Origin: Methylocystis rosea SV97
Lineage (GTDB): Bacteria; Pseudomonadota; Alphaproteobacteria; Rhizobiales; Beijerinckiaceae
Direction: 5' to 3'
NCBI RefSeq assembly: GCF_000372845.1
Contig: NZ_KB889963.1
Coordinates: 248,001-312,000, forward strand
DNA: 64,000 nucleotides
The notes beneath the pieces are model-generated. The model was not told the DNA's origin. It saw nothing but the letters and a program-made list of their open reading frames with translations, and ran no database searches. A program made the translations under genes and the position numbers. This document shows, one piece after another, positions 1 through 64,000 of the stretch (position 1 is the first letter of the stretch; every line of letters begins with the position of its first letter).

Positions 1-440
1 CGACGGAGTTTGTCGCGCATCAGAGCGATGGGCGGGCGACGCGCGTCGGCGAACGCGGCCGCTCGCTCTCGGGCGGCGAGCGCCAGCGGCTCTCGATCGC
101 AAGGGCGCTGTTGAAAAATCCGCCGATCATGGTCTTCGACGAGGCGACCTCGGCGCTCGACGCGACGACCGAGCGGATGATCCAAAAGGCGTTGGAGGCG
201 GCGATGAAGGGCCGCACGACCTTCGTCATCGCCCATCGGCTGGCGACGGTGCGCAACGCCGACCGCATTCTCGTCTTCGATCAGGGCGAGATCGTCGAGA
301 GCGGCGGCTTCGACGAATTGGTCGCGAAAGGCGGTCGCTTCGCGATGCTCGCGGCGGCGCAGTTCATGACCGAGCCCACCGTTTCGACGACGCCGCTCGA
401 CGGGGTTTACGAAGCCGGCGCGCAGCAGCCGGCGGGGTGA
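1..440 (+). CDS. ABC exporter, C-terminal ATPase part (partial, NdvA-like)
   Basis: The open frame is already running at base 3 and ends with TGA at 438-440, so only the last ~145 residues are in the window. Visible in order are the ABC signature [15 protein letters not shown], the Walker B segment [12 protein letters not shown], and the H-loop [16 protein letters not shown]. This is the nucleotide-binding domain of an exporter-type ABC protein that hydrolyses ATP on the inner membrane face. The ending [18 protein letters not shown] resembles NdvA-type beta-(1,2)-glucan exporters, but other fused lipid or peptide exporters (MsbA-like) end similarly, so the substrate is not fixed. The membrane domain lies outside the window. 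Confidence 0.85.
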
Positions 441-493
441 GGGGGCAAGCGCTACCGGGAGAAGCAAGCCAGCGACGGATGCCCGAATCAGTC

Positions 494-525
494 GAAAAAA
501 AGCCGCGCCCCTTTCAGGGCGCGGC
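494..525 (-). terminator. Rho-independent terminator of rpsF-rpsR
   Basis: On the minus strand a GC-rich stem (CCGCGCCC pairing with GGGCGCGG around a short loop) is followed directly by a run of seven T residues. It lies about 25 bases after the rpsR stop and ends that transcript. Confidence 0.85.
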
Positions 526-549
526 CGCAGGCTTCAAAACGCGATCTTC

Positions 550-786
550 TTAGCGGATCACGTAAGGCAGTAAGCCGAGGAAGCGGGCGCGTTTGATCGC
601 CTGCGCGAGTTCGCGCTGCTTCTTGGCCGAAACGGCGGTGATGCGCGAGGGCACGATCTTGCCGCGCTCGCTGATGTAGCGGGACAAGAGACGCGTGTCC
701 TTATAGTCGATCTTCGGCGCGTTGGCGCCGGTGAACGGGCAGGACTTGCGGCGGCGGAAGAAGGGGCGGCGCGGGGCGGTGCTCAT
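550..786 (-). CDS. rpsR: 30S ribosomal protein S18
   Basis: A 78-residue protein of the usual S18 length. The N-terminal [12 protein letters not shown] and the central [19 protein letters not shown] are hallmark S18 segments; S18 binds 16S rRNA in the small-subunit platform together with S6. Its ATG overlaps the rpsF stop (ATGA arrangement), so the two are translationally coupled in one operon. A terminator follows it, so rplI, commonly found in this operon, is not next door here. Confidence 0.97.
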
Positions 787-1229
787 TCGACCTCTCCTTC
801 AACCTTGCCTTCTTCACGACGCGGGCGACGCTCGGGACGATCGCCTCGATCCCCGCGATCGCCTCTGTCGCCGCGCGGGCCGCGGCGCTCGCCGCGGTCG
901 TCGTCTTCACGCTTGCGAAGCTGCGCGGAGGGACCCTCCTCCAGCTCGTCGACGCGCAGCGTCAGCACGCGCAGAATATCTTCGTTGATGCTCTGCTGGC
1001 GCTGCATCTCGGCGAGCGCCGCCGGCGGCGCATCGATGTTCATCAGGGTGAAATGCGCCTTGCGGTTCTTGTTGATCCGATAGGCGAGCGACTTGACGCC
1101 CCAATATTCGGTCTTGCCGACCGTGCCGCCGAGCGACGCGATGACGTTTTTGAACTGCGCGGTCAGGGCCTCCACCTGCTGGGGAGAAACATCCTGACGC
1201 GCGAGATAGACATGCTCGTAAAGAGGCAT
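783..1229 (-). CDS. rpsF: 30S ribosomal protein S6
   Basis: A 148-residue protein. The start is set at [13 protein letters not shown] because this is the conserved S6 N-terminus; the frame stays open further upstream, but that extension is not S6-like. The S6 fold occupies about residues 1-95 ([19 protein letters not shown] is the conserved core). The last ~45 residues are an Arg/Asp/Gly/Glu-rich tail, long and charged as is usual in alphaproteobacteria. S6 forms a heterodimer with S18 on the 30S platform. It is the first gene of the rpsF-rpsR operon; a long hairpin lies about 150 bases upstream. Confidence 0.96.
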
Positions 1230-1575
1230 GGATTTTCGCCTTTCCGTTGCCGCGAGCCGCTCCGGCGCCAAGCCCTTCGAGCGCTTCTTGGGGACCTGCC
1301 CCCGGAAAGGCTCGAGAAGGAAAGTTCGAAGGCGGAGGCACGGGAAGACGGGCATTAAAACCCTCGCTCTCTGCCCATATTCTCGTCCGAAATCGCTTTT
1401 TGCGTTTCGGGAATATGCGCTTGAGCGCTTCCGTTCAGCCCCCGGCCGGGAACGTCGCGATCGGCGGTTTATACGCGGCTTTAAGCAGGATGCAAGAGCG
1501 CAAGGCCTCGCGGCTTGCCGCAGGGCGGCTCGGCCAGTATGGTCGCGCCGTCAAGCCGCCGCCAGGAGAGACGAG
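1230..1575. other. Gap between rpsF and a lipoprotein gene
   Basis: About 345 bases with no supportable gene. The stretch must hold the rpsF leader and promoter on the minus strand and the lipoprotein promoter on the plus strand. The only clear structure is the hairpin at 1374-1420. Confidence 0.6.
1374..1420. repeat. Long inverted repeat upstream of rpsF
   Basis: The arms CATATTC/GAATATG enclose a second pair CCGAAA/TTTCGG and an inner CGC/GCG around a five-T loop, with only small bulges. The structure could form in RNA from either strand. It lies about 145-190 bases before the rpsF start. Role unknown: leader regulatory element, transcript end or DNA site are all possible. Confidence 0.6.
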
Positions 1576-1713
1576 ATGACGCGGAAAATCCGAGTGTTCG
1601 CGCTGATGGCGGCCCTCTCCGCGCTGCTGTCCGCCTGCGACAAATGCGGCGGCTTCCAGGAAATCCGCGTTCCCGGCCAGCCGCACGCCTGCAGGGACGG
1701 CGTGGCGCACTGA
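1576..1713 (+). CDS. Small lipoprotein, unknown function
   Basis: A 45-residue protein beginning MTRKIRVFALMAALSALLSAC, a lipoprotein signal with an LSAC lipobox, so Cys21 should be lipidated and the mature peptide is only about 25 residues. A second Cys follows in CDKCGGF, and a third near the end. A ribosome binding site (AGGAGAG) sits 6-12 bases upstream of the ATG. Short lipoproteins of this kind are common in alphaproteobacteria and usually uncharacterised. It precedes panB by about 70 bases on the same strand; no functional link can be claimed. Confidence 0.75.
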   Translation: MTRKIRVFALMAALSALLSACDKCGGFQEIRVPGQPHACRDGVAH

Positions 1714-1785
1714 CGCATTCCCCGCCAGCGCAAGCCGTTTGATATAGAGTGTCGTCCTGACGATTAGGCGCGCCGGAGTCGCCGT

Positions 1786-2607
1786 TTGCCCAACGCCAGC
1801 ACCTTCCTTGACATGAAGCGCCGAGGCGAGAAAATCGTGGTCGTCACCGCCTATGACGCGCCGACCGCGCGCATCGAGGCGGAGGCCGGCGTCGACATTA
1901 TCCTCGTCGGCGACAGCGTCGGGGTGAATGTTCTGGGCTATGCGCATGAGCGCGAGGTGACGCTCGCCGATATGGCGCATCACATCGCGGCGGTGCGGCG
2001 CGGCGCGCCCGAGGTCTACATCATCGGCGATTTGCCCTATGCGACCTACGACACGCCCCAGCAGGCGATCGAGAGTTCGCGCCTGCTGCGCGAATCTGGC
2101 GCCGATTGCGTGAAATTTGAAGGCGCGCAACCGGAAATCATGCGCGCCCTGACGGCGGCGGGCTTCGACGTGTGCTCACATCTGGGCCTCGAATCGCAGC
2201 ATCACGACGTGAAGCGGCGCCAGGGCAAGACGGCGGAGGCCGCCGCGAAACTCTATGACGACGCGTTGGCGCTCGACGTCGCCGGACAGAAGTTCGTGGT
2301 GCTGGAGCTCGTGCCGCAGGAACTCGCGGCGCGGATCACGCAAGCGATCGGCGCGCCGACCATCGGCATCGGCGCCGGCGCGGCGACGGACGGACAGGTG
2401 CTCGTCGTCAACGATCTTGCAGGGATCACCGCGCGTGAATTCAAGCACAACCGCCGCTACGGCGCCGTTGGCGCGGCGCTGCGCGAGGCCGTCGAGGCCT
2501 ATGCGCGCGACGTTCGCGCCGGGCTCTTTCCGGCGCAGGAGCACGCCTTTCACATGGCCGACGACGAACGCTCCGCCTTCGAGCGCGCGACGCGCGGCGA
2601 GTCTTAG
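1786..2607 (+). CDS. panB: 3-methyl-2-oxobutanoate hydroxymethyltransferase
   Basis: A 273-residue PanB of normal length. It makes ketopantoate from alpha-ketoisovalerate using methylene-tetrahydrofolate, the first committed step to pantothenate and CoA. Conserved parts are VTAYDAPTARIEAEAG with the metal-site VGDSVG (about residues 20-50), VKFEGA (~115), HLGL (~130), the catalytic-Glu segment VLELVP (~173) and GIGAG..TDGQVLV near residue 195. The start codon is TTG, supported by a CGGAG motif about 8 bases upstream and by the family N-terminus. panC is not adjacent. The stop overlaps the stop of the convergent glycosyltransferase gene. Confidence 0.95.
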   Translation: MPNASTFLDMKRRGEKIVVVTAYDAPTARIEAEAGVDIILVGDSVGVNVLGYAHEREVTLADMAHHIAAVRRGAPEVYIIGDLPYATYDTPQQAIESSRLLRESGADCVKFEGAQPEIMRALTAAGFDVCSHLGLESQHHDVKRRQGKTAEAAAKLYDDALALDVAGQKFVVLELVPQELAARITQAIGAPTIGIGAGAATDGQVLVVNDLAGITAREFKHNRRYGAVGAALREAVEAYARDVRAGLFPAQEHAFHMADDERSAFERATRGES

Positions 2608-3959
2608 AGCGCTCCGATGACCACGGGCGGCGCGCCGGCGAGACGCCGGCGCCACATGTCTTCGAACAGCGATTCCAGCGCGCGCGTGTAGGCGTAGACG
2701 TCGAAAAGCGCCGTCGTCAGGCGATTGGCGGCGAGCTTCGCCCGCAGTTCGGCGCAACGGACGGGATCGCCCGCCAAGACCAGCGCGATCTCCAAATACT
2801 CGTCAAAATCCGCCGCGATCAACTCCGGCAATCCGATCGCATGCAAGAGGCTCCCGGCCACGCGCGAGGGAAAGGTGTCGCCGGCGCAGGTCACGATCGG
2901 CACGCCCGCCCAAAGCGCGTCGCTCGCGGTTGTATGTGATCCGAAGGGCGCCGTGTCGAGCGCAAGATCGGCGAGTTGCAGGCGCGCCAGATGTTCGGCC
3001 TGCGGCAAATGCGGCGCGAAGATCATCCGCGCGGCGTCAATTCCGCGTCTGCGCATTTCATTGCGCAGATTGCCTTCCGCCAGCATCGCCGCCGAGAGCC
3101 ACAGCACCGCGCCCGGCGTCGCCTCGAGCAGTCGCGCCCAAAGATCGAAGATGAAAGGCGTGAGCTTATAGGCCTGATTGAAGCAGCAATAGACGAAGCC
3201 TTCCGCCGGCAGACCGGCGGCGGCCCGCGAGGGCGGCGCGCGCAGCGGCGTCCCGCGCCCGTGCGGCTGATAGGCGTGGGGCAGATAGGCGAAGGCCTCC
3301 GAATAGGCCGACGCCGACGACGGCGGCGTGACATAGCGATCGGTCACGATGTAATCGCACACGCCCGTTCCGAGCGTGCCGGGATAGCCGAGATAATTGA
3401 CCTGAACGGGCGCGGGCCGCAGCATCATCACGCTGGTGCGCGCGCCATGGGTGAAGCCCTTGAGGTCAATCAGAATATCGACGCCGTCCGCATTGATGAG
3501 GCGCGCGGCCTCGGCGTCGGTCAGCTGCGAAATGTCGGCGAAAGCGTCGAAGGCGGCCCGCAGCCGCGTCCGCATCGCCCCCTCGACGCCGCAATAGCTG
3601 TAAGCGCGAATCTCGAAGCGGGCGCGATCATGCGCCTCGAGCGTCTCGACAAGAAGATGCGCGGTCGCATGCTCGTGGAAGTCGTTTGACAGATAACCGA
3701 CGCGGATCCTGCTGCGGGTGGAGAGGTCGAATCGCATCGCGAGGCTGGCGCGCAGCGGCCCGGCCGCCAATAGCCGCGCGGCTGTCCAGCTCTCGGAACA
3801 GGCGCGCTGTTCGCCGGCGGTGATGCCGGGCTCAGAAAGCAGGAGGAAGGGGGGCGTCGCCGGCCCATCGGACAAGGCCAGCGCCGCCCGAATTTGCGGC
3901 GCGGCGGTGTCGAAATCGTCCCATTCGCACATGGCGCGGCTGCGAGATATGGATTTCAT
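2604..3959 (-). CDS. GT41 (SPINDLY/OGT-like) glycosyltransferase lacking TPR repeats
   Basis: A 451-residue cytosolic protein. RIRVGYLSNDFHEHATAHL (about 83-101) opens the GT41 catalytic region, followed by DILIDLKGFTHGART, VNYLGYPGTLG, and the C-terminal UDP-sugar lobe with CFNQAYKLTPFIF and DTAPFGSHTTASDALWAGVPIVT. These are the signatures of bacterial O-GlcNAc-transferase-like proteins. Family members normally carry many TPR repeats before the catalytic part; here only the short linker remains (WDDFDTAAPQI). The acceptor is unknown: protein O-glycosylation or a surface glycan. The start is placed at MKSISRS; the frame continues ten codons further up. It converges on panB with a 4-base overlap. 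Confidence 0.88.
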   Translation of the reverse strand: MKSISRSRAMCEWDDFDTAAPQIRAALALSDGPATPPFLLLSEPGITAGEQRACSESWTAARLLAAGPLRASLAMRFDLSTRSRIRVGYLSNDFHEHATAHLLVETLEAHDRARFEIRAYSYCGVEGAMRTRLRAAFDAFADISQLTDAEAARLINADGVDILIDLKGFTHGARTSVMMLRPAPVQVNYLGYPGTLGTGVCDYIVTDRYVTPPSSASAYSEAFAYLPHAYQPHGRGTPLRAPPSRAAAGLPAEGFVYCCFNQAYKLTPFIFDLWARLLEATPGAVLWLSAAMLAEGNLRNEMRRRGIDAARMIFAPHLPQAEHLARLQLADLALDTAPFGSHTTASDALWAGVPIVTCAGDTFPSRVAGSLLHAIGLPELIAADFDEYLEIALVLAGDPVRCAELRAKLAANRLTTALFDVYAYTRALESLFEDMWRRRLAGAPPVVIGAL

Positions 3960-4129
3960 GGCGCCCTTTCGCGAGGGGCCAATCCGCACATCAGCCGGCC
4001 TTCGTGCGAGAAGCGATTTCCATGCCGCGCGACAATCGTCATTGGCGAGTTGCCAGGACCGCCGCCGCCGCTAGAAGATGTTCTTTGCCGCGCCGCGATC
4101 CGGGCGGGCGGTCCGCAACAAGGGTCATC

Positions 4130-5137
4130 ATGACGTCAGCCACGATCTCGAGAGAAGCGCCCGTCGGACTCCTTCTCGTCAATCTCGGCACGCCTGATGC
4201 GCCCGATGTCGCGGCGGTGCGGCGCTACCTGGCGGAATTTCTGTCCGACCGCAGAGTCGTCGACCTCCCGCGCGCGCTATGGCTGCCGATCCTCTACGGC
4301 GTCGTGCTCAACACCCGCCCGGCCCGCTCGGCGAAGCTCTATGAGTCGATCTGGAACAGCGACACCGGCGAAGGTCCGCTGAAGACCTTTACCCGCCTGC
4401 AAGCCGAGAAGCTGCAGGCGCGGATTGGCGCTTCGAACCTCATCATCGACTACGCGCTACGCTACGGCGCGCCGTCGATCGCGACGCAGATCGAATCGCT
4501 GATCGTAAAAGGCTGCGAGCGGATCGCGGTGCTGCCGCTCTACCCGCAATATGCTTCATCGACCACGGGCTCCGCCGCCGACGCCGCTTTCGACGCGCTG
4601 CGGGAGATGCGCAAGCAGCCGGCGCTCCGCATCGGCGCGCCCTATTACGACGACCCCGCCTATATCGACGCGCTCGCGACGAATATTACGCGCGCGCGCG
4701 CCGCGCTCGATTTCGAACCAGAGGTCATCATCGCCTCGTTCCATGGGCTTCCGCAGGCGCAGATTGATCGCGGCGATCCTTATCGCGCGCACTGCGAAGC
4801 GACGTGGCGACTGCTCTGCGGACGGCTCGGCATGAACGCCCAAAGCCTGCGTCTCGCCTTTCAGTCGCGCTTTGGACGCGCGCGGTGGATCGAGCCCTAT
4901 ACGTCGGATGTGGTGACCGAGCTTGCCGGCGCCGGCGTCAAGCGCATCGCCGTCGTCGCGCCGGGATTTTCCGCCGATTGCCTTGAGACGATCGAAGAGC
5001 TTGGCGTCGAAATTCGCGATCTCTTTCTCGAGAAAGGCGGCGAGAAATTCGCCCGCCTGCCATGTCTCAACGACAGCGACGAAAGCATGGCGCTGATCGA
5101 GACCCTGGCGAAGCGCGAGGTCGCGGGATGGATATAA
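4130..5137 (+). CDS. hemH: Ferrochelatase
   Basis: A 335-residue protein of normal ferrochelatase length, inserting Fe2+ into protoporphyrin IX as the last step of heme synthesis. The N-terminus has LLLVNLGTPDAP, the middle VLPLYPQYASSTTGS, then SFHGLPQAQIDRGDPY carrying the catalytic His, and PGFSADCLETIEELG near the end with the conserved Glu. The ATG at 4130 is chosen because homology begins about ten residues later and the upstream extension is arginine-rich noise. It stands alone, with a palindromic repeat after it. Confidence 0.96.
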   Translation: MTSATISREAPVGLLLVNLGTPDAPDVAAVRRYLAEFLSDRRVVDLPRALWLPILYGVVLNTRPARSAKLYESIWNSDTGEGPLKTFTRLQAEKLQARIGASNLIIDYALRYGAPSIATQIESLIVKGCERIAVLPLYPQYASSTTGSAADAAFDALREMRKQPALRIGAPYYDDPAYIDALATNITRARAALDFEPEVIIASFHGLPQAQIDRGDPYRAHCEATWRLLCGRLGMNAQSLRLAFQSRFGRARWIEPYTSDVVTELAGAGVKRIAVVAPGFSADCLETIEELGVEIRDLFLEKGGEKFARLPCLNDSDESMALIETLAKREVAGWI

Positions 5138-5171
5138 CAGGGATTCAGGCTGATCCATTCGCTCGGACCCT

Positions 5172-5278
5172 GTCATTCCCGGCGGGTCGAAGGCCTGACC
5201 GGGAATCCAGAGCCGATCCAACAATGTTGGTTTTGCTCTGGATTCCCGATTGCGCGCGTTGCGCGCGTCGGGAATGAC
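5172..5278. repeat. Dispersed nested palindrome (full copy)
   Basis: Outer arms GTCATTCCCG/CGGGAATGAC enclose inner arms CGGGAATCCAGAGC/GCTCTGGATTCCCG and a central CCAACA/TGTTGG. The whole 107-base unit folds on itself and lies between hemH and the next gene. A partial copy with the same outer and inner blocks lies at 53199-53239. Such intergenic palindromes are common in alphaproteobacterial genomes (REP/MITE-like). Confidence 0.8.
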
Positions 5279-5333
5279 ATCGGAGCCGGGCAAAGAGAAT
5301 TCGTGTCACGCGCTAATTGCCGACATTCGCTCG

Positions 5334-7613
5334 CTATCTTCGTGACAATTCGGTCAACAACCCACGCAGCGGCTGAAAGTGGAACCGCACCTCATGGCGC
5401 CCTTCCGGAATGGCGACAGCCCGGAACATGACATTCGCGCGCAGAATCGGCGCTTCCACGCCGTCGAGGCTCGCAAACCACCACGGATGCCAGACGTCGT
5501 GCAAAACAAGCCAACCTCCGCCCGGAGGCGCGCTGGCCTCGGCGACGATGCGATCGTTCTCGTAGGAAAGGATTTTCGCCGTCGCCGGCGGCGCATCTTT
5601 GCGCGTATGGCAGATCGGCGGCGTCTCCAGGAGCACCGTCTCGCGATAGTCCGCCTCCGGCCACTCGCCGCTCTTCATCATCGCCGCGAAATCGACGTGG
5701 ATGGCGCAGGTTGCGAGTATGACGCGCGGCATGGCGCGGGGATTTTCGTAAATGTGAACGTCGCCGATGCGCGTGAGTTCGACGAAGTCGCCATGCTTGT
5801 AATTCCCGTCGATCTTTTCGATGGGCACGCCGGTCGCGATAAATCGCAGGCCGAGCATGTCCGACAGGACTGAGCGATAGGAAGGATAGAGCTTGGAAAA
5901 CTGGCGCTGCTCGGGAAGCGCGAGATGGTCTCCGGCGCCGGTTACGTCTTCGAAGAGCCGCAGCCGGATGGGATTGTAACCAAGATCATGATCGAAGCCA
6001 TGAACGAGCGACGCGTTCGGCCAATGAAAATCGATCGCCGCAAGTTCGACGCGGTCGCGACGATCCGGCCCCGCTGTCTCCTTGAGCTTGCCGCGCAGAT
6101 AGGCGATCACCGGATCCTTGCCGTCGACTCGCAAGGCGTCGAACTGTTCAGGCGGCAAGGCCGTCGATTCATTTGGTCCATTGCCGATCGTAAGATCGAC
6201 GCTCATCAACGTGGCGACCGCCGCGAGCAGATACGGGCCGCGCAGCAGCCTGTCGCGAGTCGCGAGGATTAGCGCGATAGCGAGCGCGGCAAAAATCGCG
6301 CTTGTCGCGAGCGGCCAGGAGGCTTGGTTGAGATGGCCCTTCACGCCCGCGACAAGCAGCGCGGCCGCGAACAGCGCGGCGACGGCGCCGATAAGCCAAG
6401 CCGTACGCGGCGTGACTTCGCCCCGCTCAACGAGATTGAAGCCATAGCCGGCGAGAACCGCGAGAGTCGCGCAAAACAGGAAGGTGGCGTCGGCCGGCCG
6501 GCGCCAGAGGTCGACGCCCGGCAGATGATAGAAGAAGGCGAAGGCCGGCGTGTAGCGGCCCAGGGCGTAGAGGGCGAAAAACAGCGCGGCGGCGGCGAAG
6601 AAGCGGATTTCCTTATTCGCAAGGAAGCGCCTGCCCAGCGCCGCGAGCAACGATACGAGCGTCAGTTCGCCCATGTAGACATTGGACATGTTGCGCGCGA
6701 GGTAAAGGTCGCGCTCGCCGACCGGGGGGCCCCAGAAGTTTTTGAGCGGGCCGTCCGTGCCGAACATATTGGCCGAGATCAGCGTCCAGAAGGAGCCCGG
6801 CGGCAGCGAGCCCTTGAATGCGCCGTCGAGATCGATCTCGGGTCGGTTTGAATGCGCGGCGAGCTCCAGCGTGAACGCGAGCGGCACGGCGATGATCGTC
6901 AACCCGACGAGCGCGCCCGCCGCGAGCGGCGTGACCGCGCTGAGTTTGGGCGATTCATCGGTAGCGATGCGATAGGCGGCATAAGCGGACAGCATCAGCA
7001 CGCCTAGGAACGCGACCTGGTCCCGTCCCAGCACCAGCAGTGCGGCGGCGGCGCCCGCAGCGGCGCCGTAGAGCGCCGAGCGCCGATCTAGCCCCCGCGC
7101 CAGCAGCCACAGCGTGACCGGCAGCCAGGCGAGACTCATGATCTGCCCGACATGCTGAATTCGCCAGGCCGCCGAGCCGCCAAAAGCGAACGCGAGCGCA
7201 GCGAGCAATCCTCCCGCGGCGCTCCAGCCGCGATCGCGAAAATAGGCGATGAGCGCAAGGCCGCCCATGGCCAGCATCGCAAAGACGATCGCGTCGGCCA
7301 GGACGAAGGACGGCTCTGGAACGAGCGCCGCCGCCAGCAGGAAAAACGGAGAGAAGATCAGCGATTGCGGATCGGCGATCTGCGGCATCCCCGCAAAGAC
7401 GTGCGGCGTCCAGAACGGCGACTGGCCGCTGTGTAGCGCATGGGCGAGAAAGGCGAATTGCGGGAAAAAATGCGCTTTCGCGTCCCAGGGAATGGTGACG
7501 CTCCCGGAAATCCAGGGAAAGGCGAGCGCCAGCGCGCAGACGAGGAAGAACGCCGCCGCGAGGGCGTAGGGCTGACCTTCCGGGCGGCCGGCGCTTCTAC
7601 CGATTCGTTGCAT
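5334..7613 (-). CDS. YfhO-like polytopic membrane protein
   Basis: A 759-residue integral membrane protein. After a short cytoplasmic N-terminus there are about 11-12 hydrophobic helices to residue ~480, then a soluble C-terminal part of ~270 residues. The first loop contains WDAKAHFFPQFAFLAHAL and the segment SPFWTPHVFAGMPQIADPQS, which match the YfhO/GT-C type fold, where an early Asp is expected near the active site. Relatives are linked to lipid-carrier-dependent glycosylation of surface polymers, so a sugar transfer role is likely but unproven. The start MQRIGRSAG is the last Met before the first helix. It lies 31 bases downstream of the TetR gene on the same strand and may be co-transcribed. 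Confidence 0.7.
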   Translation of the reverse strand: MQRIGRSAGRPEGQPYALAAAFFLVCALALAFPWISGSVTIPWDAKAHFFPQFAFLAHALHSGQSPFWTPHVFAGMPQIADPQSLIFSPFFLLAAALVPEPSFVLADAIVFAMLAMGGLALIAYFRDRGWSAAGGLLAALAFAFGGSAAWRIQHVGQIMSLAWLPVTLWLLARGLDRRSALYGAAAGAAAALLVLGRDQVAFLGVLMLSAYAAYRIATDESPKLSAVTPLAAGALVGLTIIAVPLAFTLELAAHSNRPEIDLDGAFKGSLPPGSFWTLISANMFGTDGPLKNFWGPPVGERDLYLARNMSNVYMGELTLVSLLAALGRRFLANKEIRFFAAAALFFALYALGRYTPAFAFFYHLPGVDLWRRPADATFLFCATLAVLAGYGFNLVERGEVTPRTAWLIGAVAALFAAALLVAGVKGHLNQASWPLATSAIFAALAIALILATRDRLLRGPYLLAAVATLMSVDLTIGNGPNESTALPPEQFDALRVDGKDPVIAYLRGKLKETAGPDRRDRVELAAIDFHWPNASLVHGFDHDLGYNPIRLRLFEDVTGAGDHLALPEQRQFSKLYPSYRSVLSDMLGLRFIATGVPIEKIDGNYKHGDFVELTRIGDVHIYENPRAMPRVILATCAIHVDFAAMMKSGEWPEADYRETVLLETPPICHTRKDAPPATAKILSYENDRIVAEASAPPGGGWLVLHDVWHPWWFASLDGVEAPILRANVMFRAVAIPEGRHEVRFHFQPLRGLLTELSRR

Positions 7614-7644
7614 GGCCACAGTTCTAGCGGCTCCAGGCCATGGC

Positions 7645-8196
7645 TCAAAGCCGCGCTTCAGGCGCCCGCCTGAGGCCGAAGCGCGCAGCGAGCGCGTCGA
7701 TATCAACAGCCGCACGGCGCTTGTCATCCGATTCCAGCAGGAGGCGCAACCCCATGCCGCGCAGCATGTCAATAAAGGCGATGATATCAGGGTCGTCGGC
7801 CGTCCGGCCGAAGAGCGGCGCGAGCTGCTCGGCCACGCCTCGGGCGTGCGCGGCGAGCGTTGCCCGAATGTCCGATTGGTCGCTCGCCTGAGCCACGACG
7901 CTCAAGAAGAACCGCATCCTGTTGCGCTCGAACATGAGCGCGCGCACCGCTTCGACAGGATCAACGTCGCTTCCGATCGAACCGCGCTTGGGCTTATGCG
8001 CCTGCGCATGCGACGCTTCGAGCGTCGCGGCGAGCAAATCCGACTTACGCGGAAAATAATAGGTCAAATGCGACTGCCGCAGTCCGGCCGCGGCGGCGAC
8101 GCGGGTTTGGGTCAGCGCCGAGACGCCTTCCTTCCTGAGGATTTTGAGCGCAGCGTCCAGAATGCGCTGACGCGCGCTTTTTTCCACCATAGCCAT
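7645..8196 (-). CDS. TetR-family transcriptional regulator
   Basis: A 183-residue TetR protein. The N-terminal helix-turn-helix is clear at about residues 8-55 (RILDAALKILRKEGVSALT, then VAAAAGLRQSHLTYYFPRKSDLL). The C-terminal ~120 residues form the ligand domain and have no recognisable specificity. It is divergently placed from a copper-uptake-associated gene, and a TTGGTA-ATA-TACCAA palindrome sits between them, with a second copy before the next downstream gene. It is therefore the best candidate for binding that site and controlling both itself and the uptake locus. The ligand (copper, a chelator or something else) is not visible. Confidence 0.9.
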   Translation of the reverse strand: MAMVEKSARQRILDAALKILRKEGVSALTQTRVAAAAGLRQSHLTYYFPRKSDLLAATLEASHAQAHKPKRGSIGSDVDPVEAVRALMFERNRMRFFLSVVAQASDQSDIRATLAAHARGVAEQLAPLFGRTADDPDIIAFIDMLRGMGLRLLLESDDKRRAAVDIDALAARFGLRRAPEARL

Positions 8197-8282
8197 TCGC
8201 GTTCATTCAACCTTCGCCGCGCCAGCGTCGTATCAAAAAAAACGCGCCGCGGAAACGCCTCTGACGCTTGCGTCACATTATA

Positions 8283-8297
8283 TTGGTAATATACCAA
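8283..8297. promoter_or_regulatory. Palindromic operator 1
   Basis: TTGGTAATATACCAA, a 6-base perfect inverted repeat with a 3-base centre, in the divergent gap between the TetR gene (start 8196) and the copper-uptake-associated gene (start 8331). The same site in the opposite orientation occurs at 8860-8874. Confidence 0.75.
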
Positions 8298-8330
8298 CCT
8301 CGCGCGCCACGCTAACGTTGGAGAGGATTG

Positions 8331-8780
8331 ATGAGATTATTTCTTATTGGATTGATCAGTGCAGCGGCGTGCCTAGCCGCGCGCGCCGACGACGGGGCCG
8401 AAGCGGCGCGCCGCCTGCTTTTCGAAACATTCGACAAGCCTGAAACGCGCCTTTTCGTGGATGCTGTCGTCGTTGAAGGCGACTCCGCCGTCGCTGACTG
8501 GCGCCAGGGCGAACTCGGCGGCCGGGCGTTTCTTACGCGTAAGGGCGATGCATGGAGCATCTCGCTTTGCGCCGGCGACGCCTTGAAAGACAGCGCCACG
8601 CTGGAAAAACTCGGCGTTTCGAAAGCAAATGCTGAGGCGCTTTCAAAACGGCTGGCGGCCGAAGAGACGCGTCTCTCCCCCGACGTCGTCGCGCGTTTCT
8701 CCCGATTTGACGGCATGGCCGCCGTCGAGGCGGATGGGAGCCATTCGCCGCTCGATCCCCATCACAAGCCCATTCCCTGA
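8331..8780 (+). CDS. Copper uptake system-associated periplasmic protein
   Basis: A 149-residue exported protein with a signal peptide (RLFLIGLISAAACLAARA, cleavage about residue 19). The mature part has LLFETFDKPETRLFVDAVVVEGD and DWRQGELGGRAFLTRKGDAWSISLCAGDALK, which I recognise as the family usually named copper uptake system-associated protein, found beside TonB receptors in methylotrophs; its biochemical role is unknown. The ATG at 8331 has GGAGAGG 5-11 bases upstream; a TTG codon immediately before it could extend it by one residue. It is first in the locus leading to the TonB receptor and is preceded by the palindromic operator. Confidence 0.72.
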   Translation: MRLFLIGLISAAACLAARADDGAEAARRLLFETFDKPETRLFVDAVVVEGDSAVADWRQGELGGRAFLTRKGDAWSISLCAGDALKDSATLEKLGVSKANAEALSKRLAAEETRLSPDVVARFSRFDGMAAVEADGSHSPLDPHHKPIP

Positions 8781-8859
8781 CTGTCGCGCACTGTTGCGCC
8801 GGAGCAACAGCAACCGAAAATACGCCCGTCAGACCAGCCGAAGCGTTGCCCCACGTAAT

Positions 8860-8874
8860 TTGGTATATTACCAA
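8860..8874. promoter_or_regulatory. Palindromic operator 2
   Basis: TTGGTATATTACCAA, the reverse complement of operator 1 and therefore the same 15-base palindrome. It lies 75 bases before the DUF2946-like gene that leads into the TonB-dependent receptor gene, a position suited to regulating a second promoter. Confidence 0.75.
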
Positions 8875-8948
8875 CATTCTGGTTCGGGCGCTGGACGCCC
8901 CTCCTTTCACGCCTTCGGCGAGACGCAGCCACGAGGATCCGAGACAAG

Positions 8949-9329
8949 ATGGCGGCTCTTGCGAGAATGCCTCGCTCGATGATTTTGCGGCGCATCGGGG
9001 CCCTTTGCATCGCGCTGCTTGTCGCGCTCGCGGCGGTTTCATCCGCCGCGCCGGCGCATGCCGCGCGTCCCGGGACGACCGTGCACTGTCCGGACACTTC
9101 CCAACCTGCGCCGACGAAGCATCCGTGTGGCGGCGAGCAATGCTGCTCGCTATGCGGTCACAGCCAGAAAGAGCTGGTTTTTCCATTTTTCGCGTCAGTA
9201 TCTGGCGCCATCGCCTATGCGCCGCCCCGCGCGGCGAGCCGCGCGTTCTGCGCCATTCAGGCGCCGGCCAGAAAAACCGTCCGCGCACGTTCGCGCGCCG
9301 CGCCGCGCGCGCCGCCCTGCTTCTCCTGA
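8949..9329 (+). CDS. DUF2946-like secreted Cys-rich protein
   Basis: A 126-residue protein with a signal peptide (RIGALCIALLVALAAVSSAAPAHA, cleavage near residue 38). The mature part carries Cys/His clusters VHCPDT, KHPCGGEQCCSLCGHSQ and is then Pro/Arg-rich. The CxxC...LCG pattern is that of DUF2946, small exported proteins often found next to TonB-dependent copper receptors. It sits between operator 2 and the receptor gene with a short gap, so the three probably form one regulated unit. A copper-handling role is inferred from the clusters and the context. Confidence 0.6.
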   Translation: MAALARMPRSMILRRIGALCIALLVALAAVSSAAPAHAARPGTTVHCPDTSQPAPTKHPCGGEQCCSLCGHSQKELVFPFFASVSGAIAYAPPRAASRAFCAIQAPARKTVRARSRAAPRAPPCFS

Positions 9330-9385
9330 ACGCGTCAGTCTTCCCTTAACGATCGCGCGGCGAGACGCCGCTCAGGAGAGATTCC

Positions 9386-11743
9386 ATGTTTCGGACCGGC
9401 TTGCTGCGCGGCGCCTCCGCCGTCGCCCTCGTTCTTTCTCTCGCGGATTCGAGCGCCTTTGCGCAACAGAGTCTGCCGACCATCGACATTGGCGGCGCCA
9501 AGCCGCGCGTCATCGGACGCGGCGGCGGTCGCGCGCCGTCTACGGCGACAGCGCCAGCCGCCCCCGCCACATGGACGCAAACCGGCGGCGGCGGCTCGCT
9601 TACAGTGCCGTCAGTCGCCCAGCAGCGCCGCGAACTCGAGCGCAGCGTCGGCTCGGTCGCCTTCGTCGACGCCAATACGCCTGAAATTCAAACCCGCTAC
9701 GTTCACGACCTACGCGACGCGCTCAAGGACGTGCCGGGCGTCTATGTCGAAAGCCGCTATGGGCAGGAACTGCGTCTTTCGATCCGCGGCTCGAATCTGA
9801 CGCGCGACTTCCATCTGCGTGGACTGGAGCTGCTGCAGGACGGCATTCCGATGAATTACGCCGACGGCGGCGGCGATATGTATCAGATCGATCCCAAATA
9901 TTTTCGCGCGATCGAGGTTATGAAAGGCGGCAACGCCCTCGCCTATGGCTCCTCGACTCTCGGCGGCGCGATCAATTTCATCTCGCCCACCGCCTATACG
10001 GCGCTCGCGCCGAACATGGCGTCGCTCGAGGGCGGCAGTTACGGGACCGTGCGCGGGCAAGCGCAGATGTCGCGCATCATCGGCAATTTCGATTTCCTCA
10101 TCAACGGCACGTTCACCCATGCCGACAATTACAGAAAACATTCGACGACGGACTACACGCAGCTCAACGGCAATCTCGGCTATCGCTTCTCGAACGATCT
10201 CGAAACGCGGTTCTATTTCGGCGTCTATGACACGTGGCAATTGCTGCCGGGACAACTCAACGAATTCGACGCGCGCAACAATCCGCGACTGTCGCTGCCG
10301 CCGTTTCCGCCGGGTTTCGGACCGGACGGCTTTGGCGCCAATCAGGCGCGCAACGTCAAGAACTGGCGTATTTCGAACAAGACCACGATCCTGAGCGAGT
10401 TCGGCCGCATCGACCTCAACAGCTGGTACACGCACAATTATCTCTATCATCCGATTTTCGTGGTCATCGAACAGGAAGGCGGGACCTGGGGATTCACGCC
10501 GCGCCTCACCTCGAATTTCCTCGTCGACGGCCACCCCAACGAGCTCATCCTCGGCGGCCGCGTCTGGGGCGGATCGTCGAGCGATAATTGGGCCGACAAT
10601 TACGATGGCATGCGGCTCAATCCCTATGGCGGGATCCCCGCCAATTTCGCCAACGCGCAGTTCTCCTTTCCGCCTTACTCATTCAATGGACTCGCGCAAT
10701 TTGGCGCGGCGAATTCATGCTTCGGCTTTTGCGGCCTGTTCATCAATCCCGGATTGGATCCGCGTCTGCGCAACAATCGCGCGACGGCGCTCAATCTCGA
10801 AGCCTATTTCGAGGATCGCCTGCACATCACGCCGCAGCTCATCTTCATGTTCGGCGCCAAGCTTTTCGCCGATACGCGCCGCTATGAGGTTCTCGGCGGC
10901 ATTCCCTTCGAGCCTGTTCCCGGCGTATCGGACCAAGTCTACCGCGGCATCGTGCCCAAGGTCGGTCTGATGTACGAACCGACGCCGGACATTCAGTTCT
11001 TCGCCGACATGACCGGAAGCCGCGACGTGCCGGACTTCATCGACCTGACGCAAGGCGTGTTTCCGCCGCCGCGCGACGGCACGAAATTCACGCCGCTCGC
11101 GGCGCAGAAAGCCTGGACCGGGGAGCTCGGCGCGCGCGGCAGATGGGACCGCTACACCTGGGACGTGACCTTCTACCATTCGGAACTGCAGGACGAACTG
11201 CTGAAATTCACCACCAATCCCGGCCTCGGCATTCCGGCGACAACCTTCAACGCGAAACGCACCATGCACCAGGGCGTCGAATTCGCTGCGAGCGCCGAAC
11301 TCTTGCGCGATATTTTCGCGCCGGATGCGGGCGACGCGCTGAAGCTGTCGCAGGTTTGGACCTGGAACGATTTCCGCTTCGTCGGCGATCGCGACTTCGG
11401 CGACAATACGCTGGCCGGCATTCCGCGCCACGTCTTGCGCACCACGCTGTCCTATTGGCGGCCCGACGGCCTCTATCTCGCGCCGCAGATGGATTGGGTT
11501 CCGGCAGGCGCTTTCGTCGACTACGCCAATACGCTGCAGGCGCCGGGCTATGTCTTGCTGGGCGTCCAGGCGGGCATGAAGCTGCCCTACGGGCTCTCGT
11601 TCTTTGTCGAGGCGCGCAATCTGACCAATCGCCACTACATCAGCGACGTGACCACGATCGTCGACGCCCGCGGTCTCGATCCGCGAGTCTTCTATCCCGG
11701 CACGGGACGGGTGATCTACGGAGGCTTGCGCCTCGCGTTCTAG
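9386..11743 (+). CDS. TonB-dependent outer membrane receptor
   Basis: A 785-residue TonB-dependent transporter. A signal peptide ends at about residue 26 (SSAFAQQ). The mature protein starts with SLPTIDIGG, a likely TonB box, then a Gly/Pro-rich linker. The plug domain covers about 85-200 (DALKDVPGVYVESRYGQELRLSIRGSN, then EVMKGGNALAYGSSTLGGAINFISP), and the 22-strand barrel extends to the terminal aromatic residue of YGGLRLAF. The gene has AGGAGAG before the ATG. Because the upstream genes are copper-uptake-associated and DUF2946-like, a copper complex is the most likely substrate, but siderophore-type receptors look the same at this level. Confidence 0.93.
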   Translation: MFRTGLLRGASAVALVLSLADSSAFAQQSLPTIDIGGAKPRVIGRGGGRAPSTATAPAAPATWTQTGGGGSLTVPSVAQQRRELERSVGSVAFVDANTPEIQTRYVHDLRDALKDVPGVYVESRYGQELRLSIRGSNLTRDFHLRGLELLQDGIPMNYADGGGDMYQIDPKYFRAIEVMKGGNALAYGSSTLGGAINFISPTAYTALAPNMASLEGGSYGTVRGQAQMSRIIGNFDFLINGTFTHADNYRKHSTTDYTQLNGNLGYRFSNDLETRFYFGVYDTWQLLPGQLNEFDARNNPRLSLPPFPPGFGPDGFGANQARNVKNWRISNKTTILSEFGRIDLNSWYTHNYLYHPIFVVIEQEGGTWGFTPRLTSNFLVDGHPNELILGGRVWGGSSSDNWADNYDGMRLNPYGGIPANFANAQFSFPPYSFNGLAQFGAANSCFGFCGLFINPGLDPRLRNNRATALNLEAYFEDRLHITPQLIFMFGAKLFADTRRYEVLGGIPFEPVPGVSDQVYRGIVPKVGLMYEPTPDIQFFADMTGSRDVPDFIDLTQGVFPPPRDGTKFTPLAAQKAWTGELGARGRWDRYTWDVTFYHSELQDELLKFTTNPGLGIPATTFNAKRTMHQGVEFAASAELLRDIFAPDAGDALKLSQVWTWNDFRFVGDRDFGDNTLAGIPRHVLRTTLSYWRPDGLYLAPQMDWVPAGAFVDYANTLQAPGYVLLGVQAGMKLPYGLSFFVEARNLTNRHYISDVTTIVDARGLDPRVFYPGTGRVIYGGLRLAF

Positions 11744-11831
11744 CTCGGCGACGTTTGGGCGATCGGCGAGGCGAGCCATATATAGGGCTGGCGCGCCGGC
11801 CGCCTTCGCCGGTCTGATCAGGGCGCAATGC

Positions 11832-12545
11832 TTGTCGATTGACGCGACGCCGGAAAATCTCGCCGCTGAGCGGACAAGCGCGCCGATGCTGCGCGTCGAT
11901 GGGCTTAAGAAATCCTATCCGACGCCGCAGGGCCGCATTCCCGTGCTGCGCGGCGTGGACTTCACGCTCGCTGCGGGCGCCAGTCTCGCGCTGACCGGCG
12001 AATCTGGCAGCGGCAAGAGCACGCTGCTGCATCTGGTCGGCGCGCTCGACGACGCCGATTCCGGCGACATCGTTCTCGATGGCGTCGCGCTGACGCGGCT
12101 GTCGGAAAACGCGCGGGCCGCCATCCGGCGCGAAAGGATCAGCGTCGTCTTTCAGCAATTCAATTTGATTCCGAGCCTGACCGTCGGCGAAAATCTGAGC
12201 TTCCAGGCGCGGCTTGCCGGGCGCTACGATCCGGCGTGGCAGGAAGAACTCACCGCGCGTCTTGGCCTTGCGACGCTCGCCGCCCGCTATCCTGAAGAGC
12301 TGTCCGGCGGACAGCAGCAGCGCGTCGCCATCGGCCGCGCCCTCGCCGTACGCCCCAGGCTTCTGCTCGCGGACGAACCGACCGGCAATCTCGACGAAGC
12401 GACCGGAGACGCCGTCATGGCGCTGGCGCTCGACCTCGTCGCCGCGACCGGCTGCGCCTTTCTGATGGCGACGCACAGCGAACGCCTTGCGGCGCGGCTG
12501 CAACGGCGCGTGCGGCTGGAATCCGGTCTTCTGGCGGCGCAATGA
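11832..12545 (+). CDS. ABC transporter ATPase, LolD/MacB type
   Basis: A 237-residue ATP-binding subunit. Walker A is GESGSGKST (about 56-64), the Q-loop [18 protein letters not shown], the signature [15 protein letters not shown], Walker [13 protein letters not shown] and the H-loop ATHSE. This is the type that partners FtsX-like permeases in extracting lipoproteins or driving periplasmic machines rather than moving substrates through the pore. The TTG start at 11832 gives an 18-residue lead; an internal ATG at 11886 ([11 protein letters not shown]) is the alternative. The next gene begins in its stop (ATGA), so ATPase and permease are coupled. Confidence 0.92.
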
Positions 12546-15010
12546 GAGAGACGCTCTGGACGCTCGCCGCGCTTATCAGCCACTGGCGCCGACGGCCGGG
12601 GAACCTCGCGACGCTCGTGCTCGGCCTCGCCATCGCCACGGCGCTCTGGAGCGGCGTGCAGGCGCTGAACGCTCAAGCGCGCAACAGTTATGACGCCGCA
12701 GCGAACGCGATTTCGGGCGGCGGCGCGAGAACGCTCGTCGCCGCTCGCGGCGGCCTGTTTGACCAGGAGCTCTTCGTGAGACTGCGTCGCGCCGGCGTCG
12801 AAGTCTCGCCGGTGCTGGAAGGCGCAATCCGAATTGGCGAAAAGAATATTCGGATCATCGGCGTCGAACCGCTGTCGCTGCCGCGCCGTTCGCCGATTGC
12901 CGACAGACGGACGCGAACGGATGTGATCGAAGATTTCTTTTCCGGTCCAGGCCGCGGCTTTGCCGCCCCGCAGACCTTGCGCCGGCTTGATCTTTCGGAG
13001 GGCGCCCAGCCGCAAACCGAGCGTGGTCAGCTGCTCCCGCCGCTTGCGGCGCTCGCCGAAGCGCCGCCCGGCGCAATCATCGTCGACATCGGCGTCGCGC
13101 AACGCCTGCTCGATCGACCCGGAAAGCTCTCGCGACTCGTTATCCTCGATGAGGAGACATTCGACGAGGCGCGGCTTAAGCCAATCGCCGGCGATGCTTT
13201 GCGACTCGTCGCGCCGGATGATGATAGCGATCTCGCCCGCCTGACCGACAGTTTTCACCTCAATCTCACCGCCTTCGGCTTTCTTGCGTTCCTCGTCGGT
13301 CTGTTCATCGTGCACGCCGCTTACGGCCTCGCGTTCGAACAGCGACTGCCGACCTTGCGCACTTTACGCGCGCTCGGAGTTGGTCCCCCTCATCTCATCG
13401 CGGCGATGGCACTCGAAATCGGCGCCCTGACGCTCATCGCGGGAGGCGCGGGCGTCCTCGGCGGTCACGCCATCGCGCAGGCGCTTCTGCCGGATGTCGC
13501 AAAAAGTCTCGAGAGCCTCTACGGCGCGCAAATCTCCGATCGTCTTGCGCTAGATGCGCGCTGGTGGCTCTCCGGCCTCGCGATGGCGGGCGCCGGGGCG
13601 GCCCTCGCGGCGGCGAGCGGCCTGACGAAAGCATTGCGGCTGCCGGCGCTGTCGTTCGCGCGTCCCATGGCCTGGCGCGGCGCGCATCACCGCTATTTGG
13701 GACGGCAGGCGACGCTCGCGGCGCTTGCTCTTGTCGCGGCGGCCGGCGCATACGGCTTTGGCCAAGGACTTGCGTCAGGCTTCGCGATCATCGGCTTGGC
13801 GCTTCTTGCCGCCGCTCTCATTCTGCCGGTCGGGCTCGCCGGAGTCCTGGCGCTCGGCGAGCGTTTCGCGCGCCGCCCGCTCGCCCGCTGGTTCTTCGCC
13901 GACGGACGCCAGGAAATTTCCGGCCTTTCGCTTGCGCTGATGGCGCTGCTGATTGCGCTCGCGACCAATATCGGCGTCGGCAGCATGGTCGAGGGCTTTC
14001 GCCAGACGTTCGATCGCTGGCTCGACGCGCGGCTCGTCGCCGAGATCTATTTCGAAGCGGCGACGCCCGCCGATGCGCGCGACATCGAGGCGTGGGCGCG
14101 CACCCAGCCCGACATCGCCGCGATCCTTCCTGTCTGGCGCGCGAAGACGCGCATCGGCGGATGGCCCGTCGACGTCGTCGGCATGACGCCTCACGAAACC
14201 TATACGGCGCATTTTCCCTTGATCGACGCCCCGACGGGTGTGTGGACGGCGCTGCACGCGCAGGACGCCGTTCTCGTCAGCGAGCAGTTGGCGCGCCGCC
14301 TCAGTCTCGCCATCGGCGAGACGCTCGACATTTCGACGTCGGGGCGAGATTGGTCCGCGCGCATCGTCGGCGTCTTTCCTGATTACGGCAATCCGAAAGG
14401 CCAGCTGCGCATCGATCACGAAAAGCTGAAGCGCTATTTCGACGACGCCTCCGGCGTGCAATACAGCCTGCGTGTCGATCCCGCCGCCACAAAGCGCGTC
14501 ATCGAAAACATTCGGCAGCGCTTTGGCGGAAAAATCGCGCGCATCATCGATCAAGCGGAAGTCAAAACGCTGTCGACGGACATCTTCGAGCGCACATTCG
14601 CCGTCACGACGGCGTTGAACACGCTCACGCTGATCGTGTCCGGCGTCGCGCTTTTCGCCAGCCTGCTGACGCTCAGCGACATGCGGCGCGCCCGCATCGC
14701 GCCAGTCTGGGCCCTGGGCGCGACGCGGCGCAAGCTTGCGGCGCTGGAAATGGCGCGGGTCATGGCTTTCGCCGCCGGCGCCGCGGCTTTCGCGATCCCG
14801 CTCGGGCTGTTCATGACATGGTGCCTTGTCGCGATCGTCAATGTCGCCGCCTTCGGATGGCGGCTGCCATTCCATATGTTTCCGGCGCAATGGCTCGTGG
14901 TTTCCTGCATCGCGCTCGGCGCCGCGTTCTTTGCGGCGCTCATCCCCGTCGTTCGGCTCGCACGCGTCTCGCCGACCGAACTGCTCAGGGTCTTCTCGAA
15001 TGAACGCTAG
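12542..15010 (+). CDS. FtsX-like ABC permease
   Basis: An 822-residue permease overlapping the ATPase gene by 4 bases. One N-terminal helix lies at about residues 17-38, a large periplasmic domain follows to ~240, then groups of helices at about 245-370 and 385-480, a second periplasmic domain, and three C-terminal helices at about 690-815. The paired FtsX domains in one chain correspond to two half-permeases. With the ATPase and the following AttH-like protein this matches the AttEFGH-type arrangement, where attF and attG appear here as one fused permease. The cargo is unknown. Confidence 0.88.
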
Positions 15011-16103
15011 ATCCCCGAACAGTTCCCAGGAACGGAGCTCGGCAATTTCGAGGCGATCGGCGCTTCTTCTCGCGCTGTCGTCGAGCGGCGCGTTGGCGCA
15101 AGGCTTCGGCGGGCTTGGCGCGACGGCGCCCGGCTTCGCGATTCCACGAGCCGGAACGCAGCTCGCTTTTCCAAGAGACCACGGCGCGCATCCCGATTTT
15201 CGTACCGAATGGTGGTACGTCACCGCGAATCTAAAAGGCGATGACGGCGCCGCCTATGGCGTGCAATGGACGCTCTTTCGCTTTGCACTGCAGCCGAACG
15301 CGGCGCGGGCCGGCTGGGACGATCGCAATATTTGGATGGGCCATGCGGCGGCGACAAGCGTGAATGAACATCTCTTCGCGCAAAAATTCGCGCGCGGCGG
15401 AATTGGCCAGGCGGGCGTCGAGGCGACGCCCTTTCGCGCTTTCATCGACGACTGGCTTTTGGAAACGCGCGACGATTCCGTGGACGCCGGAATCGAGCGG
15501 CTGCGCGTTGCCGCGAGCGACAAGAGTTTCGCCTATGCGCTCGACCTTACAGCGACGGGGCCGGTCGTATTGCAAGGCGAAGGCGGCTACAGCCGCAAGT
15601 CCGAGGCTGGACAGGCCTCCTATTATTACAGCCAGCCGTTCTTTCGGGCGGAAGGCTCATTGTCGATGAGCGGACGCAAAATCCAGGTCTCCGGACGCGC
15701 CTGGATGGATCGCGAATGGTCGAGTCAGCCGCTCAGCGCTGATCTAAAAGGCTGGGACTGGTTTTCGCTGCATCTTGAGGGCGGCGCCAGACTGATGCTG
15801 TATCGCATGCGCAGCGTCGAGGCGGCGCCGTTTCTCTTTGGGAATTGGATCGACGCCGATGGCGCAACATCCATACTCGCGCGCGAAGACATCGTCCTCG
15901 AGCCTTTGGAGACGACGCGTATCGCCGATCGCGACGTGCCGATCCGCTGGCGCGTGAAGATTAAAAACCGCGACGTTGACATTGAGACGCGGCCGCTCAA
16001 TCCAAGAAGCTGGATGGGAACCGATTTCGCTTATTGGGAAGGTCCGATCCGCTTTACGGGTTCGCACAGCGGCGAGGGCTATCTCGAAATGACGGGCTAT
16101 TGA
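15000..16103 (+). CDS. AttH / carotenoid 1,2-hydratase-like lipocalin protein
   Basis: A 367-residue exported protein whose ATG overlaps the permease stop. The N-terminus contains SRRSALLLALSSSGALAQG, a likely twin-arginine signal. The first lipocalin-like domain starts with HPDFRTEWWYVTANL and VQWTLFRFAL (about 60-105); the second contains GRAWMDREWSSQPLSADLKGWDWF and ends with FAYWEGPIRFTGS. This is the CrtC/AttH family (tandem lipocalin). True CrtC hydrates carotenoids, but proteins encoded with an ABC/FtsX pair are the AttH group of unknown substrate. A role in handling a lipid or lipoprotein at the outer membrane fits. Confidence 0.86.
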   Translation: MNARSPNSSQERSSAISRRSALLLALSSSGALAQGFGGLGATAPGFAIPRAGTQLAFPRDHGAHPDFRTEWWYVTANLKGDDGAAYGVQWTLFRFALQPNAARAGWDDRNIWMGHAAATSVNEHLFAQKFARGGIGQAGVEATPFRAFIDDWLLETRDDSVDAGIERLRVAASDKSFAYALDLTATGPVVLQGEGGYSRKSEAGQASYYYSQPFFRAEGSLSMSGRKIQVSGRAWMDREWSSQPLSADLKGWDWFSLHLEGGARLMLYRMRSVEAAPFLFGNWIDADGATSILAREDIVLEPLETTRIADRDVPIRWRVKIKNRDVDIETRPLNPRSWMGTDFAYWEGPIRFTGSHSGEGYLEMTGY

Positions 16104-16543
16104 GCCCCCGTGGCCGTGCGAAAAAAGTTCAAAAGAGCGCCTCGCGTATCCCGAAGCTTTTTCAAATGCACGGCGGCGAGCTCCGACAGCCGCCGGTCGC
16201 CCGCCCGCGTGATGACGACCAGCGATCTACGACGGTCGGTCGGATCGGTCTTTCGCTTGACAAGCTTGGCCTGCGCCAGGCGCGACACCAGCTCCGCCGC
16301 GCTGTGATCGCGGATCATCAGCTGCTCGGCGAGTTCGCCGACGCTGATGTGTTTTGCGCCCCGAAAGGTACGCACCACCAGAAGCGCCTGATACCATTGC
16401 ACGGTCACGCCATGGTCGGCGGCGACTTGTTCGCTGAAGGCCAAAAACCTTCGTAAGTCGGAGCGAAATTGCGCGAGCGCGACCAGGTCGTCTTCACTTG
16501 GCGACTTGCGCGGAGTCCCTTGTGTCTGTTCGCAGAGATTCAA
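16097..16543 (-). CDS. MarR-family transcriptional regulator
   Basis: A 148-residue winged-helix protein. The recognition region is ISVGELAEQLMIRDHSAAELVSRLAQAKLVKRKTDPTDRRRSLVVIT (about 66-112), with the DRR wing typical of MarR. It converges on the AttH-like gene, overlapping its end by 7 bases. MarR proteins usually regulate themselves and a neighbouring efflux or stress gene in response to an aromatic ligand; the target cannot be told here. Confidence 0.92.
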   Translation of the reverse strand: MNLCEQTQGTPRKSPSEDDLVALAQFRSDLRRFLAFSEQVAADHGVTVQWYQALLVVRTFRGAKHISVGELAEQLMIRDHSAAELVSRLAQAKLVKRKTDPTDRRRSLVVITRAGDRRLSELAAVHLKKLRDTRGALLNFFRTATGAQ

Positions 16544-16653
16544 ATTAAACCTCTTACTTCCCGAGTCGTTCTCGCGCTGGGCGACTCATTTGGAGTAATG
16601 AAACAATGCGCGCGCCGCGCCGGCGGGTCAATTCTGGTTGGCGTCAAAGCGGC

Positions 16654-18000
16654 TTATAATTGCGCGATGAACTCATCAATCTTTGCAAAAAAAACATTGG
16701 GATCGGCGGTGCCTCCTCTGCTGATGCGCGCGAGCGCCGCGCGACGACGCGGCGACTGCGGCGTCGAATAATCGCGAACGGCTTGCAGCCATCCAAGTCC
16801 GTCGAGCGGATCGACATAATCGATCGCGTCGCCGCCGACTTCGCGGAAGACCTCGATGTCAGAGGCGATGACGGGCGTTCCCGCCGCAAGCGCTTCTGCG
16901 ACGGGCAGACCAAAGCCTTCTGCGAAAGAGGGCATGAGCAGCGCACGCGCGCCGGCAAGCAGGCAGCGCAGTCCCGGCGTGGAAAGTCCGCCTGCCTCAA
17001 TGACGTGAGGACGCAATGCGGCGCTTCGTTCCAGCATTTCGATCACGGCGGCGCTGAGCCAGCCGCGCTTGCCGACAATGACGAGCTTCGGCGGAGCCTT
17101 ATCTCGCGCCAACGCGCGCCATACGTTCAGCAGCGTCAAAAGATTCTTGCGCGGTTCGATCGTGCCGCAAACAACGAAATAGTTGACGCCGTCAAGCGCC
17201 GCTGGCGGCTCGGCGCGCGACGAGAAGACCGGCGATACGGGCAGGCGGGCGACGCAGATCGGCAGTTCCGGCCTTCCGCATTCGGCGGCGAATTGACGAA
17301 GGCGCCCGGCGACGGCTTGCGATCCGACGACAACGCCTGCGCCATAGCGGCAGACATTGCTCATGCGTCTGGGATGCAGCATCGCTTCTCTCGCGCGAAA
17401 GAACTCCGGCGCCTCGATTGGAAGGAGGTCATGGACGAAGAAAACAGGCTTCACATCAGGCCGCGCCGTCAGCCAGCGCAGATACCAGCTTCGATCAATC
17501 AGAAATTGCGTGACGTTGAAATAGATCGCGCCACGCGGCGCTTCGCCCGTTGGCCTTCCAAGATAGGGCGCCCAGCGCCGCATCGCCTGCCAGTTTCGCT
17601 CAAGGAAAGAGAGATTCGGCGATCTTCTGACGCGAGTCATCGAGGCCCGAGCGGAGCCGTTGGATAGCAGCGCCGCGACGACGGCGCGATAGACCTCATC
17701 TTCCCCGGCGTCGCCATCTTCGCGCCAGAGACTTTCGACGCCATCGATCGTCTCCAGCGCGCTGTCGGGATCGGCGAGGCGCGGGCCGATCGCCGTACAA
17801 ATGAGCGCACCACGCTCGCCTGCGCTGCGCGCAAGAAAATGTCTTGCGAGAGCGAAATCCACGCGATCGATGCCATTTGGCGCCGCATTCAGCGCGCGTG
17901 TCACGATTCTCGTGACGTCATAGATGACGGTGCTGCGCGCCGCGTCAGTCGACGTCGACGTCAGTTGCGACACTTCGTCTCGTCCAAACGACATCGCCAA
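16654..18000 (-). CDS. GT4-family glycosyltransferase
   Basis: A 448-residue retaining glycosyltransferase with two Rossmann lobes. The C-terminal lobe shows VVCGTIEPRKNLLTLLNVWRAL, LVIVGKRGW and the nucleotide-sugar motif PSFAEGFGLPVAEALAAGTPVIAS (about 365-388), the EGFGLPxxEA pattern of GT4. No membrane segment is seen; it probably acts on the inner face of the membrane in surface glycan assembly. Relatives include mannosyltransferases of lipopolysaccharide or exopolysaccharide. Its start region overlaps the end of the small secreted protein gene by about 40 bases; MSFGRDE two codons later is an alternative start. Confidence 0.88.
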   Translation of the reverse strand: MAMSFGRDEVSQLTSTSTDAARSTVIYDVTRIVTRALNAAPNGIDRVDFALARHFLARSAGERGALICTAIGPRLADPDSALETIDGVESLWREDGDAGEDEVYRAVVAALLSNGSARASMTRVRRSPNLSFLERNWQAMRRWAPYLGRPTGEAPRGAIYFNVTQFLIDRSWYLRWLTARPDVKPVFFVHDLLPIEAPEFFRAREAMLHPRRMSNVCRYGAGVVVGSQAVAGRLRQFAAECGRPELPICVARLPVSPVFSSRAEPPAALDGVNYFVVCGTIEPRKNLLTLLNVWRALARDKAPPKLVIVGKRGWLSAAVIEMLERSAALRPHVIEAGGLSTPGLRCLLAGARALLMPSFAEGFGLPVAEALAAGTPVIASDIEVFREVGGDAIDYVDPLDGLGWLQAVRDYSTPQSPRRRAALARISRGGTADPNVFFAKIDEFIAQL

Positions 18001-18278
18001 ATCTCGATCGCCTCATTGGCTTCTCGAACAGCGCGTTCCGTTTCTCTTTCGAGACACTCCCGATAGCGAAAAACCATTTTCGTAAAGAGCTGCATTTCCT
18101 CATCACAAGCGGCCATCGCGAGTGCGGCGGCGGATGTCTCGATGCAGCTGGGGCGTGCCGGCGGCGCGCAATAGGTGAAGCCTCGAATCGCTTGCGCGGC
18201 GAGCGGCTGCGCATACGTCAGGAAAGCAGCCGCCGTCGCAAGCGCGGCGCTGCACATGCTCATCCCGGAGAACCGCAT
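17961..18278 (-). CDS. Small secreted Cys-containing protein, unknown
   Basis: A 105-residue protein with GGAG about 7 bases before its ATG. A signal peptide covers about the first 29 residues (CSAALATAAAFLTYAQPLAAQA). The mature part of ~75 residues has six cysteines (FTYCAPPARPSC, ACDEE, RECLER, WRCRLDETKC), spaced so that paired disulfides or an alpha-hairpin are plausible, and it is otherwise helical and charged. I do not recognise the family. It lies between hpnA and the GT4 gene on the same strand, overlapping the latter. Confidence 0.6.
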   Translation of the reverse strand: MRFSGMSMCSAALATAAAFLTYAQPLAAQAIRGFTYCAPPARPSCIETSAAALAMAACDEEMQLFTKMVFRYRECLERETERAVREANEAIEIWRCRLDETKCRN

Positions 18279-18294
18279 CGAACCCACTCCGGCT

Positions 18295-19281
18295 CTAGGC
18301 GCCGCGGCCAGCGAACCAACGCACCGCATCGGCGACTGCATCGGCTGGCGGCCGCGTTTTGTAGCCGAGCGTGCGGCGCGCCTTAGAATCGTCGAAGAAC
18401 ATGCGCTTCCCCGAAAGCCGCAAGCTCTCCCGATTGAGAAACGGCTCCGAGCCGGCAAAGCGCGCGACGATTTCATTGGCGTAGGCGAGCGGCATGAGCG
18501 GCCAGCGCGGCAATTTCGCCCAAGGCGGCGGCCGCCCGGTGATCCGCGATATTTCAACAAGCAGGTCGCGCAAGGTCAGATTCTCGCCTCCGAGAATATA
18601 GCGCTCGCCGATCCCGCCGACTTTCATCGCGGCAATGTGGCCCGCGGCGACATCCTCCACATGAACGATGTTGAGTCCGGTATCGACGTAGGCCGGCATG
18701 CCGCCGCGCATCGCCTCGCAGACGATCCTGCCGGTTGGCGTCGGCCGCACGTCGCCGGAGCCGAGCGGCGCAGAGGGGCACACGATGACGGCAGGCAGTC
18801 CTTCATCTCGGATCATGCCTTCGACCAACCGCTCAGAAAGAACTTTGCTCAGCTTGTACGCGCCGATCGCCCGTTCTGGAATCAACCGGTTGAATTCTGT
18901 GCAGGGCGCTGAATCGGGATCAAGCGTCGCGACGCTGCTCGTATGCACGACGCGCTGTACGCCGGCTCGCAGCGCCTCGCGCATGACGATCTCCGTCCCG
19001 CTCACATTGACGCGCATCACCGGTTCTGGATCGGGAGCCCAAAGGCGATAGTTCGCTGCAAGGTGAAAGAGAGTCGAGACGCCGGTCATGGCCCGCCGGA
19101 CGCTCTCGCGATCAGTGACGTCGCCTTCGACGATCTCGCAATCCGGCGGCACGTTGCCGCGCGAACTCGATCCGCGCAGAAGCGCGCGTACGCAGAATCC
19201 TTCCGCCAGCAAACCTCTCGCGACAGCGCCGCCGATGAAACCGCTTGCGCCCGTGACAAGTACCGTTCCGCGAGAAACCAT
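18295..19281 (-). CDS. hpnA: Hopanoid-associated sugar epimerase
   Basis: A 328-residue extended short-chain dehydrogenase. The NAD(P)-binding VLVTGASGFIGGAVARGLL is at residues 7-25, LFHLAANYRLWAPDPEP around 71-87, TSSVATL near 115, and the catalytic Tyr/Lys pair in GAYKLSK around 140. The LWAPDPE segment and the ILGGENLTLRDLL region are characteristic of HpnA, the epimerase/reductase associated with hopanoid side-chain or squalene genes. Hopanoids are abundant in methanotroph membranes. The rest of a hopanoid cluster is not in this window, so the assignment rests on the sequence alone. Confidence 0.88.
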   Translation of the reverse strand: MVSRGTVLVTGASGFIGGAVARGLLAEGFCVRALLRGSSSRGNVPPDCEIVEGDVTDRESVRRAMTGVSTLFHLAANYRLWAPDPEPVMRVNVSGTEIVMREALRAGVQRVVHTSSVATLDPDSAPCTEFNRLIPERAIGAYKLSKVLSERLVEGMIRDEGLPAVIVCPSAPLGSGDVRPTPTGRIVCEAMRGGMPAYVDTGLNIVHVEDVAAGHIAAMKVGGIGERYILGGENLTLRDLLVEISRITGRPPPWAKLPRWPLMPLAYANEIVARFAGSEPFLNRESLRLSGKRMFFDDSKARRTLGYKTRPPADAVADAVRWFAGRGA

Positions 19282-19431
19282 GCTCCTTCCCTGCCCCAGC
19301 GCCAGCGCCCTTAAAGAGCCCAGACTCCTTCGCCTCTCTTTGCTGATGAAATCGACAGAGAATGCCGCTTCACGGAAAATGGGCGGCGGCCTCGTGAGGT
19401 CTAGATCGGGCCATGCGCTCGTCAGCGGCCG

Positions 19432-20181
19432 TCAGTTCGCGGCAGGCTCAATCAGACTTTGATCATCCAATTCCAATATGGATGGCTCGTGCGCCGCCAA
19501 CGCCGGCGGGAGCGATCCCATAATCTCGCGCTCCTCGCGCTGCATCCGCGCAAGATCCTTCTGTATGACGACGACGAAGCCAAGGAAGGTCAACCCGGAC
19601 AGGCCGCCGATCACGAGATCCAGCACCACGAAGCCATAAGCCTGCGCCGTCGTCGTGCTGGAACCGAGCCAAGCTGCAAAAAGCGCCCAGGACGCGACGA
19701 GAATTCGAAACTCCGTCGCGCCCATGCCGCCGTAAGACAACCGGTGCACCTGCTCCGTGACGACCCTCAGATAGGTGTAGGAACTCATCAGAAGATAGAG
19801 CGAGAGCACCAGCAGCGATGAGCCGAGCGTGAAATAAGGCGACACGCCGAGACCGACAACGATCAGAGTCTGAGCGATGAGATCGGACGAATGGTCGATG
19901 AAATAGCCATAATGCGGCCGTTCGATCGAACGATGCCGCGCAAGCGTGCCATCGAGAGAATCGCCAAACCAGTTGAGAAACAGGCCTCCAACGACCAGAA
20001 CGAGAAATCCATTGGACCAGTGACAGCCGATGAAGCCGAGCAGTGTCAGGCCCGCGCCGAACAACCCGATCGCTGTTAGATGATCCGGGGTCGCCCAGTC
20101 CGGCAAACGCCGCACCAGGGCCAACAGCACAGCGCGCTCCTTGAGCGCGAGAAAACTTTGGTTGATGCGCTGATTGGCCAC
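19432..20181 (-). CDS. CDP-alcohol phosphatidyltransferase family protein (active-site complete)
   Basis: A 249-residue membrane enzyme with about six helices. The signature is in GDSLDGTLARHRSIERPHYG followed by FIDHSSD: all four Asp, the Gly, Ala and Arg of the CDP-OH-P motif are present, though nine rather than the usual eight residues separate AR from the next G. These enzymes join a CDP-linked alcohol to an acceptor alcohol to make phospholipid head groups or phosphodiester-linked compounds. The N-terminal RRLPDWATPDHLTAIG is typical. Its substrate is not evident. A paralogue with a broken active site lies at 22232-22936, on the other side of the exporter gene. Confidence 0.82.
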   Translation of the reverse strand: MANQRINQSFLALKERAVLLALVRRLPDWATPDHLTAIGLFGAGLTLLGFIGCHWSNGFLVLVVGGLFLNWFGDSLDGTLARHRSIERPHYGYFIDHSSDLIAQTLIVVGLGVSPYFTLGSSLLVLSLYLLMSSYTYLRVVTEQVHRLSYGGMGATEFRILVASWALFAAWLGSSTTTAQAYGFVVLDLVIGGLSGLTFLGFVVVIQKDLARMQREEREIMGSLPPALAAHEPSILELDDQSLIEPAAN

Positions 20182-20387
20182 GAGAACCCCTCAAAAGCGT
20201 TCAACAAGTCAGCGTCTGCGCAATTTCCGATGACGCTCAAGCGAACAACCGATCATATCCCAGCTTTATTACGGACGAAACAGGCAAAACGATGACATAT
20301 TGCGAACTTAACCGGCATTAACCCAAATTCAAAAGCTGGAATGCACCCGCACTTTCGGTCTCGAATGCGAAGCAAGCTTTATGCCCC

Positions 20388-21569
20388 TCAGTACAAATAT
20401 CGACTGACGGCGACGCCCTGAATTGCCGGCTGCCCAACCGTACCGACGAGCTGCATAAGCTTGCTGATGTCGGAGAACGGGGCGTTGCTGACGTAAAGAA
20501 TGTCTTTGTCGCGAATGGGGAAGCGGCGCGCCGCAAACAACGCCGCCGGTTCGCGAAGATTGAGGTGATAGGCGACCGGCACCAGCCCAAGCGCAAGCAG
20601 ACGCGGCGAGACCTGCGGATATTCGCGCGCGAGACTTGCCGGCTCGTAGCGCAGAATGAAAACCCCATCGGGGTCGGCGCGTGAATCGGTCAGGCCGCCG
20701 GACCTGCCGATCGCCTCTTCGAGCGTGATTCCGCGTGCATCGAATGGAACGACCGCGTTGGCCCCGGTCGCCCCCATGACGGTAAACGTCTGCGGCGTGC
20801 GCTCGACGGTCAAAATGTCGCCCGCCCGCAAATAGATGTCTTCGCGAGGATTGACGAGCAGCGCCTGAATGGGCGCCCGCGCCGTGCGGTTGCCGCGCGT
20901 CAAGGTCACGAAGGTTTCGTGGACTGGCGAGCGATAGCCGCCGGCCGCGGCGATGACGTCCATGATGCGATCGCCGCCGAGCGTCAGCGGAACGCGCGAA
21001 CCATTGGAGACTTCGCCGGTGACCGTGACGGCGTTGGTGATGTTGCGAGTCACATTGACCACGACCTGCGGTTCAATCGCCTTGCCGCGAAGCCGCTCAA
21101 TGATGGCCGACTCGACTTCCTGCTGATTTCGGCCGGCGACCTGGATGCGACCGGCATAGGGCACGGTGACCGAACCGTCGCGCCCGACCATCTGGTCCGG
21201 AATCGCGGCGGATCGAGATCCAGGGCTCATCCGATCGGCGACGGGCGCCGAGAACAATCCGCCGGAAGCGGCCTCCCAAACAGTGATTTGAACCGAGTCG
21301 CCAATTCCGATCGCTTGGGCGGCGGCAGGCCGGTAATCGCCAAAGTAGCCCCGCAATGTCGGCGGCGCACGGCGGGCGAGCACGCCCAGCGAATTTCCGT
21401 CGATCTCGACAAGCGCGAAGCTCGGCTCCGGCGTCGCCAACGTCGGCGCCATACTCTCTACAATGTCCTTGCGGGATGGACCTGCCGCCGGAAAAATCGA
21501 GCACCCCGCCAGCTGCAATCCGAGAGCGAGCGCAAGGCAAAGCCGCAGCGGGGGAATGGCAATCGTCAA
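20388..21569 (-). CDS. Polysaccharide export lipoprotein, Wza-like
   Basis: A 393-residue outer membrane polysaccharide export protein. It has a lipoprotein signal ending in LAGC (Cys23). The poly-export domain starts with AIGIGDSVQITVWEAASGGLF (about 86-106) and contains GRDGSVTVPYAGRIQVAGRNQQEVESAI; two SLBB-type repeats follow (VTVTGEVSNGSRVPL and FTVMGATGANAVVPF). The protein should form the octameric exit channel for a capsule or exopolysaccharide. Its partner Wzc-type kinase is not in the window. It lies between the two CDP-alcohol transferase-like genes, all on the minus strand. Confidence 0.92.
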   Translation of the reverse strand: MTIAIPPLRLCLALALGLQLAGCSIFPAAGPSRKDIVESMAPTLATPEPSFALVEIDGNSLGVLARRAPPTLRGYFGDYRPAAAQAIGIGDSVQITVWEAASGGLFSAPVADRMSPGSRSAAIPDQMVGRDGSVTVPYAGRIQVAGRNQQEVESAIIERLRGKAIEPQVVVNVTRNITNAVTVTGEVSNGSRVPLTLGGDRIMDVIAAAGGYRSPVHETFVTLTRGNRTARAPIQALLVNPREDIYLRAGDILTVERTPQTFTVMGATGANAVVPFDARGITLEEAIGRSGGLTDSRADPDGVFILRYEPASLAREYPQVSPRLLALGLVPVAYHLNLREPAALFAARRFPIRDKDILYVSNAPFSDISKLMQLVGTVGQPAIQGVAVSRYLY

Positions 21570-21765
21570 AGTCGCTCCAATATATGCGCCCGCCGGCGCG
21601 AATTATTGAACACAGAGGAAGAGCCCTCCCAGAGACGCCGGGAGCTTGTGCGGGCCAACGCAATATGCCGGCTATATGGCGGAAATACCACCAGTTTTGT
21701 GAAGGATCGTAAAAATTTTACCAAAACGTTTGGATGGTTAACCGGACCGCCCGAATCGCCACTTT

Positions 21766-22194
21766 TCAATCAGTTTTGTCGAAGGTTCTCAGCGAGAGCG
21801 CGCGCACGCGGGCATCCGGGAGACGCTCGAAATCGGTCGGGCTGTGGCGCTGGCCTTCGGCGCCATGAAATACGAAAATGCCGCCTCGCGTCACGATCAG
21901 ATCGTTATAACGAAGGGTGGGATCGTCAAGCGCCGCCAAGAGCGGCTCCAACGAGGTCGGCGCGCCAGCGCGTGTTGGCCGCCCCACGCGCAGCTCGGAT
22001 TCCGCACGCGCGGCGAAGGCTTCATAGCGTTGCCGCGCCGCTTCGACTTTCAGACGCCAGCTCGTATAGGCCGCGGGCGCGTCTCTCGCTTCAAGCGCTG
22101 AAGGAGAAGGGGAGGCGGAGCGTGCGCTGGCGGTTGCCCCAACGGCTCCCAGCAGAACTCCAATGACTGTCATCGTCACGAAAGCGGCGCGCAT
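21766..22194 (-). CDS. Exported protein of unknown function
   Basis: A 142-residue protein with a signal peptide (VTMTVIGVLLGAVGATASA, cleavage near residue 24). The mature part has a helical stretch (AAYTSWRLKVEAARQRYEAFAARAESEL) and a beta-like part RYNDLIVTRGGIFVFHGAEGQRHSPTDFERL. I do not recognise the family. It is 37 bases downstream of the degenerate CDP-alcohol transferase-like gene and about 200 bases before the Wza-like gene on the same strand, so a role in the same envelope process is possible. Confidence 0.6.
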   Translation of the reverse strand: MRAAFVTMTVIGVLLGAVGATASARSASPSPSALEARDAPAAYTSWRLKVEAARQRYEAFAARAESELRVGRPTRAGAPTSLEPLLAALDDPTLRYNDLIVTRGGIFVFHGAEGQRHSPTDFERLPDARVRALSLRTFDKTD

Positions 22195-22231
22195 GAAGGT
22201 AAATGCGCCCGCTTCACGAAAGTTCCAGCGA

Positions 22232-22936
22232 TTACTCGTCGCTGCTTTGCGCCGCGGATGCGGAGGCGGCCGCGATCCGGCGTCCGTCCTTGAACAGCTT
22301 GCCGAACAGCCCGAGGACCGCCACCAGCGCCAGCCCGATCACCGCGACGTCGATCGCCGGCAGGGGATCGTGCTGACTTGCGGGAACGCCGAGCGCGATC
22401 GCGGCGAAAGGCCAGAAGGCCAGAAGTATGCGAAACTCCGTTACGCCCAGACCAATGTACGCCATCTGCTGAACGTGGCGCGTCGCGGCGCGAATGTAGC
22501 CATAGGAGGAGAATAGCAGGTAGCAGACGAGCACCGCCGCAGCAGCGCGCAGCGTCAGAAACGGCGAAAATCCGTAGGCGATGATGAGCAGTATGTGCGA
22601 GAAGAGTTCAGATACGTGATGCGACATGCCGGCGCCCGGCAGTTCGCAGCCGCGCAGCCGCGCAAGCGGAAGATCCGTCGTCAGGCCGAACCAGTTGATG
22701 AACATCGCCGGCGGCACGAGCCAGACCAACTCGGGCCATGAGCGGCAGCCGACCAGCGCCGCCGCCGCGAGCGCCGCGCCGCCCGCGCCGATCATCGACA
22801 GATGCGCAGGCGCGATCCAGCGCGGCGCTGCCCGCGCCATGCTTTGGACCAGGCGTTGTTCCGTGGCGTAGAGGAAGCTCTGCCCGCGTCCGGGCGAACC
22901 GCCAAATAGCCGATTGGCCACCTCGCCGAAATTCAT
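22232..22936 (-). CDS. CDP-alcohol phosphotransferase-like protein with degenerate active site
   Basis: A 234-residue membrane protein clearly related to the product of 19432-20181 (shared FINWFG, LARLRG/LARHRS and GVTEFRIL/GATEFRIL blocks and the same helix layout). Where the catalytic motif should be, it reads GLTTDLPLARLRG then GMSHHVSEL: the first Asp is Leu, the DG Gly is Leu, and the third and fourth Asp are His and Leu. Catalysis by the known mechanism is therefore unlikely. It may be a regulatory or binding partner of the intact paralogue. The start is set at MNFGEVANRL, with AGAGG about 10 bases upstream; the frame is open further up. Confidence 0.75.
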   Translation of the reverse strand: MNFGEVANRLFGGSPGRGQSFLYATEQRLVQSMARAAPRWIAPAHLSMIGAGGAALAAAALVGCRSWPELVWLVPPAMFINWFGLTTDLPLARLRGCELPGAGMSHHVSELFSHILLIIAYGFSPFLTLRAAAAVLVCYLLFSSYGYIRAATRHVQQMAYIGLGVTEFRILLAFWPFAAIALGVPASQHDPLPAIDVAVIGLALVAVLGLFGKLFKDGRRIAAASASAAQSSDE

Positions 22937-23137
22937 GACGCGCATGCCTCTGCTGCTATGGGGTCGGAAAAACGGCGCCCCAGCCGTCGACAATCTCAAG
23001 CGTTGAAATCTACGCGCTTGCGGCGCTGCTGCAAGTCGCCGATGATCTCCGGCCCTGGCGCCGCATTTAACCTATCTCAGGGAATTCCTTCAAAACTTTG
23101 GCGACGCTCGCCGCAGCGAGCTGATCCGGAGACCTTT

Positions 23138-23905
23138 ATGTCGGAAAAGATCATCGTTTCGAGGGATGCCGGGGTGCTGCGCCTGCTGCTGAACCGCCCC
23201 GAAAAAAAGAACGCGCTGAACCGCGACATGTATCGCGCATTGATCGCCGCTCTTGATGGAGCGGCCCGAGACGAGACGGTGCATGCCGTCGTCTTCGCCG
23301 GCGCGGGCGGCAATTTCACTGCGGGCAATGATCTCGCCGACTTTCGCGATTTTGCTCCTGGCCGAGATATTGAGCCTGGCGCAGAAACATTTCCGGCTCT
23401 GACCTTCGTTCGCGCGGCGGCGGCCTTCGAGAAGCCGCTCGTCGCCGCCGTGACCGGGGACGCCGTCGGCGTGGGGACCACCCTGCTCTTCCACTGCGAC
23501 CTCGTCTACGCCAGCCCAGAGGCGCGTTTCAAAATGCCGTTCATCGATCTGGCGCTGCCGCCGGAGGGTGGCGCCAGCCTGCTGGTCCCGCTGCGGTTCG
23601 GGATGGCCAAGGCGTCCCAATATCTGTTGCTCGGCGAGAGTTTCGACGGCGCGGAAGCCTTCCGTCTCGGTCTCGTTAACGCTCTCGCCTCCCCGGAAGA
23701 CGTCCTCGACCTTGCGACGGAGGCCGCGCGCCGCCTGGCGGCGAAACCCCGTGAGGCGCTTCTCGCGGCGCGGCGGCTGATGCGCGGCGAGCCGAAGAAC
23801 ATACTGGCGCGCATCGACGCGGAAGCCGCGCTTTTCGCCAAGGCGCTGACGTCGCCAGAAGCGCGCGGGCGCTTCGCCGCCTTTTTCGCTTCGAAGTCGC
23901 GTTAG
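23138..23905 (+). CDS. Enoyl-CoA hydratase/isomerase family protein
   Basis: A 255-residue crotonase-fold protein. It has the oxyanion-hole block VVFAGAGGNFTAGNDLADF (about 48-66) and the second one AAVTGDAVGVGTTLLFHCDLVYAS (about 104-127), then FKMPFIDLALPPEGGASLLV. The catalytic Glu of the hydratase pair is at PPEGG; the other position is less certain, so isomerase or another crotonase activity cannot be excluded. The ATG has CCGGAGA about 6-12 bases upstream. It is a single gene followed by dnaJ-like on the same strand. Confidence 0.88.
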   Translation: MSEKIIVSRDAGVLRLLLNRPEKKNALNRDMYRALIAALDGAARDETVHAVVFAGAGGNFTAGNDLADFRDFAPGRDIEPGAETFPALTFVRAAAAFEKPLVAAVTGDAVGVGTTLLFHCDLVYASPEARFKMPFIDLALPPEGGASLLVPLRFGMAKASQYLLLGESFDGAEAFRLGLVNALASPEDVLDLATEAARRLAAKPREALLAARRLMRGEPKNILARIDAEAALFAKALTSPEARGRFAAFFASKSR

Positions 23906-24025
23906 CCTTCAGCGCGGCGCGACCTGCGCCGCTTGCGTTGCGAACGCGCTTCTCCCAAATAATAGGGCGGACATACGCGCCCGCGCCGCCAAGGGCGGGC
24001 GCTCACATGGGCTGATGGGAAAATT

Positions 24026-25030
24026 ATGCGCGATCCTTACGACGTTCTCGGCGTGCCCAAATCGGCGAGTCACGCCGAAATCAAGAAGGCCTATCGCCAG
24101 CTCGCCAAGAAATTCCACCCTGACCGCAACAAGGACGACACGAAAGCCAAGGAGCGATTCACGGAAATCAACTCCGCCTATGAAATCGTCGGCGACGAGA
24201 AGAAGAAGGCGCAGTTCGACAAAGGCGAGATCGGTCCGGACGGGAAACCCCGCTTCACCGGCTTCGAGGGCTTCGGCGCGGGCGCTGGCGCCGGCGCCGG
24301 CCCCGGCGGTTTCACCCGCGGCTGGCGAACGGGCGGCGCGCCTGGCGGCGGCGCGCCCGGCGGCGATCAGCATTTCGAGTTTCACTTCGGCAATGAGGCG
24401 CCCGGCGGCGGCGGGCGCGCGGGCTTCGACCCTTCCGACCTCTTCGCGGATCTCTTCGGCGCCGGCGGACGCCGTCGCGCCGGCCCGCAGCCGACCCGAG
24501 GCGACGATGTCGTCGCCACCGCCACCGTGCCGCTCGAAACGGTCGCTCACGGCGGCTCGGCCCGCGTCATCCTGCCCAGCGGCCGCACGCTGGAAGTCAA
24601 AATTCCGGCGGGAATCGAAGACGGCAAGCAGATCCGTCTGCGCGGCCAGGGCCAGCCCGGCTCCATGGGGGGCGAACCCGGCGACGCGCTGATCACCGTG
24701 AAGGTCGCGCCCCATCCGCACTTCAAGCTGGATGGCCGCGATTTGCGGCTGGAGCTGCCGGTCACGGTTTATGAAGCCGCGCTCGGCGGACGTGTCGAGA
24801 CCCCGACGCTGGACGGCAAGGTGGAGCTAAGCATCCCTCCGCACTCCAACAGTGGGCGCGTGCTGCGGCTGCGCGGCAAAGGCCTTCCCGCGAGCGACGG
24901 CAAAATAGCCGGCGACCTCTATGTCTCGCTGAGGATCATGCTGCCGGAAACGGCGTCGAGCGATCTCGACGCGCGGATGCGGGAATGGCGCGACGCGCAG
25001 CCCTATGATCCGCGCGCCAAAATGGCTTGA
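24026..25030 (+). CDS. DnaJ-family co-chaperone, CbpA type
   Basis: A 334-residue class II J-protein. The J domain is at residues 1-65 with the HPD tripeptide in [11 protein letters not shown], which stimulates DnaK ATPase. A Gly/Phe-rich segment follows ([18 protein letters not shown] and repeats to ~130), and then two beta-sandwich client domains starting at [19 protein letters not shown]. There is no CxxCxGxG zinc finger, which separates it from canonical DnaJ. It may serve DnaK under stress or with nucleoid-bound clients as CbpA does. It converges on the anti-sigma gene. Confidence 0.92.
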
Positions 25031-25039
25031 AAATCTCGA

Positions 25040-25933
25040 TTATTTAGCCTCGGCTGGCGTCGTCGCGACTGCGGCGGCGGCCGCTTCCGCAGCGGCCTGC
25101 ATCGCTTCGGGCGCCAAGGCGCCAACGAGCACGAAGGCGAAGCCGCCAGCCCGCCATTCGATGACCGAAACGCCCTGACCGCGCTGGCCCGCCGGCGCGG
25201 CGAGGGCCTCCGCCCGCTCGAAATAAAGACCGACCCGCCCACCATCGTCGCGCTCATAGACGAGAAACGCCGCCGGCGCCGCGACGCCGGGCGCGACGCG
25301 TCCGCCAAGCAGCCGCAATCCAACGCCGCTCAAATCCGGCGCGCGTGAAAACCCGACGCGCTCCTGAAGCCACGCGAGAAGTTCGCCGCGCCGGCTGGCC
25401 TCGACCTCCACGGGTCGCGGGTCAAGGATGTAAGTCGCGTAGGTCAAGCCGGCCCGTGCGGCATAGCTCGTGGCGGCGATGGCGCGCGTCGTCGGGCTCT
25501 GCGCCGGGGGACGGCTTGCCAGAAACAGCAACGCCGCCGCGGCGACGGCCGCGCCGGCGATGAGCGTCAGCAGGGTCGACGCGAGCGCCTGCCGCCGCCG
25601 GCTGGCGCGGATTTCGTCGAGCTTGCGCGTCGGACGCGGCGCCGCGCCCGGTCGCCCCCAATGGATGGCGCCGGTTTCGATCGGCCCCTGACCGGCGGGC
25701 GGGGCCGGCGGGCGCGCCGCCGCCTCCCGCAGCGACAGCGGCGGCGTCTCAAGCGCCACCGGCTCAAAAGCGGCGCGCAGCGCCGCGTTCTGTCGCCGCC
25801 AGCCTTCAACGAGCGCGGCGTCCTCGGGATGCTGCAGGAGATGGTCTTCGACCTTGCGCCGCCGCTCGGGGTCGAGTTCGCCGTCGACGAGGGCGTGCAG
25901 ATCGGCTTCTTCGATCAGGGCCGAGGGCGTCAT
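25040..25933 (-). CDS. Membrane-anchored anti-sigma factor
   Basis: A 297-residue protein. The N-terminal cytoplasmic domain resembles the zinc-finger-like anti-sigma fold (LHALVDGELDPERRRKVEDHLL), although the Cys residues of true ZAS domains are missing. One membrane helix lies at about 117-138 (LASTLLTLIAGAAVAAAALLF). The periplasmic part of ~155 residues has no known domain (VGLRLLGGRVAPGVAAPAAFLVYERDDGG is a conserved-looking block). It begins 5 bases after the ECF-sigma gene on the same strand, the usual pairing, so it should hold that sigma factor at the membrane until a signal arrives. Confidence 0.8.
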   Translation of the reverse strand: MTPSALIEEADLHALVDGELDPERRRKVEDHLLQHPEDAALVEGWRRQNAALRAAFEPVALETPPLSLREAAARPPAPPAGQGPIETGAIHWGRPGAAPRPTRKLDEIRASRRRQALASTLLTLIAGAAVAAAALLFLASRPPAQSPTTRAIAATSYAARAGLTYATYILDPRPVEVEASRRGELLAWLQERVGFSRAPDLSGVGLRLLGGRVAPGVAAPAAFLVYERDDGGRVGLYFERAEALAAPAGQRGQGVSVIEWRAGGFAFVLVGALAPEAMQAAAEAAAAAVATTPAEAK

Positions 25934-25938
25934 CGGCG

Positions 25939-26439
25939 CTACTTCACGACCCGCAGATGCGAAGCGGCGCGGCGGGCGCCCTCCGACGACGCGACGGGCC
26001 GCAAACCCTCGGCGCCGAGCGTCGCGCGGGCGCGCATCAGACGCGCCAGCGCCGTTTCCCGGCTCGCGCCGACGATGCGCGCGGAGGCGTCATAGCCGAA
26101 GCCCTCGAGCGAAACGAGCAGCAGCATGGCGCGCTCGTCGAAGCAAAGACTTGCAAGCCCGTGCACGACCGGCGGGTGGCGCGACGCTGGACCTGGCGCA
26201 TTGGCGAGCTTTTTCTGAGCCAGCGCGACGAGCGCCGCATAGGCTTCGATTCGCGCTTCGGCGAGATCGGCGGGGCGCAGCTCACGCGACCGGATCCGCG
26301 CGCCGACCGACTGCAGCGCGCTTTGCACGAGATCGTCGGCGATGGCCGGGCCTGCGCCGGCGCAGAGGGCGCGCGCATAGCGTCTCAGGGCCGGAGTCGC
26401 TCCGCCCAGATCCGCTATGATATCGGCTCTTCTGCCCAT
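25939..26439 (-). CDS. ECF-type RNA polymerase sigma factor
   Basis: A 166-residue protein with sigma region 2 at about 12-60 (LRRYARALCAGAGPAIADDLVQSAL, including the DDLVQ of the -10 binding helix) and region 4 at about 108-148 (ERAMLLLVSLEGFGYDASARIVGASRETALARLMRARATL). Region 2 is shorter and more divergent than in most ECF factors. The start is set at MGRRADI because homology begins there; the frame is open further upstream. It is followed 5 bases later by its membrane anti-sigma partner. The target promoter is not recognisable in the window. Confidence 0.78.
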   Translation of the reverse strand: MGRRADIIADLGGATPALRRYARALCAGAGPAIADDLVQSALQSVGARIRSRELRPADLAEARIEAYAALVALAQKKLANAPGPASRHPPVVHGLASLCFDERAMLLLVSLEGFGYDASARIVGASRETALARLMRARATLGAEGLRPVASSEGARRAASHLRVVK

Positions 26440-26656
26440 GCGGCCCGCTCCGCTCGGTCTTCTCGCCAGTCTGCGAAGCCAATGACGTTTCCTTTCGAAT
26501 GATAGGGCATCGCCGCGCAATTGGCTATGCTTGGCCGTTCTGGCGCGTGCGATTTCACATCCGCCGCCGCCTGTGGCGCGAGGGTTTCCTTTGCGCCCAA
26601 ACCACGCTAAACGGCGCGAGCCGCCGAGCCCTTCTTTGCCCAGGATATAGACACGC

Positions 26657-27517
<861 letters not shown>

Positions 27518-27697
27518 GGCGCCACGCCGCGTCATGCCCGCGCGCGTCGCGAGCATCCACGCCATGCGATCCCTGTCGGTCGCCGGCGCTGCAGTGATCG
27601 TACTGCCACAGATTTTTGAGAGCGTCTTTGCGCGAAAGCGCGTTATTGCTATTTTGATTCCGTGAAACGCTGCGCCGTTGAATGGCGAGTTATTGTC

Positions 27698-28030
27698 ATG
27701 ACGAAGCAAACTAACCCGCATGTTGGCTCGACCTTCGAAAGCTGGCTCGACGAGCAGGACATCCGCGAGGAAGTCACGGCCGCCGCCATCAAGGAAGTGC
27801 TTGCGCAACAGCTCGCCGCCGAAATGAAGAAGAAGGGCATCACCAAGGAGCGCATGGCCGAGATGATTGAGACCAGCCGCGCGCAAATTGACCGCTTGCT
27901 CGACCCAAAGAATAGCAGCGACGCTCGAAACGCTTATACGAGCGGCCAAAGTGCTTGGCCGTCAATTGCGGTTGGAATTGGTATGAGAACCCTGGCTCAC
28001 CGAAGGCTTCGCTACACACCGGCGTCTTAG
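27698..28030 (+). pseudogene. HTH (XRE/HigA-like) protein, frameshifted near the C-terminus
   Basis: The frame starts MTKQTNPHVGSTFESWLDEQ and contains LAAEMKKKGITKERMAEMIETSRAQIDRLLDP, a helix-turn-helix of small antitoxin-like XRE proteins. After about residue 75 the frame turns to unrelated sequence and stops at 28030. One base further, the alternative frame reads LETLIRAAKVLGRQLRLELV and stops at 27986, exactly the expected family ending. A single extra base near 27918-27925 therefore explains it; removing it gives a 95-residue protein. The DNA-binding part is intact, so a functional truncated product is possible. No toxin gene is seen upstream. It lies in a lower-GC patch. Confidence 0.72.
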
Positions 28031-28057
28031 AGAAATCATTGCACAGGCTTCTTGGCG

Positions 28058-28675
28058 GTGACGAAAAAACCAGCTCAAGTCCGGATAACGCAAAAAAAGA
28101 CCGTCCACATGTATGCGGAGCTTTGGCACGCATCGAAGTGCGTCTTGGAGAGAGGTATTGAGAACGAGAAAGGCTCCTCCTGGCAATTTCTTTCCAGCAT
28201 CGTTTTAACTGCTTTTGCGTTCGAGGCTTATCTCAATCACGTTGGCAAGAGCTTGATAGCTTGTTGGGAAAGTGTTGAGCCTTTGCCGCCGCCAAAGAAG
28301 TTCAACCTCATTTGCGAACTTCTAAAGGTGGACTTTCATGGAGAGGCCGGCAAACGGCCCGTGCAAACACTTACCCAACTGCAAGATTTCAGGAACCTAA
28401 TGGCTCACGGCAAAACTGAGCAGATCGAACCTCAGCCTTTCCTATGTGATGCCAAGCATGCAGACGCTCGGCTAGGCCAAAGGCCTTTAGCGAACTGGGA
28501 ACGCCTCATTCGAACCAAAGACTTTGCCGAACGCGCGCGAGTCGACGTTGAAGAAGTTCTGAAGACAGTACATGCCGCGCGCCCGAAGCCAAAAGAATCG
28601 CTGTTTTCGTTTGGCGTCGGGAGTGGGAGCGCAGTCGTTGTCGAGAACGATGGACGGAACACTATGCGAAAGTAG
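28058..28675 (+). CDS. HEPN-like domain protein, unknown
   Basis: A 205-residue protein starting at GTG 28058 (a TTG two codons earlier is the alternative). Features are a helical block SIVLTAFAFEAYLNHVGKSL (about 50-70) and FRNLMAHGKTE (about 111-121), which contains R-N-L-M-A-H, the R-x4-H arrangement of HEPN domains. HEPN proteins are often RNases of toxin-antitoxin or phage-defence systems, but many are not catalytic. Base composition is visibly more AT-rich than in neighbouring genes, suggesting acquisition by transfer. No nucleotidyltransferase (MNT) partner is adjacent; the frameshifted HTH gene lies just upstream. Function is therefore open. Confidence 0.55.
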   Translation: MTKKPAQVRITQKKTVHMYAELWHASKCVLERGIENEKGSSWQFLSSIVLTAFAFEAYLNHVGKSLIACWESVEPLPPPKKFNLICELLKVDFHGEAGKRPVQTLTQLQDFRNLMAHGKTEQIEPQPFLCDAKHADARLGQRPLANWERLIRTKDFAERARVDVEEVLKTVHAARPKPKESLFSFGVGSGSAVVVENDGRNTMRK

Positions 28676-28735
28676 CTCTTGCAGAGTGCGAAATGCTTAC
28701 AGCTGTGTGGGAGCAGAATCCTTCTCACACCTCAC

Positions 28736-28940
28736 CGGCAGATCGCCGTCGCCCAACAGCCGCCGCGTGGCGCGCATGCATTCCTCCATCGTCACTGCGG
28801 CGACGCGGCCGTTGCGCTCATCGAGGAAGCTCGGCTCGAATCCATCGAATTGCAGATTTGACCAGCTGGCTCGCGATCTTCGTCTAAGCGTCGAAGCGCC
28901 GATGAGGAACTATCGGCCTTGTCCAATTCCTCCTAGCCAG
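28736..28940 (-). pseudogene. Decayed copy of the M16 peptidase C-terminus
   Basis: This stretch aligns base for base with 31145-31380, the 3' end of the intact M16 gene, in the same orientation. Shared blocks include GCAGATCGCCGTCGCC, TCCTCCATCGTCAC, CAGCTGGCTCGCGATCTTCG (the intact gene has one base different) and CCTTGTCCAATTC. The copy has substitutions, small deletions and in-frame stops, so it is not expressed as a peptidase. It marks the right side of the low-GC patch. The rest of 28676-29019 shows no gene. Confidence 0.75.
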
Positions 28941-29019
28941 ACCTCGGCGATGATTAACGTGTTCGCCGAAACGAATCCGCGCTCGCCAGTTTCTTCGTTA
29001 CTGCAACGCGCGAGGTCTG

Positions 29020-31065
29020 CTACCCCGCCGGCTCCGCAAATCCCCGTTGCCGTAGCAGCGGCTCCACCGTCGGCATCCGCCCGCGAAAGGCCACATAGGC
29101 GTCCGCCGCGTCCTGCCTTCCGCCCGCGGCGTAGATGTGATCGTGCAGGCGCTGCGCGACCTCGGGCGCGAAGGGGTCGCCCGTCTCCTTGAAGGCTTCG
29201 AAAGCGTCGGCGTCGAGCACTTCGGCCCAGAGATAGCTGTAATAGCCCGCCGAATAACCGTCGCCGGAGAAGATATGCGAGAAATGCGGCAGGCGGTGCC
29301 GCATGACGATTTCCGGCGGCATGGAAATTCGCGCGAGGCTGTCCGCCTCGAAGGCGCCGGCGTCGAAATCCGGCGCGACGCTTTGCGCGTGAATGTCGAG
29401 ATCGACATGGGCCGAGGCGCAGAACTCGACCGTCGCGAAGCCCTGATTGAAATGGCGCGAGGCGGTGATGCGCGCGACGAGATCATCGGGAATGGGCGCG
29501 CCCGTCTCGGCATGAAGCGCGAAGGTCTTCAGCACCGCCGGCTCCAGCAGCCAGTGCTCGTATAGCTGCGAGGGCAGCTCGACGAAATCGCGCGCGACAT
29601 TGGTGCCCGCGACCGAAGGATAGGTCACGTCCGACAGCATGCCATGCAAGCCATGGCCGAATTCGTGGAACAGCGTGCGAGCGTCGTCGAGGCTGAGCAG
29701 CGTTGGCGCGCCGTCGGCGCCTTTGGTGAAATTCATCACATTGACGATGATCGGCCTGGTTTCGCCAACGAGCTTGTGCTGCGCGCGGAAGTCCGACATC
29801 CAGGCGCCGCCCCGCTTCGACGGCCGCGCAAAATAATCGGCAAGGAACAGCGCGACATGCTTGCCGTTGCTGTCCAGCACATCGAAGGCGCGCACATCCG
29901 GATGGTAGAGCGACAAGCCCTTCTGCTCGACGAAGCGCAGGCCGAAGAGTTTTTGCGCGACGTCGAACGCCGCGGCGATCATGTTGTCGAGCTGGAAATA
30001 GGGACGCAGCGCGGCCTGATCGAGATCGTAGCGCTTCGCGCGCACGCGCTCGGCGTAATAGCGCCTGTCATGCGCCGCGACGTTGAAATTCGCGCCCTCT
30101 TCTTCGACCATCGCCTGGATCTGCGCGCGCTCCTCAGCGGCGCGCGTCAGCGCCGGCGCCCAGACGCGATCGATCAGTTCGCGCACGGCGGCCGGCGTCT
30201 TCGCCATGGAGTCGTCGAGTTTGAAAGCGGCGAAACTGTCGAAGCCGAGCAACTTCGCGCGCTCTTCGCGCAATTGCAGGATTTCGCGGATGAGCGGGCG
30301 GTTGTCGGTCGCGCCCGCATTCTCGCCGCGGCTCGCCCAGGCGCGAAACACCGTCTCGCGCAGATCGCGCCGCGTCGAGCTTTGCAGAAAGACTTCGGCG
30401 CTGGAGCGCGACAGCGTGACGCCATATTTGCCGGGCGATCCACGCTCCGCCGCAATGCGCGAAGCGCCGGCGCGAAAGTCGGGCGAGAGGCCGTCGAGAT
30501 CGCTTTTGTCGAGCAGCAGCAGCCATGATGATTCATCGGCCAGCACATTCTGCGAAAACTGCGTCGAGAGGCCCGCCAGCCGCTCGAGGATCGCTTTGAG
30601 ACGCGCCTTGTCGACGTCGTTCAGCTTCGCGCCGGCGCGCACGAAGTTCTTATAGGTCAGTTCGAGAACGCGGCGCTGCTCCGGCGTCAAATCAATCGCC
30701 TCGCGCGTCTCGTAAAGCGCCTCGATCCGGCGAAACAGCGCGGGATTCATGGAGATGTCGCTGGAGTGACGCGAAAAGGCGCCGGCCATATCGCGCTCGA
30801 TCGCCTGCAATTCGGGCGTCGTGTCTGTGGCGGCGAGATTCCAGAAGACCGCGCCGACATCGGTGAGAAGCCGCCCCGCCCGCTCCAGCGCGCCGATGAC
30901 ATTGTCGAAGGTCGGCGGCGACGGGTCATTGGCGATGCCGTCGATCTCCGCCTTGTGCTGGGCGAAGGCCGTTTCGAACGCCTCGCGGAAATGCGCGGGC
31001 GCGACCGCGTTGAAAGGCGGCAGGCCGAAAGGGCCGCTCCAGGCCATAAGGAGAGGGTTATCCAT
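29020..31065 (-). CDS. M3-family metallopeptidase (Dcp/oligopeptidase A type)
   Basis: A 681-residue zinc peptidase of normal Dcp/PrlC length. The zinc-binding HEFGHGLHGML motif lies at about 463-473, with the downstream Glu in DFVELPSQLYEHW. The N-terminal helical part (PPFNAVAPAHFREAFETAF) closes over the active-site channel, so the substrates are short peptides. There is no signal peptide, which suggests cytoplasmic degradation of peptides. It lies after the M16 pair on the same strand with a 46-base gap, forming a peptidase cluster. Confidence 0.93.
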   Translation of the reverse strand: MDNPLLMAWSGPFGLPPFNAVAPAHFREAFETAFAQHKAEIDGIANDPSPPTFDNVIGALERAGRLLTDVGAVFWNLAATDTTPELQAIERDMAGAFSRHSSDISMNPALFRRIEALYETREAIDLTPEQRRVLELTYKNFVRAGAKLNDVDKARLKAILERLAGLSTQFSQNVLADESSWLLLLDKSDLDGLSPDFRAGASRIAAERGSPGKYGVTLSRSSAEVFLQSSTRRDLRETVFRAWASRGENAGATDNRPLIREILQLREERAKLLGFDSFAAFKLDDSMAKTPAAVRELIDRVWAPALTRAAEERAQIQAMVEEEGANFNVAAHDRRYYAERVRAKRYDLDQAALRPYFQLDNMIAAAFDVAQKLFGLRFVEQKGLSLYHPDVRAFDVLDSNGKHVALFLADYFARPSKRGGAWMSDFRAQHKLVGETRPIIVNVMNFTKGADGAPTLLSLDDARTLFHEFGHGLHGMLSDVTYPSVAGTNVARDFVELPSQLYEHWLLEPAVLKTFALHAETGAPIPDDLVARITASRHFNQGFATVEFCASAHVDLDIHAQSVAPDFDAGAFEADSLARISMPPEIVMRHRLPHFSHIFSGDGYSAGYYSYLWAEVLDADAFEAFKETGDPFAPEVAQRLHDHIYAAGGRQDAADAYVAFRGRMPTVEPLLRQRGFAEPAG

Positions 31066-31111
31066 GACAATCTCTTAGCAAGATGCCGACCAGCGGCGGC
31101 GTGGCCGGCCG

Positions 31112-32395
31112 CTACACCCCCGCCGGCTTGCCCACCACCGTCACCAGCAGATCGCCGTCGCCGAGGAGCCGCTTCGCGCCGCGCTGACAATCCTCCATCG
31201 TCACCGCGGCGATCCGGCCATTGCGCTCGTCAAGGAAACTCGGCTCGAAACCATCGAGCTGCAGATTGACGAGCTGGCTCGCGATCTTCGTCGACGTGTC
31301 GAAGCGCAGCGCATAGGAGCCGATGAGAAATTTCTTCGCCTTGTCCAATTCGTCTTCGGTCGGACCGTCGGCGACGAAGTTTCTGAACTCTTCCTGGATC
31401 ACGCCGATCGCTTCGCCGGCGCGCTCGTTCTTGGTCGCGGCGGCGCCGATCAACATCGGGCAATGGTCATATTCGTTGAGATGCGAATAGACCGAATAGG
31501 CCATGCCGCGCTTTTCGCGCACCTCGCGGAACAGCCGCGACGTGAAGGTGCCGCCGCCCAGAATGTGATTGGCGACGACGACGGCGTAATAGTCGGGATC
31601 GTGCTTGGTGATCGACGGGCGTCCAAAGCGGATCGTCGATTGCGGCACGTCAAGATCGACGACTTGGCGCATGCCGACATTGGCGACTTCAATCTCCGGG
31701 ACGGGCGCGAGATCGTTTTGCAGCGCCAGCCCGCCGAACGTCGCGTCGAGCAGATCCGAGAGCGTCGTCGCGTCGATCGCGCCGACGACGCCGATCTTGA
31801 GATCGCGTCTCGCGATGAGCCGTTCGCGCAGGGCGATGAGGTCTTCGCGCGTGAGCGTGTCGATCGACGCAAGATCGCCGCGCACCGGGCGCCCATAGGG
31901 ATGGTTCGGGAAGGCCGCTTCGCGGAAGGCTTTCGACGCCATCGAGTCGGGGTCATTGGCGTCGCGCTTCAATTCCGCGGCGAGTTGGCTGCGCACGCGC
32001 GCGACGTCGCCGGCTTCGAGCCGCGCATCGTTGAGCGCGAGCTTCAAGAGGCCGAACGCCTTGTCGACATTGCGAGAGAGAGTCTGCAAATGGCCAGAGA
32101 TCGCGTCGCGATCGGCGCCAAAGCCAATATGAATCGCGAGATCGTCGATGGCGCGATGGAAGCCGCGCGCGTCATAAGGGCCGGCGCCTTCATCGAGCGT
32201 CGCCGCGAGCAGCGTCGCCAGTCCGGGCTTCTCGCGAGGATCCTGCGACGCGCCCCCGAGGATCGCGAATTCGAGCGCGACGAGCGGCACGGCGTGGCTT
32301 TCCACGAGCCAGGCCTCAAGGCCGGCCGGCGTCGTGATCCGCTGCACATGTTCGGCGCGGGAGGCGATGGTGACGATGGGCGCGTGAGCGGTCAT
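31112..32395 (-). CDS. M16 peptidase-like protein, non-catalytic subunit
   Basis: A 427-residue pitrilysin-fold protein. The N-terminal domain lacks the HxxEH zinc motif (the equivalent region reads ASQDPREKPGLATLLAATL), while the C-terminal domain has the Arg/Tyr pair LFREVREKRGMAYSVYSHL that helps position substrate. Such proteins act as partner of a catalytic M16 protein in a heterodimer; that partner is encoded just upstream at 32483-33808. No signal peptide is obvious. The end of this gene is the source or sister of the decayed fragment at 28736-28940. Confidence 0.9.
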   Translation of the reverse strand: MTAHAPIVTIASRAEHVQRITTPAGLEAWLVESHAVPLVALEFAILGGASQDPREKPGLATLLAATLDEGAGPYDARGFHRAIDDLAIHIGFGADRDAISGHLQTLSRNVDKAFGLLKLALNDARLEAGDVARVRSQLAAELKRDANDPDSMASKAFREAAFPNHPYGRPVRGDLASIDTLTREDLIALRERLIARRDLKIGVVGAIDATTLSDLLDATFGGLALQNDLAPVPEIEVANVGMRQVVDLDVPQSTIRFGRPSITKHDPDYYAVVVANHILGGGTFTSRLFREVREKRGMAYSVYSHLNEYDHCPMLIGAAATKNERAGEAIGVIQEEFRNFVADGPTEDELDKAKKFLIGSYALRFDTSTKIASQLVNLQLDGFEPSFLDERNGRIAAVTMEDCQRGAKRLLGDGDLLVTVVGKPAGV

Positions 32396-32438
32396 TTCAG
32401 TTCCTAACGGAGGTCGGCGGTAGGTTTTGGGCAGTCGA

Positions 32439-32470
32439 GTCAGGCGTCGGCTTTATGCCGACAACCTGAC
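32439..32470. repeat. Hairpin between the two M16 genes
   Basis: GTCAGG-GTCGGC and GCCGAC-CCTGAC pair around a TTTAT loop with one or two unpaired bases in each arm. No U-run follows on either strand, so it is not a standard terminator; it may stabilise or attenuate the shared transcript. Confidence 0.5.
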
Positions 32471-32482
32471 GCGATCGCCGTC

Positions 32483-33808
32483 TCAGGCCGGAAGCAGAAA
32501 GCCCGTGACGGCCCTGCGCTTGTCGAGCCATTTGCGCGCGGCGTTTTGCACGTCCTCGGCTGTCACCTTCTCCATGCGCTCGGGCCAGGCGACGACGTCG
32601 TCGATGGTGAGGCCGGTGGCCAGCGCCTCGCCATACCAGCGGGCAAGCGAGGCCTGGCTATCCTGCGCGTAGATGGCGTCGGCGATCAGCCGGGTCTTGG
32701 CGCGCTGCAAATGCTCCGCGTCAATCGGCTCCTCAGCGAAACGTCGCAGCACGCGATCGATCGCGACGTCGAGGTCCTGGAGCGAAACGTCCGGCGCGGG
32801 CGTCGCATAGACCCAAAGCCGCGTGTCGTCGACGGCGGAGCCCATGTAATATGCGCCGGCGCCGACCGCGACCTGCTCTTCGACGACCAGCGTGTCATAG
32901 AGCGCGCTCGTTGGTCCGCCGCCGAGCATATAAGCGAGCGTCTCCAGCGCCTCGGCTTCGCCGGGCTTCGCAGTGCTGTAGGACGGCACGAGATAGACCT
33001 GCTCATGCGCCGGCTGCTCGACTTTCTCATCGCGCAGCGTCACCAGACGGTGGGCGCGGTGCGGCGGCTCCTGCGCGCGGGCGCGCCGCGGCGGCGCGGC
33101 CTGCGCGGGAACCTTGCCGTAGGTGTCCTTGGCGAGACGTTCGACCTCGTCGGCCTCGACGTCGCCGGCGACGATCAGGATGGCGTTTTCCGGCGTATAG
33201 AAGCGTTGGTAATAGGCGAGCGCATGCGCGCGACCGAGCCCCTCGATCTCGTGATTCCAGCCGATGATCGGGATGCCGTAGGGATGATGGGCGAAGAGCG
33301 CCGCCTGTACCGCCTCGTCGAGCTGCGCCGACGGATCGCTGTCGGTGCGCATGCGGCGCTCCTCAAGCACCACGTCGCGTTCCGGATCGACGACCTCGTC
33401 GGTCAGAACCAGATTGCGCATGCGATCGGCCTCGAACGCCATCAGCGTGGCGAGATGCTCCTTGCCGATGCGCTGGAAATAGGCCGTGTAATCGTAGCTG
33501 GTGAAGGCGTTCTCCTGGCCGCCGAGTTCCGCGACAAGATTCGAGAACTCGCCCTGCGGATGCTCCGCCGTGCCCTTGAACATCAGATGTTCAAGAAAAT
33601 GCGCGATGCCCGACTGGCCGAGCGGGTCGTCGGCGGCGCCGTTTTTGTACCAGACCATATGCGTGACGACGGGCGTTCGCGCGTCCGGGATGACGACGAC
33701 CTCCATGCCGTTCCCAAGCGTGAAGCTCGTAATGCTCGCGCGCGCAGGCCCCGGCGCGGCTGCCCCTGGCGCAAGCGAAACGGCTGACGCCTTCGTCTCA
33801 AATGACAT
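32483..33808 (-). CDS. M16 zinc peptidase, catalytic subunit
   Basis: A 441-residue processing-peptidase-like protein. HFLEHLMFKGT (about 67-77) contains the inverted zinc motif HxxEH, and the third ligand Glu falls in the expected helix near VVLEERRMRTD. Family members degrade peptides in the periplasm or act like mitochondrial processing peptidase. It is first of a pair: the non-catalytic M16 gene follows after 87 bases. Upstream lies the lspA-adjacent gene, an order (lspA, unknown, M16, M16) seen in many alphaproteobacteria. Confidence 0.94.
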   Translation of the reverse strand: MSFETKASAVSLAPGAAAPGPARASITSFTLGNGMEVVVIPDARTPVVTHMVWYKNGAADDPLGQSGIAHFLEHLMFKGTAEHPQGEFSNLVAELGGQENAFTSYDYTAYFQRIGKEHLATLMAFEADRMRNLVLTDEVVDPERDVVLEERRMRTDSDPSAQLDEAVQAALFAHHPYGIPIIGWNHEIEGLGRAHALAYYQRFYTPENAILIVAGDVEADEVERLAKDTYGKVPAQAAPPRRARAQEPPHRAHRLVTLRDEKVEQPAHEQVYLVPSYSTAKPGEAEALETLAYMLGGGPTSALYDTLVVEEQVAVGAGAYYMGSAVDDTRLWVYATPAPDVSLQDLDVAIDRVLRRFAEEPIDAEHLQRAKTRLIADAIYAQDSQASLARWYGEALATGLTIDDVVAWPERMEKVTAEDVQNAARKWLDKRRAVTGFLLPA

Positions 33809-33872
33809 GAACGGCCTTTCCCGCGGCGGCGGCCGCGTCTCGGAGAGTGGTTTCTCCTATATAGGCCGTAAT

Positions 33873-34577
33873 TTAATTCTTGTCAGAACCTCTCAGGAAG
33901 CTCGGCATCATGCTCGACAGGCCGCCGCCGCTTGAACGGGCGACTGTACTTGGCGCGTTCGGATTGCCGGTCTGGGCGACGGGATCGGCGTCGGTGCCGC
34001 CACCAGCGCCCCAACTTAACGGATTCCACCAGCTCTTGCCGGACTTCTCGTTGTTATAACTGCTCAAGTCCTTCGTGGGTTGGCGATACCCATCCGGGGG
34101 TTCGACGAGCATCCGGCGCGGCGCCACGTCTGGCTCGGCAGCAGCGTTACGAGTGCGCGACGTGAGCACGCGTTGCAGGAAGCCCGGCTCATCGTCGGTT
34201 CCAGGCGCCGCTGTTGGACGCGGACCGCGGATGCGTTCGAGAAGGCCTTTCTTTTTTTCTTCGGGCGGCGCGTCGGGAACGCGCGCGTAGCGATCGGCGT
34301 TACGGCGGCGCTCCGATGAAAGTTCGGTTGGCCATTCGCCCGACCGGGCGCCCCGCTCGCGCGGCGCCGGGAGGTCGCCGGCGCTCGGCGGCAAAACGAG
34401 CTTGGGCCGTTCGCTATAATCGATTTTGCCGACGCCCTCGTCCGAAGACGCGCCGACCATCTCCATCATCGCCGACCATGTGGTTTTATCGTCGCCGGCT
34501 AAAGCTGGTGCGGCCTGGACCGCCGCGAGACCGGCGAGAGCGCAAAGGGCGCAGCGCTGCGACTGAGCAAGCTTCAT
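33873..34577 (-). CDS. Exported proline/serine-rich protein after lspA
   Basis: A 234-residue protein with a signal peptide (CALCALAGLAAVQAAPALA, cleavage about residue 27). The mature part is low complexity, rich in Pro, Arg, Ser and Gly, with KIDYSERPKLVLPPSAGDLPAP near residue 60 and KSWWNPLSWG near 190. In this gene order the position is normally taken by a DUF3035 protein, and the PKLVLPP segment is compatible with that family, although no lipobox is seen. It follows lspA by 100 bases and precedes the M16 pair. Confidence 0.65.
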   Translation of the reverse strand: MKLAQSQRCALCALAGLAAVQAAPALAGDDKTTWSAMMEMVGASSDEGVGKIDYSERPKLVLPPSAGDLPAPRERGARSGEWPTELSSERRRNADRYARVPDAPPEEKKKGLLERIRGPRPTAAPGTDDEPGFLQRVLTSRTRNAAAEPDVAPRRMLVEPPDGYRQPTKDLSSYNNEKSGKSWWNPLSWGAGGGTDADPVAQTGNPNAPSTVARSSGGGLSSMMPSFLRGSDKN

Positions 34578-34677
34578 CTTTCGGACTCCATTCGGGCTCC
34601 GGTTATATGCGGCTACATGGACGCGACTTATTGGCGATTTAGTGGCGAAGGCTGGGCCACGCTCGACCAGAGCGCGT

Positions 34678-35229
34678 TCAGGTCTCGGCGCGCCGCTCCT
34701 GGGGCAGGAAAAACCCCTCAATGACCAGCAGCGCGACGCCCGCCGTAATGAAGACATCGGCGAGATTAAACACGTAGTTAGCCAGAGGTCCGACGGGCAG
34801 GCTGGTGTGCAGGTAGAAGAAATCGGCGACCGCCCCCCGCGTGATGCGGTCGGCGGCGTTGCCGAGCGCGCCGCCGATAATCAGCCCGAGCGCCACAGCC
34901 GTCGCGCGGCTCTGCGTGCGCACCATCCAGATCGCCAGTCCGGCGATGATCGCGCCCTGCATGGTCAAGAGCGCGAGGCGGGTTAAGGTTTCGTGGGCAG
35001 GAAACAGCGAATAGGAGACGCCGTAGTTCCAGGACAATACGATGTCGAGGAACGGCGCAAGGCTCATCGGCGGCCGGGCGGCGACGTCAAATATATTCAG
35101 CATCCAGAATTTATGCGCCTGGTCGAACGCCAGAGCGGCGAGCGCCGCGGCAAGGCCGAGCACGCGAGGGGAAAGTCTGCCAGACAAGCGTGATCTCCAT
35201 GACGCCAACGCAGCATTAAGCCGGATCAA
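34678..35229 (-). CDS. lspA: Lipoprotein signal peptidase
   Basis: A 183-residue, four-helix membrane aspartyl protease that cleaves lipoprotein signal peptides after diacylation. The conserved blocks are LSWNYGVSYSLF, GGALGNAADRITRGAVADFFYLH (first catalytic Asp in NAADR) and FNLADVFITAGV (second catalytic Asp). The N-terminus carries an extra ~20 residues before the first helix. ileS, often immediately upstream of lspA, is not here. Confidence 0.95.
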   Translation of the reverse strand: MIRLNAALASWRSRLSGRLSPRVLGLAAALAALAFDQAHKFWMLNIFDVAARPPMSLAPFLDIVLSWNYGVSYSLFPAHETLTRLALLTMQGAIIAGLAIWMVRTQSRATAVALGLIIGGALGNAADRITRGAVADFFYLHTSLPVGPLANYVFNLADVFITAGVALLVIEGFFLPQERRAET

Positions 35230-35272
35230 TGCGAAAAAGAAAGCGCTCCCCGCTCATGCGCCGATCAGGCGA

Positions 35273-37075
35273 TCACTGGGCGACGATCACCGGTCCAGCC
35301 GGCTCGCGCCAGTCGATCCGGTAATTAAGGCCGGTGCGGATAAGATGAGTCGCACTGGCGCTCGAGGCGGCGAAATTTGCGGGAAACCCATCCAGAACGG
35401 AGCCGCCGAAGGCGTTGATCTGATAGCTCTGCCGGCCCAGATCGACGTAGAGCCATTCGGCCTTGAGGCTCCAGTTGCGGGCGACGGCGTATTCGAGCCC
35501 CGCGCCGGCGGTCCAGCCCGTCGCGAAGCCGGAATATGCGCCGGCCGAGCAATAGAAGTCGAGCGCGCAGAACTTGTTGCCGTCGCCGAGCGCCCCAAGC
35601 GCCGAGACCTGGCCATAGGCGAAGCCGCCGGTGACGTAGAGCATCACGTCGTCGCGCGGCAGAATCCCGAAGCGCCCGCGCACGGTCCCGAGCGACTCGA
35701 GCAGCCGCTTGGTGCTAGTGGCGAAATTCCGACGGTCGCCGAAGTCGACGGAAGCGCCGAACGAGCCCCCAATATTGGCGTAGGCGAAATCGGTCTCGAG
35801 ACCCGCGACGAGGAGCGGATGCAAGCGCCAGTTATAGCCGATCTGCCCGCCGCCGACGAAGCCCGCGATGTCCGAACGCTGCGCGAAGGGCGCCTTGAAT
35901 TCCGTCTGGAGGATCGCCGCTTCCGGCGAGCGCGCCGCGAGAGTCGTGTCTTTCGCCGCGCCGAAACCATAGCCGACATGGCTGCCGAGATAGACGCCGC
36001 GCCATTCATGCGGCTCGGCTTCCGCCCTGCCGAAGAACGGCCCGAAATTTCCAGCGCCGGTCGGATCGTCAGGCCCGCCAAAGCGGTAGCCCGCCTGCAA
36101 GAAAAAGCCATAGCGCTGCGAAAATGAGTAGATCGGCCTGGTCACGTTGTTGAAGAGGCGCTCGCCATGGTCCTTGCCTGGCGCGCTGAACTGCCAATAG
36201 CGGCCGCCGACGCCCACGCTGAAACGCGACGTCAGATCATAGGCGATGAGGCCTTCGAGCTGAAAACCGTCCCCCTTGCCCGACTGTTGCGCGCCTCGGA
36301 TTTCGGGACGAAAATTGTGATAGTCGGTGTTCCACAACCAGCTATGTATCCAGGCCGCTTCGAGCGATGCGCGCAGGCCCGGCACGAGTTCGATCTCGCC
36401 GCCGACGCCGACCCGCAGCGAGTTCCAAGCAACGTCGAAATCGAGCCCGTCCAGACTCGTCGGGTAAGGAACCCTGTTCGGCGGATCGGTCGAGCAAAAC
36501 TCCGTGCCGGCGAGAATTTGCGCACAGCCGAATGAATTCATCCGCTCATGGAAATTATTATAGCCAACGAAAGGACCGATCCTGACCGGCTGGCCGGTCG
36601 GCAATCTGGTCTCCACGACATTATAGCCCAGATCGACGGTGACATATTTGAGTGAGCCGCCGCTCTGGACATGGACAGTATTGCTATAGGGGCCCTTGGT
36701 CGCGGCGACGGTATCCTCGTCATTTAGCTTGCCGCTCGCAAGAGTCCCGCCGCCGAGAAAACCTTTAAGGAAGACGCCGCTCTCGTGGTCGACGCGAAAG
36801 AAGGTCTCGGCTGAATGCCCGGTCAAATCGCCGAAGGTGAGACGTGAAATCAAAAGTCCGGGGACCTGGGCGTCGTAGTAATCGTATTTATGGTTGCCCG
36901 AACTGAACCAGTAGCGGGTCCCAAATTCCACGCGCCACGGCGAAGCCGCCAATAGTGGCGGCGGCGCTTTCAAGACGAGCGGCGCCGGATCGTCGGCCTT
37001 GGCGGCGCCGGCGGCCAGGAGAGCCGTCACTAAAATAGCCGTCACTGAAATAAATGCGGAAAGCGTCTTGCGCAT
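35273..37075 (-). CDS. Outer membrane protein with two fused beta-barrel domains
   Basis: A 600-residue exported protein (signal peptide to about residue 27, ending GAAKA). Residues ~45-335 form one barrel (WRVEFGTRYWFSSGNHKYDY to YGFFLQAGYRFGG) and residues ~355-600 a second (WRGVYLGSHVGYGFGAAKDT, GGGQIGYNWRLHPLLVAGLETDFAYANIGG, ending GLNYRIDW). The second half is an Omp25/opacity-type porin as found singly in rhizobia-like bacteria. A linker of ~20 residues rich in Pro/Gly/Glu joins them. Role: surface structure or porin. It stands alone upstream of groES, divergent from it. Confidence 0.82.
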   Translation of the reverse strand: MRKTLSAFISVTAILVTALLAAGAAKADDPAPLVLKAPPPLLAASPWRVEFGTRYWFSSGNHKYDYYDAQVPGLLISRLTFGDLTGHSAETFFRVDHESGVFLKGFLGGGTLASGKLNDEDTVAATKGPYSNTVHVQSGGSLKYVTVDLGYNVVETRLPTGQPVRIGPFVGYNNFHERMNSFGCAQILAGTEFCSTDPPNRVPYPTSLDGLDFDVAWNSLRVGVGGEIELVPGLRASLEAAWIHSWLWNTDYHNFRPEIRGAQQSGKGDGFQLEGLIAYDLTSRFSVGVGGRYWQFSAPGKDHGERLFNNVTRPIYSFSQRYGFFLQAGYRFGGPDDPTGAGNFGPFFGRAEAEPHEWRGVYLGSHVGYGFGAAKDTTLAARSPEAAILQTEFKAPFAQRSDIAGFVGGGQIGYNWRLHPLLVAGLETDFAYANIGGSFGASVDFGDRRNFATSTKRLLESLGTVRGRFGILPRDDVMLYVTGGFAYGQVSALGALGDGNKFCALDFYCSAGAYSGFATGWTAGAGLEYAVARNWSLKAEWLYVDLGRQSYQINAFGGSVLDGFPANFAASSASATHLIRTGLNYRIDWREPAGPVIVAQ

Positions 37076-37337
37076 GCGGCGCCCCAGGCTTCGGCAGACG
37101 ATGGACGGCGATTGAGCCGGCCGCCAAGACGCACGACGCTGACGACGACGCTACAATTTAGATGGATGCTTATGATTTCTATTTTATTAAGTCCTGTCAA
37201 CGCTATAGCGGTCCGCGCAGAAACATAGCCGCCGCTCCGCCAGGCGCGGCGCCGACCCGCCTAATGCCTAAGATCAACCCTTAGGCCGCGCTGTAGCTGA
37301 ACGGCGACAGAACTGAAATTCTACGCCTGTCCCCAAC
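37076..37337. other. AT-richer gap before groES
   Basis: Part of a 393-base gap between the divergent outer membrane protein and groES genes. The segment 37140-37215 is noticeably AT-rich and probably holds the promoter of the outer membrane protein gene. No open frame or RNA gene was recognised. Confidence 0.5.
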
Positions 37338-37366
37338 TTGACAGAGAATGGCCTCCCCCATATCTG
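37338..37366 (+). promoter_or_regulatory. groESL promoter
   Basis: TTGACA at 37338-37343 and TATCTG at 37361-37366 are separated by 17 bases, a good housekeeping promoter. The same segment (CTTGACA to CCCCATATCT) also fits the alphaproteobacterial RpoH heat-shock pattern. It lies 12 bases before the CIRCE element. Confidence 0.7.
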
Positions 37367-37377
37367 TGTGGCGCCTG

Positions 37378-37404
37378 CTGGCACTCATCTCACGCGAGTG
37401 CCAA
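37378..37404 (+). promoter_or_regulatory. CIRCE operator (HrcA site)
   Basis: CTGGCACTC, nine bases, GAGTGCCAA: an almost perfect CIRCE inverted repeat 64 bases before the groES start. HrcA binding here represses groESL until heat shock. hrcA itself is not in the window. Confidence 0.93.
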
Positions 37405-37468
37405 CAAGCCTTCGCATATCCCTTTTTGGCGGGCCGAACCCGTCAGGTCAGAAAAGGAAAGATTAACA

Positions 37469-37756
37469 ATGACGTTCCGTCCCCTCCACGACCGCGTCGT
37501 GGTCAAGCGACTCGAAGGCGAGGAAAAAACCAAAGGCGGCATCATCATTCCGGACACCGCGAAAGAGAAGCCGCAAGAGGGCAAGGTCATTTCCGTGGGC
37601 CCCGGCGCTCGCGACGAAAACGGCAAGCTGAACCCGCTGGACGTCAAGTCCGGCGACCGCGTGCTCTTCGGCAAATGGTCCGGCACCGAAGTCAAGATCG
37701 ACGGCGACGACCTGCTCATCATGAAGGAAAGCGACATCCTCGGCATCGTCGACTGA
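37469..37756 (+). CDS. groES: Co-chaperonin GroES
   Basis: A 95-residue GroES starting [21 protein letters not shown]. The mobile loop that contacts GroEL is at about residues 16-33, and [20 protein letters not shown] is the standard ending. It caps the GroEL ring. AAAGGAAAG precedes the ATG by about 8 bases. It is co-transcribed with groEL 42 bases downstream under CIRCE control. Confidence 0.98.
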
Positions 37757-37798
37757 CTCGACGCCGCCGTTCGCTTCCAACCCCCAGGAGAATTGTAA

Positions 37799-39436
<1,638 letters not shown>

Positions 39437-39461
39437 AGTCTGCGCACTCCGCGACCAAAAC

Positions 39462-39492
39462 AAAGCCCCGGGCGAAAATCCGGGGCTTTTTT
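39462..39492 (+). terminator. groESL terminator
   Basis: AAAGCCCCGGG pairs with CCGGGGCTTT around a short loop, followed by a T-run on the plus strand, 26 bases after the groEL stop. Confidence 0.9.
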
Positions 39493-39514
39493 GCGTGCAG
39501 GCCTCATCGAGCGG

Positions 39515-40302
39515 CTACTGACCTGCCGTGCCCGGCGCGGTGATCTGCGCATGTTTCTTCGCGAGTATCTGCGCCGGAGTGATGTTCGCCGACGCAACCT
39601 GCAATTTGTTGCGCCAGCCGCTGATGATCTCTGCGTCGCCGCGCATCATCGCCTCGAAACCATCCATCGCCACTTCTTGCGCGGACGCTTTTTCGGACCG
39701 TCCGACCTTCGTGTCCATCAGATCCGCGCGCTCGAAGAAATCGGTCGCGGTCACTCCCGGCATCAGGCAAGTGACGGTGACGCCTGAATCTTCAAGTTCC
39801 TCGCGCAGCGCGAAGCAGAAGCTGTTGAGAAACGACTTCGTCGCGTTGTACACGGCCTGATACGACCCCGGAATGAAGCCGGCGATCGAGCCCGTGACCA
39901 GAATGCGTCCGGCGCCCCGCGCCCGCATGTCCCGGGCGACCTTGTGAAGCAGGTAAATCGTGCCGGTGACATTCGTGTCCAGCACATGCCGCTCTGCCGA
40001 GAAGTCTTGATCGAGAAAGCCGCGACCCAATCCGTGCCCGGCGTTGGCGAGAAGCGCGGCGATCGGGCGCCCATCAGCTGCGGCGCATAACCGGTCGACG
40101 CCGTCCGTTGTGGAGAGGTCGGTTTCGACCTCGGTCACATGCGCGCCAAGCTCCCGAAACCACGGCGGCTCCATGAATTTCGGGGCGATCGGCCGCGATC
40201 ACCAGATCGAAGCCGCGCTGAGCGCAGATCAAGGCGAGTTCGTGCGATCCCCGAGGAGGCCCCCGTCACCACGGCGAGCGGCTTCTTTGAAGTCTCATTC
40301 AT
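39515..40302 (-). pseudogene. Short-chain dehydrogenase with two frameshifts
   Basis: From 40302 the minus strand reads MNETSKKPLAVVTGASSGI, the normal start of an SDR with its cofactor motif, and then goes out of frame at about 40245. One base off, it continues HELALICAQRGFDLVIAADR, and near 40165 a second one-base shift is needed to reach FRELGAHVTEVETDLS. From there the frame is intact to 39515 (ALLANAGHGLGRGFL, GSIAGFIPGSYQAVYNATK with the catalytic Tyr/Lys). Two single-base losses within about 85 bases inactivate the gene unless they are sequence errors. The downstream piece alone (from 40174, 219 residues) lacks the cofactor site. It was probably an SDR of the general oxidoreductase type. 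Confidence 0.78.
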
Positions 40303-40360
40303 TTTCGCGTCAGCGGCGCCGCCCGAGGACGACGCCGCTGCTCCTATTCGCGACCCTCCG

Positions 40361-40864
40361 TTAGGCGGCCTTGCGGTTGATCCGCCCTTCGGCGAGCGAC
40401 GAGAGTTTTTTGTCAGCGTTCTTTTCTTCGGCGAGCGTCTCCGACAGAAGCTGCGCGCAGTCCTCCCGGCCCAGCTCCTTCGCCCAGGCGATCAGCGTGC
40501 CGTAGCGCGTGATCTCATAATGCTCGACCGCCTGCGCGCTCGCGATCAACGCCGCGTCGAGCACTTCATTGTCAGCGGTTTCGCCGGAAATTTCGTCGGC
40601 CTCTTCGAGGATGCCGTCGATCGCCGGGCAGTTGATGCCCTTGGGAGCCACGCCATGCAGCTGAAACACTTTCTCGAGCCGGCGCACCTGATTTTCCGTT
40701 TCGCCAAGGTGCTGCTCGAACGCTTCCCGCAGCTGTGGATCGGAGGCCTTCTCGACCATATCGGGCAGCGCTTTCAGGATCTGGTTTTCGGCATAGTAGA
40801 TGTCGCGCAGCGTGTGCACGAACAGATCGTCGATCGTCTTGATGTCTTTGGAAAAGAGACCCAT
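40361..40864 (-). CDS. DUF892 ferritin-like protein (YciF/YciE type)
   Basis: A 167-residue all-helical protein beginning MGLFSKDIKTIDDLFVHTLRDIYYAENQILKAL. The Glu/His positions of the ferritin-like fold are in DIYYAENQI, EQHLGETENQ, AVEHYEITRYG and ETLAEEKNAD, consistent with a di-metal centre. The family is stress-induced in enterobacteria; its activity is not established. The start is at MGLF, where homology begins. It is a single gene, with 270 bases before the next plus-strand gene. Confidence 0.88.
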   Translation of the reverse strand: MGLFSKDIKTIDDLFVHTLRDIYYAENQILKALPDMVEKASDPQLREAFEQHLGETENQVRRLEKVFQLHGVAPKGINCPAIDGILEEADEISGETADNEVLDAALIASAQAVEHYEITRYGTLIAWAKELGREDCAQLLSETLAEEKNADKKLSSLAEGRINRKAA

Positions 40865-41134
40865 CGTCCCGCTCCGGTTTTGCGATGTGGGGGAAGCCCG
40901 CGGGCCGCAGGCGTGCAGTGGAACGCCGCCGGTGCGCGAATGTTCCCCATGCAGGCGGAGACGAGCCTGAGCTCCCGAAAGGTCCGCGTTCAAGTTCGGC
41001 CGCGCTTGCCGTGCGCGCGTCGGGGCGCCGCAGGCTACAAAAGCTTCAGGCCGTTGCCCTCTGGCTTCCGCTCGTTTAGCATCGGCTTTGCACGCGGGGT
41101 CACGCGCGCGTCAGCAGAATCGGGAGGAAGCGAA

Positions 41135-41281
41135 ATGGCGAGCTTGCGCACGCCGGCGGAGTCGAACGGCGACTGGGCCGAGCATCTAAGGACCTACAAC
41201 ACATTCTTGTTGCTGCTGAAGATCGGCGCGGCAAGCACTGCGGTTCTGCTGCTGCTGCTGTTTTTCTTCGTCGCCCGCTAG
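41135..41281 (+). CDS. aa3-type cytochrome oxidase subunit IV-like small membrane protein
   Basis: A 48-residue protein: a hydrophilic N-terminus (ESNGDWAEHLRTYNTF) and a single C-terminal helix. Alphaproteobacterial subunit IV proteins of this size have the same layout and commonly precede pntAA. GGGAGGAAG lies 8-16 bases before the ATG. It is 71 bases upstream of pntAA and likely in the same transcript. Whether it really joins the oxidase cannot be told from sequence. Confidence 0.65.
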   Translation: MASLRTPAESNGDWAEHLRTYNTFLLLLKIGAASTAVLLLLLFFFVAR

Positions 41282-41352
41282 GTTCAGAGCCTCCGCTTTT
41301 TCCGCTGTCGGCGACGCTGGCGGCGACGGTTTTTCTACAACCGGAGTTCGTT

Positions 41353-42480
41353 ATGCGCATCGCCGTATTGGCTGAAACGGATAAATCCGAGCCGCGCGTC
41401 GCGGCGACACCCGAGACCATCAAGAAATTCATCGGGCTGGGCGCCGACGTCGTGGTCGAGGCCCGTGCGGGCGCCGCCGCCGGCTTCTCCGACAGCGACT
41501 ACGCCGCCGCCGGCGCGACGATCGCCGATAACGCGGCGGCCGCGCTAACCGGCGCCGACGTCGCGCTGCGCGTGCGCCGTCCTTCGGCGGCGGAGCTTGC
41601 CGGCGCAAAATCCAATCTCGCGGTGATCGCGATCATGGATCCATTTGGCGCGGGGGCTCAGCTTGCCGATCTCGCCAAGAGCGGCGCGATCGCCTTCGCC
41701 ATGGAGCTCATGCCGCGCATCACGCGCGCGCAAACCATGGACGTGCTGTCGTCCCAAGCCAATCTCGCCGGCTATCGCGCCGTTATTGACGCGATGGCCG
41801 AATATGTCCGCTCCTTTCCGATGATGATGACCGCCGCCGGAACCGTCCCGGCGGCGAAAGTTTTTATAATGGGCGTCGGCGTCGCCGGTCTGCAGGCGAT
41901 CGCCACGGCGCGGCGCATGGGTGCGATCGTCACCGCCACCGACGTGCGGCCGGCGACGAAGGAGCAGGTCGAATCGCTCGGCGCGAAATTCATCGCCGTC
42001 GAGAACGAAGAGTTCAAACAGGCCGAGACCTCCGGCGGTTACGCCAAGGAGATGTCGCCTGAATATCAAAAGGCGCAGGCCGAACTCGTCGCTGCGCACA
42101 TCGCCAAGCAGGACATCGTCATCACCACGGCGCTGATCCCCGGCCGGCCGGCGCCCAAGCTCATCTCGGCGGAGATGGTGCGCTCCATGCGGCCTGGCTC
42201 GGTCATCGTCGATCTTGCGGCCGAGCGCGGCGGCAATTGCGAATTGACCAAGCCCGGCGAAACGGTGGTCGACAACGGCGTGAAGATCCTTGGCGCGCTC
42301 AACCTCGCCGGCCGCATGGCGTCGACGGCGTCGAGCCTCTACGCCAAAAATCTGCTGGCCTTCGTCGAGACGCTCGTCTCGAAGGACACCAAGCAGCTCG
42401 CCATCAATTGGGACGACGAACTGGTGAAGGCGACCGCGCTGACCCGCGACGGCGCCGTGGTCGACGAGCGTTTTAAATAG
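41353..42480 (+). CDS. pntAA: NAD(P) transhydrogenase subunit alpha 1
   Basis: A 375-residue soluble NAD(H)-binding subunit (domain I). It starts MRIAVLAETDKSEPRVAATP; FPMMMTAAGTVPAAKVFIMGVGVAGLQAIATARRMGA covers the Rossmann glycine motif at about 156-192. ITTALIPGRPAPKLISAEMVRSM is also conserved. With the two membrane components it uses proton-motive force to make NADPH from NADH, a main NADPH source for serine-cycle methanotrophs. The alpha subunit is split in two genes, as usual in alphaproteobacteria. Confidence 0.97.
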   Translation: MRIAVLAETDKSEPRVAATPETIKKFIGLGADVVVEARAGAAAGFSDSDYAAAGATIADNAAAALTGADVALRVRRPSAAELAGAKSNLAVIAIMDPFGAGAQLADLAKSGAIAFAMELMPRITRAQTMDVLSSQANLAGYRAVIDAMAEYVRSFPMMMTAAGTVPAAKVFIMGVGVAGLQAIATARRMGAIVTATDVRPATKEQVESLGAKFIAVENEEFKQAETSGGYAKEMSPEYQKAQAELVAAHIAKQDIVITTALIPGRPAPKLISAEMVRSMRPGSVIVDLAAERGGNCELTKPGETVVDNGVKILGALNLAGRMASTASSLYAKNLLAFVETLVSKDTKQLAINWDDELVKATALTRDGAVVDERFK

Positions 42481-42517
42481 CCGCCTGCGCGCATATCAAA
42501 CTAAGGGGCGTTAAGCG

Positions 42518-42970
42518 ATGACCGACTCTACGCAACAATTGCTCGAGAAGGCGCAGGCGGCGGCCGAGGCCGCCCGCCACCTGGCCGAACAGGCGCAACA
42601 CTATTCGGACGAACTCGCACATACGGCCGCGGCGGCGGCGGCGCATGGGCTCGCCGGCGGCGCCATTGATCCTTTCGTCTTCCGCGTGGCGATCTTCGCC
42701 ATGGCGGTGTTCGTCGGCTATTACGTCGTCTGGTCGGTGACGCCGGCGCTGCATACGCCGCTGATGTCGGTGACCAACGCGATTTCGTCCGTCATCATCG
42801 TCGGCGCGCTGCTCGCGGCGGGCGTCGAAGGCATGACCGCCGCCGAGGCTTCTGGCTCTTGGTGGGCGAACGCCTTCGGTTTCATCGCGGTCATTCTCGC
42901 CAGCGTGAACATCTTCGGCGGCTTCCTCGTCACCGAACGCATGCTCTCCATGTACAAGAAGAAGGGCTGA
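42518..42970 (+). CDS. pntAB: NAD(P) transhydrogenase subunit alpha 2 (membrane part)
   Basis: A 150-residue protein: about 45 residues of Ala/Glu-rich helical lead ([24 protein letters not shown]), then three or four helices from [20 protein letters not shown] to [13 protein letters not shown]. It supplies half of the proton channel (domain II) of transhydrogenase. It is placed between pntAA and pntB with gaps of 37 and 4 bases. Confidence 0.94.
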
Positions 42971-42974
42971 CGCC

Positions 42975-44372
42975 ATGAGCGCCAATATCGCAGCCCTTCT
43001 CTATCTCGTCGCAGGCGTGCTGTTCATCTTCGCGCTGCGCGGCCTCTCCTCGCCCGCCACCTCTCGCGAGGGCAATCGCTACGGCATGATCGGCATGGCG
43101 ATCGCCGTGGCGACGACGCTGCTGACGCATTTCCCCTCATTCGGCGGTCTGCTGATGATCGTGATCGGCGTCGCCATCGGCGGCGGCGCGGGCGCTTTCA
43201 TCGCCCAGCGCGTTCCGATGACGAAGATGCCCGAACTTGTCGCGGGCTTCCACGCGCTGGTCGGCTTGGCGGCGGTGCTTGTCGCGGCCGGCGCCTTTTT
43301 CGCGCCGCGCGCCTTCGGCATCGGCGACGCCAACGAGATTCACGCCGGCAGCCTCGTCGAAATGTCGCTCGGCGCGGCCATCGGGGCGATCACCTTCACC
43401 GGATCGATCATCGCCTTCCTAAAACTTTCCGAGCGCATGACCGGCAAGCCGATCCTGCTGCCGGAACGCCATACCATCAACATCATGCTCGGCGTCTCCC
43501 TGCTGGCGCTGACGGCGCTCTTCGTCGGCACGCAGAGCGGCGTCTGGCTGCTTCTGCTGATTCTCGCCTCCTTCGCGCTGGGCGTGACGCTGATCATTCC
43601 GATCGGCGGCGCCGACATGCCGGTGGTCGTCTCCATGCTCAACTCCTATTCGGGTTGGGCGGCGGCGGGCATCGGCTTCACGCTGGGCAATCTCGCGCTG
43701 ATCATCACCGGCGCGCTTGTCGGCTCGTCGGGCGCGATCCTCTCCTACATCATGTGCAAGGGGATGAACCGCAGCTTCATCTCCGTCATTCTCGGCGGCT
43801 TCGGCGGCGAGGTGGCCGGGCCCGCCGGCGGCAAGGAGACGCGCAACGTCAAGCAGGGCTCGGCGGAAGACGCCGCCTACATCATGCAGAACGCCGGCAA
43901 GATCATCATCGTGCCGGGCTACGGCATGGCTGTCGCGCAGGCGCAGCATGCGCTGCGCGAAATGGCCGACATACTCAAGAAGGAAGGCGTCGACATCAAA
44001 TACGCCATCCATCCGGTCGCGGGCCGCATGCCGGGCCATATGAACGTGCTGCTCGCCGAGGCCAATGTGCCCTATGACGAAGTGTTCGAACTCGAGGACA
44101 TCAACTCCGAATTCGGACAGGCGGACGTGGCCTTCGTCATCGGCGCCAACGACGTGACAAACCCCGCCGCCAAGACCGACAAGACGTCCGCGATCTACGG
44201 GATGCCGATTCTCGACGTCGAAAAGGCGAAGACGGTTCTATTCCTGAAACGCGGCATGGGGTCGGGCTACGCCGGCGTCGAGAACGAGCTGTTCTTCAGA
44301 GCCAACACGATGATGCTGTTCGGCGACGCGAAGAAGACCGTCGAGTCGATCGTCAAGTCGCTGGCGCATTAA
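42975..44372 (+). CDS. pntB: NAD(P) transhydrogenase subunit beta
   Basis: A 465-residue subunit. The first ~270 residues form about nine membrane helices of the proton channel (domain II); the C-terminal ~190 residues are the NADP(H) domain III with VPGYGMAVAQAQHAL, HPVAGRMPGHMNVLLAEA and VIGANDVTNPAA. It is last in the pntAA-pntAB-pntB operon and is followed by a strong terminator. Confidence 0.97.
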   Translation: MSANIAALLYLVAGVLFIFALRGLSSPATSREGNRYGMIGMAIAVATTLLTHFPSFGGLLMIVIGVAIGGGAGAFIAQRVPMTKMPELVAGFHALVGLAAVLVAAGAFFAPRAFGIGDANEIHAGSLVEMSLGAAIGAITFTGSIIAFLKLSERMTGKPILLPERHTINIMLGVSLLALTALFVGTQSGVWLLLLILASFALGVTLIIPIGGADMPVVVSMLNSYSGWAAAGIGFTLGNLALIITGALVGSSGAILSYIMCKGMNRSFISVILGGFGGEVAGPAGGKETRNVKQGSAEDAAYIMQNAGKIIIVPGYGMAVAQAQHALREMADILKKEGVDIKYAIHPVAGRMPGHMNVLLAEANVPYDEVFELEDINSEFGQADVAFVIGANDVTNPAAKTDKTSAIYGMPILDVEKAKTVLFLKRGMGSGYAGVENELFFRANTMMLFGDAKKTVESIVKSLAH

Positions 44373-44395
44373 GTCTCTTCAACGACGCCAAAACA

Positions 44396-44428
44396 AAAAG
44401 CCCGGGAGTTCCTCCCGGGCTTTTTATT
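44396..44428. terminator. Bidirectional terminator between pntB and the TonB receptor gene
   Basis: AAAAAGCCCGGGAG and CTCCCGGGCTTTTT form a near-perfect stem with T-runs on both strands. It can end pntB on the plus strand and the TonB-receptor transcript on the minus strand (stop at 44506). Confidence 0.9.
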
Positions 44429-44505
44429 TGTCACGACGGCGTTTGGAAACCGCCCTGCGCTGGGGGGTGCGCAAAGCGTGCGCCTCCCACTTCGCGACCC
44501 GAGCC

Positions 44506-47106
44506 TCACCAGTTCCAGGCGACCGGCTGGAACCAGGCGCCCACGTCCGGCCAGCCGCCTTCATTGCCCGTGTAGAACAGGCCTGGCTCCCCCTTGGTCT
44601 CGCCGAACTGATAGCGTCCGGAGACATAGAAGGTTCTTTGCGGGAACGGATGGAACAGGAAGTATCGATAGTTGCCGATATTATCGACGCCGAAATCGGC
44701 GGAGAACCGTTCGTTCCATTTGTAATGGATCTTGGTGTCGACGACGAAGAACGGATCGAAGGCGAAATAGATTCCGTAGGCTCGGTCATTGTTCGCCAAG
44801 GTGCGCCACAGCTTGCTCTGATACCTGCCCGCCACCGTGAATGCCCAGTGATCGTCCGGCCGATAGGTAAAGGCGAGCGTTCCGCGCCATTCAGGAACGT
44901 TCGGCACAGTCTTGCCCGCCACCGACGTCGCCCAGGGGAACTCGAAATTCGACGTGCTTGGCGCCCAGGTCGGATCGGAGATGACGCGCGCATTGAGCCA
45001 GGTGGCGCTGCCGAGCACCTCAAGCCCCTTGAAGTAGAAATTGTCCTTCTGAAACGCCACTTCGACGCCGCTGTTGCGGATGCGCTGAACATTGGTCGGC
45101 GTTTGCACCAGCTGCGCGGCTGACCCGGGCACGGAGACCAGCTGGTTGATAATGGCGTCGCGCACTTCTTCGTCGAAAAAGGAGACGCGTGCGGTTCCAT
45201 CCGGTCCGAGCCGGCGCTCGATCATCAGCTCTTTGCTGAGCGCCGACTCGGGACGCAAATTGGGATTTGGGTTGGTGGCGACGCCATTAACGCCGACGGT
45301 CGCGAGATTGTAGAGTTCGCGCACGGTCGGAAAGCGGTTCGCCATGCCGATCGAGCCGACGGCGCGCCAATCATCATCGAACCTGTATTCGAGCGATCCT
45401 TTGGGCGAGAAGCGGGTGCTGTAGAGATTGGGCTGGTAGATCGGCAGCCAGGAGAGGGTCGAGCCTGTCAGCGCGGTCCCGAAATTGTTGACGCCCGCCG
45501 CCTGATTGTAGCCGTCCGACGCCTGCCAGTGCTCGCCGCGAAGACCGGCCGTGAACTTCAGATCCGGCGTAATGAAGAAAGCGTCCTGGAACCACAGCGC
45601 CTGCGTGCGCGTCGTGCCCTGAGCGATCGTCACTGCGGCGCCGGTGCTCGCGTCCGTCCCCCCGGTCCAGTTCGACGTCAGCCAGACCGGATTGTTCAGG
45701 TGAAACTGATCGCCGTGCACGCCGAAGGAGATGTCGTGGCCCTGTAAAATTCCTTCTGGCGGCCGCACGATGCCCTTCGCGTCGAAGAGCGTCCAATAGG
45801 TGCCGGTGAAGACCGTATCGCGGCCAGTCTGCGTGTAGCCGCCAAAGGGCACGGCGGCTGACCAGGGCGAGATCTGATCGGACTGCAGATAGGTAAAATT
45901 GGAGGCCGAAACTTCGAAGTCGAACGGACCGCCGCTGTTGGAGCGCACCGCCGCGGCGTTGACCATGATCTTTTCCTGGATCCGGTAACGGCCCTGCGTC
46001 GCGAAATTCTGCAAAATGGCGTTGCTCAGGCCGCGCCCCGTGGTCGTCACGCCCCATAAGGGGGCATTGCCCGCAGTAAGGTAGTTCTCGGGATAAGACT
46101 GACCATCATTGGACCAGAAGCCGAATGTGTAAGTGCCGCGGATCGTGTTGGTGAAGTCGTAGGCGAATTTCAGTTTCGCATTGATCTGATCGTTAGCGAG
46201 ATTGCCTGTCGAGCCGATGACGTTGGCGAACGTGGTGCCATAGACGTTCGTCGCCAGATAGCCGCCGGGGTAAAAATTCGGCGTCGTGACATAGGTGAGC
46301 GGCTGCTGCGATCCACGCTGCCAGTTGCCGGAGACCGTCCAGAGGAAGTCGCCGACCTTATCGCCGATAAAGAAGCTCGAGACGTTATTGACGAAGCCTC
46401 TCGACGTTCCCCACTGGGAGAAATCCTGGATCGTCGTGGTGTTCCTGACCGAGACTTCGAGCTTTTCGGGCATGCGCGTCGTGATTTTCAACACGCCGCC
46501 AAGCGAGTTGCCGGGGTACTGCGCCGCGAACGGTCCGTAGAGAAAATCGACGCGCTCGATTTCCTCCGGCGCGACGAGACCCCAGCGCGGCGCGCCAATC
46601 GTATTGTCGTTGCCGATGAGCGCCGTCAGCAGCAGATCGTCGGCGTAAACGAGGCTGCGCGCCGAGGAGCCGACGCCCCAAGTGCGAGTCTGCAAAACCG
46701 CCTGAGTGTCGCCGCTGTTGCGTTTGCGCACGAACAGGCTCGGCATGTATCTGACCGCGTCTTCCGTGTCGACGATGTTGATTTTACGGTCGATCTGTTG
46801 ACGCGTGACGCTCGCGACCGTGTTGGGCAATTGCCACTTCTGAACAAAGGCCGGCTTGCCGTCGGGAAGCGTCGCCGCCCATATCGATGGCGGCGAAGGC
46901 GCTGCGGACGGGCTCGGAGCCAGGTTTGTGCCGGTCGCAGGGCCTGCGATGCGTTGAGTCCCACGCGGGACGCCGCGGCGCTGACCGCCGACGTCGATGG
47001 TCGGCAGCGACTGCTGCGCGGCGGCAGGGGCGGCCCAAAATTCGGAAAGCGCAAGGACGGTGAGAGCGCCGACCGAAACGCCGCGCAGGAGCGAGTAGCG
47101 AGACAT
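44506..47106 (-). CDS. TonB-dependent outer membrane receptor
   Basis: An 866-residue TonB-dependent transporter. The signal peptide ends about residue 30 (AAPAAAQQ), and the mature protein begins SLPTIDVGG, nearly identical to the corresponding part of the receptor at 9386-11743. A Pro/Ala-rich linker follows, then the plug (SVTRQQIDRKINIVDTEDAVRYMPSLFVRKRNSGD, and DFLYGPFAAQYPGNSLGGVLKITT) and the barrel, ending RYQFG followed by an unusual ~30-residue tail GEPGLFYTGNEGGWPDVGAWF with terminal VAWNW. The start is MSRYSLLRG. DUF2946-like genes lie upstream and ExbB/ExbD/TonB beyond them, so the energiser is local. Confidence 0.93.
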   Translation of the reverse strand: MSRYSLLRGVSVGALTVLALSEFWAAPAAAQQSLPTIDVGGQRRGVPRGTQRIAGPATGTNLAPSPSAAPSPPSIWAATLPDGKPAFVQKWQLPNTVASVTRQQIDRKINIVDTEDAVRYMPSLFVRKRNSGDTQAVLQTRTWGVGSSARSLVYADDLLLTALIGNDNTIGAPRWGLVAPEEIERVDFLYGPFAAQYPGNSLGGVLKITTRMPEKLEVSVRNTTTIQDFSQWGTSRGFVNNVSSFFIGDKVGDFLWTVSGNWQRGSQQPLTYVTTPNFYPGGYLATNVYGTTFANVIGSTGNLANDQINAKLKFAYDFTNTIRGTYTFGFWSNDGQSYPENYLTAGNAPLWGVTTTGRGLSNAILQNFATQGRYRIQEKIMVNAAAVRSNSGGPFDFEVSASNFTYLQSDQISPWSAAVPFGGYTQTGRDTVFTGTYWTLFDAKGIVRPPEGILQGHDISFGVHGDQFHLNNPVWLTSNWTGGTDASTGAAVTIAQGTTRTQALWFQDAFFITPDLKFTAGLRGEHWQASDGYNQAAGVNNFGTALTGSTLSWLPIYQPNLYSTRFSPKGSLEYRFDDDWRAVGSIGMANRFPTVRELYNLATVGVNGVATNPNPNLRPESALSKELMIERRLGPDGTARVSFFDEEVRDAIINQLVSVPGSAAQLVQTPTNVQRIRNSGVEVAFQKDNFYFKGLEVLGSATWLNARVISDPTWAPSTSNFEFPWATSVAGKTVPNVPEWRGTLAFTYRPDDHWAFTVAGRYQSKLWRTLANNDRAYGIYFAFDPFFVVDTKIHYKWNERFSADFGVDNIGNYRYFLFHPFPQRTFYVSGRYQFGETKGEPGLFYTGNEGGWPDVGAWFQPVAWNW

Positions 47107-47182
47107 GGGATTCTTCCTTCTAGCGCCGGTCAAGGCGGCGCGACTGACCTGAACGGCTTTCGCCGTCGCAACGTTCGGCAGA

Positions 47183-47554
47183 TCAGGTGAAGGAAGGAGG
47201 TCCGCGCGGAGGGGCGCTGCGGTTTGGCCGCGACGGGACAAACGCCTGTGTCGGCGGCGCCCGCGGCGCAAGATTGAGTTCGACGCCACGGATCGCAAAA
47301 ACGGCGTCCGCCGGCGGCGCGCTCCAGCCGATCTGGCAGAGCGCGCAAGAGCAATCGTCGCGGTCCGCGTTGTCCAGAGGCGCTTGATCGGAACCGCCCT
47401 GCGCCATAGGCGATGTGTTCGCCAGCAAATGGCACTTGGCGATCGGCGCGTTCGGCGCGTCAACGGATCTCGACGCCATCGCCTCGCAAGGCGATACGAG
47501 CCTCGCGACGAGCGCAAGGAGAGCGAGGAGAGCGAGGAGTTGGCGAATGCGCAT
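47183..47554 (-). CDS. DUF2946-like secreted protein
   Basis: A 123-residue exported protein. The signal peptide is RIRQLLALLALLALVARLVSPCEA, encoded in part by a GAGCGAGGA-type 9-base tandem repeat that yields the LLALLALLAL run. The mature part carries AKCHLLANT and DRDDCSCALCQIGWS, the CxCxxC cluster of DUF2946-like proteins, and a Pro-rich tail. An upstream in-frame ATG at 47578 is an alternative start. It is encoded 77 bases before the TonB receptor on the same strand, so the two are likely co-expressed. Metal handling is inferred from the clustered Cys. Confidence 0.6.
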   Translation of the reverse strand: MRIRQLLALLALLALVARLVSPCEAMASRSVDAPNAPIAKCHLLANTSPMAQGGSDQAPLDNADRDDCSCALCQIGWSAPPADAVFAIRGVELNLAPRAPPTQAFVPSRPNRSAPPRGPPSFT

Positions 47555-47677
47555 AGGCTCTTGCGAATTCGACGTCATTAACTTTAGCGACGCCGTAATC
47601 GCACATGAACCGGTAAACCGAGACTTTCCAAGCCTGCGCGCGTTGTCAAAGGTTAAAAAATCAACTAAGAGACATTT

Positions 47678-48106
47678 ATGTCACAGTTGCGCGCCATGCG
47701 TCGGGAATTCCGTGCGGCATTTGCCGTCGCGGCCGCTTGCGCGCTGATGTTCTCACTTCTTTTATCGGGCGCGACGCGGCCGGCGCACGCATTCGCGGAC
47801 CAAGGCGGAATCGCCTGCGATCATGCCGCTTATGTTGCAAGTCTTCACGCAACCGCCGCGCAGAAGGGGGGGTCGACGCAGCGCGACGGCTCGCCAACGC
47901 ATTCTACGCGTAGCTGTCCGGATTGTTGCCTGACCGCCCATGCAGGCCACGCCGTTCTTCCAGAGCGCGTCGCTTCGGCGATGCGGACCGCCGCAGAGCG
48001 CCCTTCTGAAATTTGGCATTGCGCCGTCGCCACGCAGCCGCCCGAGAGTTTCGCAGCGAATGGCGCGAATGGCGCGCGCGCCCCACCCTCGATTCATATT
48101 TCCTGA
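47678..48106 (+). CDS. DUF2946-like secreted protein
   Basis: A 142-residue protein with a signal peptide (FAVAAACALMFSLLLSGATRPAHA, cleavage about residue 38). The mature part contains IACDHAAYVASLHATAAQ, then SCPDCCLTAHAGHAVLPERVA, a CPxCC...H.GH block typical of the DUF2946 group, and EIWHC. His and Cys in these blocks could bind copper or zinc. It is divergent from the other DUF2946-like gene, 100-120 bases away, and leads into the exbB-exbD-tonB run. Confidence 0.6.
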   Translation: MSQLRAMRREFRAAFAVAAACALMFSLLLSGATRPAHAFADQGGIACDHAAYVASLHATAAQKGGSTQRDGSPTHSTRSCPDCCLTAHAGHAVLPERVASAMRTAAERPSEIWHCAVATQPPESFAANGANGARAPPSIHIS

Positions 48107-48259
48107 ATTTGCTTTAGACTCCAATGCGCCGCGCAGGAGTCTAACTGCGGGCTTTCGCCGCTTTGCGGCCTCTCGTCTCGCGAAGATATAACAAAACAAA
48201 AACTGACGCTTCGCCTGCGCGATCGCCGCAAGCGCGTCCAATGAAACGAGTGAGTGAAA

Positions 48260-48904
48260 ATGGATTACAACACGCTTTCCCCTCTCGCCATGTTCCTCAA
48301 CGCCGGTCCTGTCGGAAAGGCCGTCATGGCCCTGCTGCTGCTCGCGTCGATCTGGACGTGGGTGCTCATCGTCGAAGGCGTGGTGGCCGTCACCCGCATC
48401 GCCAAATCCGCGCGTTCGGCGCGTTTGGGCGGAGACGTTGGCGTTCTCGCGCCCGTCGCCGAAGCGGGCCGTGAAGCTTTTGCGCTCGATCTCCCGGACG
48501 AGACGATTGGCGACAAGCGCGCGCGCATCGCCGACCATATGAGCCGCGCGGCGCGCGAGTTCCTGACCAAGGCGGAGGGTGGCCTGCCCAATCTCGCCGT
48601 CATCTCATCGGTCGCGCCTTTCGTCGGCCTCTTCGGCACGGTGTGGGGCATCATGACGAGCTTCGCCGGTATCGCTCAATCGCAGGACACGAGCCTCGCG
48701 GTCGTCGCGCCGGGCATCGCTGAAGCGCTTGCGGCCACGGCCTACGGACTTGCCGCCGCCATCCCCGCCTCGGTCGGCTACAACCGCATCGGCGCCGCCT
48801 TCGCGCGCGTCGGACAGCAAGTCGCGCACTACATTGAAGACGAGGCGCTGCTGATGTGCAGCGGCCATCAGACGCGCGCGCGTCGTGAGCGGGAGGCTGC
48901 ATAA
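48260..48904 (+). CDS. exbB: ExbB/TolQ-type proton channel protein
   Basis: A 214-residue membrane protein. Helix 1 is at about 17-38 (GKAVMALLLLASIWTWVLIVEG); the large cytoplasmic loop follows; helices 2 and 3 lie in SSVAPFVGLFGTVWGIMTSFAGIA and GIAEALAATAYGLAAAIPASVGYNRI, the standard MotA/TolQ/ExbB block. It is the pentameric channel that, with ExbD, uses proton-motive force to energise TonB. The ATG at 48260 is chosen; GTG two codons earlier is possible. Its stop overlaps the exbD start by one base. Confidence 0.94.
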   Translation: MDYNTLSPLAMFLNAGPVGKAVMALLLLASIWTWVLIVEGVVAVTRIAKSARSARLGGDVGVLAPVAEAGREAFALDLPDETIGDKRARIADHMSRAAREFLTKAEGGLPNLAVISSVAPFVGLFGTVWGIMTSFAGIAQSQDTSLAVVAPGIAEALAATAYGLAAAIPASVGYNRIGAAFARVGQQVAHYIEDEALLMCSGHQTRARREREAA

Positions 48905-49431
48905 TGGGCATGCCCTCACGCCAGCGCCAGAGCGCAACCGAAGGCCTTTATCAGCCGCTCGCCGATATCAATGTGACGCCGCTCGTCGACGTCATGCTCG
49001 TGCTGCTGATCATTTTCATGATCACCGCGCCATTGCTCGCCAAGGGCGTCAAGGTGAATCTGCCGCAGGCGAGCGCCGCGATGCCGATCAACCAAAAAGA
49101 CCCGATCGTCGTGACGGTGGGCAAGGAGGGCAAGATCGCGCTTGGCGCGGACGAGCTCTCAGCGGAGGCGCTCATCGACGGCATCAAGGTGATGATGGGC
49201 GACGACCAATCGCGCGTCGTTCATATCCGCGGCGACACGGAAGCGGTTTATGGCGAGGTGGTCGCGGTGATGGATAAGCTTGCGACGAACGGCATCACCC
49301 ATATCGCGATCATGACCAATTCGCGCAGCAAGACCGGCGCAGGCATCAAAGCCTCGCCCGGCCGCGCCGCGCCTGCCGCGGGCGCCCTGCCCGCGCAAGC
49401 TCCGGCGGCGCCCGCGGGAGCGCTGAAATGA
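48904..49431 (+). CDS. exbD: ExbD/TolR biopolymer transport protein
   Basis: A 175-residue protein with a short cytoplasmic N-terminus, a single helix containing the conserved Asp (NVTPLVDVMLVLLIIFMIT, about 21-39) and a periplasmic domain (KVNLPQASAAMPINQKDPIVVTV, then RVVHIRGDTEAVYGEVVAVMDKL). The Asp in LVDVML carries the proton. A ~30-residue Ala/Pro-rich tail is an addition. Starts at the exbB stop and overlaps tonB by 4 bases (ATGA), so all three are translationally coupled. Confidence 0.95.
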   Translation: MGMPSRQRQSATEGLYQPLADINVTPLVDVMLVLLIIFMITAPLLAKGVKVNLPQASAAMPINQKDPIVVTVGKEGKIALGADELSAEALIDGIKVMMGDDQSRVVHIRGDTEAVYGEVVAVMDKLATNGITHIAIMTNSRSKTGAGIKASPGRAAPAAGALPAQAPAAPAGALK

Positions 49432-50144
49432 CCGATTTCGCGCTAAGTCCGCAAGGCATGGCGCGAGAGGGCGACAACCCGCCTTCGGGTCCGGAGCCGG
49501 TCAAGCCCTCCTGGCTGCGCTCGGTGACGACCGTCCTCGTCATCGCGGCGCATGTCATGGTCTTCGGCATACTCGCCTATTCGGCGAAGCCAACGGCGGT
49601 GTCGCTCGACTCTGTGAGCATGGACCTCGTGCCGGAAGGCGACTTCTTCGAGCAGGAGGAAGTCGCCGAGGCCGACGACACGCCGCCGCCCGAAGCGGTC
49701 GAGGAGCCTGACATCGCGCTTCCGCCGCCGGTGGTGATGGCGCCAGACGCGGTGCCCTTGCCCGCCAAGAAGGAAGACGTCGACAAGGTCAAGAAGAAGG
49801 TCGAGCAGCAACAGGTCCAGCGCGCGCAGCAACGTCAGGAGGCGCAGGCGCGTCGACGCTACGGCGCGCCCGAGGGACAGGCCGGGAATTCGGGCGCATC
49901 GCAGGCGACGTGTCTTGCCCATATCGCCGCAGCGCTTCGCCGACATACGCCAGGCAACACCAGCCTTGGTCCTGGCAGCGCGAGCGTGACGTTCCACGTC
50001 AATGCGGGCGGCGGTCTGTCGGGCATCTCGGCTTCGGGATCGACTCCGGCGCATGCGGCGCTCGCGCGGCGGATCGTGTCCTCCGCACGCGGACCCGGCA
50101 TGTGCAGCTCGGCCTTCGTGAGCCAGGCTTTCGCCTTCCATTGA
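49428..50144 (+). CDS. tonB: TonB energy-transducing protein
   Basis: A 238-residue TonB. It has a cytoplasmic N-terminus of ~28 residues, one membrane helix at about 31-51 (VTTVLVIAAHVMVFGILAYSA), an acidic/Pro-rich periplasmic span (EVAEADDTPPPEAVEEPDIALPPPVV), a Lys/Gln-rich helix (KVKKKVEQQQVQRAQQRQEAQ) and a C-terminal domain about 155-238 with YPxx-less but clear VTFHVNAGGGLSGISASGSTPAHAALARRI. It would contact the TonB boxes of the receptors encoded nearby. A Cys pair (TCLAHI and MCSSAF) in the C-terminal domain may form a disulfide. Confidence 0.9.
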   Translation: MTDFALSPQGMAREGDNPPSGPEPVKPSWLRSVTTVLVIAAHVMVFGILAYSAKPTAVSLDSVSMDLVPEGDFFEQEEVAEADDTPPPEAVEEPDIALPPPVVMAPDAVPLPAKKEDVDKVKKKVEQQQVQRAQQRQEAQARRRYGAPEGQAGNSGASQATCLAHIAAALRRHTPGNTSLGPGSASVTFHVNAGGGLSGISASGSTPAHAALARRIVSSARGPGMCSSAFVSQAFAFH

Positions 50145-50205
50145 CGCGAACGGCGGCGGACGCTCGCGCCCGCCGCCTAAGATCGTTCCGGACATTGGGG
50201 GCCTG

Positions 50206-50709
50206 ATGATGCTCGCGCGACTGCTTACCATCGGCGCGGCGCTCGCCGCTTGCGCCGCGCATGCCGAGGATGCCAAGCCCGCGCCCGCGCCGCCGGCGCC
50301 CATGACGGCCGCGCCCGCGGCGCCGGCGCCAGCACGAACCGCAGCGCCAACACAAACCCCAGCGCCGGCGCGCGCCGCTGCGCCAAAGCCCGCCGCGCCC
50401 GCGACGACGCAAGGAGCGGCCGCGCCTTCCGCGGCTCCGGCGATGTCAGAGAGCAAGTTCCTCGGCGTGCTCTACACGGCGATCGCCAAGCGAACGCCCA
50501 CGGAAAGTCCTGCCGGCGACGGCGAGGTGACGGCCAGCTTTCACGTCAATGCGCAAGGCAAGATCGACAAGGTGACGATCGATAAGACGACCAGCCCCGC
50601 CCTCGCCGAGACGGTGACGAAGATCCTGTCGAGCGTCGAAGCGCCCCCACCGCCGGGCGGATCGATGGATGTGGGACAAACGTTCAAGTTCCGTGCAACG
50701 CCGAAATGA
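50206..50709 (+). CDS. Secreted protein with TonB C-terminal-like domain (1)
   Basis: A 167-residue protein with a cleavable signal (LARLLTIGAALAACAAHAED) instead of the TonB membrane anchor, an Ala/Pro-rich linker to about residue 80, and a C-terminal domain: LGVLYTAIAKRTPTESPAGDGEVTASFHVNAQGKIDKVTIDKTTSPALAETV. It ends APPPPGGSMDVGQTFKFR. This is the TonB/TolA C-terminal fold, but without the anchor it cannot transmit force from ExbBD. It may bind the receptors or TonB as a periplasmic adaptor. It is 61 bases after tonB. Confidence 0.78.
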   Translation: MMLARLLTIGAALAACAAHAEDAKPAPAPPAPMTAAPAAPAPARTAAPTQTPAPARAAAPKPAAPATTQGAAAPSAAPAMSESKFLGVLYTAIAKRTPTESPAGDGEVTASFHVNAQGKIDKVTIDKTTSPALAETVTKILSSVEAPPPPGGSMDVGQTFKFRATPK

Positions 50710-50797
50710 GTCGGTCGCGCCGTTCAAAACTTTCGGTCCCTGGCTGAATTGAATCCATGCGCAAGAGGCCCGCGCATATTTATCGAAGGAGAAGAAA

Positions 50798-51319
50798 ATG
50801 CGGCGCATTTCTCGACTGACATTGAGTCTTTCTGCATTGGCGTTCGCCTGCGCGCTTGGCGCGAGCGGACCGGCGCGCGCGATCGATGAGGCGCAAAAGC
50901 CAAAAACTGAAGAAGTCGCCGAACCGAAGCGCGAGGACAGCAAGGATACGAAATCCGAGGAAAAGACCGAAAAGCGCGAGGAGAAGACCGACGCCGGGCG
51001 CGAACAGAAACCCAAGGCCGCGCGGGACGAGAAGTCCGAGAAGGCGGCCGATAAAAAGAAACACGCCGACAACAGCGCCTATCTGCGCAAGCTCGGTCAG
51101 CTCATTCGGGCGCGCTCGCCGGGCACGACAAGTCTCGGCGAAGGAAGCGCCGTCGTTCGCTTTCGTCTTGGCGCTGCAGGCGCGCCCAATAGCGTCGCCG
51201 TCGTTTCAGCGTCGACGCCACGGCACGGCGAATTGGCGCGCTCCATCGTCTCGGGCCTGCGGGCGCCGCCGCCGCCCGGCGGCTCCTACGACGGCGTGCA
51301 GAGTTTCAGATTTCACTAG
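50798..51319 (+). CDS. Secreted protein with TonB C-terminal-like domain (2)
   Basis: A 173-residue protein. The signal peptide ends about residue 28 (GASGPARAID); a highly charged Lys/Glu linker covers ~30-92 (KTEEVAEPKREDSKDTKSEE); the C-terminal domain is about 93-173 (YLRKLGQLIRARSPGTTSLGEGSAVVRFRLGAAGAPNSV) and ends GLRAPPPPGGSYDGVQSFRFH. It is a paralogue of the preceding and following genes with a linker of different chemistry. A clear GAAGGAGAAG ribosome binding site precedes the ATG. Confidence 0.78.
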   Translation: MRRISRLTLSLSALAFACALGASGPARAIDEAQKPKTEEVAEPKREDSKDTKSEEKTEKREEKTDAGREQKPKAARDEKSEKAADKKKHADNSAYLRKLGQLIRARSPGTTSLGEGSAVVRFRLGAAGAPNSVAVVSASTPRHGELARSIVSGLRAPPPPGGSYDGVQSFRFH

Positions 51320-51406
51320 CGAAGTCGCGCGCGCATGACAGGCGCGCGACGTCGGCTCTGCGGCTGAGCCAAGATTGGAGGGAAGGATGAAACGCAAGGA
51401 AGAAAA

Positions 51407-51781
51407 ATGCGTCGCCTTCTCCCGCTAACGTGGGCTTTTGCCTCCCTCGTCGCTGGAGTGGGAACGACGCCAGCACGCGCAGAATCGGATCGCGAGGCTG
51501 CGCGCGCCGCTTACGTAGCCCGCGTTTCGCAAATTTTGCGCGCGCGCACCTTTCTCGACAGGTCCGCGCAACGCTTCCGAATGGACCTCCGACGTCCTGC
51601 TCGGGGCTTTGTGCGCGTTCGGTTCGAGATTGATTCGTCGGGCAGTGTGCAAAAGTTTAGAGTCTTGGAGGCGAGCAGCGACGTGCACGCCAGGAAGGCG
51701 GAAGAGATCGTTTCCGGCTTACGCGCGCCGCCGCCACCCGGTGGCGGCTTTGTAGCCGAACAATCGTTCAACTTTAGATGA
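51407..51781 (+). CDS. Secreted protein with TonB C-terminal-like domain (3)
   Basis: A 124-residue protein, the shortest of the three: signal peptide to about residue 25 (VAGVGTTPARAES), then directly the C-terminal domain (YVARVSQILRARTFLDRSAQ, VRVRFEIDSSGSVQKFRVLEASSD), ending GLRAPPPPGGGFVAEQSFNFR without a linker. AAGGAAG precedes the ATG. A 13-codon out-of-frame ATG reading frame at 51387 overlaps its start and might affect translation. It lies 34 bases before the Asp-box gene. Confidence 0.77.
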   Translation: MRRLLPLTWAFASLVAGVGTTPARAESDREAARAAYVARVSQILRARTFLDRSAQRFRMDLRRPARGFVRVRFEIDSSGSVQKFRVLEASSDVHARKAEEIVSGLRAPPPPGGGFVAEQSFNFR

Positions 51782-51815
51782 CGGCGCCGCTACACAGATG
51801 AGATCGGGAGGAACA

Positions 51816-53105
51816 ATGAAGCGTTTAGCTCTTGCCCTAATGGCGTTCGCGGCCTCGGGCGCCGCAAGCGCGGAACAAGGCGCGCCGTCAGCAGACGCTC
51901 CTAAGGACGCGGCGACGCCGACTCAATCGACGCCGCCGGCCGCGATGAGTCACCATCCCGCCGCCGCCTGCGCCGACGCGAAGGTCGACTGCGCGGCGAC
52001 CGCCGTTCCCGCCTTTGCGAAGGACGGACGACTGTGGGTCGCCTTCTCCGTCGGCAAGAGCCTTTACGCGGCCGCCTCTTCGGATAATGGCGCGACGTTC
52101 TCCGCGCCGACCGCGATCGCCACGATCGGCGACGGCGTGATCGACGCGCATGGCGACGCGCGTCCGAAAATCATCGCGCTCAAAGACGGAACGCTGCTCG
52201 CGAGCTATACGACCCGGCCCGACAAGCAGATGATCGGCACGATCTTCACCGCTCGCTCGACCGACGGCGGCAAGACGTTTACAGCGCCGCAGGCGCTTCT
52301 GGCTGAGGGCGGCCAGCGCTTCGACAGCATCGTCGTCAATCGCAAGGGGCGCATCTACGCCGGTTGGCTCGACAAGACGCATGCGCTCAAAGCCAAGGCC
52401 GAAGGCAAGGAGTTTCTCGGCAGCGGCGTCGCCTTCGCCTATTCGGACGACGGCGGCAAGACCTTCAAAGGCAAGTCGATCCTCATCGATCACGCCTGCG
52501 AATGCTGCCGCATGTCAGGCGCGCTCGACAAAGATGGAACGCCGGTCTTCGCCTGGCGACAGGTGCTAGATGGCAATGTTCGCGACCATATGGTCGCGAA
52601 ACTCTCTGCGGACGCCGCGCAAGCGACGGCGACGCGCGTTTCGGACGACGACTGGGCGATCAATAGCTGCCCGCATCATGGACCATCGATCGCGATCGAC
52701 GCCGCCGGCGATTGGCATGTGGTCTGGTTCACCAAGGGCAAGAAGCGCCAGGGGCTCTATTACGCGCGCAGCCTCGACGAAGGCAAAAGCTTCTCGGAGC
52801 CGGAGAAATTCGGCGACGACGCACGCGCCGCCGGACATCCGACGCTGGTCGCGGCCAAGGGCCGCCTGTATCGCGTCTGGAAGGAATTCGACGGCACGAC
52901 GACGACCATCGCCATGCAAATGTCGCGCGACAACGGCAAGAGCTGGAGCGCGACGCGCGTCGTGGCGCAGACCTTGGACGCCTCCGACCATCCCGAACTC
53001 ATCGCCCATAATGGCGCGGCGTATTTGTCGTGGTTGACGCATAAGGAAGGCTATCGCCTGATGCCGCTGCCGCGAGACGAAAAAAGCGCAGCGGCGCCGC
53101 AGTGA
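51816..53105 (+). CDS. Asp-box (BNR, sialidase-fold) exported protein with Cys/His cluster
   Basis: A 429-residue protein with a signal peptide (ALALMAFAASGAASAEQ) and GGGAGG before the ATG. Five Asp-box motifs are visible: SSDNGATF (~88), STDGGKTF (~148), SDDGGKTF (~210), SLDEGKSF (~319), SRDNGKSW (~370), indicating a six-bladed propeller as in sialidases. The catalytic Arg triad and Asp of true sialidases are not evident. Instead there are clustered metal-type residues: HHPAAACADAKVDC (~46-59), HACECCRM (226-233) and CPHH (285-288). It is in the TonB gene run and followed by a TlpA-like protein, so a periplasmic metal-binding role is more likely than sugar hydrolysis. Confidence 0.75.
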   Translation: MKRLALALMAFAASGAASAEQGAPSADAPKDAATPTQSTPPAAMSHHPAAACADAKVDCAATAVPAFAKDGRLWVAFSVGKSLYAAASSDNGATFSAPTAIATIGDGVIDAHGDARPKIIALKDGTLLASYTTRPDKQMIGTIFTARSTDGGKTFTAPQALLAEGGQRFDSIVVNRKGRIYAGWLDKTHALKAKAEGKEFLGSGVAFAYSDDGGKTFKGKSILIDHACECCRMSGALDKDGTPVFAWRQVLDGNVRDHMVAKLSADAAQATATRVSDDDWAINSCPHHGPSIAIDAAGDWHVVWFTKGKKRQGLYYARSLDEGKSFSEPEKFGDDARAAGHPTLVAAKGRLYRVWKEFDGTTTTIAMQMSRDNGKSWSATRVVAQTLDASDHPELIAHNGAAYLSWLTHKEGYRLMPLPRDEKSAAAPQ

Positions 53106-53198
53106 CGCCAATTCGGATGGGCGCTGCTTTGTCATTGGCGACGCGCGCGCCGCGCGTGATCGGCAATCCAGAAACGATCGACGGCGCCAGCTTTATCA

Positions 53199-53239
53199 CT
53201 CTCGATTCCCGGTCGGGCCTGCGGCCTGCTGGGAATGAC
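53199..53239. repeat. Dispersed palindrome (partial copy)
   Basis: CTCTCGATTCCCGG to CTGGGAATGAC reproduces, in the opposite orientation, the left half of the 107-base palindrome at 5172-5278. It separates the Asp-box gene from the TlpA-like gene and can itself fold into a short hairpin. Confidence 0.7.
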
Positions 53240-53272
53240 AAGAACTATAAAAGTTTAGTGGGTCTTCGCCGC

Positions 53273-53752
53273 ATGCGCCTCATGTCTCTCGCCCTCGCCT
53301 TCGCCCTCCTTGCAGGAGGAGGCGCCTTCGCCATGGACTTCAAGCCATACGGCCGAGGCGCGTTCGGGCAATTGACCAAGGCTCACGCCGGCAGGCCGCT
53401 CATCGTGCATTTCTGGTCGGTGACCTGTCCGCCCTGCCTCGTGGAACTGCCGCAATGGGCGAAGATCGCCGCCGAGAAAAAGGGATTCGACATCGTCTTC
53501 GTCAACACCGACAGCGACGAAGATCGCGCCCGCGCGCAAGCGCGCCTCGAGAAGGTCGGGCTTTCGGGCGCGGATCATTACGGATTCGCCGACGACTTTG
53601 TCGAAAAGCTCTATTTCGAAGCGGACAGCGCCTGGCGCGGAGAACTGCCGTTCACGGCGCTCGTCGCCCCCGACGGCGGCGTCGTGACGGTGACGGGCGG
53701 GGTCGACGATCCGCTGATCGTCGACTGGCTGCATAAGCGCGTAGCCAAGTGA
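53273..53752 (+). CDS. TlpA-type periplasmic thioredoxin
   Basis: A 159-residue exported thioredoxin-fold protein. The signal peptide is SLALAFALLAGGGAFA; the active-site motif is HFWSVTCPPCLVELPQW, with CPPC at about 49-52, the TlpA/ResA-like WxxxCxPC arrangement. The cis-Pro is in GELPFTALVAPDG. Such proteins reduce disulfides in periplasmic metalloproteins or copper chaperones. The frame is open well upstream, but the ATG at 53273 begins the signal peptide. It follows the Asp-box gene with the palindrome between them. Confidence 0.85.
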   Translation: MRLMSLALAFALLAGGGAFAMDFKPYGRGAFGQLTKAHAGRPLIVHFWSVTCPPCLVELPQWAKIAAEKKGFDIVFVNTDSDEDRARAQARLEKVGLSGADHYGFADDFVEKLYFEADSAWRGELPFTALVAPDGGVVTVTGGVDDPLIVDWLHKRVAK

Positions 53753-53761
53753 AGCGGCCGC

Positions 53762-53962
53762 TTACCAGCGGCCTCGCGCGTAAAGCACGCCGAGCACGAT
53801 GAGAAGCGCCAGCAATTGCAAACCGACGCGCCAGCGCATCAGCTTCTGCGAGCGGGCCGGCGCGCCCTCGCCGCCGCGAAACATATTGATGAAACCGGCG
53901 ACGACGACGAGAATCACCGCCCCGACGGCGACAATGACCAACAGATTTGAATAACTTGGCAT
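53762..53962 (-). CDS. HIG1-domain twin transmembrane protein
   Basis: A 66-residue protein with two helices (LLVIVAVGAVILVVVAGFINMF and WRVGLQLLALLIVLGVLYA) joined by a loop with RSQKLMRWRVGLQ, the HIG1 signature. In alphaproteobacteria these proteins are thought to associate with respiratory oxidases as their mitochondrial relatives do. It is a single small gene, convergent with the TlpA-like gene (9 bases between stops). Confidence 0.85.
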   Translation of the reverse strand: MPSYSNLLVIVAVGAVILVVVAGFINMFRGGEGAPARSQKLMRWRVGLQLLALLIVLGVLYARGRW

Positions 53963-54022
53963 GAGCGGCGCTTCTCCCTACCCGGTGCGCTGTAGAGAAG
54001 CGCGCGCCCGCGGGCAAGGCGT

Positions 54023-56491
54023 TTATCGCCGCAGCAGGCGCTGCAGATAATCGAGCTCTTCCTGCGCGCGTTCAGGCTGACCGAGCCTGCGGCGCAGCTC
54101 TTCCTGCACGCGATGGGCGCGCTGCGCCGGCGGCAGGCCGAGCGGATCATATTTCCCATAGGCGTCGGGACGATTGCCGTCGCCGGGCGCCCGCCCGAGC
54201 GGATCGCGGCCCTTGCCGCGGCGGCCGCGCCTGCCAGGGCTTCCGCCCTCTTCTTCGGCGCTTTGGTCGCCCTCGCCGCGCATCTGCTGCGCCAGCCTGT
54301 CGGCGCCCTTGCGCAACGCCTGCACGGCGCGCCCTTGCGCGTCCACCGCCCTGGCGCCGCCTTCGCCGGACTTGCCGAGCGCGTCTTCCGCCTCCTTCAT
54401 CGCGCGGCGCGCGTCGTCGAGTTCCTCGGCGGCTTCGACGCCGCCCTCGCGCAGCGCGTCCTGCTGGCGCTCAAGCCGCTCGCGAAGCGCCTGCTGGCGT
54501 TGGCGTTCGTCGCTGAGTTCCTCGTGCTGCGGCTGGCCCTTCTGACGATGGCCGCGCGCGCCGCGCGTCTCCATGTCGCTCGGCGCGTTCATCCCCTGGA
54601 AGGTGTCGTCGCGCAATTGCTGCTCTTCGCGCGACAGCTGATCGAGCTCGTTGAGCGCGCGCGCCATTTCGCGCCCGCGCCCGCCACGCTGGCCCGCGCC
54701 CTGCGACGTCTGCGCATTTTCGAGAATGTCCTGGAGTTCCTCAAGGAGCCTTTGCGCTTGCGCCATGTCGCCCGATTTCATGGCTCGGTCCATCTCGTCG
54801 AGCATCGCCTGCAAATCGTCCGGCGTGACGATGTCGGCGCCGCCCTCCGACTCCTGGCGCGGCGAACCTTCCGGCGGCAACCGGCTGCCAAGCTGCTGGA
54901 GGAATTTATCGAGCGCGGCGCGAAGCTCCTCGGCGCGACTGGCGATGTCCTGCTCGCTGTCGCCGCGCGCGATCGCATCCTTCAATTCGCGCTCCGCCGC
55001 GCGCAGTTCGCGCTCCGCTTGAGAGGTGTCGCCCTCTTCCAGGCCGAGCGCCATCGCCCACAGCATGTCACAGACGCCGCGCAACTCGTCGTCGCTACGC
55101 GGACCCTCAAGACCGCGGCGCGCCTCGCGGAGTCCGAGATGGACGGCGGCAGGCGTATCGAAGGCTTCGGGCGCGATCGACAGCGCCTCGAGCGCCGCGC
55201 GAACGCTTGAGCGCGAATCCGGATCGAGCGCAAGGATGCGCCTCTGTTCGGCGAGCGCGCGCGCGAGCGGCTTGACGAAGCGACGCTGCGGCAGAGTCAC
55301 GTCGATCGATTCAGAAGCGCCTTCATTGTCCGCGGCGTCCTTGGCGACGAGGCGCATCGCGAGCTTCGCGCCGCCGAAAGGACTGTCGGCGAGATCGATT
55401 GTCGCCTTGGCCTCGCCCTGACCGCCGCCGCCCGGCGGCAAAGCGAGCGCAAGACGCGGCGGCTCGTAGAGCGCGCGTCGCGCGCTGGGCGGGCCGCTAA
55501 AGACCGCTTCGGCGCCGACGACGCCGTAATCGTCCGTGGCGCGGAACGCGAGCGTCATCGAGCCCCGAACATTGTTGCGCGGCTTTTCCGTCAGCGCGAT
55601 GGTCGGCGGCTTGTCCTGGATCGCCGCGAGATCGAAACGCCGACCGTCCGAAAGCGACACGCGCGCCGCGCGAGAGAGTTTGAACGCCTGCTCTTTCGAC
55701 GCGCCCTTTTGCGCCTCTTCGACGGAGGTCTGCGCGGCGACCAGTCCGCCGGAGACGGATACGCCAGAGTCTGGGGGACGGATGCGCAACATCGAATTGA
55801 CCGGCGCCTCGATGGGCGCGTCGCTCTCCCTTGCCAGCACGATCGGCGGACGCCCCGTATAGGCGGGCGGTTCGAGCCAGGCGTCGACGCGCGCGGTCAT
55901 CCCGAAGCTCGCGGACGTGCGCCAGTCAAATGCGGCGGCGATTCGCGCGCGCTTTTCATCGCCCGCCATGAATCCGGCCGCAACCGCCGCGACGAGCGCC
56001 AGCGCCCGCAGCGCATAGGGGTCGCGCTGGGGCACGCGCGGATGCGGCGCCTCGATGGGGGTCTGCGCCAGCGCCGCCTCCAGGCGCTGGCGATGCAGCG
56101 CCCAGAGCGCCTCGACCGCCGCGTCGGGGTTCGGACTGGCGAGCCGATCCTCGAGCGACGAAGCAGGACGCAGCGCGGCGTCGGCGCCGCGGTCCAGCCG
56201 TTCGAGCGCGGCTGCGCGATGCGGCAAGCCGCGCGCAGACTCCCGCGCGACGACATAGAGCGCGGCGAACCCAAAGAGCGCCACGCCGCCGATGCGCGCC
56301 TCGAGCGGCGCAGCCTGCCAAAGGCCAAGCCAGGACAGCGCCAGAAAGAACAGGAGAATCGTGGCGAGCGCCAAGCCGGCCCGCCAGACGCGCTCGGCGA
56401 TGAGCGCAAGCGCCGACCGGCGCAGCATCCCCTCGAGACGCGGCGAGGTCGTGTTCCCCGTGGGCGTATTCTGGTGCTGAAGCTCGTCCAT
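54023..56491 (-). CDS. DUF4175 (TIGR02302) family membrane protein
   Basis: An 822-residue protein. Two or three N-terminal helices (LALATILLFFLALSWLGLW, VALFGFAALYVVA, and one about 160) are followed by a long periplasmic-type region, and the C-terminal ~350 residues are rich in Glu, Gln, Arg with coiled-coil character (DMAQAQRLLEELQDILENAQ, LREGGVEAAEELDDARRAM). The whole length and order match the alphaproteobacterial family TIGR02302. Its function is unknown. It is a single gene, divergent from the next plus-strand gene. Confidence 0.85.
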   Translation of the reverse strand: MDELQHQNTPTGNTTSPRLEGMLRRSALALIAERVWRAGLALATILLFFLALSWLGLWQAAPLEARIGGVALFGFAALYVVARESARGLPHRAAALERLDRGADAALRPASSLEDRLASPNPDAAVEALWALHRQRLEAALAQTPIEAPHPRVPQRDPYALRALALVAAVAAGFMAGDEKRARIAAAFDWRTSASFGMTARVDAWLEPPAYTGRPPIVLARESDAPIEAPVNSMLRIRPPDSGVSVSGGLVAAQTSVEEAQKGASKEQAFKLSRAARVSLSDGRRFDLAAIQDKPPTIALTEKPRNNVRGSMTLAFRATDDYGVVGAEAVFSGPPSARRALYEPPRLALALPPGGGGQGEAKATIDLADSPFGGAKLAMRLVAKDAADNEGASESIDVTLPQRRFVKPLARALAEQRRILALDPDSRSSVRAALEALSIAPEAFDTPAAVHLGLREARRGLEGPRSDDELRGVCDMLWAMALGLEEGDTSQAERELRAAERELKDAIARGDSEQDIASRAEELRAALDKFLQQLGSRLPPEGSPRQESEGGADIVTPDDLQAMLDEMDRAMKSGDMAQAQRLLEELQDILENAQTSQGAGQRGGRGREMARALNELDQLSREEQQLRDDTFQGMNAPSDMETRGARGHRQKGQPQHEELSDERQRQQALRERLERQQDALREGGVEAAEELDDARRAMKEAEDALGKSGEGGARAVDAQGRAVQALRKGADRLAQQMRGEGDQSAEEEGGSPGRRGRRGKGRDPLGRAPGDGNRPDAYGKYDPLGLPPAQRAHRVQEELRRRLGQPERAQEELDYLQRLLRR

Positions 56492-56560
56492 TTATTCTCC
56501 GAGAGCGCGCCGATAACAATGGCGGTTTCGTTACGGGCAGACAATCTTGGCCGTAGGAAA

Positions 56561-57127
56561 ATGGTCAAATTCAGCGCATTGGCGCATCAAGGGCGGAGCG
56601 CGCTAACATGCTGGATGATCCGCAAACCCAAGGGTGACGTCACTGGCGACGTCATTTCGCCCCCGATCGGCGATCTCGCGCTGCTGCCCGCGCCTGTCGC
56701 CAGGATCCGCGACAAGATTCTTGCCGCGACCGAGACCGGGGATGTCGAGGCGCTCCGCATTCCGATCGACTGGAACGAGACGCGCCCGCTGTTCGCCAAG
56801 AGCGGCGCCTTCAAGGCCGGAACCGATCCCATCGAGATTTTGAAGACGCTTTCCTTCGATCGCAAGGGGCAAGAAACGATTTCGCTCATCCGCTCGATTC
56901 TTGCGCAGCCCTTCGTCAAGATCGTGCGCGGGCCCACGACGCTCTATGAATGGCCGGCCTTCGCGCGCCATCCGCAGGCAGCGGCCAATGAGGACGAGGC
57001 GCGCGCGAGGTGGCGCTGCGTGCGTTTCGCCGATCTTATACGCTCAAATGCCGAAGGAAAGCCGCGCGCGACGCGCATCGGCATCGGGTCGGACGGCGTT
57101 TGGCACTACTTCTGGAGCGAAGACTAA
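56561..57127 (+). CDS. Hypothetical cytosolic protein
   Basis: A 188-residue protein (or 170 residues if it starts at MIRKPKGDVTG, 56615). No signal peptide or helix of membrane length. Features include DLALLPAPVARIRDKILAATETGDVEALRIPIDW, DPIEILKTLSFD, QPFVKIVRGPTTLYEWPAFA and an ending GSDGVWHYFWSED. I recognise it as a conserved alphaproteobacterial hypothetical but cannot name a function. An AGGAAA lies just before the first ATG. A hairpin follows the stop. Confidence 0.65.
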   Translation: MVKFSALAHQGRSALTCWMIRKPKGDVTGDVISPPIGDLALLPAPVARIRDKILAATETGDVEALRIPIDWNETRPLFAKSGAFKAGTDPIEILKTLSFDRKGQETISLIRSILAQPFVKIVRGPTTLYEWPAFARHPQAAANEDEARARWRCVRFADLIRSNAEGKPRATRIGIGSDGVWHYFWSED

Positions 57128-57148
57128 GTTCGCCGAAGCCTTGGGAGA

Positions 57149-57173
57149 CGACGCGGCGGCAATCGCCGCGTCG
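57149..57173. terminator. Perfect hairpin after the hypothetical gene
   Basis: CGACGCGGCG and CGCCGCGTCG form a perfect 10-base stem with a GCAAT loop, 22 bases after the stop at 57127. No T-run follows, so if it terminates it does so weakly or with Rho. Confidence 0.5.
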
Positions 57174-57235
57174 GGATTTCGGGATTGGAGAGCCGTTCGG
57201 CAGGTTGAACGCGACCGCCGGCTGCAAACATCAAT

Positions 57236-57463
57236 TTAGATTTCGCGCTCCTGCTCATGCGGCGCGGCGTGCGAGCGACCCTCGTCTTCGGCGCGCTTCA
57301 GCTCTTCCGCTTCGTCGCCTTCGATCGCCTGCTCAGCGTCTTTCGCCGCCTTGTCGACCTTGCCGCTTTCGACGAATTTCCGTGTCGCGTCATTATACTG
57401 TTTGGCGGCGGTGCGACTGCCTTCGCCTTCATTCTTCGGCTGCTCGTCGTTCTGCGCGGTCAT
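57236..57463 (-). CDS. Small acidic hypothetical protein
   Basis: A 75-residue hydrophilic protein with no signal peptide, rich in Glu, Lys, Asp and Ala (NDATRKFVESGKVDKAAKDAEQAIEG). Small helical proteins of this composition are often stress-induced in alphaproteobacteria. It is 29 bases after the gene encoding the plasmid-stabilisation-like protein on the same strand, suggesting an operon. Family not recognised beyond that. Confidence 0.6.
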   Translation of the reverse strand: MTAQNDEQPKNEGEGSRTAAKQYNDATRKFVESGKVDKAAKDAEQAIEGDEAEELKRAEDEGRSHAAPHEQEREI

Positions 57464-57492
57464 CGCGTTCTCCTGTGGCTTTTGGATTCGCG

Positions 57493-57804
57493 CTAGCTGG
57501 CGCGCTCTTCGTTGCGTTTGCGCGTTGCGGCGGCCTTCTTGGCGGAAGCCGAGCGTTCTGAAGCAGGACGCGACGCGGAAGCTTCACCGCCGATCTTGCC
57601 GCCCTTGTGCGCCGCCGAATTGCCCGTCTTGGCGCCGCGGCCGGATCCCGATTTCTTGCCGCCGCCATCGTCCTTGTTGACCGTCGCCCAGGCGCGGCGC
57701 TCGGCTTCTGTCTCGGACACGCCGCGCTTCTCGTAGCCTTCTTCGATGTGCTCGACTTTGCGTTTCTGCTTGTCGGTATAGGCCGACTTGTCTCCCTGCG
57801 GCAT
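57493..57804 (-). CDS. Small basic protein of the 'plasmid stabilization' annotated family
   Basis: A 103-residue, Lys/Gly/Ser-rich protein beginning MPQGDKSAYTDKQKRKVEHIEEGYEKRGVSETEAERRAW and continuing VNKDDGGGKKSGSG, with a repeated Ala/Lys tail. This conserved chromosomal protein is commonly labelled plasmid stabilization protein in databases, but that name has little functional support. The composition suggests nucleic acid binding or a desiccation/stress role. It has a GGAGATG region before the ATG. Confidence 0.75.
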   Translation of the reverse strand: MPQGDKSAYTDKQKRKVEHIEEGYEKRGVSETEAERRAWATVNKDDGGGKKSGSGRGAKTGNSAAHKGGKIGGEASASRPASERSASAKKAAATRKRNEERAS

Positions 57805-57900
57805 GGCTCATCTCCTCTTGCGCCAATCGGGAATGAGCGACTAACCGCGCGCGAGGTCGCAATGTTCCGCGCGCACGCCCAAACTTTGCAAAAGGAAGCG

Positions 57901-59226
57901 TTAGAGCGCGGCCCAAAAGCGCATTGGCGCGCCTCGTGAAGGCGCTACGAGTTCGCCTTCCCACATGACCTTGGCGCCGCGCACGAACGTCCCGACGGGC
58001 CAGCCGACGACTTCCTTGCCGTCATAGGGCGTCCAACCGACGCGCGAGGCGATCCAGGAATTGCGGATCGTCTCGCGGCGCTTCATGTCGACGATGGTGA
58101 GATCGGCGTCATAGCCGACCGCGGCGCGCCCCTTGCCGGCGATGCCGAAGAGCCGCGCCGGACCGGCGCTCGTCAGGTCGACGAAGCGCTGCAAGGTCAA
58201 TCGACCGGCGTTGACGTGGTCGAGCAGCAGCGGAACGAGCGTCTGCACGCCTGTCATCCCTGAGGGACTATTGGGATAAGGCTTGGCCTTCTCTTCGAGC
58301 GTATGCGGCGCATGATCGGAGCCCAGCACGTCGACGACGCCTTGCGCGACGCCGCGCCAGAGGGCTTCGCGGTGGCGCGCCTCGCGCACCGGCGGATTCA
58401 TCTGCGCCAGCGTGCCAATCCGCGCATAGTCGCTCGCGTCCATCGTCAAATGATGCGGAGTTACTTCGACGCTGGCGATGTCCTTATGCTCGGAGAGCAG
58501 CGCGATCTCTTCTTCGGTCGTCACGTGCAGCACATGCACGAGGGCGCCCTTCTCGCGCGCGATGTTCATGAGCCGACGCGTCGAGCGCACCGCCGTCTCG
58601 ACGTCGCGCCAGACCGGATGCGACGACGGATCGCCGGCGATGCGCAGGGACTTGCGCAGATTCAGCCGGTCTTCGTCTTCGCTGTGAAAGGCGGCGCGCC
58701 GACGCGTATGCGACAGCACGTCCGCGATGCCAGCGTCGTCGGCGATGAGCAGCGAGCCGGTCGAGGAACCCATGAACACTTTGATCCCGGCCGCGCCAGG
58801 CAAACGCTCCAACTCGCTCAGATGCGCGGCGTTCTCATGCGTGCCGCCGACCCAGAAGGCGAAATCGCAATGCATGCGCCCGCTCGCGCGCGCCACCTTG
58901 TCGGCAAGCTCGGCTTCGCCTGTCGTCAGCGGATTGGTGTTGGGCATGTCGAAGACGCCGACGACGCCGCCCAGAACCGCGCCGCGCGATCCCGACTCAA
59001 GGTCTTCCTTGTGCGGCGCGCCGGGCTCGCGGAAATGCACCTGGCTGTCGATGACGCCGGGCAGAATATGCAGGCCACGACAGTCGATCGTCTCACCGGC
59101 GGAGGCGCGAGACAGATCGCCGATCTCGGCGATCTTGCCGTCACGAAGACCGACGTCGCGCGCGCCCTCCCCGTCCTGATTGACGAGCGCGCCGCCGGAG
59201 AGGATGACGTCGAAAACCTGCGGCAT
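57901..59226 (-). CDS. pyrC: Dihydroorotase-like amidohydrolase
   Basis: A 441-residue amidohydrolase. LPGVIDSQVHFREPG (~53-67) is the first metal-ligand region, VFDMPNTNPLT, IKVFMGSSTGSLL (carboxylysine candidate Lys), HVLHVTTEEE, VEVTPHHLTMD and DVLGSDHAPHT (catalytic Asp) follow. These fit class I dihydroorotases of pyrimidine synthesis. The usual HxH of the first ligand pair is QxH here, a feature I recall from related alphaproteobacterial proteins, so zinc binding is altered and the activity should be regarded as probable. The start is MPQVFDVILSG. Divergent from ygfZ by 104 bases. Confidence 0.85.
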   Translation of the reverse strand: MPQVFDVILSGGALVNQDGEGARDVGLRDGKIAEIGDLSRASAGETIDCRGLHILPGVIDSQVHFREPGAPHKEDLESGSRGAVLGGVVGVFDMPNTNPLTTGEAELADKVARASGRMHCDFAFWVGGTHENAAHLSELERLPGAAGIKVFMGSSTGSLLIADDAGIADVLSHTRRRAAFHSEDEDRLNLRKSLRIAGDPSSHPVWRDVETAVRSTRRLMNIAREKGALVHVLHVTTEEEIALLSEHKDIASVEVTPHHLTMDASDYARIGTLAQMNPPVREARHREALWRGVAQGVVDVLGSDHAPHTLEEKAKPYPNSPSGMTGVQTLVPLLLDHVNAGRLTLQRFVDLTSAGPARLFGIAGKGRAAVGYDADLTIVDMKRRETIRNSWIASRVGWTPYDGKEVVGWPVGTFVRGAKVMWEGELVAPSRGAPMRFWAAL

Positions 59227-59330
59227 GAGTGGCGCCTCGCTTGCGATGTCGTCGCGGGGTGGAGTTTTGTTGCTAATGCGCCAAAGGCGCGCGAGACTCA
59301 AGCAGCTGGCGGCGGAGGCGGAAGAGAGAC

Positions 59331-60158
59331 ATGACGACGGCGATTCTGCTCGATGACCGCGCAATCATCGAGGTTGCGGGCGAAGACGCAGGCAAGTTCC
59401 TGCATAATCTGGTGACCAACGACGTCGCCTCGCTCAAGCCGGACGAGGCGCGCTACGCCGCGCTGCTGACGCCGCAGGGCAAGATTTTGTTCGATTTTCT
59501 GGTCTTTGCCGCGGGCGAAGGAGGCTATCTGCTTGACTGTCCGCTCGCCCTTGCCGCCGATCTCGAAAAACGTCTGAACATTTACAAGTTGCGTTCGAAA
59601 GTGACGGTGACGAACCGCAGCGGCGACCTCGAAGCGATCGCCTTTCCCGACCAGACCGAAGCGCCGAAGGTCGAGGCCGTCGTCATCGCCGCCGATCCGC
59701 GCGGCCCGCTTGGATTCCGCGCCATCGCGGCAAAAGGCAAGATACCGACGCAGGACGGGCGGAGCGCCTACGAGGCCCGGCGCATTCATGCCGGCGTGCC
59801 GCTCGGGGGCGTCGATTTCGACTATGGCGCAACCTTTCCACACGAGGCCAACATGGATCTCCTCGCCGGGATCGATTTCAAGAAGGGCTGTTTTGTCGGC
59901 CAGGAGGTGGTGTCGCGGATGAAGCATCGCGGCCTGGTGCGCCGGCGGGTCGCGAAATATCGCGCGCAAGGCGACGCGCCCGGGCCGGGCGAAGCGATCC
60001 GCGCCGGCGACGTTGAAATCGGCGTCACAGGCTCGCGACAAGACGGAGAAGGTCTCGCCATGATCCGTCTCGACCGTCTCGGCGACGCCTTGGCCGCTGG
60101 CGCGACGCCCGTGGCGGCGGGGGCGACCTTGTCCTTCGAGGAGCCAGGCGCAGCGTAG
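59331..60158 (+). CDS. ygfZ: Folate-binding YgfZ/GcvT-like protein
   Basis: A 275-residue protein of the IbA57/YgfZ family. The hallmark KKGCFVGQEV (about 183-192) is present, with FLHNLVTNDVASL near the N-terminus. These proteins bind tetrahydrofolate and help assemble or repair certain [4Fe-4S] enzymes. No signal peptide. It is a single gene divergent from pyrC and convergent with the membrane protein gene after it. Confidence 0.92.
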   Translation: MTTAILLDDRAIIEVAGEDAGKFLHNLVTNDVASLKPDEARYAALLTPQGKILFDFLVFAAGEGGYLLDCPLALAADLEKRLNIYKLRSKVTVTNRSGDLEAIAFPDQTEAPKVEAVVIAADPRGPLGFRAIAAKGKIPTQDGRSAYEARRIHAGVPLGGVDFDYGATFPHEANMDLLAGIDFKKGCFVGQEVVSRMKHRGLVRRRVAKYRAQGDAPGPGEAIRAGDVEIGVTGSRQDGEGLAMIRLDRLGDALAAGATPVAAGATLSFEEPGAA

Positions 60159-60204
60159 GCTTGGACGCGCGGGCTTTCGCCACGAAGGCGAGAACGCGCC
60201 GCTC

Positions 60205-60801
60205 TCACGCGTTACGCGGCCTTCTCTTTTGCGACGCTCGCTTGCCGAAGGCGTTCGCATACCAGCCTGCGCCGAGAGCGAGCGCCACGACGGTCGCAAT
60301 GGCGACCGCGGTCCAGGCGCGTAAAAACTCTTCGCCGACCGAGAATGCAAAACGCGCGTTATATTCTTTGCGACCGTCCTCGCTGCGCGCCCGCACGAGC
60401 GCGACATAGTCGCCTTTTTCCTTGAAATCATGTTCGAGCTGAATGACGCCGGTTTGGAACTGCGCGGGCGGTAAGTAGGCTTCGTTCGGCGCTGATTCGT
60501 CGTCGCCATTCGGCGCCGCCTCAATGATTCGGATCTCCACCATCATATCGCGCAATTCGTCCTGCATCGTGTCGACCACGATGGTCGTCGATCCGGTTTC
60601 GGGAACGTCCTCGCAGAACTGATCTCGCGATTGCGTCGGCTGATAGAAGCGGAAGGTGATGACGTTCGGGCCCATCTGGGCCGAGCATTCCCGAACTTTC
60701 TGGAACGCCTTGGCGGAATCCCTGCGCACCGCCTGTGCGTCCGCGCGGGCGATCAAGCCGATCGCCGCGAGGAGAATGAAGAAGAGCCTAATTCTGAACA
60801 T
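60205..60801 (-). CDS. Exported protein with C-terminal membrane anchor, downstream of pmoC
   Basis: A 198-residue protein with a signal peptide (RLFFILLAAIGLIARADA, cleavage about 23), a periplasmic domain of ~135 residues and a C-terminal helix (WTAVAIATVVALALGAGWYANAF, about 163-185). Two Cys in the periplasmic part (RECSAQM and QFCEDVPE) could form a disulfide. A beta-rich part (GVIQLEHDFKEKGDYVALVRARSEDGRKEYNARFAFSV) resembles an Ig-like fold. The layout is like that of PmoD-type accessory proteins, but I see no copper motif. It is 222 bases downstream of pmoC on the same strand. Confidence 0.65.
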   Translation of the reverse strand: MFRIRLFFILLAAIGLIARADAQAVRRDSAKAFQKVRECSAQMGPNVITFRFYQPTQSRDQFCEDVPETGSTTIVVDTMQDELRDMMVEIRIIEAAPNGDDESAPNEAYLPPAQFQTGVIQLEHDFKEKGDYVALVRARSEDGRKEYNARFAFSVGEEFLRAWTAVAIATVVALALGAGWYANAFGKRASQKRRPRNA

Positions 60802-60949
60802 TTCCCCACTCGGCTTCGACAGCGTGTCTCGAAAATCAAGAATGCCGCATTTTTGGGCCTGCCGTCCATCGCCTCCCGCCGCCGAAGGCGACGAGAGGCG
60901 ACGAGAGGCGACGAATTGAGTTCGATCCTGGGAGATTTTTCGCATTCCT

Positions 60950-61001
60950 CCCGCGCCGCGCCGTCGTTCGTCAGGAGGTCCGAACGCGGCCGCGGCGCGG
61001 G
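60950..61001 (-). other. Inverted repeat after pmoC
   Basis: CCCGCGCCGCG at 60950-60960 pairs perfectly with CGCGGCGCGGG at 60991-61001. It lies just after the pmoC stop on the minus strand. No T-run follows directly; it could weaken read-through into the downstream gene. Confidence 0.45.
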
Positions 61002-61023
61002 AATCTTGAGCCTTACGCGCCCG

Positions 61024-61788
61024 TCAGCAGCTCGACGCCGTCCTTGCCGATGACGCGCGATGGATGTTCAGCAGGAGCTGGATCACGACTCCGAACACGC
61101 CGAGCGCCATCCAGCCGAAGAACACAAAGCCCCAATGCAGCGGCGCAACGAACAGCTCTTCCATGAACCAGAAGGTGTGGCCCCACTCATTCAGGCCGAC
61201 GTTGGGGATGATCATGAAGGGTCCGATCGAGACGATCAGATACGCCACCGAATAGCCCTTCGCGAAGTAGGGGATTCGCGTCTTCGCATGGAAGAAGCAA
61301 CCGATCGCCAGAATCGAATAGATCGGGTAGCTCATATAGAATTCGATGATGTGCGACGGGGTGAAGTCGGTGTCGCGTATCACCGTCATGTGCCAGGTGC
61401 CGTCCTGCTCCGTGAAGAAGGACGCGCCCCAATAGATCGCCGCCGCATAGACCACGAGCCATGCGGCATTATCGACGATGGCTTTCATTTCCTGCCGCGG
61501 CGTGACGCTCGACATGTCGCGAACGCGCGTCTTCCAGAGCCAGCCGGCGAGGCCGACGCCTGAGATGAGTTCAAGCGGAATTTCGGTCCACAGAATGCTC
61601 ATCCAGTAGGTTTGGAACTCCGGCGCGAATGAATCGAGTCCGGCCCGCCAGCCGTAAATCTGCTCGTAGATGCGCACGACGAGATAGAAGCCGTTAAGCA
61701 CCGCAAGCCCGATCCACATTCCCTTCAATTCGACGATCGGCTGGGCGCGATCCATCGCGCCTGCTGCCGATTGCGTGGTTACGCTCAT
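61024..61788 (-). CDS. pmoC: Particulate methane monooxygenase subunit C (orphan copy, shifted C-terminus)
   Basis: A 254-residue membrane protein with the six-to-seven-helix layout of PmoC. All ligands of the two known PmoC metal sites are present: Asp129, His133, His146 (EQDGTWH to TPSH), and Asn200, His204, His218 (NEWGH to PLHWG). AGGAGTGGGAAA precedes the ATG. pmoA and pmoB are not adjacent, so it is an additional pmoC copy as known from Methylocystis/Methylosinus. After residue ~240 the frame reads RASSARTASSC and stops, while two bases off it reads RVIGKDGVELLTGA to a stop at 61013, which matches the expected PmoC ending: a GC duplication near 61056 has shifted the last ~14 residues. 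Confidence 0.93.
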   Translation of the reverse strand: MSVTTQSAAGAMDRAQPIVELKGMWIGLAVLNGFYLVVRIYEQIYGWRAGLDSFAPEFQTYWMSILWTEIPLELISGVGLAGWLWKTRVRDMSSVTPRQEMKAIVDNAAWLVVYAAAIYWGASFFTEQDGTWHMTVIRDTDFTPSHIIEFYMSYPIYSILAIGCFFHAKTRIPYFAKGYSVAYLIVSIGPFMIIPNVGLNEWGHTFWFMEELFVAPLHWGFVFFGWMALGVFGVVIQLLLNIHRASSARTASSC

Positions 61789-61875
61789 TTTCCCACTCCT
61801 TGGTTCAACCGAAAAACGACGGTGACGTTTTCGGTCGGCTTTCAGCGTCGCGCGCCGGGCGACGCTTTACAGCGT

Positions 61876-61941
61876 GGCGAATTTGCCATTACCCTTGCAG
61901 AGTCAGACAGCGGATTTGCCGATATTGATGCAAAATTCGCC
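61876..61941. promoter_or_regulatory. Repeated motif in the pmoC/glxA-like divergent gap
   Basis: GGCGAATTTGCC (61876-61887), GCGGATTTGCCGAT (61910-61923) and the inverted GCAAAATTCGCC (61930-61941) are three copies of one GCGAATTTGCC-like element inside the 169-base gap between pmoC and the AraC-type regulator. The third is 16 bases before the regulator start. They are candidate binding sites for that regulator. Confidence 0.5.
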
Positions 61942-61957
61942 ATGAGGATTCTGCGAG

Positions 61958-62941
61958 ATGCAGATCGTGATTCTCGGCTACGAAAATTGTTTGGGCCTCG
62001 GCTTCGTCGGCGCGGCTGATATGCTGACTCTGAGCCGCACGATGCTCGCAAAGAAGGGCGCGCCCGAACCGTATCGCGTCATCGCCGTCAGTCACGACGG
62101 GCTTCCCATTCGCGACGGCGCCGGCAGGCGCTACGAGGTCGAGGCGCGTTTCGACGAAGTCGACGGCTGCGCGGCGATCATCGTGCCAGGCTATGTCTGC
62201 GATGGCGGCCACGCGCTGCCGCCGTTTCCAGCGATCGGCGCGGCGGCCGCATGGCTTCGTCGCCAGCATGCCTTAGGCGCGATCGTCGCGGGCTCCTGCA
62301 ATGGCGTTTTCCTGCTCGGCGAAGCTGGTCTGCTGGACGGTCGCCGCTGCACGACCACCTGGTGGCGTCACAACGAACTCAAAACGCGCTACCCGCGCGC
62401 GGACGCGGCCTGGGGCGCATCGCTCATCGAAGACGGCCGCATCGTTACGGCGGGCGGCCCTTTGTCCTGGATTGATCTGTCGCTGCATATCATCCGCGCC
62501 CTGCTCGGACCCGAGGCGGCGAAAACGGCAGCGGATTTCACTGTCGTCGATACGGCTCCCTCGACTCAGGCGATCTATATTCCGCCGGGACATCTCTCGG
62601 CCTCGAATCCGCTCCTGTTGGAAGCCGAACACATTGTCCGTCAAGCCGGCGACGCGCAACTGACGACGATTGAACTGGCGCGCGCGCTGGGCGTTTCCGA
62701 GCGAACGCTTCACCGCCGGCTGAAAGAAGCCACCGGTGAACCGCCCAAGCATTTTCTCGATCGCCTTCGATTTGACACGGCGCGCACGCTGCTCGAGACG
62801 ACGCGCAATTCGGTCAAGCAGCTCGCCGCCGCGTCGGGCTATGCCGACGAGACGAGCTTTCGCCGCGCCTTTCGGCGCTATTCGGGAATGACGCCGGGCG
62901 CGTATCGCAGCTGGTCACAGGCCCGGCGCGGAATCAAATAA
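61958..62941 (+). CDS. GlxA-family AraC-type transcriptional regulator
   Basis: A 327-residue regulator with an N-terminal DJ-1/PfpI-like domain (about 1-190) and a C-terminal AraC helix-turn-helix pair (about 225-320: TTIELARALGVSERTLHRRLKEATGEPPKHFL, and VKQLAAASGYADETSFRRAFRRYSGMTPGAYR). The Cys of the DJ-1 elbow is in VAGSCNGVFLLGEAGLL. These regulators sense metabolites and activate nearby genes; it is divergent from pmoC with 169 bases between, so control of pmoC is plausible. Its ligand is not known. Confidence 0.9.
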   Translation: MQIVILGYENCLGLGFVGAADMLTLSRTMLAKKGAPEPYRVIAVSHDGLPIRDGAGRRYEVEARFDEVDGCAAIIVPGYVCDGGHALPPFPAIGAAAAWLRRQHALGAIVAGSCNGVFLLGEAGLLDGRRCTTTWWRHNELKTRYPRADAAWGASLIEDGRIVTAGGPLSWIDLSLHIIRALLGPEAAKTAADFTVVDTAPSTQAIYIPPGHLSASNPLLLEAEHIVRQAGDAQLTTIELARALGVSERTLHRRLKEATGEPPKHFLDRLRFDTARTLLETTRNSVKQLAAASGYADETSFRRAFRRYSGMTPGAYRSWSQARRGIK

Positions 62942-63123
62942 GTGCGGGGTGACGAGCTTTTAAATCGAACGGGTGCTGAGAAGCTGCGCGGGGCCGGTCC
63001 TTCGTAGACGACGCTCCCGGAACGTACGGTCACAAATTGCTGCAACCACCGGAACGAGCATGCCTGACTATTGCGCTTCGCCCGCCGACCTTCATCAACC
63101 CGCTCGCAGCCGCTCGGCTCCGC

Positions 63124-63285
63124 CTATCTGACCAGGGAATCGAGCGCGACATCCATGGCGCGGACCAAGGCCATATTGCCGAAGAGAATGACCGCAATGG
63201 CGATGACGACGTAAAACACGTCGGTCAACGCAAGGTTTCCGGCCGTGCGCGGGGCGACGTTCCGTTCAATCGGCTGCACGTCCAT
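63124..63285 (-). CDS. Small single-pass membrane protein
   Basis: A 53-residue protein MDVQPIERNVAPRTAGNLALTD followed by one helix (VFYVVIAIAVILFGNMALV) and a short amphipathic end. GAAGGAAGA precedes the ATG by about 8 bases, which supports this start over the one 17 codons upstream. It stands alone between the regulator gene and mch on the opposite strand. Family not recognised; small membrane proteins like this can be subunits of respiratory complexes. Confidence 0.55.
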   Translation of the reverse strand: MDVQPIERNVAPRTAGNLALTDVFYVVIAIAVILFGNMALVRAMDVALDSLVR

Positions 63286-63614
63286 TTCGTCTTCCTTCAG
63301 CGAAGAAATATACCGTCCTGTCCAGTCTACACGCAAAACGCTCGTTTGATGTGCGGAAACACACAGGCGATGCTCAACGCTTCATCAGCAGATTGGTTGC
63401 CTTAATAAACCCACAAAGATTGAAATTTTGTGACATTCGACCTCAAACTTCATGGCCAAGCGGTTCGCGTCCGCGACACGCTGCGACGCGGCTCGGCTTT
63501 CGTTTCGGCGGAAAGCTCTATAAGTTCAGGGCTCGAACCGGCTGCAGGCTTATGCTTAGAACGGCCGGGCAAGGGTGGACAGCGCCACAGAGCGAAAGAA
63601 GGGAAGGGCCACAC
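63286..63614. other. Gap with the mch promoter region
   Basis: About 330 bases without a supportable gene. The part 63390-63435 is AT-rich (TTAATAAACCC to TTGAAATTTTGTGAC) and CTCTATAAG near 63515 could be a -10 element. GAAGGGAAGG just before 63615 is the mch ribosome binding site. Confidence 0.45.
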
Positions 63615-64000
63615 GTGAGCGGAAGCCTGAACATCAGCGGTCGTACGACCGAAAGCGTCAACGCTCTCGCGGGCGCGCTGGTCGACCGTCTCGTCGCCGG
63701 CGCGGCGAAATATCGGATCGCCGTCGAGCGCGGCAGTCTCGGCGAACTGCTGATCGACGCCGGCTCCAAGGTCCCGGGCGGCATTGAGGCCGGCCTGCTG
63801 CTCACCGAAATCTGCATGGGCGGACTTGGGCGCGTCACACTCTCCCACGCGCCCGCCGCGCCCAAATGGCCGTTCTGGCTGACCGTGACCAGCGCCGATC
63901 CGGTCGTTGCCTGCCTCGCCAGCCAATACGCCGGCTGGAGCCTGAGCCACGAGAAATTCTTCGCTCTCGGGTCGGGCCCAGGGCGCGCCCAGGCGCGGGC
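63615..64000 (+). CDS. mch: Methenyl-tetrahydromethanopterin cyclohydrolase (N-terminal part)
   Basis: The first ~128 residues of Mch, running off the window. It starts with GTG, supported by GAAGGGAAGG about 8 bases upstream and by the family N-terminus. Conserved parts are LLIDAGSKVPGGIEAGLLLTEICMGGLG, SADPVVACLASQYAGWSL and FALGSGPGRA, the pterin-binding core. The enzyme interconverts methenyl- and formyl-tetrahydromethanopterin in formaldehyde oxidation, a hallmark of methylotrophs and methanotrophs. Together with pmoC it fixes the lifestyle of the organism. Confidence 0.95.
   Translation, partial: MSGSLNISGRTTESVNALAGALVDRLVAGAAKYRIAVERGSLGELLIDAGSKVPGGIEAGLLLTEICMGGLGRVTLSHAPAAPKWPFWLTVTSADPVVACLASQYAGWSLSHEKFFALGSGPGRAQAR

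What the first reader, a model, noticed from the sequence alone, without database searches (positions are those of the whole stretch)
50206..51781. Three consecutive secreted TonB C-terminal-domain proteins behind exbB-exbD-tonB
After a complete ExbB/ExbD/TonB set come three genes whose products have cleavable signal peptides instead of a membrane anchor, then a variable linker (Ala/Pro, Lys/Glu, none), then a TonB C-terminal-like domain. All three end with the same APPPPGGS/G...Q-F-F-R block, which TonB itself lacks. Soluble TonB domains cannot transduce force, so they could be adaptors, competitors or receptor-plug binders for the adjacent metal-uptake system. I do not know of a described system with this triplet.
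Basis: partly seen in the sequence, partly recalled or inferred. Interest (0 to 1): 0.75.

Follow-up and report, generated by a model that had tools for sequence, protein, structure and literature searches.

The report
Secreted TonB tips beside copper importer
In methane-eating Methylocystis bacteria, a gene set that looks built for importing copper also makes small free-floating proteins shaped like the receptor-gripping tip of the TonB energy rod but without its membrane anchor; one is strongly conserved, and what they do is not known.

Summary
Behind exbB-exbD-tonB lie three genes (50206-50709, 50798-51319, 51407-51781) for signal-peptide proteins with a TonB C-terminal domain (CTD). Profile searches, AlphaFold2 models of S1 and S2, and Foldseek agree; S3 rests on sequence. 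None carries the motor-contact His of TonB (0 of 49 rows, against 26 of 28 TonB rows).

It is not a fixed triplet. In 22 named loci, found by their S1 gene, tonB directly precedes S1 wherever the DNA reaches (19 of 19); S2 is in 15, S3 in 5. The S1 CTD appears under stronger purifying selection than the TonB CTD; S3 is weakly constrained. The APPPPGG block is a common TonB feature, lost by this TonB, which has a cysteine pair instead.

Both divergent operons begin with leader ORFs bearing the CXXC...R(A/G)PP signature of CruR, a copper-sensing arrest peptide: very probably a copper-repressed uptake locus.

Best mechanism (inferred): S1 binds the receptor's TonB box and governs TonB engagement. 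A sister genome has CruR-receptor-secreted CTD-PepSY_TM without exbBD, pointing to the receptor as partner. Searches of an open-access library found no description.

The parts
44506..47106 (-). TonB-dependent receptor (866 aa) with conserved LPTIDV TonB-box-like N-terminus just after the signal peptide
   Evidence: Pfam Plug and TonB_dep_Rec; LPTID or LPTIN near the N-terminus in all 19 receptors printed. Start chosen by my gene caller.
47183..47578 (-). CruR-type leader ORF of the receptor gene (DUF2946-like): CALC, 43 residues, RGPP, 3 residues before the end
   Evidence: Motif count; weak DUF2946 hit, 20.1 bits, below the 23.7 cut-off; kept in 12 of 17 named loci that reach upstream of exbB, the same 12 that keep the receptor.
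47678..48106 (+). CruR-type leader ORF of the exbB operon (DUF2946-like): CPDC, 50 residues, RAPP, 5 residues before the end
   Evidence: Motif count; weak DUF2946 hit, 19.7 bits; motif in 15 of 17 named loci that reach upstream of exbB.
48254..48904 (+). exbB/tolQ-like motor gene
   Evidence: PF01618 E=1.3e-29; a later start at 48260 is possible.
48904..49431 (+). exbD/tolR-like gene
   Evidence: PF02472 E=1.6e-29.
49428..50144 (+). tonB: membrane anchor with motor His42, charged linker, divergent CTD with a Cys pair in place of the aromatic/poly-Pro block
   Evidence: No Pfam hit at E<=1; motor-His test; Cys pair; CTD homologous to S2.
50206..50709 (+). S1: secreted TonB-CTD protein, conserved core member; signal peptide 50206-50265, Ala/Pro linker, CTD 50443-50700
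   Evidence: 14 of 15 PDB profile hits at E<=10 are TonB-type, best 2.3e-5; AlphaFold2 block pLDDT 90-95 for residues 81-160; Foldseek ranks 1-25 all TonB/TolA/HasB/FusB CTDs; synteny; dN/dS.
50798..51319 (+). S2: secreted TonB-CTD protein with Lys/Glu linker; signal peptide 50798-50881, CTD 51059-51316
   Evidence: E=7e-12 to the window TonB; AlphaFold2 block pLDDT 92-98 for residues 91-173; Foldseek ranks 1-26 all TonB/TolA-type CTDs, best a TolA CTD.
51407..51781 (+). S3: secreted TonB-CTD protein, almost no linker, 10-residue insert after helix 1; signal peptide 51407-51481
   Evidence: TIGR01352 29.7 bits, over its 27.1 cut-off; no structure model made; patchy (5 of 22 loci) and weakly constrained.
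51798..53105 (+). BNR beta-propeller protein, exported, with ten invariant Cys/His (C58, C65, H232, C234, C236, C237, H264, C291, H293, H307); start may be 51816
   Evidence: PF13088/PF02012; the ten residues are kept in 12 of 12 rows aligned, window included.
53210..53752 (+). TlpA/thioredoxin-like protein with CPPC; last gene of the cluster, start uncertain (no start codon at 53210)
   Evidence: PF08534 E=1.8e-8 for a slightly longer frame.

Best explanation
The locus is a copper-starvation uptake system of Methylocystis. Two divergent operons, each led by a CruR-type copper-sensing arrest ORF, make an outer-membrane receptor on one side and its own ExbB-ExbD-TonB motor, secreted TonB-CTD proteins, a putative metal-binding propeller and a thioredoxin-like protein on the other. 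S1 (with S2 and S3 as lineage-specific extra copies) is exported, loses its signal peptide and diffuses in the periplasm as a TonB tip without a motor. Most likely its beta-3 edge pairs with the receptor's LPTIDV TonB box, so that it competes with or paces TonB engagement and sets how much copper enters. Supported by computation: fold, export signal, absence of the motor contact, purifying selection on S1, linkage to CruR-led receptor operons. Inferred: copper as the metal, binding to the TonB box, and the governing effect.
For: Fold: profile hits to solved TonB CTDs, alpha-beta-beta-alpha-beta models, Foldseek. Export and no motor contact: (0 of 49 secreted rows, 26 of 28 TonB rows). Selection: S1 CTD dN/dS 0.04-0.19 in 14 comparisons, 11 of them at or below 0.09, against 0.12-0.19 in 11 of 12 TonB CTD comparisons and 0 in one. 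The PP loop and beta-3, the strand that pairs with the TonB box in FhuA-TonB (PMC11658791, passages read), are with beta-1 the best conserved parts of S1 and are the most conserved of S2. Copper: CXXC and R(A/G)PP leaders in 15 of 17 (exbB side) and 12 of 17 (receptor side) named loci; CruR function from PMC9426467 (passages and one section); CrtA copper receptors are often CruR-led and some have ExbBD-TonB genes (PMC12914433, abstract, one section and passages). Receptor-side partner: L095 has CruR, receptor, secreted CTD, PepSY_TM in a row and no exbBD among the genes called. Precedent: the title of Howard et al. 2001, seen in a reference list, says that periplasmic TonB inhibits FecA and FhuA transport in E. 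coli; the paper itself is not held.
Against: No complex was modelled and no binding measured. A brake co-expressed with the importer under starvation is not obviously useful. The same LPTID box stands on the unlinked second receptor of the window, so the box gives no specificity. The adjacent receptor is not OprC-type by NCBIfam and not shown to be CrtA-type. The DUF2946 hits of both leaders are below Pfam's cut-off, and two of 17 named loci (L105, L115) lack the leader motif. In unnamed L093 and L094 another secreted CTD, not S1, stands next to tonB. The secreted CTDs, like the local TonB, differ from classical TonB after helix 1 (no YP motif there; motif recalled), so their partner surface may differ. 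Foldseek E-values are modest (3 of 268 matches at or below 0.001 for S1, 1 of 213 for S2), and whole-chain pTM is 0.49-0.50.
Confidence: 0.4

Rival explanations
1. TonB partner: the secreted CTDs dimerise with the CTD of the membrane-bound TonB (or with one another) and change its grip or receptor choice, rather than binding the receptor directly.
For: All four CTDs are homologous. [quoted passage not shown] In all 19 named loci that reach, S1 sits directly behind tonB.
Against: L095 has a secreted CTD beside a receptor with no exbBD/tonB among the genes called. S1 occurs beside both Cys-pair TonBs and block-bearing TonBs (L091, L093, L094), so it does not track the change in TonB.
Confidence: 0.17
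2. Cargo relay: like FusB, whose CTD touches the imported protein, the secreted CTDs receive the incoming copper chelate or hand it to the Cys/His-rich propeller protein.
For: FusB-CTD binds ferredoxin directly (PMC13253070, abstract). The propeller gene with ten invariant Cys/His follows in 19 of 21 named loci with downstream DNA.
Against: No sign of metal ligands: 53 of 54 S1, S2 and S3 rows have no Cys in their last 110 residues, and no His or Cys, and no Met but Met1, is among the invariant S1 residues.
Confidence: 0.12
3. Dispensable duplicates: the secreted proteins are by-products of tonB CTD duplication without a function, on their way to loss.
For: S3 is patchy (5 of 22) with CTD dN/dS 0.33-0.65. 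S2 is absent from 7 of 22, and in L105 and L109 (both MAG contigs) its reading frame is interrupted in the signal/linker part.
Against: S1 is in 5 of 5 genomes shown as the same genus, own included (76 of 119 genomes without a match are not listed there, so a hidden miss cannot be excluded), and its CTD is more constrained than that of TonB. Plausible for S3 only.
Confidence: 0.1
4. Envelope scaffold: the CTDs bind peptidoglycan or the outer membrane and position receptors or TonB.
For: Soluble proteins with Ala/Pro or Lys/Glu linkers of variable length. Peptidoglycan binding by TonB CTDs is recalled, not looked up.
Against: In S1 the linker is, with the signal peptide, the least conserved part, and it is very short in the S1 of L093 and L094 (119 aa proteins).
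Confidence: 0.06

Closest known systems
TonB (energy transducer of ExbB-ExbD), C-terminal domain family PF03544/TIGR01352
   Same: Same CTD fold and recognisable sequence; Pro-rich or charged linker in S1 and S2; encoded behind tonB.
   Different: Signal peptide in place of a membrane helix; no motor-contacting His; so not expected to be pulled by ExbB-ExbD.
CruR-CrtA-PepSY_TM copper import operon of Bordetella pertussis (PMC9426467, PMC12914433)
   Same: CruR-type leader ORFs with CXXC and R(A/G)PP before a TonB-dependent receptor; ExbBD-TonB genes occur in some such loci.
   Different: Two divergent leader ORFs; no PepSY_TM here; secreted TonB CTDs and a propeller are not named in the passages I read (AhpC_TSA genes are). 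CrtA-type membership of the receptor is not shown.
Periplasmic TonB domain made in E. coli (Howard et al. 2001, title only)
   Same: By its title, the periplasmic domain of TonB made on its own, which is what S1 looks like.
   Different: An experiment; here natural, conserved and in the same operon as the receptor's motor.
FusB/HasB, system-specific TonB homologues
   Same: Dedicated TonB-type CTDs, hit by Foldseek with the S1 and S2 models.
   Different: Anchored in the inner membrane (FusB: PMC13253070 abstract; HasB recalled).
Other exported TonB_C-only proteins (L188, L189 lipoproteins; L213, L102, L103, L214 secreted)
   Same: A lone exported TonB CTD without a motor helix, judged by eye.
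   Different: No ExbB/ExbD hit among the genes called in L102 and L103; the neighbours of the others were not searched for copper genes; function unknown.

Membership tests
TonB energy transducer | C-terminal domain of TonB fold | tested here: met
   for S1 and S2; TIGR01352 over cut-off for S3. S1 and S2 themselves are below the TIGR01352 cut-off (23.6 and 16.4 against 27.1 bits).
TonB energy transducer | N-terminal membrane anchor with the motor-contacting His (SHLS motif, PMC12204202, passage read) | tested here: not met
   0 of 49 distinct full-length S1, S2 and S3 rows; 26 of 28 TonB rows (five truncated or mis-started rows dropped; the two without are the secreted L094:9719 and the genome's other TonB, L098).
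TonB energy transducer | Binds the TonB box of a receptor | not testable with these tools
   No complex prediction offered; beta-3 conservation is only suggestive.
CruR (DUF2946 copper-sensing leader ORF) | CXXC and C-terminal RAPP about 45 residues apart, ORF first in the operon | tested here: met
   Spacing 43 and 50 in the window, 44-50 in named loci; one of the two window leaders has RGPP, not RAPP, and a spacing of 50 is beyond the one or two residues of variation that the paper reports around 45.
CruR (DUF2946 copper-sensing leader ORF) | Pfam DUF2946 over its curated cut-off | tested here: not met
   19.7 and 20.1 bits against 23.7.
CruR (DUF2946 copper-sensing leader ORF) | Copper-dependent relief of translation arrest | not testable with these tools
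   Needs expression data.
CrtA copper receptor | Membership of the CrtA sequence cluster | tested here: inconclusive
   phmmer of the window receptor against PDB sequences gave only PhuR and PirA at E<=0.001; whether the CrtA structure is in that copy was not checked.
OprC copper receptor (TIGR01778) | Match to TIGR01778 | tested here: not met
   Not among the 20 NCBIfam families listed for the receptor at E<=1.

The most novel reading that the evidence does not exclude
A natural class of motor-less TonB tips: secreted, conserved TonB C-terminal domains, made in the same copper-starvation operon as a dedicated ExbB-ExbD-TonB, which occupy the TonB box of a copper receptor and so act as built-in governors or priming factors of TonB-dependent transport. 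Soluble TonB domains would then be regulators and not only artificial dominant negatives.
Probability: 0.3. Interest if true: 0.75.

Novelty: new variant of a known kind. Interest (0 to 1): 0.55.

Why it matters
TonB-dependent uptake is usually taken to be controlled by expression and by ligand signalling to the TonB box (recalled). A conserved soluble protein with the TonB tip would add a third layer, protein competition at the box, and would do so for a toxic metal on which methane oxidation by pMMO depends. It would also give methanotrophs a copper route to set beside methanobactin (whether this genome has methanobactin genes was not checked), and offers a clean comparison system: S1 with and without S2/S3, and Cys-pair against block-bearing TonB.

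Tried and rejected
Unrelated fold or membrane anchor: rejected by profile hits, models, Foldseek and the motor-His test. Conserved triplet: rejected. C-terminal block as a hallmark of the secreted proteins: rejected. OprC-type receptor: not supported. Metal-binding role of S1: no conserved ligands. Promoters and terminators in 46900-54000: 0 and 8 consensus matches, against 0.8 and 7.6 in shuffles, so operon limits are not settled. Copper transcriptome of Methylosinus trichosporium OB3b (PMC12811070, passages read): no ExbB or DUF2946 in the main text; its supplements were not open to me. Literature: ten searches, of which some aimed at soluble or secreted TonB domains, one at the periplasmic TonB domain, and some at copper and methanotrophs; none listed a paper that I saw to describe secreted TonB CTDs in a receptor operon, but most listed papers were seen as listings only and the library lacks most subscription journals. 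One paper speaks of 'periplasmic TonB-like proteins' in Pelobacter (PMC3543383, passage) without saying whether they lack an anchor. Plasmid hits of the S1 CTD lie in hypothetical proteins of 238 and 348 aa (from annotated coordinates) in iron-siderophore clusters. The first order-level profile (A5: 37 of 297 genomes) held a full-length TonB by mistake and so found mostly TonB-length frames; of its two short-frame hits outside the family, G264 gave no ORF by my rule and G323 was not looked at. It was replaced by A6. In one search one propeller row was out of frame; repeated. Rows dropped before counts: a spurious L110 antisense ORF; L095, L111, L117 and others; five truncated or mis-started rows. 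The dN/dS run took 14 loci of my choice. The signal-peptide and hydrophobicity test is a simple rule of mine, not SignalP; the site it picks is often upstream of the obvious one, and it finds no proper signal in the mis-started S2 rows of L105 and L109.
Full report
What is there. The window lies in a Methylocystis genome (inferred: its PntA, PntB, ExbB and TonB are 97-99% identical to those of Methylocystis sp. L43, locus L104). On the + strand run exbB (48254-48904), exbD (48904-49431), tonB (49428-50144), then three small genes here called S1 (50206-50709), S2 (50798-51319) and S3 (51407-51781), then a BNR propeller protein (51798-53105) and a thioredoxin-like protein ending at 53752. Divergently, on the - strand, lies a TonB-dependent receptor (44506-47106). 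Between the two operons sit two small ORFs, one at the head of each (47183-47578 - and 47678-48106 +).

The three proteins are exported TonB C-terminal domains. S3 passes the curated cut-off of TIGR01352 (29.7 against 27.1 bits); S1 and S2 fall below it (23.6 and 16.4 bits) and the window's own TonB is not hit by that model at E<=1. S2 finds the window TonB in its own genome at E=7e-12. A profile of S1 with some S2 and S3 rows hits solved TonB CTDs first (6sly, E=2.3e-5; 14 of 15 hits at E<=10 are TonB, HasB or a TonB homologue). A profile of S2 with TonB, S1 and S3 rows hits 6sly at 2.9e-4; 14 of 23 hits at E<=10 are of this kind, the other nine are unrelated and mostly match the Lys/Glu linker. 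AlphaFold2 gives helix-strand-strand-helix-strand for both, with block pLDDT of 90-95 (S1, residues 81-160) and 92-98 (S2, residues 91-173) and low confidence in signal and linker; whole-chain pTM is 0.49 and 0.50. Foldseek against PDB lists TonB, TolA, HasB or FusB domains at ranks 1-25 for S1 and 1-26 for S2, with modest E-values (best 2.0e-4 and 4.3e-4; the best S2 match is a TolA domain). No structure of S3 was predicted.

No membrane motor contact. The SHLS motif binds TonB and TolA to their motors (PMC12204202, passage). A His in a hydrophobic core with a hydrophobic residue at +7 occurs in 26 of 28 distinct full-length TonB rows and in 0 of 27 S1, 0 of 16 S2 and 0 of 6 S3 rows. Of the two TonB rows without it, L094:9719-10084 has 122 residues and its hydrophobic stretch at residue 11, so it is itself a secreted CTD; the other is L098, the genome's second TonB. 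The -1 residue of the S1 signal peptide, Ala20, is invariant in 26 rows.

The C-terminal block. APPPPGG with Q-x-F-x-F is present in S1, S2 and S3, but similar blocks stand in the TonBs of related loci L091, L093, L094 and L096 and in the more distant TonBs of L099 and L101. Of 30 rows labelled TonB, 25 have no block and two cysteines, one in helix 1 (CLAH or CLAQ) and one in the loop that holds the prolines elsewhere; the other 5 have the block and not this pair. In the alignment the helix cysteine stands where S1-S3 have Phe or Tyr. So a disulfide staple may replace an aromatic-proline contact in this TonB; that is inference.

Conservation and spread. A profile of four S1 proteins found 22 loci in a collection of one genome each for 84,980 species; all are Methylocystaceae or MAGs named only as Alphaproteobacteria or Hyphomicrobiales. 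They were found by S1, so S1 is present by design. Some are not independent: L120 appears to be the contig of G057, L105 and L116 share a MAG, and L114 and L115 share a genome. tonB lies directly upstream in 19 of 19 loci whose DNA reaches; S2 follows in 15 of 22 (L104-L118), in two of these (L105, L109) with an interrupted frame; S3 is in 5 of 22; the propeller gene follows in 19 of 21 with downstream DNA. In a sample of the family, 119 genomes, strong S1 hits (E<=3.7e-35) are in 5 of 5 genomes shown as the same genus, own included, and in 2 of 3 shown of genus g42 (E<=3.4e-28); 76 genomes without a match are not listed. With a CTD-only profile 55 of 118 genomes match. Outside these two genera only two of the matched frames are shorter than 210 codons: G055, which encodes a lone secreted CTD (L213), and G030, a short frame near a contig end without an evident signal peptide (L100). 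In the class sample 13 of 240 genomes match, and outside the window's genome no matched frame is under 240 codons (at most 22 candidates a genome were scored). Elsewhere in the phylum I looked at 15 mostly short-frame or paired places taken, whose lists are partial; 14 gave an ORF, two of them lipoproteins with a TonB_C domain by their LAGC motif (L188, L189). Lone exported TonB CTDs thus exist elsewhere; the linkage to a CruR-led copper-type locus is what is special here.

Ancestry and selection. In a tree of 85 CTDs, 27 S1 rows form one supported set, 26 TonB rows another (the secreted L094:9719 among them), the 6 S3 another, and 15 S2 rows group with S3 and three other secreted CTDs. The S2-labelled rows of L093 and L094 and the L095 protein fall elsewhere. 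Only 88 columns were used and several long branches meet, so deep joins are unsure. Pairwise NG86 dN/dS against the window, CTD only, for 14 loci of my choice: S1 0.04-0.19 (11 of 14 at or below 0.09), TonB 0-0.19 (11 of 12 at 0.12-0.19), S2 0.03-0.56, S3 0.33-0.65; the rest of S1 is at 0.18-0.42. These pairs share ancestry and dS is rough in GC-rich genes. They say that S1 is under strong purifying selection and S3 weakly constrained.

Copper. In B. pertussis the first ORF of the bfrG operon is a DUF2946 protein whose CXXC senses copper and whose C-terminal RAPP arrests translation; the two motifs are 45 residues apart, and homologues head copper-related operons (PMC9426467, passages and one section). 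Here both leaders carry the pair, CALC-43-RGPP and CPDC-50-RAPP, near the C-terminus. Among 2188 ORFs of the window and 15 loci, 15 match the motif: 13 are leaders of this locus in the window and in L089-L094 (the receptor-side leader of L093 does not match), one heads the receptor of L095, and one (window 8949-9329) lies directly before another TonB-dependent receptor. In the named loci 15 of 17 keep the exbB-side leader and 12 of 17 the receptor-side leader, the same 12 that keep the receptor; L105 and L115, second copies, lack the motif, though L115 keeps a DUF2946-like ORF. Both window leaders score below Pfam's DUF2946 cut-off. The receptor, renamed CrtA, imports chelated copper; [quoted passage not shown] The propeller protein has ten Cys/His invariant in 12 of 12 aligned rows, as a metal-binding protein might. 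Copper is therefore the most likely metal, but no expression data were available.

How it may work. The TonB CTD holds a receptor by pairing its beta-3 strand with the TonB box (PMC11658791, passages). The receptor's N-terminus reads LPTID or LPTIN in all 19 receptors printed, the window's unlinked second receptor included, so the box alone gives no specificity. In S2 the PP loop and beta-3 are the most conserved parts, and in S1 they are with beta-1 the best conserved. In a sister genome (L095) a secreted CTD stands between a CruR-led receptor and a PepSY_TM gene, with no exbBD among the genes called: the B. pertussis order with one gene added. This favours the receptor as partner. A soluble tip that binds the box but cannot pull would compete with TonB; the title of Howard et al. 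2001 says that periplasmic TonB inhibits FecA and FhuA transport (seen only in a reference list). I therefore take a receptor-side governor as the best guess, at 0.4; a TonB partner, a cargo relay like FusB (PMC13253070, abstract), a scaffold, or dispensable copies (S3) remain.

Verdict. A real, conserved and, as far as these searches of an open library show, undescribed feature; a new variant of the TonB kind, not a new kind. Its fold and setting are well supported; its function is open and directly testable.

Noticed in passing
window 8949-9329 and 9386-16103: A third CruR-motif ORF (ends RAPPCFS; no Pfam hit at E<=0.1) heads a second TonB-dependent receptor (closest solved sequences YncD/PqqU), followed by an ABC-type ATPase (named by eye), an FtsX/MacB protein and a CrtC-type lipocalin.
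   Followed up: partly
window 51798-53105: Exported BNR propeller with ten Cys/His invariant in 12 of 12 aligned rows (HxCxCC, CxH and others): candidate copper-binding propeller.
   Followed up: partly
window 49428-50144: TonB with a helix-loop cysteine pair and no poly-Pro block, as in 25 of 30 TonB-labelled rows; also in the genome's other TonB (L098).
   Followed up: partly
L095:4124-14307: CruR-motif ORF, receptor, secreted CTD and PepSY_TM in a row beside a PQQ dehydrogenase, a MoxJ-like and a di-haem peroxidase (MauG-like) gene: copper-type leader next to a methanol-oxidation cluster.
   Followed up: partly
L102:9207-10925, L214:672-1465, L103:9321-9704: Further secreted TonB CTDs (three, two and one) with Cys/His near their C-termini; in L214 they sit before a 502-aa gene that looks like a D-Ala carboxypeptidase and a CobW-like GTPase (names by eye, not searched).
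   Followed up: no
L089:10482-10805, L092:10384-10680: In two genomes without S2 and S3 a different small secreted protein (FEWDDGRGAFPFRP) with no Pfam or NCBIfam hit stands between S1 and the propeller gene.
   Followed up: no
L105:8118-8582 and L109:1746-2298: S2 reading frame interrupted in the signal/linker part in two MAG contigs; sequencing error or decay, not told apart.
   Followed up: no
window 51254-51286 and 51716-51748: S2 and S3 carry RAPPPPGG near the C-terminus, which contains the RAPP of CruR's arrest motif; probably coincidence, untested.
   Followed up: no
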